Shown here: positions 1 to 36,073 of the stretch, in pieces
Position numbering within the stretch: the stretch's first letter is position 1
Layout of the letters: the number at the start of each line of letters is the position of its first letter
Source: Flavobacteriaceae bacterium
GTDB taxonomy: Bacteria; Bacteroidota; Bacteroidia; Flavobacteriales; Flavobacteriaceae
Reading direction: 5' to 3'
Assembly: GCA_030065775.1 (NCBI GenBank)
Contig: JASJDL010000003.1
Span: 1-36,073 of the forward strand
DNA length: 36,073 nucleotides
Made by a program: the position numbers and the translations under genes
The notes under the pieces: generated by a model
Seen by the model: only the letters and a program-made list of their open reading frames with translations
Databases searched by the model: none
Told to the model about the DNA's origin: nothing

Positions 1-3000
1 CCAATCAGGATCTTCGTAATTTGTTAATCCATCAGCATCGTCATTTCCTGCCGGGTCTGAGGTCAAACACGTAAAGGAAGTAGTAGTTGGTACCGTGACA
101 GAAAATGCCTGAACATCAGAGAAACCAAAATTCGGAAGATTGCTGGATGTAAAAATATTGGTGCCATCAACGTCGATTGCATAACTGGCGAGACCATTCT
201 CGTTCGAGCCAAAACTAGAATTTAGCCCATCACCAAAAGAATCAAAAATGGTAAAAACATAATTTCCGGGAGTATTAACAACAAAGTTTTGTACGATGAT
301 ATCGTCCCCATTGGCATATGTACCACCAGATCCAATGGTATTTGAATTGGGATCAACTAAGGTCCATGTGGTTTCGTTTTCAAAAGTATCTAAATCAATG
401 TTTATTGTAATCGTGGCAGTACCGGTTACAGTTACGATAGGATCCGTTCCACATAGTTCTTGTGCATCAGTGATTCCATCATTGTCATCATCTAGATCAT
501 CAATATCCAAAATTCCATCAGCGTCCTGGTCGCCTACTATTATTGGTGAAGTACTAACGCTGTCCTGATCGTCCTCCGTTGGGTCATTATTATTTGGAGT
601 AGAATCAGGGTCAGGATTATTACTTGCAGTCGTTTCGGCTGTATTACCATATGAGCCACTCGCATTAACGGTAGCCGTTATTTGTAAGGTAATAGCAACT
701 CCACTGTTCAATGTTCCAATGTTCCAAACTCCTGTTCCGGAGTTATACGAACCGCCACTGTCGTCACTTACATACGTATATCCTGAAGGTAACTGGTCGG
801 TAATCTGAAGCCCTGTAGCATTGCTTGGTCCGTTATTGGTAACAGTGATTGAAAAAATGACATTATTCCCGGCTGCCGGTGCACTGTCATTTACCGATTT
901 CAATACACTTATATCGGCATTATCATTTACAGCATCTCTAAAATCAACATCTCCGCCGCTTGAAACATCGCTATCTATATCGGGTAAGATGACCGCCCCA
1001 GATAAAGGGTCGTCAATCGTTCCACCAGGGTCCGTGCCATCTGTTGTTGCATCAGTTGCATCGTCTAAACCATCACCATCACTATCGGCTCCAGTTAACG
1101 TAATATTTGCTTCAGCGGTATCATTGCCACCTTCGTTATCACTATCTGTATCTAAATAATCCGGATTATCGGCCAAATCTGTATTCACAGGATTTAGGCC
1201 ATTAGGATAGGCCGAGTCAACACCATTAAAAGTAAATACAGCATTTGGTGCTATGTAACCTAGCGTAGTTTGGGCTTCTACATTATCTGGAACTCCATCG
1301 CCATCAGAATCTAAATCTAAGAAATTCGCTATCGTATCACTATCATCTGCACTTTCTGCTACCGTGTAAGCCAATAGGCCGCTTTCCGGAGCAGTTTCTA
1401 CCGTGTCAAATACGCCATTAGCACCTACAGAAGCGGGCACAGTAGACCCATCAATAATTCCATCGTTGTCACTGTCATTGACTCCCGCTACATTAATGGC
1501 ACCGGATTCAACAATATCAAAAATTCCATCATTGTCAGAATCAAGGTCTAAACTATTTATAACGCCATCACCATCAGCATCTAGGGTCGTACATACACCA
1601 TTACTATTTAATGTACAAAAGTCTGGATCGCGATAATTTAATATTCCGTCGCCATCAGTATCTTCATTAGGGTCTCCAGCTAAACATGTGAAAGGATTAT
1701 TATTCGTTGCTACCACAAATCCGGTAGTTTCTGACGCGCCAAAACTACCTCCACTGGCTACAGATGCTCCATTCAGAAATACGTTATACGAGCCATTGCC
1801 AAAGGTACAACAGATTCCGTTGCTCCCACTATCGGATATAGTAAATGAGAAAGCTCCCGTTAAAGGTGTTGAGATGGGAACCGTAATTAAAGTAGATGGT
1901 TGCCCTGTATAAGGCCCTCCGCTTGCAACAACACCCGACGGACCGTTAAGAACCCATGTCGTTTCATTGGGCAGGGCATCTGTAAAAATGCGTACAACGA
2001 TATTGGAAGGAACCGTATTTATTGCCGGATCTGTCCCACATAATTCTTGTGTATCAGTAATACCATCATTGTCATCATCAAGATCTTCATTATCAAGAAT
2101 TCCATCGCCGTCACTGTCACCAGAGAAGAAAATGTCTCTGAAATCGACATCTCCTCCTGTTGTTGCATCAAAATCTTCATCGGGGAATATTACAGCTCCA
2201 CTTAGTACATTATCAACCGTTCCTCCAGGGTCGGAATAGTCGGCTGTCGCGTCGACATTGTCATCTAATCCGTCGCCATCCGCATCATTATTAGCGAGTG
2301 TCAGTCCTGCCTCGGCAGTATCATCACCGCCATCATTATCACTATTCGTATCCAGATAATCCGGGTTATCAGTGCCTTCGGTGTTCACCGGAGTAAGCCC
2401 CTCGCCTGATCCAGGTGTGGTCTCATATGCGTCATCCAAACCGTTACCGTCCGAATCAATATTACTAGGTGCGATATAACCGGTTGTTGTTTGGGCTTCT
2501 ACGTTATCAGGAATTCCATCATTATCAGAATCTAAGTCCAAACTGTTAATGACACCGTCAATATCACTATCACCTACGCCTTCAATAGTATCGATAATTC
2601 CATCATTGTCATCGTCAATGTCAGTCTCGTTATAAATACCATCGTTGTCGGTATCTACTAAACACGTTGGAAAAAAAACCACTTGTTGGGTGAAATTGAA
2701 TCCTTGGGTTGCACCGCAACCGATAGTCAAATTCGAGAATATAGCATTCCCGCTTCCTGTAACGGCATCTGGATTCGTGATTCTGACCAATGTCGTAGAA
2801 CCAGATCGGGAGGCGTATAAATTACCATCCGGTCCTAGCTGAACACCAGAATATGAACTAGAGCTTACCAATGATGAAGTATTGCTACCCAATACATGCA
2901 CACGCAAATTGTCAAACCAACCAACAGCCTGGCCATCAGATTGACTTGTATTATTAAAATCATGTGCATAAAATAATCTGCTACCATCTGGTGAAAATTC

Positions 3001-3903
3001 TACGCTATACCCTGTAAACGTATTTACCGTGGTGGTTAAAGGTACTTGCGTCCAGGTTCCTATAGCTCCGGTTGTGGCATTAAAATCCGCATAAAAAATA
3101 CCTCCATTCGATGTACTGCCTCCACCTTCAATTGCTATGGCTATCCGATCATTTTGTTGTGAAAATCGAATTGTTGCTCTTTCGCCCCTACGAGGTAAAT
3201 TTATAGGTAGCGAGACACTAACATCTGGATTGTCGGCTCTTGCCGCTGAAAGTAAATTCGATGAATCTACTCGCCAAAGTTCAATTGATGCCGCACAATT
3301 TGTCGTACATGAGCCATCGTCATTTGCAATACTTGCTACCCAAGCACCACATAAGGCTCCATTATTTGTACCATATAAAGCCTCGGTAGTATTATTGTGC
3401 AGTACATTATTGCTGCTTATTACGGTTTGGCTGGGAATATCGACTATGGAGTAATAGACTGTACCTTGTCGGTCTTCATCTCTGCCATCTCCATGTAGAA
3501 TATAAACCTGATCCAGATTTGACCCGGGTACCGGCATCACAACGGCCATTTGGGTTCTGGTAGGATTTGTATTTATAAGGTTACCGTTAGTATATAGTGC
3601 CCCGGTGTTATCTCTAACAGTTCCGTCATCAACATAAAATAATAAATTTCCAGTAACAGGGTCACTCCATGCTGAAGTCGCTTCAAAAGCTCCATCAGAG
3701 GTGAGGCCACACGAAATAGTGGGAGGGTTAGTTCTAAAGTCCATTAAATAGCCCCTTCCATTCCACCAATGTGCATCAAAGGTCTGTGCTATCACCGACG
3801 CAGTAAATAGCATAAAAAACACCAGTAAAGTTACACGCACTTTATTGTTAAGGCTACTCAAGGTTAGTTTATAATTTGGTTTACCGAGTACTGTTTTTAT
3901 CAT
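1..3903 (-). CDS. Giant secreted calcium-binding (TSP3-like/DUF11) surface protein, 3' end outside window
   Basis: The minus-strand frame is open from ATG at 3903 to the left edge, giving 1301 codons with no stop. Residues 1-39 look like a signal peptide with a hydrophobic core near 24-38 and cleavage after SVIA. Residues 40 to about 410 read like a beta-rich, propeller-type region. From about 415 onward come arrays of acidic DxDxDGxxD repeats, the calcium-binding pattern of thrombospondin type 3 repeats. Two copies of a beta-sandwich domain (about 623-735 and 1162-1272) each follow a DDDNDGITD-x-QELCGTDP segment. One DUF11-type repeat lies at about 997-1085. Proteins of this type in Flavobacteria are usually very large, exported by the type IX system and attached to the surface. 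The sorting domain would lie beyond the left edge, so this part is inference. Adhesion or matrix function is likely but unproven. Confidence 0.85.
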
Positions 3904-4014
3904 ACGCCGCTTAGCAATGTTAAACCCCTTCGTTTCTAAAAATCATACCTCGTAATTTCTTTTTCTTTTCTAAATAGCCTCCTAACTAAATAGAACACCC
4001 TTAAAACCAAAATT

Positions 4015-4050
4015 CCTACTATCCACTAATTGACATCAATGAATAGTAGG
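4015..4050. repeat. Inverted repeat CCTACTAT/ATAGTAGG
   Basis: The perfect 8-bp arms lie at 4015-4022 and 4043-4050 and are separated by 20 nt. If the surface-protein promoter is near 4158-4165, the structure falls in its 5' untranslated region. No T-run adjoins it in the sense needed for a clear terminator, so the role is unknown. Confidence 0.4.
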
Positions 4051-4157
4051 TATAAGTATTGCAATATCTTTCAGAGAAAACACCCTTTTTTCTAAATTCA
4101 TAAATCGTTATAGCCTCATGAGCCCGACTATACTAATCTGTTCTTACTTAAATTACA

Positions 4158-4165
4158 CAAATATA
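4158..4165 (-). promoter_or_regulatory. Candidate -7 box (TATATTTG) for the surface-protein gene
   Basis: On the minus strand this reads TATATTTG and matches the Bacteroidetes -7 consensus TAnnTTTG. It would give a leader of about 250 nt before the ATG at 3903. I found no TTG at the expected -33 distance, so support is partial. Confidence 0.35.
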
Positions 4166-4374
4166 TATGCTAGGCTTTTTCCTGTTAACATTATGTTAAT
4201 AACCTAAAACATTTGTTAATAATTTGTTTGTTACTTTATAATTACTCTAAATAACCCGCTTTCAATCAGCCTATTGCAGAAACACAAGGTAACGATCACT
4301 TCTTTATAAACGAATGGTAAAAATAATTAGTATAAACCATTGAAATACCTCTATTTACGACAAGTATCAATTTC

Positions 4375-4407
4375 ATATCGTTGAATCAACAAAATATATC
4401 GTTGAAT
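4375..4407 (+). promoter_or_regulatory. 12-bp direct repeat pair upstream of sufA
   Basis: ATATCGTTGAAT occurs at 4375-4386 and again at 4396-4407, a 21-bp period or two helical turns. The first copy overlaps the palindrome GTTGA-A-TCAAC at 4380-4390. The pair lies about 80-110 bp upstream of the proposed suf -7 box, a position suited to a regulator binding one face of the DNA. The regulator is unknown; an Fe-S or iron-responsive factor is a guess from the context. Confidence 0.4.
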
Positions 4408-4487
4408 GGTAATTTGTCAATAATGGTCTTATTTTAAGCACACAAAACAATTACTAGCTAAAGATTTTCTATTTGCGCTATTTAATG

Positions 4488-4495
4488 TAAATTTG
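4488..4495 (+). promoter_or_regulatory. -7 box (TAAATTTG) of the suf operon
   Basis: TAAATTTG matches TAnnTTTG exactly and lies 29 bp before the sufA ATG, leaving a leader of about 20 nt. A TTG at the usual -33 spacing is not evident, which may mean that an activator is needed. Confidence 0.5.
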
Positions 4496-4524
4496 CAATC
4501 CGTTATTTAGAATAATTAAAAATT

Positions 4525-4854
4525 ATGATCCAAGTATCTGATATAGCTAAAAATAAGGTGATTGAACTCATGCGAGAAGATGGTTATGATGCTACCACTG
4601 ATTTTGTACGTGTGGGAGTGAAAAGCGGTGGTTGTTCTGGTTTATCATATGAACTGAATTTTGATAGAAGTAAAACAGAAACTGATAAAGTTTTTGAAGA
4701 CAATAACATTAAGATCATCGTAGATAAAAAAAGCTTTTTATATTTAGTGGGCACTACATTAGAATATTCTGGAGGCCTTAATGGAAAGGGCTTTGTTTTC
4801 AATAACCCTAACGCCAATAGAACTTGTGGTTGCGGCGAGAGTTTCGCACTTTAA
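4525..4854 (+). CDS. sufA: A-type Fe-S cluster carrier/scaffold protein (SufA/IscA/ErpA family)
   Basis: This 109-residue protein has the HesB/IscA family size and its three conserved cysteines: C37 in GGCSGLSY, and C101 and C103 in the C-terminal CGCGESF. A-type proteins receive nascent clusters from SufBCD and pass them to apo-enzymes in the cytosol. It is the first gene of the suf operon, 11 bp ahead of sufB, with its own -7 box 29 bp upstream. The name sufA rests on context; sequence alone cannot separate it from IscA or ErpA. Confidence 0.93.
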   Translation: MIQVSDIAKNKVIELMREDGYDATTDFVRVGVKSGGCSGLSYELNFDRSKTETDKVFEDNNIKIIVDKKSFLYLVGTTLEYSGGLNGKGFVFNNPNANRTCGCGESFAL

Positions 4855-4865
4855 ATTTTTAAGAG

Positions 4866-6314
4866 ATGAGTAAGTATACCGAGGATGATTTAAAGAAAGA
4901 ACTCGAGACCAAGGAGTACGAGTACGGATTCTACACAGAGATAGAGGCTGATAAGTTTCCAGTAGGTTTAAATGAAGATATTGTTCGCGCCATTTCAGAA
5001 AAGAAAAATGAACCCGAATGGATGACCGAATGGCGATTGGATGCCTTTAAGATATGGCAAGAAATGAAGGAACCAGATTGGGCCAATGTGACCTATCAAA
5101 AACCAGATTTTCAAAATATCTCCTATTACTCAGCGCCAAAGAAAAAACCCGAACTCGAAAGTTTGGATCAGGTAGATCCAGAATTACTCAAAACATTTGA
5201 GAAACTAGGCATCTCTATTGAAGAGCAAAAACGACTTTCTGGTGTCGCTGTTGATATCGTAATGGATTCTGTTTCTGTGGCCACAACATTTAAAGAAACA
5301 TTGGCCGAAAAAGGCATAATTTTTTGTCCTATTTCAGAAGCGATCCAAGAGCATCCAGAATTGGTCAAAAAATACATAGGTTCGGTAGTGCCTAAGACAG
5401 ACAATTTCTATGCCGCTCTAAACAGTGCTGTGTTCAGTGACGGCTCTTTCTGCTACATCCCAAAGGGTGTAAAATGCCCTATGGAACTTTCTACTTATTT
5501 CCGTATCAATGAAGGTGGAACAGGTCAGTTCGAACGTACCTTGGTGATCGCCGATGAAAGTAGTTATGTCAGTTACCTGGAAGGTTGCACTGCTCCACAA
5601 CGTGATGAAAATCAACTTCATGCTGCCGTGGTAGAATTGATCGCACTTGATGACGCCGAGATCAAATACTCTACTGTTCAAAATTGGTTCCCTGGTGATA
5701 AGGAGGGAAAAGGTGGAGTTTTTAACTTCGTCACCAAGCGAGGACTCTGTGAAACCAATGCCAAAATTTCTTGGACACAAGTAGAAACCGGTTCAGCTAT
5801 TACCTGGAAATACCCAAGCTGTATTCTAAAAGGCAATAATTCCATTGGCGAATTTTACTCTATTGCCGTTACCAACAACTTTCAGCAGGCGGATACTGGA
5901 ACAAAAATGATTCACCTAGGTAAAAATACCAAATCCACCATCATCTCTAAAGGAATTTCAGCGGGTAAATCACAAAACTCGTACCGAGGACTGGTACAAA
6001 TAAGCCCACGTGCAAAACATGCGAGAAATTTCTCTCAATGTGACTCCTTATTAATGGGCAATGAATGCGGTGCGCATACATTCCCATACATTGAAGCAAA
6101 AAATAAAAGTGCGCAAATAGAACATGAAGCGACAACATCTAAAATTGGCGAAGATCAATTGTTTTATTGCAACCAAAGAGGTATTGATACCGATAAAGCG
6201 ATTGCCTTAATTGTTAATGGGTTCAGTAAAGAAGTATTGAATAAACTTCCAATGGAATTTGCCGTAGAAGCACAAAAATTATTAGAAATCAGCCTTGAGG
6301 GCTCAGTAGGATAG
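4866..6314 (+). CDS. sufB: Fe-S cluster assembly scaffold protein SufB
   Basis: This 482-residue cytosolic protein is of normal SufB length. It has the hallmark C-terminal block with [21 protein letters not shown] followed by [22 protein letters not shown], which forms the beta-helix core and the SufD-contact end. SufB is the scaffold on which sulfur from SufS and iron are assembled, in the SufBC2D complex. It sits between sufA and sufC with gaps of 11 and 9 bp, so co-transcription is nearly certain. No unusual substitution was noticed. Confidence 0.97.
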
Positions 6315-6323
6315 AATTAGCAT

Positions 6324-7061
6324 ATGTTAGAAATAAAGAATTTACACGCAAGTATAGAAGATAAAGACATTCTAAAAGGAATCAACCTCAGCGTAAAACC
6401 GGGCGAGGTACATGCCATAATGGGGCCCAACGGATCTGGTAAGAGTACGTTGTCGTCCGTCATTGCCGGAAGAGAAGATTATGAAGTTACTAAAGGAGAA
6501 ATTGTCTTAAATGGTGAAGACCTGGAAGATTTAGCACCCGATGAAAGAGCGCATAAAGGTATTTTTATGTCATTTCAGTATCCTGTTGAAATTCCTGGGG
6601 TTACGGTCACCAATTTTATCAAAACGGCGATCAACGAAACACGTAAAGCCAATGGTCTGGAGGAGCTTCCTGCCAAAGACATGCTAAAGAAAATCAGAGC
6701 TACTGCAGAATTACTGGAGATTGATAGAAAATTCTTATCTCGCTCATTAAATGAAGGTTTTTCAGGAGGTGAAAAGAAACGGAATGAGATTTTTCAAATG
6801 GCAATGTTAGAACCAAAATTAGCCATTCTGGACGAAACGGATTCAGGTTTAGACATTGATGCGTTAAAGGTTGTGGCCAATGGGGTGAATAAATTGAAAA
6901 GTGAAGATAATGCAGTAGTGCTGATTACGCATTATCAGCGATTGCTTGAGTATATTGTGCCAGATTACGTACATGTATTGCATGACGGTAAAATCGTAAA
7001 ATCCGGTGGTGCCGAACTGGCCTTGGAATTGGAGGAAAAAGGATATGATTGGGTAAAGTAA
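6324..7061 (+). CDS. sufC: Fe-S assembly ATPase SufC
   Basis: This 245-residue ABC-type ATPase has no membrane segment. Walker A is GPNGSGKST at residues 34-42. The signature region is the SufC-specific FSGGEKKR at 146-153 rather than the usual LSGGQ. Walker B ends in D170-E171 (LAILDET), followed by the D-loop SGLDIDAL. SufC drives conformational change in the SufBC2D scaffold. It is the third gene of the suf operon, 6 bp ahead of sufD. Confidence 0.97.
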   Translation: MLEIKNLHASIEDKDILKGINLSVKPGEVHAIMGPNGSGKSTLSSVIAGREDYEVTKGEIVLNGEDLEDLAPDERAHKGIFMSFQYPVEIPGVTVTNFIKTAINETRKANGLEELPAKDMLKKIRATAELLEIDRKFLSRSLNEGFSGGEKKRNEIFQMAMLEPKLAILDETDSGLDIDALKVVANGVNKLKSEDNAVVLITHYQRLLEYIVPDYVHVLHDGKIVKSGGAELALELEEKGYDWVK

Positions 7062-7067
7062 TTCGAC

Positions 7068-8390
7068 ATGGATTTAAAAGAAAAATTAGAAGCATCTTTT
7101 TTAGCTTTTGAAAATAAAGTAAGTACCGATATTGATAGTGCTGTCCATGATATTCGCTCAGCAGCATTCACGTATTTCGAGCAGAATGGATTTCCAACCA
7201 GACGTGATGAGGAATGGAAATATACCTCGCTAAAACCGTTACTAAAGCACGACTACAATGTGTTTCCTGAGGCTGAAACTGCGCTCGAATATGCCGCTGT
7301 TAAAAAATACTTTTTACATGAAATTGAATCATATAAAATTGTTTTTATTGATGGCGTCTACAGTTCTTTTTTATCTGAAACCACTCACGACGGATATGAT
7401 GTCTGCCTGCTTTCAGCTGCTTTAAAAAGACCAAAATACAAAATGGTCATTGACCATTATTTTAACACTATTGCCTCAAAAACGGATAGTGTAACCTCTT
7501 TAAATACAGCGTTTTCTAAAGAAGGAGCCTATATTCATATACCAAAAAATACGGTATTGCCAAAGCCGGTTCAAATCCTACATTTTTCAACAGGAAATGA
7601 AGCAAACTTACTTTTACAACCACGTAATTTGATAGTTGTCGGTGAAAATTCGCATGTGCAGATCATAGAACGTCATCAAAGTTTGAGCAAAAATGTGGTT
7701 TTGACCAATTCTGTAACCGAGATTTTTACAAATAAACGTGCTATTGTTGATTATTACAAAATTCAGAATGACAATAGGGCTGCTTCCCTGATTGATAACA
7801 CCTACATCAAACAACAGCAAAACAGTATTGCCTCGGTAAATACGTTCTCAGTTGGAGGAAATATAACCCGTAATAATTTAGAATTTCATCAAGAAGGTGA
7901 GCATTGTACTTCAAACCTCAATGGTATTACTATAATTGGTGAAAAACAGCATGTTGACAATCATACTTTAGTACATCATAAGTTTCCGAATTGTGAGAGT
8001 AATGAGTTGTACAAAGGAATGTATGCCGATAGATCAACAGGTGTCTTTAATGGAAAGGTAATTGTTGACAAAGAAGCGCAAAAGATCAATGCCTTTCAGC
8101 AGAACAATAATATTTTGATGGATGATGGCGCTACCATCAATTCAAAACCTCAACTGGAAATTTTTGCCGATGATGTAAAATGCTCACACGGTTGTACGAT
8201 CGGCCAACTTGATGAGGACGCTTTATTCTATATGCGTTCACGCGGAATTCCTAAAAAAGAAGCGAAAGGGTTACTTTTATATGCCTTTGCCAATGATGCA
8301 TTGGAAAAAATTAAAATACCTGAGTTAAAAGCAAGGATTACTAAGCTCATAGCTAGTAAATTGGGTGTGGATTTAGGGTTTGATTTATAG
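7068..8390 (+). CDS. sufD: Fe-S cluster assembly protein SufD
   Basis: This 440-residue SufB paralogue has the N-terminal motif PTRRDEEWKYTSLKPL typical of SufD. Its C-terminal half resembles SufB, with DDVKCSHGCTIGQLDEDALFYMRSRGI, including the His and Cys of the SufB-SufD interface. It completes SufBC2D and is needed for iron entry. The gene ends 11 bp from a convergent minus-strand gene with no strong terminator between them, so the rightward suf transcript ends here or runs antisense into its neighbours. Confidence 0.96.
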   Translation: MDLKEKLEASFLAFENKVSTDIDSAVHDIRSAAFTYFEQNGFPTRRDEEWKYTSLKPLLKHDYNVFPEAETALEYAAVKKYFLHEIESYKIVFIDGVYSSFLSETTHDGYDVCLLSAALKRPKYKMVIDHYFNTIASKTDSVTSLNTAFSKEGAYIHIPKNTVLPKPVQILHFSTGNEANLLLQPRNLIVVGENSHVQIIERHQSLSKNVVLTNSVTEIFTNKRAIVDYYKIQNDNRAASLIDNTYIKQQQNSIASVNTFSVGGNITRNNLEFHQEGEHCTSNLNGITIIGEKQHVDNHTLVHHKFPNCESNELYKGMYADRSTGVFNGKVIVDKEAQKINAFQQNNNILMDDGATINSKPQLEIFADDVKCSHGCTIGQLDEDALFYMRSRGIPKKEAKGLLLYAFANDALEKIKIPELKARITKLIASKLGVDLGFDL

Positions 8391-8401
8391 GCAAAAATCA
8401 C

Positions 8402-8779
8402 TCAACCTCTCATCTCTTCAATTAATTTTCTTGCAGTAACGGTATCATAAATGATCTTTAAGTCCGTAATTTTATTTTCACTGTTGAAATAAAGAATATC
8501 AACGACATCAAACTTAACAGTTTTGTTATTCTTTAAAGTCCACTTATAGTTAAAATAGATCGCAAGTTTACTCGAATTGGGTTCATGAAATAGTGTATCA
8601 AGGGTCAACTCTGAGCTTTCTGAATAACTTCGTAACATAGGGTAGAATTCTTTGGCGAGCATTACTCCATAAATCGGCGAATGAACTTTGCCCTGATCTG
8701 CAAATAAATCTATAATTTCAAGAATTTTGTCGGTATTCAAGAACTCAATATACGCAATAGCAACTTCATTTTTTGTCAT
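8402..8779 (-). CDS. NTF2/SnoaL-like small protein
   Basis: This 125-residue protein has the length and alternating helix-then-sheet pattern of SnoaL/NTF2-like cone-fold proteins: N-terminal helices (AIAYIEFLNTDK), then strands such as KLAIYFNYKWTLK and VVDILYFNSENKITDLKIIYD. I chose ATG at 8779; an in-frame GTG at 8803 would add eight residues and lengthen the overlap. With the ATG it overlaps the end of the upstream serine hydrolase by 14 bp, so translation is probably coupled. The family includes ketosteroid-isomerase-like enzymes and non-enzymatic binders. No specific function can be assigned. Confidence 0.75.
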   Translation of the reverse strand: MTKNEVAIAYIEFLNTDKILEIIDLFADQGKVHSPIYGVMLAKEFYPMLRSYSESSELTLDTLFHEPNSSKLAIYFNYKWTLKNNKTVKFDVVDILYFNSENKITDLKIIYDTVTARKLIEEMRG

Positions 8780-10103
8780 ATTCGATTGTTTCAATGATAC
8801 CACTTAAAAACTCATTAAAATCGATTTCGCTTAGTCCCATCCTTACGATTACCAATTCTTTAGAAGGAATAACAAATACTCGCTGTCCTTGGTAACCATT
8901 AAAAGAATATAAATCCTGCGGTGCGTCTGGATAATGGCCCCCTGCATTTAACCATATTTGAGCCCCATAACGACCATTTGATGTATTCGTGGGTGATGTT
9001 GCATAGTTCACCCAAGATGCATCAAAAATTTGTGTGCCATTCCAATTTCCTTTATGTAGATAAAGTAAGCCAAACTTTGCCCAGTCTCTTGGTGTGGCCC
9101 AACCATATGATGATCCTACAAAGTTTCCTTTTAAATCAGCTTCTATCGTCATTGAATGCATTCCGATCTTGTCGATCAAATCACTGTACCAATAGTCCAA
9201 ATACTCTTGATGCGAGTCAAAATAAGAACGTGAAATATTGGATAGTAAATTTGTTGTACCCGATGAATAATTCCAGGTTTCATTAGGCTTACCAACAAAC
9301 TGTTTATGCTCTTGAACCTCACCCATATTTTCAGACAGGAAAAGCATTTTTGTTACATCTGAAATATTATTGTAATCCTCAACCCATTCCAAACCACTGT
9401 TCATTTGTAATAAATTATGAATGGTAATTTCTGAACGCTCATCATTGTTCCATGATTCGATTGGAGCCTTGTCCTGAACTCTCAATTTTCCTTGACTTTG
9501 CAAAATGCCTATAATGGTTCCGGTGATACTCTTTGTCATTGACCATCCCAGCATTTTTGAGTCTTTATCAAATCCATCTGAATATTTTTCAGCAACAATC
9601 TGATCTTTATGAATGACTAAAATTGCCCGTGTCTTGTATAAACTTTCGAAAGATCTATTCACTGCCCTATCTAATGCATTGTAATCTACGTTCTGAAATG
9701 TCGTGTCCTTTTGAGATAAATCCCCGTAAGGGTAGGGTAAATTTGTAGTGGTTTTAGTCCTTTTAGGGCTTAAAAAACTGGTGCTTTCATCATAATTTTC
9801 GGTAATTAAAACGCTACCCAGACCCTTTCTGTAAATAGCTTTTCTGGTCAACAATCCATAAACTGAAGCTGTCGCAGATTTTGCTTCACCATCAACCTCA
9901 TCAGAAGCCAGGTTTACTGGAGGGAAATTATTATCATTTGTGTCTGTAAATTCAAAACTTCGGCCTGCCAAAAAAACAGAAGAACTCATATTCTTAGCAG
10001 AATAGCCTGCCAAAATATTTAAGCGAGGATATTGATGGTAAACCACGTAAATAAGTGCTAAAACAATCACTACTAAAACTAATTTCAGAACTTTCTTGCT
10101 CAT
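8766..10103 (-). CDS. Membrane-anchored serine hydrolase, beta-lactamase/PBP4 family
   Basis: This 445-residue protein has one N-terminal membrane segment (about residues 5-22), so it is probably anchored with the catalytic domain in the periplasm. The class C beta-lactamase fold is shown by the SxxK motif S188-M-T-K191 (GWSMTKS), the Y279-S-S motif (WNYSSGT), and the late IPSKELVIVRMG strand. Related proteins are esterases, D-aminopeptidases or peptidases and seldom true beta-lactamases, so the substrate is unknown. It is divergent from sufS, with a -7 box at 10131-10138, and forms a two-gene unit with the NTF2-like gene. The pair sits between sufD and sufS in the opposite orientation. Confidence 0.85.
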   Translation of the reverse strand: MSKKVLKLVLVVIVLALIYVVYHQYPRLNILAGYSAKNMSSSVFLAGRSFEFTDTNDNNFPPVNLASDEVDGEAKSATASVYGLLTRKAIYRKGLGSVLITENYDESTSFLSPKRTKTTTNLPYPYGDLSQKDTTFQNVDYNALDRAVNRSFESLYKTRAILVIHKDQIVAEKYSDGFDKDSKMLGWSMTKSITGTIIGILQSQGKLRVQDKAPIESWNNDERSEITIHNLLQMNSGLEWVEDYNNISDVTKMLFLSENMGEVQEHKQFVGKPNETWNYSSGTTNLLSNISRSYFDSHQEYLDYWYSDLIDKIGMHSMTIEADLKGNFVGSSYGWATPRDWAKFGLLYLHKGNWNGTQIFDASWVNYATSPTNTSNGRYGAQIWLNAGGHYPDAPQDLYSFNGYQGQRVFVIPSKELVIVRMGLSEIDFNEFLSGIIETIEYDKK

Positions 10104-10130
10104 TACTTTAACTTATAATTCCATTGAAAA

Positions 10131-10138
10131 CAAATATA
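10131..10138 (-). promoter_or_regulatory. -7 box (TATATTTG) of the serine hydrolase gene
   Basis: The minus-strand sequence TATATTTG matches TAnnTTTG and lies 27 bp upstream of the ATG at 10103. No TTG is seen at the standard -33 distance. It sits back-to-back with the sufS -7 box in a 101-bp divergent gap. Confidence 0.45.
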
Positions 10139-10169
10139 AATGAATCAGGCGAATTCTAGCTTTGTTTTG

Positions 10170-10177
10170 TAAGTTTG
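10170..10177 (+). promoter_or_regulatory. -7 box (TAAGTTTG) of sufS
   Basis: TAAGTTTG fits TAnnTTTG and lies 27 bp before the sufS ATG. It implies that sufS has a promoter of its own rather than sharing the sufA promoter, as required by the opposing genes in between. Confidence 0.45.
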
Positions 10178-10204
10178 TATTTAGAGTGATTCTAAGAAAG
10201 AACC

Positions 10205-11419
10205 ATGATTGATATATCAAGAATTCGAGCTGATTTTCCGATTTTGCAACGTAAAGTGAACGGACAGCCTTTAGTTTATTTTGACAACGCAGCGACATCA
10301 CAAACACCTCAGGTTGTGATCGATAGCATCGTCGATTATTATTCGAATTACAATGCCAATATTCACCGCGGTGTCCATACCCTGAGTCAGGAAGCTACAG
10401 ATGCCTACGAGGCGGCCAGGCATAAAATACAACGGCATTTTAATGCCGAAAAGGCGCACGAAATTATTTTTACTTCTGGCACGACCCATGCGATTAACAT
10501 TGTAGCCAGCGGATTCGAAAAATTTCTCAAAAAAGATGACGAAATTCTTGTGTCAGCGCTTGAGCATCATTCTAACATCGTGCCATGGCAAATGCTTTGC
10601 GAGAAGACTGGAGCTTTACTGAAAGTAATTCCGATGAATGACGAAGGTGAATTACAAATGAAAAAATTCGATGAATTACTTTCGGAAAAAACCAAGCTGG
10701 TTTTTGTCAACCATATTTCCAATGCATTAGGTACCATAAATCCCATTGAAGAAATCCTTACAAAAGCGCATGCCGTAGGTGCAGCAGTACTCGTCGATGG
10801 TGCTCAGGCTTGTCCGCATATTAAACCTGATGTTCAGGAATTGGATGTTGATTTTTATGTAGCCTCGGCCCATAAAATGTGTGGTCCCACAGGAGTAGGT
10901 ATTTTATACGGAAAGTCGGAATGGCTTGACAAATTGCCTCCATATCAAGGTGGTGGCGAAATGATCAAGGAAGTCACCTTTGAAAAAACGACCTACGCCG
11001 ATCTGCCTCATAAATTTGAAGCCGGTACACCCAATATTGCCGGAGGGATCGCTTTTGGCGTTGCCCTGGATTATTTAAATGACATCGGGTTCGATACTAT
11101 TGCTTCATACGAAAAGGAATTGCTTGATTTTGGCACTGAAAAACTCCTCGAAATAGAAGGGTTAAGAATCTATGGGACTTCTCCAAACAAAACCTCAGTA
11201 ATATCCTTTAATATTAAGGGAATTCATCCCTATGATATTGGCTCTATTGTTGATAAATTAGGGATTGCTGTTCGTACCGGACATCATTGTGCACAACCTA
11301 TAATGGACTATTATAAAATACCCGGAACGGTACGCGCATCATTCGCATTTTATAATACCAAAGAAGAAATTCTTAAACTGGTAGATGCTATAAAACGCGC
11401 AAAGAAGATGCTATCATAA
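10205..11419 (+). CDS. sufS: Cysteine desulfurase SufS
   Basis: This 404-residue PLP enzyme of the class V aminotransferase fold converts cysteine to alanine and a protein-bound persulfide that feeds SufBCD. The PLP lysine is K224 in SAHKMCGPTGVG. The catalytic cysteine is C362 in RTGHHCAQP, on the short loop typical of the SufS group. DNAATSQTP near the N-terminus and the length also fit SufS. SufS normally needs SufE or SufU as sulfur acceptor, and neither is in this window. The next gene begins 10 bp after the stop and may be co-transcribed. Confidence 0.96.
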   Translation: MIDISRIRADFPILQRKVNGQPLVYFDNAATSQTPQVVIDSIVDYYSNYNANIHRGVHTLSQEATDAYEAARHKIQRHFNAEKAHEIIFTSGTTHAINIVASGFEKFLKKDDEILVSALEHHSNIVPWQMLCEKTGALLKVIPMNDEGELQMKKFDELLSEKTKLVFVNHISNALGTINPIEEILTKAHAVGAAVLVDGAQACPHIKPDVQELDVDFYVASAHKMCGPTGVGILYGKSEWLDKLPPYQGGGEMIKEVTFEKTTYADLPHKFEAGTPNIAGGIAFGVALDYLNDIGFDTIASYEKELLDFGTEKLLEIEGLRIYGTSPNKTSVISFNIKGIHPYDIGSIVDKLGIAVRTGHHCAQPIMDYYKIPGTVRASFAFYNTKEEILKLVDAIKRAKKMLS

Positions 11420-11429
11420 TTTCGAAATT

Positions 11430-12074
11430 ATGTCAAAGATCATTTCCTTAATCGCACTGGCATTGTTCGTCACATCTTGTGATGAGAACAAAATTATCTA
11501 TGTGGCTCCTATGCTCGCTAATTGTGATAGCAATAGTGAACAAAAATGCATGCAGATTAAGGAAAATAAAGAGGACGAATGGACTTTATTCAATAATGAG
11601 ATAGAAGGTTTTGAGTACCAGGAAGGCTCTGTTTATAAACTTGAAGTAACTGTTTCAAAAGTTAAAAATTCAACTGGTGATACCTCCGGCCTAAAATATA
11701 AGTTGTCAAAATTGATTTATAAGGAACCGGTTGAAGATAAAATTGAAGCTGCCCAGGGACTTTCAGGAGCATGGAAAGTTGCAAGCATGTTGGGCATGGA
11801 TTCTCTTACAGTACAGCCTACCTTAACATTTAAAGAAGGTAAAGTTTCGGGTAATGCCGGGTGCAACAATTACAGCGCCGGTTATACAGTAAACTACGAT
11901 TCAATTTCAATAGGCTTAGCTATGGCCACAAAGATGTACTGTACCCATATGAATATTGAAAAAGCGTTTTTTGATTGCCTGCAAAAAGCGGCTTATTTCA
12001 AAATTAAGGACGGGTACTTGCACCTTTACTCCGATCAAAGTGAAGAGCTACTCAGTTCATTTCCTGAAAATTAG
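11430..12074 (+). CDS. Lipoprotein with DUF4377 and META domains
   Basis: This 214-residue protein has a short hydrophobic leader ending in a lipobox (LFVTSC), so it is probably lipidated at C17 and attached to the envelope. Residues of about 25-100 (IIYVAPMLANC to KLIYKEP) resemble DUF4377. Residues of about 108-210 resemble the META/HslJ domain, with SGAWKV, the conserved GNAGCNNYSAGY and the METATKMYC-like MATKMYC. META proteins in proteobacteria (HslJ) are linked to heat and novobiocin tolerance; the function here is unknown. It starts 10 bp after sufS. No clear terminator follows. Confidence 0.8.
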   Translation: MSKIISLIALALFVTSCDENKIIYVAPMLANCDSNSEQKCMQIKENKEDEWTLFNNEIEGFEYQEGSVYKLEVTVSKVKNSTGDTSGLKYKLSKLIYKEPVEDKIEAAQGLSGAWKVASMLGMDSLTVQPTLTFKEGKVSGNAGCNNYSAGYTVNYDSISIGLAMATKMYCTHMNIEKAFFDCLQKAAYFKIKDGYLHLYSDQSEELLSSFPEN

Positions 12075-12313
12075 CAGTAAACTTTATTTTGTTAATAAGT
12101 TTTAAATTCTTCATTAATTTTTCACCTTTTTCACTTTAAATACCCTCCAGGAACATTGTTAATAAAGTGCTAACTTTTTGACAATTTCTCAAAATTGAAT
12201 GTCCAAAATTAAACAATAAATAGTCTTTTTGTTATTTTTTTATATATTCGCCCGTCTCAAAATTTTAAAAAGGGGAGACCGAGAATTATTAATCCAAAAA
12301 CAAATTATTAAAA

Positions 12314-13369
12314 ATGAAAAAACTGATCTTAGGGTTAGCAGCCCTAGCTATGCTTGTTGTGGCCTGTCAGGACAATTCAAACGAATTGAACCTTGATCAA
12401 GAACAGGCTATTGACATGAGTGATTTTTATGTAAGAACTGATGACGTTCAGACAAAATCGGCCAACGGGCTAGATAGATGTCATTCAATGAATGTGTTGA
12501 ATAGGCAATTAGATGAAAGTCCTGGTTTGTACAAAAAGATGTATGATGTTGAGTACAATGTGCGAAAACTTATTGCGGCGAAAGGTAAGCCCGGCGGTGG
12601 CCCCGGTGGTGGAAATGGTGGCGGAGGAAATGGTGATGGAGATGTAGATTTATTACCAATTGATGATGGTCTTGGAATTATTAACATACCAGTTTACATT
12701 CATATTGTCTATCCAAATGCCAACAGCATAACAGATGCTCAGGTAAACAGCCAAATGGCTACTTTAAATTCTGATTTTAGAGATATTAATACGAGCCAAT
12801 TACCTTCAGGAACTACTTTTGCTAATGACGCTACAGATTCTGGATTTAGCTTTTCGCTTGAGGCTGTTTTCAGGCACAATGATTCACAGTCTTCCTGGGG
12901 CACTAATGATGCCGTTAAGGCTGCGTACCCGCCAATTACACCTGAAACTCACATGAACATTTGGGTATGTAATATTGGTGGTGGAATTTTAGGCTACGCA
13001 CAGTTCCCTGGTGGCGACCCTTCAACCGATGGTATTGTATTAGGAGGTGATTATTTCGGAAATACCGGCGGTGTTTATGGTTTAGGTAGAACTGGTACGC
13101 ATGAAGTAGGTCATTACCTCAACTTACGCCATATTTGGGGTGATGGCAGGTGTAACAGAGACGATTTCGTAGAAGACACTCCAAAATCAGACCGATCAAA
13201 TGGCGGTTGTCCTACATTCCCAACAACACATTGTAAATCAGCCGATATGACAATGAACTATATGGATTATACGTACGATGCTTGCATGTATATGTTTACA
13301 GATGGACAGCGCAATAGAATGCGCGCTTTATTTGGTCCTGGAGGCGCAAGAGAAGGAATGTTAAATTAG
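12314..13369 (+). CDS. M43-type (pappalysin/cytophagalysin-like) zinc metalloprotease lipoprotein
   Basis: This 351-residue protein starts with a lipoprotein signal (lipobox LVVAC, C18). A spacer region with a glycine-rich linker at about 91-110 follows, then the catalytic domain. The zinc motif is HEVGHYLNLRHIWGD, with H263, E264, H267 and third ligand H273, and a Met-turn M317 in NYMDY. This extended HExxHxxGxxH-like motif and Met-turn place it among metzincins of the M43 family; the position usually filled by Gly is Asn270/Leu271 here. It is probably an outer-membrane or surface protease for proteins. An AT-rich 240-bp gap precedes it with a near-match -7 box (TATATTCG, 12243-12250), and a good terminator follows. 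Confidence 0.88.
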   Translation: MKKLILGLAALAMLVVACQDNSNELNLDQEQAIDMSDFYVRTDDVQTKSANGLDRCHSMNVLNRQLDESPGLYKKMYDVEYNVRKLIAAKGKPGGGPGGGNGGGGNGDGDVDLLPIDDGLGIINIPVYIHIVYPNANSITDAQVNSQMATLNSDFRDINTSQLPSGTTFANDATDSGFSFSLEAVFRHNDSQSSWGTNDAVKAAYPPITPETHMNIWVCNIGGGILGYAQFPGGDPSTDGIVLGGDYFGNTGGVYGLGRTGTHEVGHYLNLRHIWGDGRCNRDDFVEDTPKSDRSNGGCPTFPTTHCKSADMTMNYMDYTYDACMYMFTDGQRNRMRALFGPGGAREGMLN

Positions 13370-13390
13370 TCAATAATCAACTCTATTTTA

Positions 13391-13420
13391 AGGGCGCTCT
13401 CATTGGAGCGTCTTTTTTTT
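13391..13420 (+). terminator. Rho-independent terminator after the metalloprotease
   Basis: The arms GGCGCTC (13393-13399) and GAGCGTC (13406-13412) pair over 7 bp with one G-U and a 6-nt loop, followed by eight T residues. It is about 20 bp after the protease stop codon. Confidence 0.85.
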
Positions 13421-13443
13421 AATTTAACACTTTATATATTCAT

Positions 13444-13857
13444 ATGAACATCATTATTCTTATTGCTATATTGTTTTCTAATTATACGTGTTCCCAAGAA
13501 AGAGACCTTCTTAAAATTGAATATCAGGCTAAAACACGAGGGGCATCAAAATCCATCGTGATGACTAAAGAAAAATGTAAAGTCGGTCTGTTGACTGATA
13601 CATCTGAAATTGAGGTTACTTCAAAAGACTGGGATCACATTATCGAGTTGGTTAATGAGATTAAACTCGATAAGATTCACAGCTTAGAAGCCCCTAGTGA
13701 TGATCGATCTACAGATAGAAAAATGATCGCTGTTGTCATTATTACCTTAGGTAATAAGGTTGTCTATACTTCTTCTTCATTTGATGATGGGAATCCACCT
13801 CACCAACTGAAAAACTTGATCGAAAAACTTTTTGCAATATCGAAAATCGACAAGTAA
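13444..13857 (+). CDS. Small predicted lipoprotein of unknown function
   Basis: I do not recognise this 137-residue protein. It opens with a hydrophobic leader ending in SNYTCSQ, which could be a lipobox with C16, so export and lipidation are likely. The mature part is mixed alpha/beta, with a basic central stretch (MTKEKCKV), a strand-rich middle (IAVVIITLGNKVVYTSSS) and a C-terminal helix. It starts 24 bp after the preceding terminator. Its stop codon directly abuts the stop of the convergent RNase H gene, with no spacer. Confidence 0.65.
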   Translation: MNIIILIAILFSNYTCSQERDLLKIEYQAKTRGASKSIVMTKEKCKVGLLTDTSEIEVTSKDWDHIIELVNEIKLDKIHSLEAPSDDRSTDRKMIAVVIITLGNKVVYTSSSFDDGNPPHQLKNLIEKLFAISKIDK

Positions 13858-14493
13858 TTATTTTCTACCAAAATCGGCTGGAATTTCACCCCAGGCCTTG
13901 GTTTCCCATTTCAAAATGGGATTTTGATAGTTGTTTTCCCGTAACCACTTCTCGGCTCTCTTGATCAAATCAGTCAATTCTTTATTGTCTTCATTGAATG
14001 CAATGTTCGTTCGACATTGCTTTTTCTTCACCCAGGAAATAGCGATCTTAGAATCTGAATAGATGGGGTACGTAGGCAATTTTTTACTTTTTAAGAGCGA
14101 GATACCATGTACCAGAGCCAAAAATTCACCAATATTGTTCGTACCATTTTTAAAAGGGCCTTGTATAAAGACTTGTTTTTTCGTCTCTGTTAATACACCG
14201 CGATATTCTAAAATCCCCGGATTTCCACTACAAGCCGCGTCGACCGAGAGACTTTTTAGAATTGGGGTTCCATATTTGGCTTTTTCCGCTTTTGAAAGTG
14301 TCTTCTTCTTAGTATTTTTCCCTTTATAGTCACTATACTTCTTCTTAAAAGCTTTTTCCGCTTCAGCCCGGTCAGAAAAGGCCATGTACTGTGCACCTTC
14401 ATAACCTGTGACCTGTTTCTTACACTCTTCCCATGATAAAAAAACTCCGATTTTATGTCCTCTCCAAACAACGTAGAACTTTTGTTTAGGCAT
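13858..14493 (-). CDS. Ribonuclease H with N-terminal viroplasmin (hybrid-binding) domain
   Basis: This 211-residue protein starts with a caulimovirus-viroplasmin/HBD-type domain (about 4-50, KFYVVWRGHKIGVFLSWEECKKQV), which binds RNA-DNA hybrids. A basic linker follows, then an RNase H domain at about 78-211. The likely acidic catalytic residues are D85 (SVDAACSGNPG), E123 (NNIGEFLAL), D147 (IYSDSKIA) and D207 (IPADFGRK). It degrades the RNA strand of hybrids during replication and repair. The ATG overlaps the purN stop by 8 bp, so the two are translationally coupled. Confidence 0.92.
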   Translation of the reverse strand: MPKQKFYVVWRGHKIGVFLSWEECKKQVTGYEGAQYMAFSDRAEAEKAFKKKYSDYKGKNTKKKTLSKAEKAKYGTPILKSLSVDAACSGNPGILEYRGVLTETKKQVFIQGPFKNGTNNIGEFLALVHGISLLKSKKLPTYPIYSDSKIAISWVKKKQCRTNIAFNEDNKELTDLIKRAEKWLRENNYQNPILKWETKAWGEIPADFGRK

Positions 14494-15058
14494 GTGCTTT
14501 TAAAATTACTTCTTCTATTGCTTTTGGAAAATACTTGTATTCCAACTTATGAATTTTTCCTGCAACATCCTCTGCTGAATCAGTCGCATCCAGTGAAACT
14601 GATTGCTGAAAAATTATAGCCCCTTCATCATAGTTTTCATTCACATAATGAATCGTAATACCGCTTTCTTTTTCCTCGTTTTCTACAACGGCTTTATGGA
14701 CATTCATACCATACATTCCCTTACCCCCATACTTAGGAAGCAAGGCAGGGTGTATATTAATAATTTTATTCGGAAAAGCCGCTACGATTTTCTTCGGAAC
14801 GCGCCATAGGAACCCGGCCAACACAATAAAATCAGCCTCTTGCTTCAACAAATTCAATATTGTATCTTCTGCCACAAAATCTTTCTTATTAAAAATTAAG
14901 GTGTTTACATTCAGCCTGTTAGCTCTTTCCAAAACTTTGGCATGCTGATTGTTGGAAAGCACTCGAACAACAGTCGCTACAGCACTTTCCTTAAAAAAGT
15001 TTATGAGGTTCTCTGCATTAGTGCCAGAACCCGAAGCAAAAATCACAATTCGTTTCAT
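14486..15058 (-). CDS. purN: Phosphoribosylglycinamide formyltransferase (GAR transformylase)
   Basis: This 190-residue enzyme transfers a formyl group from 10-formyl-THF to GAR in purine synthesis. Motifs are the phosphate-binding ASGSGTN near the N-terminus, catalytic N101 and H103 in NIHPALLPKYGG, and D144 in NYDEGAI. The start at 15058 gives the canonical MKRIVIFASGSG beginning; the longer upstream frame adds a hydrophobic extension that no PurN needs. It is divergent from acpP and forms an operon with the RNase H gene. Confidence 0.95.
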   Translation of the reverse strand: MKRIVIFASGSGTNAENLINFFKESAVATVVRVLSNNQHAKVLERANRLNVNTLIFNKKDFVAEDTILNLLKQEADFIVLAGFLWRVPKKIVAAFPNKIINIHPALLPKYGGKGMYGMNVHKAVVENEEKESGITIHYVNENYDEGAIIFQQSVSLDATDSAEDVAGKIHKLEYKYFPKAIEEVILKAHA

Positions 15059-15107
15059 AAAGTGTGTAGAAATTGTTTTCGCAAAAAAAAGAATTATTAT
15101 TAACAAA

Positions 15108-15136
15108 TGAAGTTTAATTGAAGTAAAAATTGAAGT
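15108..15136 (+). promoter_or_regulatory. Three phased TGAAGT direct repeats upstream of acpP
   Basis: TGAAGT begins at 15108, 15119 and 15131, so the spacings are 11 and 12 bp. The array is about 40 bp upstream of the acpP -33 element and within the purN-acpP divergent gap. It could be an activator site; chance in AT-rich DNA is also possible. Confidence 0.3.
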
Positions 15137-15176
15137 ATTTTTTTTAAATTAGACCTCATATTTTCGCGGCAAAAGA

Positions 15177-15205
15177 TTGTTTTAAACCAAAGTTTTTTAT
15201 TTTTG
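15177..15205 (+). promoter_or_regulatory. acpP promoter (TTG - 18 bp - TATTTTTG)
   Basis: TTG at 15177-15179 and TATTTTTG at 15198-15205 match the Bacteroidetes -33/-7 promoter with an 18-bp spacer. Transcription would start about 25 nt before the acpP ATG. It is the best complete promoter match in the window and fits strong acpP expression. Confidence 0.65.
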
Positions 15206-15236
15206 CCCCGATTTTAAATTTAAAAATTAGAAAATT

Positions 15237-15473
15237 ATGTCAGACATTGCATCAAGAGTAAAGGCAATTATCGTTGATAAATTAGGAGTTGACGAAAATG
15301 AAGTAACTACTGAAGCTAACTTTACGAACGATTTAGGCGCAGATTCTTTAGATACTGTAGAGCTAATCATGGAATTTGAAAAAGAATTCGATATTCAAAT
15401 ACCAGACGACCAGGCTGAGAACATAGGAACTGTTGGCCAAGCAATAAGCTATATAGAAGAAGCTAAAAAGTAA
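15237..15473 (+). CDS. acpP: Acyl carrier protein
   Basis: This 78-residue acidic protein has the phosphopantetheine attachment motif [10 protein letters not shown], with S37 as the modified serine. It carries growing acyl chains for fatty acid synthesis in the cytosol. It is followed by a strong hairpin and then fabF, the common acpP-fabF order. An extra rnc downstream is also typical. Confidence 0.98.
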
Positions 15474-15490
15474 TCTAACGATACTTATCA

Positions 15491-15526
15491 AACTACGAGC
15501 ATCACTACGGTGACATGCTCGTAGTT
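15491..15526 (+). terminator. 12-bp hairpin between acpP and fabF (attenuator or partial terminator)
   Basis: AACTACGAGCAT (15491-15502) pairs perfectly with ATGCTCGTAGTT (15515-15526). CAC and GTG inside the loop can also pair. The following T-tract is short and interrupted (CTTTATTT), so read-through into fabF, 37 bp later, is likely. It may also protect the 3' end of acpP mRNA. Confidence 0.6.
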
Positions 15527-15563
15527 CTTTATTTACCAAACCTGATTAAATTATACATTTAAT

Positions 15564-16817
15564 ATGGCATTAAAGCGAGTTGTTGTAACGGGGCTCGGAG
15601 CCTTAACACCCATAGGAAATACCAAAGAAGCCTATTGGGAGGGTCTTATTAATGGTAAAAGTGGAGCCGCCCCTATTACATATTTCGATACCGAAAAATT
15701 TAAAACTCGTTTCGCCTGTGAAGTTAAAGGTTTTACGGCTACCGACTTTCTTGACAGGAAGGAGGCCCGTAAAATGGATAAATTCACGCAGTATGCAATG
15801 GTTTCCTCTGATGAAGCCATTAAGGATTCCCAATTAGACCTTGACAAGATCAATAAACTTCGTGTAGGCGTGATTTGGGGTGCAGGTATTGGTGGTCTTG
15901 AAACTTTTCAGGATGAGGTTTTAAACTTTGCCAAAGGCGATGGAACTCCCCGTTTCAACCCCTTCTTTATCCCAAAAATGATCGCAGATATCGCCCCGGG
16001 TAATATCTCAATCAAACATGGATTCATGGGGCCGAACTATACAACCGTTTCGGCATGTGCCTCGTCAGCAAATGCAATGATTGATGCACTGAACTACATC
16101 CGTTTAGGGCATTGCGATGTGGTCGTTACCGGAGGTAGCGAAGCTGCTGTCACCATTGCCGGTATGGGCGGATTTAATGCCATGCATGCTTTATCGACTC
16201 GTAATGAAAGCCCTGAAACCGCATCAAGGCCCTTTGATGCGACGCGAGACGGATTCGTTCTCGGTGAAGGCGCAGGTGCCATTATCCTCGAAGAATATGA
16301 ACACGCAAAAGCACGTGGTGCCAAATTCTATGCCGAAGTGATCGGTGGCGGACTGTCATCAGATGCACATCATATGACAGCTCCGCATCCCGAAGGAATA
16401 GGTGTGATTGCAGTGATGCGCAATTGCCTTGAAAATGCAGGTATTCAACCCGAAGATGTCGATCATATCAATACACATGGAACTTCTACCCCCTTAGGTG
16501 ATGTGGCAGAACTTAAAGCCATCAAAGAAGTCTTTGGCTCCCATGCAAAAAATATCAATATAAACTCCACTAAATCTATGACCGGTCACTTATTAGGTGC
16601 CGCCGGGGCTATCGAATCTATTGCTTCAATTTTAGCTATTGAGCATGGTATTATACCGCCAACAATTAACCACACAACCGTAGATGAAACTATTGATCCT
16701 GAATTAAACCTCACACTCAATAAAGCACAAAAGCGCAATATAGAAATTGCCATGAGCAATACTTTTGGGTTTGGAGGGCATAATGCCTGTGTTTTATTTA
16801 AAAAAATTGATGGGTAG
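15564..16817 (+). CDS. fabF: 3-oxoacyl-[ACP] synthase II (KAS II)
   Basis: This 417-residue condensing enzyme extends acyl-ACP with malonyl-ACP. The thiolase-fold catalytic triad is intact: C165 in VSACASSANAM, H305 in INTHGTSTPLGD and H342 in MTGHLLGAAGA. The C-terminal SNTFGFGGHNA is also typical. It follows acpP after a hairpin and precedes rnc by 10 bp, so fabF and rnc are probably co-transcribed. Confidence 0.97.
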   Translation: MALKRVVVTGLGALTPIGNTKEAYWEGLINGKSGAAPITYFDTEKFKTRFACEVKGFTATDFLDRKEARKMDKFTQYAMVSSDEAIKDSQLDLDKINKLRVGVIWGAGIGGLETFQDEVLNFAKGDGTPRFNPFFIPKMIADIAPGNISIKHGFMGPNYTTVSACASSANAMIDALNYIRLGHCDVVVTGGSEAAVTIAGMGGFNAMHALSTRNESPETASRPFDATRDGFVLGEGAGAIILEEYEHAKARGAKFYAEVIGGGLSSDAHHMTAPHPEGIGVIAVMRNCLENAGIQPEDVDHINTHGTSTPLGDVAELKAIKEVFGSHAKNININSTKSMTGHLLGAAGAIESIASILAIEHGIIPPTINHTTVDETIDPELNLTLNKAQKRNIEIAMSNTFGFGGHNACVLFKKIDG

Positions 16818-16827
16818 TAATTTGTAA

Positions 16828-17565
16828 ATGAATTTTATCAAAAAAATAATACAATCTCGCTCTAAAGATGACGAGATTTTTTTTGCTGAAATTCAAAAGG
16901 TACTAGGTTATAAACCCAATAAACTGCGCCATTATAAAAAAGCATTTACTCATAGCTCTTTAAAGAAAACGGCTTCAGATGGCAAACCTTTGAATTACGA
17001 GCGGCTGGAGTTTTTAGGTGATGCGATTCTCGGCGCCGTAATTGCGCATTTCCTTTTCAAAAAATTACCAATGGGTACTGAAGGCTATCTTACTCAAATG
17101 CGCTCAAAGATCGTAAGCCGCGAGCATTTAAATGAAATCGGTCGTGACCTCGACCTTATCCGTTTCGTAATTAGTAATGTACCCAAGAAAAACTTTGGTG
17201 ATAATATTCACGGCAATGTATTTGAAGCATTAATAGGTGCTATCTTTCTTGATAAGGGTTATAAATATGCAGTACGTTTTATTTATCGGGTTGTTATTGA
17301 ACCATATGTAGATATTGAACGCCTTGAGGGAAAAATAACCAGCTATAAAAGCCTGTTAATCGAATGGTCTCAGAAACAAAAAAGAAAGGTAAAATATGAT
17401 GTCTACGAAGACACCGGTAACGATACTTCAAAGCATTTTAGTGTCAAGTTATACTTAGACGATGATATCATTTCCAAAGGGCGTGCTACTTCAAAGAAAA
17501 AGGCCGAAGAAATAGCTTCAAAAAGAGCTTATTACAGGTTACAAAGTCAAATTGCGTTACAATAA
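16828..17565 (+). CDS. rnc: Ribonuclease III
   Basis: This 245-residue protein has an RNase III domain (about 20-155) with the signature NYERLEFLGDAILG (E61 and D65), then a double-stranded RNA-binding domain (about 170-242) ending in TSKKKAEEIASKRAYYRL. It processes rRNA precursors and cleaves dsRNA. The position equal to E. coli D114 seems to be N130 (HGNVFEA), with E133 matching E117; from memory this Asn is common in Bacteroidetes. The gene is 10 bp after fabF. Confidence 0.96.
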   Translation: MNFIKKIIQSRSKDDEIFFAEIQKVLGYKPNKLRHYKKAFTHSSLKKTASDGKPLNYERLEFLGDAILGAVIAHFLFKKLPMGTEGYLTQMRSKIVSREHLNEIGRDLDLIRFVISNVPKKNFGDNIHGNVFEALIGAIFLDKGYKYAVRFIYRVVIEPYVDIERLEGKITSYKSLLIEWSQKQKRKVKYDVYEDTGNDTSKHFSVKLYLDDDIISKGRATSKKKAEEIASKRAYYRLQSQIALQ

Positions 17566-17599
17566 ATATCCTAAAACGTTTTCGTTAAATTTCCCTTTT

Positions 17600-17616
17600 A
17601 GTATTGAAACAATACT
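17600..17616. repeat. Inverted repeat AGTATTG-AAA-CAATACT
   Basis: The perfect 7-bp arms with a 3-nt centre lie in the 68-bp gap between rnc and the next gene, 18 bp before its ATG. It could be an operator or a small mRNA hairpin. No T-run follows. Confidence 0.35.
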
Positions 17617-17633
17617 TAATTTAGCATAAAAGA

Positions 17634-18104
17634 ATGTTAATGTCTAAAGTAGTCGTCTTAAATTACGAAAATGATCATGATTATAACCTGATCGGGTTAC
17701 ATACTTTTTTAGAAGATTACAGGTTGGCTTTTTTTTTAAATTCAACATTGGGCATTCAGCTGAAAAGATGTGAAAATGACTTAGATTTTGATATTGACGC
17801 AGCATATTTTTCATTGTACCAATTTGATTGCCGTAAAACTTTTACTCACTGGTCTTTGATTGCCAACAAGTATAACTACGTTAGCAGTAAAAATTCATCA
17901 AATGACTTATTCAAGGAGCAACTGCAAACTTCTGTTTTGATACAGGAAAAAAGGCAAGTAGATTATTTTCTTAAAATTGATGCGAATCTCGAGGTACAAG
18001 AATTAGAAACCATGCTCTCAAAAATTAACGATATAAAGAATATAGTTACATCATATTCAATGAACCCTAAAACCTTAAAATCGCGAGATTTTTTAATTTT
18101 TTAA
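17634..18104 (+). CDS. IPExxxVDY-type family protein (unknown function)
   Basis: This 156-residue protein fits a Bacteroidetes family usually found between rnc and pyk and named for an IPExxxVDY motif. Here the motif reads IQEKRQVDYFLKI at about residues 101-113, so the Pro is replaced. The rest is a predicted alpha/beta domain with no catalytic motif that I recognise. Start could be the first ATG (17634) or the third codon (17640). It is 2 bp ahead of pyk, so it is co-transcribed with it. Function is unknown; the assignment rests on the partial motif and the gene order. Confidence 0.75.
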   Translation: MLMSKVVVLNYENDHDYNLIGLHTFLEDYRLAFFLNSTLGIQLKRCENDLDFDIDAAYFSLYQFDCRKTFTHWSLIANKYNYVSSKNSSNDLFKEQLQTSVLIQEKRQVDYFLKIDANLEVQELETMLSKINDIKNIVTSYSMNPKTLKSRDFLIF

Positions 18105-18106
18105 CT

Positions 18107-19534
18107 ATGCGTAATCGTAAAAAAACAAAAATAGTAGCCACACTTGGGCCCGCTTGCAGCGACAAAAAAATCATTGAAGAAATGATGGATATTGGCGTTA
18201 ATGTTTTTCGTATAAATTTTTCACATGCCGACTACAGTAATGTTCGTGAAAAAGTAAAAGAAATTCGGGAAATAAATAAGCGTAAGAATTATAACGTGGC
18301 TATTCTGGCAGATTTGCAGGGCCCTAAATTACGGGTAGGGGTTATGGGTGAAAAAGCGAAGCTACAAGTAGGAGATAGCTTCACCTTTACCACAGAAGAA
18401 TGTGAGGGAACCTCCGAAAAGGCCTACATGACCTACCAAAACTTTCCTAGGGATGTAAAACCCGGTGAGCAGATTTTAGTTGATGATGGCAAATTATTAT
18501 TTGAAGTTTTGGAAACAGATGGTGAAAAAGAGGTAAAAACCAAAGTTTTACGTGGCGGAAGACTAAAATCAAAAAAAGGAGTTAACCTTCCGAACACAAA
18601 TATTTCGCTTCCTGCTTTAACCGAAAAAGATGTTAAAGATGCCCTTTTTGCTATAAAACTTGAGGTAGATTGGATTGCACTTTCATTTGTGAGAAATACG
18701 CAAGATCTAATAGATTTAAGAGAATTGATAGATAAACATTCCGACTATAAAATTCCTGTAATTGCCAAAATTGAAAAGCCGGAAGCCGTAGCGAATATCC
18801 GAAAAATAACGGCATATTGTGATGGGTTAATGGTCGCTCGGGGTGATCTGGGTGTTGAAGTAGATATGGAACGCGTACCATTAATACAAAAAAAATTGGT
18901 GTTGCAGGCGAAAAGAGCCAGAGTTCCGGTAATTATCGCTACGCAAATGATGGAAACGATGATTACCAATCAGGTACCTACCAGGGCTGAAGTAAACGAT
19001 GTCGCCAATTCTATTATGGACGGGGCCGATGCCGTAATGCTTTCTGGTGAAACTTCTGTAGGTGAATTTCCTGTTGAAGTTATTCGCAAAATACGCCGGA
19101 TTATCGAAAGTGTAGAAGATTCACCCTTAATTATAAAACCTGATTCTTCCATCCAGAGTGTCAATGAACGATTTATCTCAAAAACCATCTGTAGACAAGC
19201 CGCGAAAATGGCTGATTATATGGGAGCCACAGTAATATCAACCTTAACAAACAGTGGGTATACGGCATTTCAAATTTCTGCCTATCGCCCTGAAACGCAT
19301 ATTCTTGCGTTCTCCGATAACCGACGCATATTACCCATGCTTAATTTACTCTGGGGTGTAAAGGGTATTTTTTATGATGAATTAAAAAGTACCGATGACA
19401 CTGTAGATGAGATTAACAAGATTGCCAAAAATAAGGGGTATGCAGAAGAAGGTGATTTTGTTATTAATTTAACTTCGATGCCTGTGCTTGCAAAAGGAAT
19501 GGTGAACACATTACGAATCAGTAAAATTGACTAA
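18107..19534 (+). CDS. pyk: Pyruvate kinase
   Basis: This 475-residue glycolytic enzyme converts PEP and ADP to pyruvate and ATP. It starts with KTKIVATLGPA and FRINFSHAD. The active-site segment PVIAKIEKPEAV, the metal-binding MVARGDLGVEV, and MMETMITNQVPTRAEVNDVANSIMDGAD are all present. Its last 17 bp overlap the 3' end of the convergent hydroxylase gene with no terminator between, so the two mRNAs overlap tail to tail. Confidence 0.97.
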   Translation: MRNRKKTKIVATLGPACSDKKIIEEMMDIGVNVFRINFSHADYSNVREKVKEIREINKRKNYNVAILADLQGPKLRVGVMGEKAKLQVGDSFTFTTEECEGTSEKAYMTYQNFPRDVKPGEQILVDDGKLLFEVLETDGEKEVKTKVLRGGRLKSKKGVNLPNTNISLPALTEKDVKDALFAIKLEVDWIALSFVRNTQDLIDLRELIDKHSDYKIPVIAKIEKPEAVANIRKITAYCDGLMVARGDLGVEVDMERVPLIQKKLVLQAKRARVPVIIATQMMETMITNQVPTRAEVNDVANSIMDGADAVMLSGETSVGEFPVEVIRKIRRIIESVEDSPLIIKPDSSIQSVNERFISKTICRQAAKMADYMGATVISTLTNSGYTAFQISAYRPETHILAFSDNRRILPMLNLLWGVKGIFYDELKSTDDTVDEINKIAKNKGYAEEGDFVINLTSMPVLAKGMVNTLRISKID

Positions 19535-21290
19535 CTTTTCTTTTATTTTCCAATAATTGAATCCCACTATCAATTAACTTGGCAATAGTATTACTGATTG
19601 TTTTACGATGGTCGAGTTCTCTTAATATCTCATTCTTCAACTTTTCGTGAGAGGTATCTCTATACAATTCATATAACTCTAATAATGACAACCATTCTTT
19701 AGAATACTTTGACTGTATATCTCTTAATATGGATCTTCCTTTCTCAACATCGTAGTCATTAGCTTCTCTTAATGTTCTTATATCGCCGTAAAGTTTTTCC
19801 AAAGTTTCAAGTTTATCTATTCTAGGGGTTCTAATGGTCTTCGTTTTTGAAACTTCATATAGATTTTCGAATGAATTATAATCTGCACTTCCAGAATACA
19901 CAGATACAATCGAGGAACCAACTACTAAATTAAGAACCCCCTCTTCAGGAGAAAATAAGATTTCGCTATCATGAGTTACTGTACAATCTTTTAGTTGAAT
20001 TAAGATCAATTTGCCATTTACGCTTCTTAAACCAGTGATGTTTATACCTTCTACAGTGATACCGCTTTCATATTCAAATGAGAGATATTCCCCATCATAA
20101 AAATTATATGCTTTTAAGTCTTTTGGCCCCATATTTTCAATAGCCAAATTGACGCCTTTTAATTTTCCTAAAGGAGAAATAAATCCGTTAGGATAAGTCG
20201 CAATTCCATGACCTATAAGTTCTTTTTCTCGATATGCCAATGCCGTTGGGCCCTCAGTTTTGAAAAAAACTACTTCATTGTCCTCGTTTACAATCATTCT
20301 ACTAAAAACTCCCGAAATCTGAAGGCCAGTATTTAATTCAATGGTTCCAACTTTTTCTGATTCAATTAGTTTTTGCAAGCCCTTAAATCCACCCTTTCTT
20401 AAAGCCATAGTATTCGCAAATTCTTCTAAGACTTCCATCAAATAAGAAAAATCAGGAGTTACAAATAACTGTGGCTGTGGCTTGGTAATATCAAAATTTT
20501 GTTCAACTGCCTTAATAGTGTATGGCAATTTCTTAACATTGTCAGACAGACACCATTCACTCTCACCAATAGAAGACAATAAACCGGCACCGTAGATTTT
20601 AGGATCATCAATTGATCCTATGAGTCCATACTCAACAGTCCACCAATGGAGATTTCTTATCTTGGCCATTTCAGACAAAGGCACTTTCTTGTTTTGTAGT
20701 TCTTCTACTTTTCTTTCCGCCGCCACTATTGCTTTCTCATCTGTGTTACGAGCTTCTTTTAGAATAGATAATGTCCGTACCGCCTCGTACATTTCATTGT
20801 CATGAGAAGACAGAATTGCCTTTGCCCCGATCTCTCCAAACCTTCTCAAATATTCAGCGTAATCTGGATTAGCTATGATCGGAGCATGGCCGGCAGCCTC
20901 ATGAATGATATCTGGAGCCGGTGTATATTCAATATTTTCCAACTGTCTTATATCTGAAGCAATAACTAAAACCTTGTACGCCTGGAATTCCATAAAAGCA
21001 TTGGGAGGTATGAACCCATCTACAGCTACTGCAGCCCAACCAATATCTTTTAAAATACGGTTCATGCCGTACATACTAGGTATGGCATTAATTGAAATAC
21101 CTGTTTTCTCTAAACCATCAAGGTATGAATGGTGTGCTACTTTGCTTAAATGTGCTATGCTTTTTCGCATAACATATCTCCAAACAGCTTGATTAATAGA
21201 AGAGTAATCCTCGTAATTCTGAGGTTTAATAAATTGTTTTAAGTGAGGTGGCAATCGATCAATTATAGGATTGCTTTCAATATTTTTCAT
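19518..21290 (-). CDS. Long aromatic amino acid (phenylalanine) hydroxylase
   Basis: This 590-residue pterin-dependent iron enzyme probably converts phenylalanine to tyrosine. The iron ligands are H130 and H135 in IIHEAAGHAP and E220 in WWTVEYGLIG. The catalytic domain is at the N-terminus (to about 300) with no ACT domain before it. The gap between the His pair and the Glu is about 85 residues, against about 40 in animal PAH, so a helical insert at about 165-210 is present. The last 290 residues form a beta-rich region then helices of unknown role. Tyr or Trp specificity cannot be excluded. It is divergent from the TetR gene that controls the paa operon, so aromatic amino acid genes cluster here. 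Confidence 0.9.
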   Translation of the reverse strand: MKNIESNPIIDRLPPHLKQFIKPQNYEDYSSINQAVWRYVMRKSIAHLSKVAHHSYLDGLEKTGISINAIPSMYGMNRILKDIGWAAVAVDGFIPPNAFMEFQAYKVLVIASDIRQLENIEYTPAPDIIHEAAGHAPIIANPDYAEYLRRFGEIGAKAILSSHDNEMYEAVRTLSILKEARNTDEKAIVAAERKVEELQNKKVPLSEMAKIRNLHWWTVEYGLIGSIDDPKIYGAGLLSSIGESEWCLSDNVKKLPYTIKAVEQNFDITKPQPQLFVTPDFSYLMEVLEEFANTMALRKGGFKGLQKLIESEKVGTIELNTGLQISGVFSRMIVNEDNEVVFFKTEGPTALAYREKELIGHGIATYPNGFISPLGKLKGVNLAIENMGPKDLKAYNFYDGEYLSFEYESGITVEGINITGLRSVNGKLILIQLKDCTVTHDSEILFSPEEGVLNLVVGSSIVSVYSGSADYNSFENLYEVSKTKTIRTPRIDKLETLEKLYGDIRTLREANDYDVEKGRSILRDIQSKYSKEWLSLLELYELYRDTSHEKLKNEILRELDHRKTISNTIAKLIDSGIQLLENKRKVSQFY

Positions 21291-21306
21291 AGCAGCATAT
21301 TGTGTT

Positions 21307-21314
21307 CAAAATTA
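21307..21314 (-). promoter_or_regulatory. Candidate -7 box (TAATTTTG) of the hydroxylase gene
   Basis: The minus-strand TAATTTTG fits TAnnTTTG and is 16 bp upstream of the hydroxylase ATG at 21290. No TTG is seen at the usual distance. The 80-bp gap to the divergent TetR gene also has a TATATTCG at 21357-21364, only 6 bp before the TetR ATG. Confidence 0.35.
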
Positions 21315-21370
21315 AGAAAATAAGATTACATGACTTTTCTAACAAATTTTTTAGCTTATATTCGAGCTAA

Positions 21371-21943
21371 ATGAAAGCCGAAACCCGCAAACAAGAAATC
21401 ATCCTAACCGCTGCAAAACTATTCAAAGAAAAAGGCTACAGTGCCGTGACAATGCGAGATCTGGCAGCAGCCATGGGCATAAAAGCGGCCAGCCTTTACA
21501 ATCACATAGATTCTAAGCAAGATATTTTAAAAGAAATTATTATTGCTATTGCAGAAGCGTTTACTTCAGGGATGGCGACCATTAGAGTATCTGAACAAGA
21601 TGCTGTAAATAAGTTAAAAGAAATCATTGCTTTGCATGTTGAAATTACAGCGAATAATACCTTTGGGATGGCCTCTCTAAATAATGATTGGATGCATCTC
21701 GAAGAACAACTCGAATATTACCTAGAACTTCGCCATAATTACGAAGATAACTTTCGGGATATCATAAAGGAAGGAATTGCCGATAGCGATATAATTGACG
21801 AAAACCCAGATACTATTATGTTTTCGATCTTGACGACACTTCGTTCACTGTATTTATGGATTCCGAAAAAAGAGGATTTAAATCCGGATGAACTTGCCAA
21901 AAGCCTGAGCCGATTACTGATCAGCGGTATTCGAAATAATTAG
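21371..21943 (+). CDS. TetR/AcrR-family regulator, probable PaaR-type repressor
   Basis: This 190-residue protein starts with a TetR helix-turn-helix (residues 4-52): ILTAAKLFKEKGYSAVTMRDLAAAMGIKAASLYNHIDSKQDIL. The rest is an all-helical ligand domain. TetR proteins in front of paa operons in other bacteria (PaaR) repress them and let go when phenylacetyl-CoA binds. The gene is 62 bp upstream of paaE, in the same direction, and an 18-bp palindrome with a -7 box lies in that gap. Ligand and target are inferred from context. Confidence 0.88.
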   Translation: MKAETRKQEIILTAAKLFKEKGYSAVTMRDLAAAMGIKAASLYNHIDSKQDILKEIIIAIAEAFTSGMATIRVSEQDAVNKLKEIIALHVEITANNTFGMASLNNDWMHLEEQLEYYLELRHNYEDNFRDIIKEGIADSDIIDENPDTIMFSILTTLRSLYLWIPKKEDLNPDELAKSLSRLLISGIRNN

Positions 21944-21954
21944 CAAATATTTTG

Positions 21955-21962
21955 TAAATTTG
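21955..21962 (+). promoter_or_regulatory. -7 box (TAAATTTG) of the paa operon
   Basis: TAAATTTG matches TAnnTTTG exactly, 44 bp before the paaE ATG. Transcription would start near 21969, inside or next to the palindromic operator. A -33 TTG is not obvious. Confidence 0.55.
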
Positions 21963-21969
21963 TACCTGT

Positions 21970-21987
21970 AACTAACAATTGTTAGTT
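21970..21987. promoter_or_regulatory. 18-bp perfect palindrome, probable TetR operator
   Basis: AACTAACAATTGTTAGTT is self-complementary over all 18 bases. It starts 7 bp after the -7 box and ends 18 bp before the paaE ATG, so bound repressor would block the start of transcription. The core CTAAC-N4-GTTAG resembles the CNAACG-type half sites I recall for PaaR of Thermus, though not identical. I saw no second copy in the window. Confidence 0.7.
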
Positions 21988-22005
21988 TATGATCATTATG
22001 TACAT

Positions 22006-23079
22006 ATGGCAGAATTTCACAATTTAAAAGTTGCAAACATTTATAAAGAAACGGAAGATACTTCCGTTGTAACTTTAGAAATCCCATTAGAATTACAGGA
22101 AACTTTCAAATTTAGACAAGGGCAGCATCTGACCTTAAAAGCAATTATTAATGGTGAGGACGTTCGCCGTTCCTACTCTTTGTGTTCAAGCCCCATTGAG
22201 AAGACGTGGAAAGTCGCTGTAAAGAAGATTCCTGAGGGAAAGTTTTCGACTTTCATTAATGAAACTCTAAAAGATGGCGATGAAATTGAAGTGATGGCAC
22301 CCAGTGGTACATTCGGTGTTGATTGCAGTCCTGAACGGGCAAAGAATTATTTGTTTTTTGCTGCAGGAAGCGGTATTACACCGATTCTTTCAATGATTAA
22401 AATGCATTTGGCGGCTGAGCCTAATTCAACATGTAAATTATTTTACGTCAATAAGACTGCAAAATCTATTATCTTTAAAGAAGAGTTAGAACAGCTTAGA
22501 AATAAATATTTTGGCAGGCTGGAAATCTATTATTTTTTAACCAAAGAGCGCCGGGATATTGACTTGTTTAATGGCAGGTTTGATGATGAAAAAATGCGAG
22601 TTCTTACCACAACGTTTATTGACATTCCAGATACGAGTGAGGTTTTTCTTTGTGGCCCAGAACAAATGGTCAACTATGTAAGTTCGTATTTAATTGATGC
22701 AGGTTTACCAAAAGAGCTTATCCATTTTGAATTATTCGTTACTGGCCTTTCTGAAGAAGATATAAAAAGGGCGGAGCGCTTGGCGAAGCAAAATGTTGAA
22801 GGTATTGAGGTTACTATAATTGATGGTGGAAAAGAGTTTGAATTCACCATGACAAAAGAATATGACAATATCTTAGATGCGGCTTTAGGGGCTGGAGCAG
22901 ATCTACCATTCGCCTGTAAAGGCGGTGTTTGCAGCACATGTAAATGTCAAGTAATAGAAGGCGACATAGAAATGAAAATTAACTATGCCTTAGAAGATAA
23001 AGAAGTCGAACAAAATTTTGTGCTGAGTTGTCAGGCAGTGCCAACATCAGAGAAAGTAGTTGTCGATTTCGACGTATAA
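22006..23079 (+). CDS. paaE: Phenylacetyl-CoA epoxidase reductase subunit PaaE
   Basis: This 357-residue flavoprotein passes electrons from NAD(P)H to the PaaABC(D) di-iron epoxidase. The FAD domain shows [10 protein letters not shown], then a NAD-binding domain ([24 protein letters not shown]). The C-terminal plant-type [2Fe-2S] domain has C304, C309, C312 and C342. Start is ATG at 22006 (MAEFHNLK); a TTG 27 bp upstream lies inside the palindromic operator and is unlikely. Here paaE leads the operon rather than following paaABCD as in E. coli. Confidence 0.95.
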
Positions 23080-23095
23080 TATAAACTCAACAACT

Positions 23096-24046
23096 ATGAG
23101 TGAAGAACAAATAATGAGTCTAGAAAAATATTTTGAAGAACGTATTGCGCGCGATGAAAAGATTGAACCTAAAGACTGGATGCCTGAGAAGTATCGCCAG
23201 ACACATATTAGGCAGATGTCTCAGCACGCACATTCGGAAGTCGTTGGAATGCTTCCCGAGGGTAATTGGATCACCCGTGCACCTTCTTTACGCCGTAAAG
23301 TTGCCTTACTGGCAAAAGTACAAGACGAAGCCGGTCATGGTTTATACTTGTACTCTGCAACAGAAACCTTAGGTGTTTCTAGGGAAGAATTGTATGAACA
23401 ATTGCACACAGGTAAAGCAAAATACTCTAGTATATTTAATTATCCAACATTGACCTGGGCAGATATAGGAGCCATCGGTTGGTTGGTTGATGGTGCTGCC
23501 ATTATCAATCAAGTACCTTTATGTAATACCTCTTATGGGCCCTATGCAAGAGCAATGATACGTGTGTGTAAAGAAGAAAGCTTCCATCAGCGTCAAGGTT
23601 ATGAGATCATGATTAAATTGGCGAATGGCACCCCTGAGCAAAAAGAAATGGCTCAAGACGCACTCAATAGATGGTGGTGGCCGAGTTTAATGATGCTTGG
23701 GCCAACTGATGACAAATCAGTGCATACCGAGCAATCAATGAAATGGAAATTGAAACGTAAAACGAATGATGAATTGCGTCAACAGTTTATAGATCAAACA
23801 GTGCCTCAGGCTGATTTAATAGGTTTAAAAATTCCTGATCCAGACTTAAAATGGAATGAAGAGCGAGGCAGTTATGATTTTGGAGGAATTGATTGGGACG
23901 AATTCTGGCAAGTTGTTAAGGGGCATGGGCCAATGAACAAAGAACGTATGAAGGCAAGAGTAGGTGCATGGGAACGTGGTGCGTGGGTGCGAGATGCGGC
24001 CATGGCTTATGCCGAGAAGAAAGAAAAAAGAAAACAAGCGGTTTAA
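23096..24046 (+). CDS. paaA: Phenylacetyl-CoA epoxidase catalytic subunit PaaA
   Basis: This 316-residue ferritin-like di-iron subunit inserts oxygen into phenylacetyl-CoA to give the 1,2-epoxide. Iron-ligand regions are [13 protein letters not shown] (E78, H81) and [13 protein letters not shown] (E161, H164), with E48 as a further candidate. Start is ATG at 23096; a second ATG six codons later (MSLEKYF) is possible. It follows paaE by 16 bp. Confidence 0.96.
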
Positions 24047-24057
24047 ACTATAGTAGT

Positions 24058-24345
24058 ATGGCAACAAAAGATTGGCCACTTTGGGAAATCTTCGTAAGAA
24101 GTAAAAACGGATTGGAACACAGGCATTTTGGTAGTCTTCATGCAGCTGATGCTGAAATGGCACTGGAAAATGCACGCGATGTCTATACAAGACGAAATGA
24201 AGGTGTGAGTATTTGGGTAGTAGAATCGAAGCATATCACTGCTTCGAATCCGGAAAATTATGGTGAATTATTTGAACCGGCTCAAGATAAGGTGTATCGT
24301 CATCCAACATTTTACGATTTGCCCGATGAAGTAAAACATATGTGA
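24058..24345 (+). CDS. paaB: Phenylacetyl-CoA epoxidase subunit PaaB
   Basis: This 95-residue protein has PaaB size and hallmark features: WPLWEIFVRSKNGLEHRHFGSLHAADAEMALENARDVYTRR and later WVVESKHITASNP. PaaB bridges the PaaAC heterodimers and is needed for activity. Start is ATG at 24058, 11 bp after paaA; an upstream start in the same frame would be buried in paaA. Its TGA shares one base with the paaC ATG. Confidence 0.95.
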   Translation: MATKDWPLWEIFVRSKNGLEHRHFGSLHAADAEMALENARDVYTRRNEGVSIWVVESKHITASNPENYGELFEPAQDKVYRHPTFYDLPDEVKHM

Positions 24346-25097
24346 TGAAAGAACATTTATATAACTATATACTAGGTATTGCAGATAATAGCCTAATTCT
24401 TGGACAACGTATGGGAGAATTATGCGGTCATGGGCCAAGTCTTGAAACCGATATCGCCTGTACGAATATCTCGTTAGATTTATTTGGACAAGTACGCAGC
24501 TACTTTCAATATGCGGCTAAGTTAGCAGGAGATGGGAGAACCGAAGATGATATTGCGATGCTTCGAAAAGAACGTGAATATGTAAATGTTCTTCTGGCTG
24601 AGCAGCCAAACACGAATTTTGCGTATACGATTGGACGTCAGTTTTTATTTGATATTTACCATCTTCTGTATCTAACAGAGCTTCAAAAAAGCAAAGATCT
24701 AACGCTTTCAGCAATTGCGAAAAAATGCATCAAAGAAGTAAGTTATCATGTGCGTTTTTCATCTGATTGGGTTAAAAGATTAGGTGATGGTACAGAAGAG
24801 AGTAAACAAAAAATGCAAGAAGCTGTAGACGATTTATGGGTTTATACTGATGAACTCTTCCATCAAACTGAAGCCGATAAAGTTATGATTACCGAAGAGG
24901 TGGGAGTTGATGTGACGAAGTTGAAAGAAGAATACTATACCAGAGTTTCAGAAATCTTAGAAGAAGCTGGATTAAACATTCCGGAGTCTAAATGGTTTCA
25001 AAAAGGAGGTAAGCAAGGAATTCATACAGAACACTTAGGATATCTATTAGCAGATTTACAGTATATGCAAAGAACATATCCTAATATGGAATGGTAA
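24345..25097 (+). CDS. paaC: Phenylacetyl-CoA epoxidase structural subunit PaaC
   Basis: This 250-residue ferritin-like protein partners PaaA. It shows LGQRMGELCGHGPSLETDIACTNISLDLFGQ and RQFLFDIYHLLYLTEL, typical of PaaC, which keeps the fold but not the catalytic iron site. The start is ATG at 24345, giving a TGATG overlap with paaB. paaD follows after 1 bp. Confidence 0.94.
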   Translation: MKEHLYNYILGIADNSLILGQRMGELCGHGPSLETDIACTNISLDLFGQVRSYFQYAAKLAGDGRTEDDIAMLRKEREYVNVLLAEQPNTNFAYTIGRQFLFDIYHLLYLTELQKSKDLTLSAIAKKCIKEVSYHVRFSSDWVKRLGDGTEESKQKMQEAVDDLWVYTDELFHQTEADKVMITEEVGVDVTKLKEEYYTRVSEILEEAGLNIPESKWFQKGGKQGIHTEHLGYLLADLQYMQRTYPNMEW

Positions 25098-25098
25098 A

Positions 25099-25599
25099 AT
25101 GACAACCACCGAACAACATATCGATGAAAAATTAATTCCAATTTTGGAAAAAGTTTCAGATCCGGAAATACCGGTATTGTCAATTATGGATATGGGAGTT
25201 GTGCGAACAGCTATTTTAAGAGGCAACAATGTTCATGTTCAAATAACACCGACGTATAGCGGCTGCCCTGCAATGGATGTTATCGGTGATGATATAAAAA
25301 AGGCCCTTGAAGAAGCTGGATACACTTCGAACATTGAATTGATTTTGGCACCGGCGTGGACAACAGATTGGATTACTCAGAAAGGAAGAAAAGCACTAGA
25401 AGAATATGGTATCGCAGCACCGCTCGATGCTCAAGCAGATAAAGATGTTTTGCTCCATGGAAAACGCCTGGTCAAATGTACCAATTGTGGTTCTCAAAAT
25501 ACAAGAATGGTAAGCCAATTTGGTTCTACGGCATGCAAAGCACAATTTCAATGTGAAGATTGCCAGGAACCTTTTGACTATTTTAAATGTTTGAAATGA
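25099..25599 (+). CDS. paaD: PaaD: MIP18/DUF59-type maturation factor for the epoxidase
   Basis: This 166-residue protein has an N-terminal DUF59 (MIP18) domain (about 8-95) with VSDPEIPVLSIMDMGVVR and the cysteine segment YSGCPAMDVI, followed by a C-terminal Cys-rich part with CTNC, a middle Cys and CEDC, probably a metal-binding ribbon. PaaD is thought to help Fe-S or iron insertion into the epoxidase system. It is 1 bp after paaC and its end overlaps the next gene by 13 bp. Confidence 0.93.
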   Translation: MTTTEQHIDEKLIPILEKVSDPEIPVLSIMDMGVVRTAILRGNNVHVQITPTYSGCPAMDVIGDDIKKALEEAGYTSNIELILAPAWTTDWITQKGRKALEEYGIAAPLDAQADKDVLLHGKRLVKCTNCGSQNTRMVSQFGSTACKAQFQCEDCQEPFDYFKCLK

Positions 25600-25958
25600 T
25601 GTTAGGGCTTCGAACCACTGCATATATCGTAAGTGATTTAGATGAAGCAAAAGCATGGTATGCTAAAGCTTTTAAGTCGGAGCCTTATTTTGACGAACCC
25701 TTTTATGTAGGATTTAATATTAGTGGTTATGAGCTTGGGTTGATGCCTGAAGGTGATGAAGTAAATGTAAAAGGTGAAAACATATTGTCATACTGGGGTG
25801 TGGAGGATATTCAAAATGAATATAAACGCTTATTGGATTTAGGAGCAACAGAACATGAGAAACCCACAAATGTAGGAGGTGAATTAATGGTGGCCTCAGT
25901 AAAGGATCCGTGGCAAAATATAATAGGGATTATTTATAACCCCTATTTCAAACTATAA
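25587..25958 (+). CDS. VOC (glyoxalase/dioxygenase superfamily) protein
   Basis: This 123-residue protein shows the paired beta-alpha-beta3 layout of the vicinal oxygen chelate fold: LRTTAYIVSDLDEAKAWYAKAF, then YELGLMPEG, VEDIQNEYKRLLDLGA and VKDPWQNIIGIIYNP. The first strand carries T-T-A where metal-binding members often have His, so metal use is doubtful. Alternative ATGs at 25596 and 25599 are possible. It overlaps paaD by 13 bp inside the paa operon and is not one of the classic paa genes, so it could bind or convert a pathway intermediate. The function is unknown. Confidence 0.82.
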   Translation: MFEMMLGLRTTAYIVSDLDEAKAWYAKAFKSEPYFDEPFYVGFNISGYELGLMPEGDEVNVKGENILSYWGVEDIQNEYKRLLDLGATEHEKPTNVGGELMVASVKDPWQNIIGIIYNPYFKL

Positions 25959-25991
25959 TTCCTTTTTGATAAGGAAGAATTTAATCTAGGT

Positions 25992-26777
25992 ATGAGTAAC
26001 AATTCAATTCAATTAGAAATTGAAAATAACATAGCACGTATAACGTTGAACCGCCCGGAAGTATTTAACAGTTTTAATCGAGAGATGGCATTAAAATTAC
26101 AATCGGTTTTTGATGATTGTGAGACAAATAGTGAGGTCAGAGCCATTGTCCTTACTGGTAACGGGAAGGCTTTTTGTGCTGGTCAAGATTTAAAAGAGGT
26201 TACTTCACCCGAAATGAATCCTGGCTTTAAAAAAATATTAGAAGAGCATTACAATCCGATCATTAAAAGAATCCGCTCAATCAAAAAACCCATCTTAGCT
26301 GCGATTAATGGAGTAGCTGCCGGTGCAGGTGCAAATATTGCCTTGGCGTGTGACATCGTTGTGGCCCATGAAAAAGTAAGTTTCATTCAAGCATTCAGCC
26401 TAATTGGATTAATACCCGATAGTGCCGGTACTTTCTTTTTGCCAAGGTTAATTGGTTTCCAAAAGGCACAGGCATTGGCAATGCTTGGTGATAAGGTTTC
26501 TGCCCAAGAGGCAGAGCGCATCGGCATGATCTACAAAGTAGTTACCTTGGAGCATTTCGAAGAAGAAGTTCAAAAACTAGCACTCAAATTGTCTAAAATG
26601 CCAACAAAGGCGCTCGGGATGATTAAAGAACTGTTCAATGCATCAATGAATAATACCTTGAATCAACAACTCGAAATGGAATCAAAATACCAGATTGAAG
26701 CAGCTCAAAGTGAAGACTATGCCGAAGGTGTCGCCGCGTTTATTGAAAAACGTCAACCAAACTTTAAAGGAAAGTAA
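25992..26777 (+). CDS. paaG: PaaG: ring-1,2-epoxyphenylacetyl-CoA isomerase
   Basis: This 261-residue crotonase converts the ring epoxide to oxepin-CoA and later shifts a double bond. The crotonase oxyanion segment (FCAGQDLKEV) is present. SFIQAFSLIGLIPDSAGTFFLP is specific for PaaG, with D143 as the catalytic Asp; the first hydratase Glu is replaced by Asn (GAGANIALACD), also as in PaaG. Its TAA and the paaH ATG share one base (TAATG). Confidence 0.93.
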   Translation: MSNNSIQLEIENNIARITLNRPEVFNSFNREMALKLQSVFDDCETNSEVRAIVLTGNGKAFCAGQDLKEVTSPEMNPGFKKILEEHYNPIIKRIRSIKKPILAAINGVAAGAGANIALACDIVVAHEKVSFIQAFSLIGLIPDSAGTFFLPRLIGFQKAQALAMLGDKVSAQEAERIGMIYKVVTLEHFEEEVQKLALKLSKMPTKALGMIKELFNASMNNTLNQQLEMESKYQIEAAQSEDYAEGVAAFIEKRQPNFKGK

Positions 26778-27931
26778 TGAATGTAGGTATTATAGGCTCA
26801 GGCACCATGGGAAGTGGTATTGCGCAAGTGGCAGCCACCGCCGGTTGCACGGTAAAATTGTTCGATACAGATCAAGCCGCCTTAAAGAAGGCGAAAACGA
26901 ACCTTGAAAAAATTCTGTCCCGCTTGATAGCAAAAGAAAGAATTGATGAAGCTGAAAAATCCCGTATACAGGATAATATCACGTATGTAGCCAGTTTACA
27001 TGATTTGTCGGATTCCCATTTGACTATTGAGGCTATTATTGAAAACCTTGAAATCAAGCAAAAGGTGTTCGCAGAGTTGGAAACATATGTGTCGCCTGAT
27101 TGTATCTTAGCTTCCAATACGTCATCATTATCAATTGCCTCCATAGCCTCATCTTTAACAAAACCGGAACGCTGTATTGGTATTCATTTTTTTAATCCCG
27201 TCCCCTTAATGAAACTGGTGGAGATTATTCCTGCAATGCAAACCTCAAAAAAAGTATTGAATCAAGCTACGACGACCATGAATGATTGGAATAAAGTAGT
27301 GACCATAGCAAAAGATACTCCGGGCTTTATTGTAAATCGAGTAGCGAGGCCTTTTTATGGGGAAGCGTTGCGTATTTATGAAGAAGGACTGGCTGATTTT
27401 TCGACCATTGATTGGAGTATGAAAACTATCGGTGGTTTTCGAATGGGCCCGTTTGAGCTCATGGATTTCATAGGTAATGATGTGAATTATACAATAACTG
27501 AAACTGTATTTAAGGCGTTCTACTTCGACCCAAGATACAAACCATCTTTTACTCAAAAAAGATTGTCAGAAGCAGGTTATTTTGGCAGAAAATCAGGAAA
27601 GGGGTATTACGATTATACTGAAGGTGCTGAAAAACCTAAACCTAACGAGGATAACGAATTAGCAACATATATTTTTGATCGGGTATTGGTCATGTTGATC
27701 AATGAAGCAGCAGATGCTTTATTTCTAAATATCGCTTCCGCGGAAGATATTGATAATGCCATGACCAAAGGTGTAAACTATCCGAAAGGTCTATTGGCTT
27801 GGGCTGATGAAAAAGGTATAGATTGGTGCGTAAATAAGCTGGATGAACTATATCATGAATATCACGAAGACAGATATCGCTGCTCCCCTTTGTTAAGAAA
27901 AATGAATAGAGAAGGTAGAACCTTTTTTTAA
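26777..27931 (+). CDS. paaH: PaaH: 3-hydroxyadipyl-CoA dehydrogenase
   Basis: This 384-residue NAD-dependent 3-hydroxyacyl-CoA dehydrogenase oxidises 3-hydroxyadipyl-CoA. The NAD motif is GSGTMGSG at residues 7-14; the catalytic pair is probably H137 in GIHFFNP and E149. The C-terminal dehydrogenase domain has MGPFELMDFIGNDVN. It is about 90 residues shorter than E. coli PaaH (475), so the second C-terminal domain copy is reduced. It overlaps paaG by 1 bp. The paa reading-frame chain breaks after it, where an S23-like gene is inserted. Confidence 0.92.
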   Translation: MNVGIIGSGTMGSGIAQVAATAGCTVKLFDTDQAALKKAKTNLEKILSRLIAKERIDEAEKSRIQDNITYVASLHDLSDSHLTIEAIIENLEIKQKVFAELETYVSPDCILASNTSSLSIASIASSLTKPERCIGIHFFNPVPLMKLVEIIPAMQTSKKVLNQATTTMNDWNKVVTIAKDTPGFIVNRVARPFYGEALRIYEEGLADFSTIDWSMKTIGGFRMGPFELMDFIGNDVNYTITETVFKAFYFDPRYKPSFTQKRLSEAGYFGRKSGKGYYDYTEGAEKPKPNEDNELATYIFDRVLVMLINEAADALFLNIASAEDIDNAMTKGVNYPKGLLAWADEKGIDWCVNKLDELYHEYHEDRYRCSPLLRKMNREGRTFF

Positions 27932-27946
27932 TCAGGAATTAGGGAT

Positions 27947-28354
27947 TGGGTATAGGGAATGAATAATCTAAGTAAATATCATTTTAAGTTTGAAGACCTA
28001 AACGTTTATCAAAAGGCAATAGATTTTGGTGAATCGACTAATAATTTGGTTAAAAAGTTTCCGAACCATGAGCTTTATGCTTTATCGTCTCAATTCCGAA
28101 GAGCGGCTGATTCAATAGCATTAAATATTGCTGAAGGGTATCCAGGTTCCGATGCTCAATTTGTAAAACACTTGAATCATGCTATTTATAGTGCGAACGA
28201 ATGCGTTAGCTACAGTACAAAAGCAAGAAGACGAAATTATATAAGTTTCGAACAGGATGAAGAAAATAGAAAATCCATTTCTGAGTTAACAAAAATGATG
28301 TCAACTTTAAGAAAGAAAATTTTAGAAAGAATAAATACTAATGCCTAATACCCA
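27947..28354. mobile_element. Possible inserted cassette: four-helix-bundle gene with short inverted repeats
   Basis: TGGGTATAGGG at 27947-27957 and CCTAATACCCA at 28344-28354 (complement TGGGTATTAGG) are near-identical in inverted orientation, 1-nt gap aside, and bracket the four-helix-bundle gene. The left side is also G-rich, with GG and three GGG runs at 27935-27957. No transposase is encoded, so this would be a non-autonomous or passenger unit. The borders are guesses. Confidence 0.35.
27959..28348 (+). CDS. Four-helix-bundle (S23/IVP-like) protein
   Basis: This 129-residue all-helical protein belongs to the S23/TIGR02436 four-helix-bundle family, first met as an ORF within 23S rRNA intervening sequences: FEDLNVYQKAIDF, ELYALSSQFRRAADSIALNIAEGYPGS, FVKHLNHAIYSANECV, then a helix ending in RKKIL. 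Its job is unknown, with nucleic-acid or ribosome links suggested. It sits between paaH and paaI, unrelated to phenylacetate metabolism, and overlaps paaI by 8 bp. Its flanks are short inverted repeats, so it is likely a late insertion that kept the operon in phase. Confidence 0.88.
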   Translation: MNNLSKYHFKFEDLNVYQKAIDFGESTNNLVKKFPNHELYALSSQFRRAADSIALNIAEGYPGSDAQFVKHLNHAIYSANECVSYSTKARRRNYISFEQDEENRKSISELTKMMSTLRKKILERINTNA

Positions 28355-28775
28355 GAACCAAATGCCTTTAAGTGGAGCGAAAATTCCATATAAGATGTTA
28401 CGACAAGACGCCTTTAGTCAATGGTTGGGCATTGAGATATTAGAATGCGAAATTGGCCACGTAAAAGTAGGAATGACCATCCGAAAAGAAATGCTCAATA
28501 GCATGAATTACGCACACGGCGGCATTAGTTATTCGTTAGCCGATACCGCTTTTGGGTTTACAGCAAATACGCATGGAAAATATGCAGTTTCAATCGAAAC
28601 TTCAATTAACCATATCGAAGCATTGGAAGAAAATGATAAACTGGTGGCCGATTGTGTTATTGAAAAAGTGAATAACAAACTGGGCTTCAATGTAGTTGAG
28701 GTCAAACGAGGGGATGAATTGGTGGCGCTGTTTAAAGGTGTTGTTTACCGAACACAAAAAGACTGGGAAGAATAA
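28341..28775 (+). CDS. paaI: PaaI: hotdog-fold acyl-CoA thioesterase
   Basis: This 144-residue protein has the PaaI motif MNYAHGGISYSLADTAFGFTAN and the hotdog pattern ending in GELVALFKG-like GDELVALFKG. It releases CoA from dead-end hydroxyphenylacetyl-CoA. The first seven residues from ATG 28341 are coded by the right-hand repeat of the inserted cassette; ATG at 28362 (MPLSGAKIP) may be the ancestral start. paaJ begins 1 bp after its stop. Confidence 0.9.
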   Translation: MPNTQNQMPLSGAKIPYKMLRQDAFSQWLGIEILECEIGHVKVGMTIRKEMLNSMNYAHGGISYSLADTAFGFTANTHGKYAVSIETSINHIEALEENDKLVADCVIEKVNNKLGFNVVEVKRGDELVALFKGVVYRTQKDWEE

Positions 28776-28776
28776 A

Positions 28777-29985
28777 ATGAAAGAAGCATATATAATTGAT
28801 GGAGTCAGAACTCCGGTAGGAAATTACAAAGGCACCTTAGCTGCCGTCCGTACAGATGATTTGGCGGCATTAGTGATTAAAGAATTGGTCGAACGCAACG
28901 CTGGCATTCCAAAAGAGGCTTATGATGATGTGATCATAGGATGTGCCAATCAAGCCGGTGAAGACAATCGAAATGTCGCCAGAATGGCGCTGCTTCTTGC
29001 AGGCTTACCATTCACGGTTCCAGGGGAAACCGTGAATCGATTATGCAGTTCCGGATTGTCAGCAATTATTCAAGCAAACAGGGCCATTAAAGCAGGAGAT
29101 GGTGATTTATTTATTTCCGGTGGCGTAGAAAATATGACGCGGGGCCCTTATGTCATTGCAAAGCCCTCCAGTGCTTATGGTAACGACGCTAAAATGTATG
29201 ACTCCAGTTTTGGTTGGCGTTTCATCAATCCTAAAATGCAAGAGCTTTACGGAACCGATAGTATGGGAAACACCGCTGAAAACTTGGTTGAGAAGTATCA
29301 TATTTCTCGTGAAGACCAGGATGCTTTCGCCCATTGGAGCCAGATGAAAGCTTCAAAAGCTCAAGAAAATGGCAGATTAACCAAAGAAATTGTTTCAGTT
29401 CAAATTCCTCAGCGAAAAAAAGATCCGATCATTTTCTCAAAAGATGAGTTTGTAAAACCCACTACGACAAAAGATATCCTGGCAAAATTGCGTCCGGCCT
29501 TCAAAAAAGAAGTCGGTAGCGTAACCGCTGGTAACTCATCCGGTTTAAACGATGGCGCCGCAGCAACAATCATTGCTTCTGAGGATGCCGTAAGAACGTA
29601 TAATTTGAAACCCCTTGCAAGAATCGTAAGTTCTGCAGTTGTGGGTGTCGAACCAAGAATCATGGGAATTGGCCCGGTTCAGGCTTCCAATAAAGCCTTG
29701 GAAAAAGCCGGTCTTACCATGAATGACATGGATATCATTGAACTTAATGAAGCTTTTGCCGCACAAGCCTTGGCATGCATCCGAGCTTGGGGGTTAAAAG
29801 ATGACGATGCAAGATTAAATCCGAATGGTGGGGCAATCGCCATAGGGCATCCCTTAGGTATGACCGGAACAAGAATCGCCTATTCAGCAGCTTTAGAATT
29901 ACATGAACAACAAAAACGATATGCTTTAATAACCATGTGCGTTGGTGTCGGACAGGGCTACGCGGCTATCATAGAGAGAGTCTAG
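28777..29985 (+). CDS. paaJ: PaaJ: 3-oxoadipyl-CoA thiolase
   Basis: This 402-residue thiolase cleaves 3-oxoadipyl-CoA to succinyl-CoA and acetyl-CoA. The catalytic residues are C90 in VNRLCSSGLSA, H358 in IAIGHPLGMTG and C388 in CVGVGQG. The start is ATG at 28777, giving MKEAYIIDGVRTPVGNYKG. It follows paaI by 1 bp and precedes the SDR gene by 1 bp. Confidence 0.95.
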   Translation: MKEAYIIDGVRTPVGNYKGTLAAVRTDDLAALVIKELVERNAGIPKEAYDDVIIGCANQAGEDNRNVARMALLLAGLPFTVPGETVNRLCSSGLSAIIQANRAIKAGDGDLFISGGVENMTRGPYVIAKPSSAYGNDAKMYDSSFGWRFINPKMQELYGTDSMGNTAENLVEKYHISREDQDAFAHWSQMKASKAQENGRLTKEIVSVQIPQRKKDPIIFSKDEFVKPTTTKDILAKLRPAFKKEVGSVTAGNSSGLNDGAAATIIASEDAVRTYNLKPLARIVSSAVVGVEPRIMGIGPVQASNKALEKAGLTMNDMDIIELNEAFAAQALACIRAWGLKDDDARLNPNGGAIAIGHPLGMTGTRIAYSAALELHEQQKRYALITMCVGVGQGYAAIIERV

Positions 29986-29986
29986 T

Positions 29987-30586
29987 ATGAAAGTATTGAT
30001 TATAGGAGGAAATGGAACCATTGGCAAGAAGGTAAGTCAACGTCTTCGGGAAAGGCATGAAGTGCTTATTGCCGGAAGAACATCCGGAGATGTAACGGTG
30101 GATTTTTCAGATGCAGGTTCCATAAAGAATATGTTTGAAAAAATAGGAAAGGTGGATGCCATTATTTGTATTGCAGGAGACGCCAAATGGGAGAAATTCG
30201 ATAACCTTAGTGAATCAGATTTTTATATTGGGATTAAAAGCAAACTTATGGGTCAGGTGAATACGGTCAGAATTGGTAAAGACTTTTTGAACAACGGAGG
30301 TTCTATAACCCTATCAACAGGAATCCTGGCCGATGATCCGGTTGATATGACCACCAGTGCCGCTATGGTCAATGGTGCTATCCACAGCTTCGTAAAGGCT
30401 GTGGTATTAGAATTAGAACATATAAGAGTCAATGTTGTTTGCTCAGATTTGGTGGAAGACTCTTTTGAAAAATACAAAGATTATTTTCCTGGTAACACCC
30501 CGGTGCCTATGCATAAAATTGTGGATGCCTATGTGAAATGTGTTGAAGGGAAAATCAATGGAAGAATACTAAGAATAATGGGATAA
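29987..30586 (+). CDS. Short-chain dehydrogenase/reductase-like protein (atypical active site)
   Basis: This 199-residue protein has a Rossmann fold with the GGNGTIG nucleotide loop. Where classical SDRs carry Ser and YxxxK, it reads STGILADDPVDMTTSAAMVNGAIHSFV, with no Tyr-Lys pair. Related small SDR-like proteins share this and may not be active dehydrogenases. It is inside the paa operon, 1 bp after paaJ, so it may serve this pathway or bind NAD(P) only. Function is uncertain. Confidence 0.78.
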   Translation: MKVLIIGGNGTIGKKVSQRLRERHEVLIAGRTSGDVTVDFSDAGSIKNMFEKIGKVDAIICIAGDAKWEKFDNLSESDFYIGIKSKLMGQVNTVRIGKDFLNNGGSITLSTGILADDPVDMTTSAAMVNGAIHSFVKAVVLELEHIRVNVVCSDLVEDSFEKYKDYFPGNTPVPMHKIVDAYVKCVEGKINGRILRIMG

Positions 30587-30587
30587 C

Positions 30588-30605
30588 TTCCTGCGCAGGC
30601 AGGAA
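30588..30605. repeat. REP-like palindrome TTCCTGC-GCAG-GCAGGAA
   Basis: Seven-bp perfect arms with a 4-nt loop lie just after the SDR stop. The sequence matches the dispersed palindromic repeats (TTCCTGC...GCAGGAAT) frequent in flavobacterial genomes, as I remember them. It can act as an mRNA hairpin between the upper and lower parts of the paa operon. Confidence 0.6.
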
Positions 30606-30750
30606 TCTCGCATTAGAGAAAAACGACTCAGGAAATGGAAAAGAGCTTGGAAGGTAAAGCCAATACAAGAAATGAATCCATCCTGGAATGATTTAAGTCT
30701 AAACTGGAAATCAGCTAATAGAAAATTTAGAATTAACAAATAAAAGATAC

Positions 30751-30767
30751 CTGTTTTCGCAGGCAGT
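30751..30767. repeat. Degenerate second copy of the REP-like repeat
   Basis: CTGTTTTCGCAGGCAGT shares CGCAGGCAG with the copy at 30588-30605 and ends 4 bp before the paaZ ATG. The 184-bp region 30587-30770, between SDR and paaZ, has no gene and is bordered by the two copies, which suggests a remnant of a repeat-flanked insertion. Confidence 0.4.
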
Positions 30768-30770
30768 GGT

Positions 30771-33269
30771 ATGAAAAAAATACAACATTATATTCAAGGG
30801 CAATGGGCAGAAGGAAAGGATGAAGGTATACCTGTTTTTGATGCCGTAACCGGTGAGCATTTTGCAAATTCGGCGGTTGAAGGTCTTGATATTCCTGAAA
30901 TTCTGAACTACGGACGAACCATAGGAGGAGAAGTGCTTCGTAAAATGACTTTTCAAGAGCGTGGAAATATGCTTAAGAAATTAGCATTATACCTTACCAA
31001 AAGGAAAGAAGCTTTCTATGAACTAAGTTACCGTACGGGAGCTACCAGAGTAGATAGCTGGATTGATATTGAAGGCGGTTTTGGGAATCTCTTCGCCAAT
31101 GCATCCTTACGTAAATTATTCCCGAATCAGCCCTATCACGTAGAGGGCGATCCTATTGATTTGTCTCGAGGTGGAAGATTTATGGCACATCATATTATGG
31201 TGCCAAAGCAAGGAGTAGCAGTACATATTAACGCCTTTAATTTCCCTGTGTGGGGAATGCTGGAAAAATGTGCCGTCAACTGGATGGCCGGAGTGCCCGC
31301 CGTAGTCTTACCTGCGCCATCTTCGTCGTATTTAGCAGAAGCGGTTGCCCGAGAAATCATTAGTTCAGGCATTTTACCCGAAGGAGCACTACAGATCATC
31401 AATGGAACTGTAAAGACTATTTTAGACACCGTCGAATCTCAAGATGTGGTTAGTTTTACAGGTTCTGCTTCAACAGGAAGACTCCTCAAAGCGCATCCCA
31501 GAATTATCCAGGAGGCAGTACCATTTAATATGGAAGCCGATTCATTGAATGCCTCAGTACTGGGCGAAGATGCCGTTCCGGGAACACCCGAATTTGACAT
31601 TTTTATCAAAGAAGTCCGTAAGGAAATGACAGTAAAATGTGGCCAAAAATGTACCGCTATCCGACGCGTTATCGTCCCTGAAAAACTGATAGAAGATGTT
31701 CAGATTGCTTTGGGAAATGCCTTAGCTAAGGTTACAATTGGTGACCCCCGACTCGATGATGTTCGAATGGGATCTTTAATTAGCAAAGAGCAAGTTGATG
31801 AAGTCAAGAACAGTGTTACTGAAATCGCCAAAAAAGCACAAATCGTTTATGGTGATCTCGAAAAATTGGAAACTATTGGTGCTGATGCCAAAAAAGGAGC
31901 TTTCATAAGCCCTATCCTGATGAGAGAAGACCATCCTTTCGAGAATTTGGCTGTTCATGAACGTGAAGCTTTTGGCCCAGTCAGTACACTAATGCCTTAT
32001 AAATCTTTGGATGAGGCTATTATATTATCACAAATGGGCAAAGGTTCGTTGGTATCTTCAATAGCTACCTTTGATGATACTATTGCTAAAGAATATGTGG
32101 TGAATGCGGCAAGTCATCACGGGCGCATCCTTGTTATGAATAGAGAAATGGCCAAAGAAAGTACAGGTCACGGTTCACCCTTACCAACGTTGGTACATGG
32201 AGGCCCAGGCCGTGCCGGCGGTGGTGAAGAAATGGGTGGCTTGCGGGGTGTGAAGCATTATTTACAGCGCACCGCTATTCAAGGAACGCCTACTACCTTG
32301 ACGGAGATTACCGGTATTTATCAACCGAATGCCAAGTACAAAGAAGCTGCACAACATCCTTTTAAATACCACTGGGAAGATATTCAGGTAGGAATGTCCA
32401 TGAAGACCCACAAGCGTACCATTACCGATACTGATATTATCAGTTTTGCAAATGTCACCTGGGACCACTTTTATGCACATACAGACATCACCTCCTTAGA
32501 CGGCAGTATTTTCGAAAAACGTACAGCGCACGGCTATTTCATTATTTCCGCAGCAGCAGGCTTGTTCGTATATCCAAATAAAGGACCTGTATCTGCAAAC
32601 TATGGATTAGAAGAATGCCGATTCTTACGCCCATTATATCATAACGATACGATCTATGTAAGACTGACCTGTAAACAAAAAGTAGATCGTGATGTCCGCG
32701 GTACCGAGCATCCAAGCGGTATCGTGAAATGGTTTGCCGAAATTTTTGATGTGGAAGATGAATTGGTCGCATTAGCAACTGTCTTGACGATGGTTCAAAA
32801 GAAACAAGAGACTTTTGTCGAAATCAACCGTCAAACAATTGAAGCTTATTTAAGCAAGTTATCAAAGGATACCAAACCTCTTTGGGGAACTATGACCCCC
32901 CAACATATGGTGGAGCATTTGGAATTTTCTACAAGAATTTCCTCAGGAGAAATTCAGGATTTTGATTTCTCTACTCCCGAAAAGATATTAGAAAAAGTGC
33001 ATGCCACACTGTATAATTATAAACCAATGCCAAAAAAACACGCAGCACCAGAAATTTTGGAAAGGGATTTACAAAAACTAAAACATAATGACCTGGAAAC
33101 TGCGAAACAAAAATTCTTGGAGGCTTATGATGATTTTGAAAACTATTTTAAGGAAAATCCCGAAGCACGATTGAAAAATATAGTTTTTGGAGACCTCAAC
33201 AAATATGAGTGGCACTTATTTCATAGAAAGCATATGAATCATCATTTTGAACAATTTGGACTACTGTAA
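30771..33269 (+). CDS. paaZ: PaaZ with extra C-terminal DinB/DUF1569-like domain (three-domain fusion)
   Basis: This 832-residue protein joins an aldehyde dehydrogenase (about 1-520; E255 and C294 match E. coli E256 and C295), a MaoC-type oxepin-CoA hydrolase (about 530-680; D565 and H570 in WDHFYAH), and a third domain at about 685-832. E. coli PaaZ (681 residues) ends before the third domain. That domain has TPQHMVEHLEF and HRKHMNHHFEQFG, a His pattern like the DUF1569/DinB metal-binding bundle. The first two domains open oxepin-CoA and oxidise the semialdehyde. The third could act on a reactive by-product; this is inference. It is preceded by REP-like repeats and followed 2 bp later by the hydratase gene. 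Confidence 0.92.
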   Translation: MKKIQHYIQGQWAEGKDEGIPVFDAVTGEHFANSAVEGLDIPEILNYGRTIGGEVLRKMTFQERGNMLKKLALYLTKRKEAFYELSYRTGATRVDSWIDIEGGFGNLFANASLRKLFPNQPYHVEGDPIDLSRGGRFMAHHIMVPKQGVAVHINAFNFPVWGMLEKCAVNWMAGVPAVVLPAPSSSYLAEAVAREIISSGILPEGALQIINGTVKTILDTVESQDVVSFTGSASTGRLLKAHPRIIQEAVPFNMEADSLNASVLGEDAVPGTPEFDIFIKEVRKEMTVKCGQKCTAIRRVIVPEKLIEDVQIALGNALAKVTIGDPRLDDVRMGSLISKEQVDEVKNSVTEIAKKAQIVYGDLEKLETIGADAKKGAFISPILMREDHPFENLAVHEREAFGPVSTLMPYKSLDEAIILSQMGKGSLVSSIATFDDTIAKEYVVNAASHHGRILVMNREMAKESTGHGSPLPTLVHGGPGRAGGGEEMGGLRGVKHYLQRTAIQGTPTTLTEITGIYQPNAKYKEAAQHPFKYHWEDIQVGMSMKTHKRTITDTDIISFANVTWDHFYAHTDITSLDGSIFEKRTAHGYFIISAAAGLFVYPNKGPVSANYGLEECRFLRPLYHNDTIYVRLTCKQKVDRDVRGTEHPSGIVKWFAEIFDVEDELVALATVLTMVQKKQETFVEINRQTIEAYLSKLSKDTKPLWGTMTPQHMVEHLEFSTRISSGEIQDFDFSTPEKILEKVHATLYNYKPMPKKHAAPEILERDLQKLKHNDLETAKQKFLEAYDDFENYFKENPEARLKNIVFGDLNKYEWHLFHRKHMNHHFEQFGLL

Positions 33270-33271
33270 AT

Positions 33272-34024
33272 ATGACACAACCATACGTAAAACAAACCAT
33301 AGAAAAAGGAGTAGGAACTATTGAATTTTTTCATCCTGCTCACAATTCTTTACCCGGAGATTTACTGGCTCAATTAGCACAAACAATCACAGATGCCGGA
33401 GGGAATGATGCTATCAAAGTCATTGTATTGAAGAGTGGTGGTGCAAGAACTTTTTGTGCAGGTGCAAGTTTTAAGGAATTGATCAATATAAATGATGCTG
33501 AAACCGGACGTGTTTTCTTTTCAGGATTTGCCAATGTAATTAACGCTATGCGAAAATGCCCAAAATTTATTATTGGCAGAATACAGGGAAAAACTGTTGG
33601 TGGCGGCGTTGGATTAGCATCAGCAACCGACTATTGTATGGCTACAAAATTTGCGGCCATTAAGTTAAGTGAGCTGAATGTTGGTATCGGTCCTTTTGTT
33701 GTGGGTCCTGCCGTAGAACGTAAGTTAGGTTTAAGTGGGATGTCACAAATAGCCATAGATGCCAATACTTTTTATCCTGCCGATTGGGCCAGGGAAAAAG
33801 GCCTGTATGCGCAGGTTTTTGAGACCACCGAAGCGTTGGATGAAGCTGTAAAAGAATTTGCTGAAAACTTATGCAACTACAATCCCGAAGCCATGAAAGA
33901 AATGAAGCAAATGTTCTGGAAAGGAGCAGAAGATTGGGATACCTTATTGGCTGAACGTGCACAAATAAGTGGCCGATTAGTTTTAAGTGAATTTACTAAG
34001 GAAACTTTGAAGCGCTTTAAATAG
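33272..34024 (+). CDS. Enoyl-CoA hydratase/isomerase family protein (PaaF-like position)
   Basis: This 250-residue crotonase fits the 2,3-dehydroadipyl-CoA hydratase step (PaaF) by position. The oxyanion segment FCAGASFKEL is present. The first catalytic Glu of hydratases is Gly here (G114, in GGGVGLAS), while the second is kept (E134, SELNVGIGPF). The activity may thus be isomerase or altered hydratase; PaaG could share the load. It starts 2 bp after paaZ and ends directly at the paaY start, with no spacer. Confidence 0.85.
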   Translation: MTQPYVKQTIEKGVGTIEFFHPAHNSLPGDLLAQLAQTITDAGGNDAIKVIVLKSGGARTFCAGASFKELININDAETGRVFFSGFANVINAMRKCPKFIIGRIQGKTVGGGVGLASATDYCMATKFAAIKLSELNVGIGPFVVGPAVERKLGLSGMSQIAIDANTFYPADWAREKGLYAQVFETTEALDEAVKEFAENLCNYNPEAMKEMKQMFWKGAEDWDTLLAERAQISGRLVLSEFTKETLKRFK

Positions 34025-34621
34025 ATGATCTACGAGTTTCAAGGCTACATACCGGTCGTTCATGAAAGCAGTTTTGTACATCCGCTGGCGGCAGTAACCG
34101 GCAATGTCATTATCGGTAAAGATTGTTATATCGGTCCTGGTGCAGCGATTCGTGGTGATTGGGGACAAATCATTTTGGAAGACGGAGTGAATGTTCAAGA
34201 AAATTGTACGGTACATATGTTCCCTGGAATTTCAATAGTCTTAAAAGAAAGTGCCCATATTGGTCATGGAGCCATTATTCATGGTGCAACAATTGGCCGA
34301 AATGTTCTCGTTGGAATGAACTCAGTCATTATGGATGATGCTGAAATTGGTGATGAATGTATCATTGGAGCCATGGCATTTGTAAAGGCAGAAACGAAAA
34401 TCCCAAAAAGAAGTCTGGTCGTAGGGAATCCGGCTAAAGTGATCAAAGAGGTAACTGATGACATGATCGCATGGAAGACCAAAGGTACCAAGCTGTATCA
34501 GCAACTACCGAATGAGTGTCACAAAACGTTGAAAGAAGTTGAACCTCTACGGGAGGTTCCGAAGGATAGGACTGTTCAGGAAACTACGTATGCCACACTG
34601 CGTAATTTTATGAAAAAATAA
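34025..34621 (+). CDS. paaY: PaaY: left-handed beta-helix (gamma-carbonic anhydrase-like) thioesterase
   Basis: This 198-residue protein is built from hexapeptide repeats (VTGNVIIGKDCYIGPGAAIRGDWG, IGHGAIIHGATIGRNVLVGMNSV), with the conserved R in AIRGDWG and metal-binding histidines in HIGHGAIIHG. The C-terminal helix is WKTKGTKLYQQLP. PaaY hydrolyses 2-hydroxycycloheptatriene-1-carboxyl-CoA and other dead-end thioesters of the paa route. Start is immediately after the preceding stop. Confidence 0.9.
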   Translation: MIYEFQGYIPVVHESSFVHPLAAVTGNVIIGKDCYIGPGAAIRGDWGQIILEDGVNVQENCTVHMFPGISIVLKESAHIGHGAIIHGATIGRNVLVGMNSVIMDDAEIGDECIIGAMAFVKAETKIPKRSLVVGNPAKVIKEVTDDMIAWKTKGTKLYQQLPNECHKTLKEVEPLREVPKDRTVQETTYATLRNFMKK

Positions 34622-34624
34622 TTT

Positions 34625-35923
34625 ATGGAGCTAGAATTAAAGATGCCTAAAATGGGCGAAAGTATTACCGAAGGTACTATTATAAACTGGATGGTCAACG
34701 AAGGTGATCAATTTGAGGAAGGTGATGTACTCTTGGAAGTTGCAACAGATAAAGTAGACAATGAAGTCCCTGCACCAACATCTGGTGTTTTGATAAAGAC
34801 ATTATTTCAAGCGAAGGATGTTGTTCCTGTTGGGGAAGTCATTGCTATTTTAGAAGCTTCCGAAATTTCCAAGTCTTCAGAAAAGGAAGATGTCATTCTG
34901 AGTGATAGCGAAGAATCTCCCAAGAAAAAAGCAAACAAAAAAGTAAAACAGGTTCAGACAGTCACAAAAAGTTTAACTAATTTTTCAGTTAACAATACAA
35001 ATACTTTCTTTTCACCCTTAATTGTCTCAATTGCGAAAGAGCATCATATTAGTTTTGAAGAGCTGGCTCGTATACCAGCGACCGGTAAGGATGGACGTTT
35101 ACGAAAAAGCGATGTATTTAACTATATTAAAGAAGGCCGGCCCTATCAATTTACCCAACCTGTGGTTCACGATCCCACGGCATACAAAATACCACAACTA
35201 GATTTAGATAAAGGTACCGGCAAAATTATTGCAATGGACCGCATGCGCCAGATGATCGCAGATCACATGGTCTATTCGAAACATACATCACCTCATGTCA
35301 CAGCCTACGTTGAAGCCGATTTGACCGAACTGGTACATTGGCGTACTACCAACAAAGAGGCCTTTCAAGAAAAATATAATGAAAAGCTCACATTTACGCC
35401 TTTGTTCGTCGAAGCCGTTGCGAAAGCCATCAAAGACTTTCCAATGATCAATGTATCTGTTGATGGCCCAAATATTATTGTAAAACAAGCTATTAATATC
35501 GGAATGGCTACCGCACTCCCTAGTGGAAACCTTATTGTTCCGGTAGTTAAAGAAGCTGATACTAAAAATTTAGAGCAGTTGTCCACTGAGGTGAATGCTT
35601 TGGCTTCAAAAGCCAGAGAGAACCAGTTAAGTGGTGACGATATTAAGGGCAGTACATTCACAATTTCTAATGTCGGTACGTTTGGAAGCCTTATGGGAAC
35701 CCCAATTATCAATCAACCCGAGGCAGCAATTCTTGCACTTGGTATTATCAAGAAACGACCTGAAGTTATTGAAACCGAAAAAGGTGATGAAATTGCCATA
35801 AGAAGCATGATGTACTTGTCATTATCGTTTGATCATCGTATCGTTGACGGTTATCTGGGAGGTAGCTTCTTACGGCGTGTGGCAGATTATTTAGAACAAT
35901 TTGATATCGACAGAAAAATTTAA
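34625..35923 (+). CDS. Dihydrolipoamide acyltransferase (E2) of a 2-oxo acid dehydrogenase
   Basis: This 432-residue E2 has one lipoyl domain (1-78, lipoyl-lysine K43 in ATDKVDNEV), a peripheral-subunit-binding domain (129-170, GKDGRLRKSDV) and a catalytic domain (about 200-432) with H404 and D408 in SFDHRIVDG. The linker at residues 89-98 is encoded by a dispersed palindromic repeat. The order E2-E1 fits a branched-chain type complex. Being at the end of the paa operon it may serve phenylpyruvate, but branched-chain 2-oxo acids are the default; substrate cannot be read from sequence. The gene starts 3 bp after paaY. Confidence 0.9.
   Translation: MELELKMPKMGESITEGTIINWMVNEGDQFEEGDVLLEVATDKVDNEVPAPTSGVLIKTLFQAKDVVPVGEVIAILEASEISKSSEKEDVILSDSEESPKKKANKKVKQVQTVTKSLTNFSVNNTNTFFSPLIVSIAKEHHISFEELARIPATGKDGRLRKSDVFNYIKEGRPYQFTQPVVHDPTAYKIPQLDLDKGTGKIIAMDRMRQMIADHMVYSKHTSPHVTAYVEADLTELVHWRTTNKEAFQEKYNEKLTFTPLFVEAVAKAIKDFPMINVSVDGPNIIVKQAINIGMATALPSGNLIVPVVKEADTKNLEQLSTEVNALASKARENQLSGDDIKGSTFTISNVGTFGSLMGTPIINQPEAAILALGIIKKRPEVIETEKGDEIAIRSMMYLSLSFDHRIVDGYLGGSFLRRVADYLEQFDIDRKI
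34889..34918. repeat. Dispersed palindromic repeat inside the E2 linker
   Basis: The bases GATGTCATTCTGAGTGATAG followed by CGAAGAATCT have inner ATTCT...AGAAT arms. This resembles the GTCATTCTGAG-n-AGCGAAGAATCT repeat common between genes in many Bacteroidetes (recalled, not searched). Here it is translated as DVILSDSEES between the lipoyl and subunit-binding domains without breaking the frame. Confidence 0.5.
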
Positions 35924-35927
35924 TGAT

Positions 35928-36073
35928 TTGAGCGAAAAAACTTTCAGTAAAACACTTTTAAAACAGGCATTCTCTCATCTCAGCACGGCAAAGGCAATCA
36001 CCGAATTATTTGAAGAGAATTTTCAAACGGTTTCCAAGTATGTCCATGCGACATCAAGAGGGCATGAAGTTAT
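35928..36073 (+). CDS. 2-oxo acid dehydrogenase E1 subunit, N-terminal start only
   Basis: After the E2 stop an open frame runs to the window edge: LSEKTFSKTL...KAITELFEENFQTVSKYVHATSRGHEV, the typical start of the E1 (often alpha-beta fused) protein of branched-chain type complexes, where SRGHE leads into the thiamine-binding region. The best start is TTG at 35928; the ATG at 35923 is in another frame and meets TGA at once. It lies 4 bp after E2. Only 48 codons are visible. Confidence 0.65.
   Translation, partial: MSEKTFSKTLLKQAFSHLSTAKAITELFEENFQTVSKYVHATSRGHEV

Follow-up and report, generated by a model that had tools for sequence, protein, structure and literature searches.

The textbook paa pathway begins with the phenylacetate-CoA ligase PaaK. 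The canonical pathway of E. coli and Pseudomonas has PaaABCDE, PaaG, PaaZ, PaaJ, PaaH and PaaY in common with the locus described here, but it has PaaK where this locus and its relatives have instead the E2 and E1 genes of a 2-oxo acid dehydrogenase complex, with or without an aminotransferase gene between them. Direct conversion of phenylpyruvate to phenylacetyl-CoA has already been reported or proposed elsewhere. The enzyme of Phaeobacter inhibens is an indolepyruvate-type ferredoxin oxidoreductase, in a different bacterial class, whereas a lipoyl-dependent dehydrogenase complex is encoded here. P. inhibens is reported to convert phenylalanine via phenylpyruvate to phenylacetyl-CoA for tropodithietic acid, with phenylacetate bypassed (PMC7497051). 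For Streptomyces pristinaespiralis, the sections of two reports drawn on here propose a pyruvate-dehydrogenase-like complex, PglB/PglC, that turns phenylpyruvate into phenylacetyl-CoA; they describe separate alpha and beta genes and name no E2 gene (PMC7089894, PMC10685826), whereas the present locus encodes a fused E1 together with an E2. PglB/PglC is biosynthetic, serving the formation of the phenylglycine of pristinamycin, whereas the complex described here would be catabolic, and the likeness between the two is one of description. The branched-chain 2-oxo acid dehydrogenases (1dtw, 1qs0, 1um9) belong to the same E1 and E2 domain families and are matched first by the beta half of the paa E1, but its alpha half is remote from human BCKDH alpha (61 bits), a second E1 of the relatives, type B below, is nearer (156 bits), and the distribution of the paa E1 tracks that of paa. 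What would be new here is a probable ligase-free paa pathway with an E1 subfamily of its own, a variant of a known complex and a known pathway; within the parts of the open-access literature covered by our searches, no class-wide pathway of this kind is described in Bacteroidota.

The window, that is, the whole stretch of DNA analysed, is an entire contig (C146) of 36,073 bp from a Flavobacteriaceae genome of 2.84 Mb that is 80% complete and in 205 contigs. The paa operon spans positions 21371–36073 on the plus strand and has E2 and then E1 as its final genes. Profile matches place paaE, A, B, C, D, G, H, I, J and Z, a paaF-like crotonase and paaY in the operon. It opens with a TetR-family regulator in the position of paaR (21371–21943), a homologue of which lies upstream of paaE in many relatives. 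The epoxidase subunits PaaA, B, C and E exceed the cut-offs of their curated models: paaE (22009–23079, read from 21979; TIGR02160, 421 bits, barely passing the cut-off of 420.8), paaA, the catalytic subunit (23060–24046; TIGR02156, 531 bits), paaB (24058–24345; TIGR02157, 152 bits) and paaC (24342–25097; TIGR02158, 277 bits). Next come paaD (25099–25599; TIGR02159, 180 bits), a glyoxalase-fold protein (25587–25958; PF00903), a paaG-like isomerase (25992–26777; best match TIGR02280, 314 bits, under the cut-off of 345) and a paaH-like 3-hydroxyacyl-CoA dehydrogenase (26777–27931; NF006124, 515 bits, above cut-off, and the PaaH model TIGR02279, 463 bits, below it). Farther on lie a paaI-like thioesterase (28341–28775; TIGR02286, 94 bits, below cut-off), paaJ, the 3-oxoadipyl-CoA thiolase (28777–29985; TIGR02430, 605 bits, above cut-off), a short-chain dehydrogenase (29987–30586; NF005754, 260 bits), paaZ for the bifunctional ring-opening enzyme (30771–33269; TIGR02278, 871 bits), a crotonase that is paaF by position (33272–34024; none of the 25 models shown exceeds its cut-off) and paaY (34025–34621; best match TIGR02287, 247 bits, below cut-off). 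The names paaG, H, I and Y follow the best paa match, each gene scoring under the paa model's own cut-off. On the minus strand, the divergent neighbour is an aromatic amino acid hydroxylase of the PRK14056 type (19518–21290; NF010657, 823 bits, above cut-off), matched, whole or cut, in 5 of 80 relatives' loci, the flanks of most of which end before that point. Promoter and terminator scans gave counts no different from the range of shuffled sequences.

The PaaZ of the window has 832 amino acids; the 664-position model stops at residue 677, leaving about 155 C-terminal residues. A PaaZ of about 832 amino acids is common to many members of the family, and that of many other Bacteroidia has about 690. 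Between paaH and paaI lies a gene for a four-helix-bundle protein (27959–28348, plus strand; TIGR02436), probably outside the pathway and of variable position among relatives, with a very remote likeness to the retroelement protein Avd. Such genes are found in 17 of the 80 loci (L014, L027, L037, L038, L056, L063 and L066 among them), each at one of five intergenic slots, as if mobile, and in L038, L066 and L073 they fill two slots simultaneously; the inverted repeats flanking the gene are weak.

The original prediction described paaE to paaY as present and E2 and E1 as trailing paaY by 3–4 bp, and this is confirmed. The E2 ORF (34625–35923, plus strand) is intact, encodes 432 amino acids with lipoyl, E3-binding and catalytic acyltransferase domains (Pfam PF00364, PF02817 and PF00198), and starts 3 bp past the paaY stop (34621). 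It is 57–81% identical to the E2s of relatives' paa loci and 47% identical to another E2 of its own genome, which has no E1 nearby. The E1 gene (35928–36073, plus strand) has a TTG start codon 4 nt past the E2 stop, and the contig ends after its first 48 codons; the remaining 643 codons are found at the 5'-open end of a second contig from this genome (G000:C153) and align with the E1 of a relative, from residue 47 of the latter onwards, at 85% identity. In this 11.8-kb contig neither a paa gene nor a ligase was noticed when its ORFs were read by eye. The full-length E1 of a relative carries PF00676, PF02779 and PF02780, the thiamine diphosphate domains. Domains of the IorA/IorB type were not found (TIGR03336 gives just 18 bits); E1 and E2 domains are present instead. 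That the adjacency of E2 and paa is more than chance follows from the relatives, in which E2 comes next in 71 of 80 loci, six of the nine exceptions stopping at a contig end; a minus-strand ORF lies between paaY and E2 in 23 of 69 relatives' loci.

No CoA ligase was detected by profile searches among the operon proteins, as the original prediction had it for paaK, and none was found in the rest of the genome with TIGR02155 and PF14535, the two models to which the PaaK searches were limited: the best TIGR02155 match has 20 bits and sits in what by eye is a polysaccharide gene cluster, and PF14535 has no match. The genome being only 80% complete, its lack of paaK proves little. Relatives were therefore considered through 50 of the 80 PaaZ loci, a sample favouring isolates and long contigs to which the odd loci L017, L023, L034, L057 and L068 were added deliberately, and 48 genomes were searched. 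PaaK-grade matches occur in three of them (591, 581 and 552 bits, the last, in G068, with a break near the C-terminus) and 45 are without; the best TIGR02155 match is of 159–177 bits in 17 further genomes and of at most 75 bits, or missing, in the other 28. The model's cut-off of 646 is not reached by any Bacteroidota match, and the assignment as PaaK rests on the score gap between 552 and 177 bits; in L068, PaaK is the top NCBIfam match. The 159–177-bit matches (18 of 48 genomes, including G076, which also has PaaK) were considered as hidden PaaKs and rejected, as they fall in the score range of the flexirubin ligase FlxY: the sole one tested, in L097, is FlxY (715 bits, cut-off 520), and the other 17 are judged by score alone. 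The PF14535 cut-off was passed in two of 40 relatives, one with PaaZ (G028) and one without (G017), and none of eight large ORFs (430–590 amino acids) near E1 in relatives looked ligase-like when read by eye. In a class sample of 396 Bacteroidia genomes, for which at least 95% completeness was requested, our own genome excepted, PaaK (E ≤ 1e-100) occurs in 21 genomes, only eight of which fall among the 218 with PaaZ, so that 210 of the 218 are without. The expectation that relatives would also lack paaK is thus clearly borne out, and a paaK elsewhere in the genome, the finding that would have spoken against it, is missing from nearly all of them. The other 13 PaaK-bearing Bacteroidia have no PaaZ (nine in family f43, three in f65 and one in f85); nine of these have two copies (L173 and L176–L181 among the places), and PaaK probably has a different use there, perhaps an anaerobic one.

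In the three PaaK-bearing relatives the gene lies inside the paa locus. In two of these loci, L057 and L068, from Lacinutrix mariniflava and an uncultured Flavobacteriaceae genome, an AraC regulator, an aldehyde dehydrogenase and PaaK are inserted between paaY and E2 (14349–22275 in L057, 14588–20908 in L068), with an intact E2–E1 pair beyond. A large ORF resembling a TonB-dependent receptor by eye follows PaaK in both, and a GMC-oxidoreductase-like gene, also recognized by eye, is part of the insert of L057 only. In L057, PaaK has a break close to the C-terminal end, and the aldehyde dehydrogenase of L068 scores under the cut-off of every aminobutyraldehyde or phenylacetaldehyde model that it matches. 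In L023, PaaK comes after E1, both in a single gene run. An inverse correlation, paaK or E2–E1, was considered for L057 and L068, which have PaaK and no E2 beside paaY, and was rejected because E2–E1 persists, with E1 about 8–10 kb past the PaaK island, and because L023 carries both. PaaK is an occasional addition rather than an alternative to E2–E1, and it would fit as an add-on for external phenylacetate or its aldehyde.

The paa-linked E1, whose subfamily is called A1 below, was predicted to accompany the paa genes, and it clearly does: of the 249 family genomes searched, 88 have both PaaZ and an A1-type E1, one has PaaZ alone, one has E1 alone and 159 have neither. Both single-gene exceptions come from contig ends, since in G555 the contig stops just after paaF and in G617 a 6.3-kb contig carries paaF-paaY-E2-4HB-E1. 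PaaZ and E1, each present in 89 of the 249 genomes, are each found in 66 of 186 genera, so that the distribution is not that of one clonal group, although the genomes are still non-independent. PaaZ and E1 share contig and strand in 85 of the 88 genomes, and in 84 E1 is located at most 15 kb downstream of PaaZ in the same orientation, with a median gap of 4.4 kb. Across the class sample, E1 is detected at E ≤ 1e-110 in 213 of 218 genomes with PaaZ and in 82 of 178 without, and matches printed with E = 0 occur in 173 genomes with PaaZ and five without, a division into strong and weaker E1s that is rough because fragmented genes land among the weaker ones. PaaK is more frequent in the PaaZ-bearing genomes with a weaker E1 (5 of 40) than in those with a strong one (3 of 173, p = 0.007); some of these 40 merely have a fragmented A1, and 35 are without PaaK.

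Linkage was counted in the 121 class genomes with both PaaZ and E1 placed (114 strong-E1, seven A2, the other type A group). In 23 of the 114, which come from 13 families including our own, the two genes lie within 20 kb and always share a strand, against a random expectation of about 1.3 genomes for a genome of 3.5 Mb; none of the seven A2 genomes has them this close. In the other 91 of the 114, E1 does not lie within 20 kb of PaaZ and is often on a different contig. Gene-by-gene reading of G098, G371, G112, G145 and G414, chosen because they are linked, gave the order PaaZ-PaaF-E1, interrupted by no more than a single small ORF, and in G606 and G627 E1 is kept alongside paa though distant from it. 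In the PaaZ-less genome G162 (L207, G162:C4), the E1 gene (G162:C4:103919-105904) has 18 stop codons and is preceded by fragments of paaZ, paaF and paaY, whereas G189 and G214, of the same family, retain PaaZ and E1; in G162, E1, paaZ, paaF and paaY have decayed together.

The E1 tree was made by a quick method from 61 type A and five type B sequences, drawn from fetched loci and not at random, and a very long branch leads to type B. A single clade of 38 rows, A1 (SH-aLRT 99), takes in all 22 paa-linked E1s; 35 of its rows come from genomes with PaaZ and three from genomes without. The other 23 type A rows, called A2 here with no claim of monophyly, comprise 16 from genomes without PaaZ and seven from genomes with it, and none is linked. 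That A2 is common in PaaZ-less genomes means that the ancestral role need not concern phenylpyruvate. Eight fixed positions distinguish A1 from A2, and five of them (65, 157, 188, 406 and 468 in L009 numbering) are in or next to what we take, from known E1 structures, to be cofactor or active-site motifs: they fall within or beside YYRD, the GDG thiamine motif, NGW.IS, PIQEA and the stretch ahead of the YHS histidine. These differences are just suggestive, since the motifs were picked by eye afterwards.

The second fused E1, type B, is 30–35% identical to the query E1. It is present irrespective of paa, in 48 of 49 genomes with PaaZ and in six of eight paa-less genomes of the family tested, which indicates that A1 is not the housekeeping enzyme. 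The alpha half of type B has the alpha subunit of human BCKDH as its nearest match (156–159 bits, versus 61 bits for the paa type), and the human beta subunit matches type B of a relative with 244 bits versus 174 for the paa type. The best match of the type B beta half is a pyruvate dehydrogenase (258 bits), whereas for the beta half of the paa type the top match is the branched-chain E1 of Pseudomonas (203.5 bits), with an archaeal pyruvate dehydrogenase at 203.2; type B is thus likely, but no more than likely, to be the ordinary branched-chain enzyme. The second branched-chain dehydrogenase that was predicted therefore stands as far as the presence of a second E1 in relatives is concerned; its identity is one of likeness, and our own 80%-complete genome is the one in which it is not seen.

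The strongest point against phenylpyruvate as the substrate is the class IV aminotransferase gene that separates E2 from E1 in 41 of the 80 loci, trailing E2 at the DNA end in two more and also linked in family f18 (G189). The one copy tested, that of L009, exceeds the cut-off of the branched-chain equivalog model ilvE_II and has branched-chain enzymes as its nearest solved relatives. Branched-chain dehydrogenases classically work together with an aminotransferase of the ilvE_II type, and the branched-chain aminotransferase of E. coli also accepts phenylalanine. Together with E2–E1 the aminotransferase makes up a putative module from amino acid to acyl-CoA, and judged from its sequence it would speak for branched-chain or mixed substrates unless phenylalanine is accepted as well; such a neighbour keeps these substrates in consideration. 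The complex might thus be a second or broad-range branched-chain 2-oxo acid dehydrogenase for leucine, isoleucine and valine, co-regulated with paa since both handle amino acids, with phenylpyruvate as a side substrate at most. The position of the beta half of the paa-type E1, nearest to solved branched-chain E1s when that of type B is nearest to pyruvate dehydrogenase, agrees with this, as does the occurrence of A2 E1s largely without paa. We nevertheless regard it as unlikely: the almost perfect tracking of paa by A1 in the family is not what a branched-chain role would lead one to expect, type B with its BCKDH-like alpha half exists independently, and the missing PaaK would be left unexplained.

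Phenylacetate might still be the entry point, through an acyl-CoA ligase of another family, with E1–E2 catalysing some other linked step. The restriction of the PaaK searches to two models leaves room for such an enzyme, and most PaaZ-bearing genomes with a weaker E1 are without PaaK too, but no CoA ligase was found among the operon proteins, the three relatives that do have PaaK keep it in the paa locus, and the intermediate TIGR02155 matches have the scores of FlxY, which the one tested is; we consider this explanation quite improbable. Still less credible, and in our view close to negligible, is that the neighbourhood is due to descent only and that E1–E2 has no role in aromatic catabolism, for although descent alone can preserve gene order within one family and a minus-strand gene parts paaY from E2 in a third of the loci (23 of 69), the linkage recurs across 13 families in differing gene orders, E1 is kept with paa even when distant from it, E1 is absent from 159 of the 160 PaaZ-less genomes of the family, the lone exception being a contig end, and E1 decayed jointly with the paa genes in G162.

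The distribution, the linkage and the subfamily evidence support the direct conversion put forward in the original prediction, and we think it rather probable that E2 and E1, presumably co-transcribed with the paa genes, form a dedicated phenylpyruvate dehydrogenase complex that supplies phenylacetyl-CoA to the paa epoxidase. Transamination of phenylalanine would give phenylpyruvate, which the fused alpha–beta E1 would decarboxylate with thiamine diphosphate; E1 would pass the phenylacetyl group onto the lipoyl arm of E2, from which it would be transferred to CoA, and the lipoyl group would be reoxidised by an E3 that we assume to be shared. Phenylacetyl-CoA would then enter the epoxidase PaaABC(D)E directly, followed by PaaG/Z/F/H/J, and neither phenylacetate nor an ATP-using ligase would be required. 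The arrangement of phenylpyruvate dehydrogenase and paa is probably class-wide. With somewhat less assurance, we lean towards a model in which the aerobic phenylacetyl-CoA pathway of Bacteroidia is by default a ligase-free pathway for phenylalanine, in which A1, as one subfamily of a fused E1 of Bacteroidota, became a phenylpyruvate dehydrogenase and PaaK was gained occasionally, for instance with the AraC-ALDH-PaaK insert, by users of outside phenylacetate or phenylacetaldehyde.

A 2026 survey inspected 20 genes on each side of the ligase and, in the part considered here, calls complete pathways 'uncommon' in Flavobacteriia (PMC13186573). As that part has it, the survey started from the ligase, and genomes without one would therefore not enter it; neither 'phenylpyruvate' nor 'Bacteroid' occurs in its main text, and 'phenylpyruvate' is not mentioned in the portion of PMC9007349 considered. 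Surveys anchored on PaaK miss such genomes, and in the family analysed here PaaZ is present in 89 of 249. For an E1 family readily filed as branched-chain dehydrogenase, the results suggest a function that is open to testing. If the proposed reading is true, these bacteria should fail to grow on free phenylacetate, and they would burn phenylalanine with a gain of NADH and without spending ATP on this step; throughout one bacterial class, an aerobic aromatic pathway of wide occurrence would begin differently.
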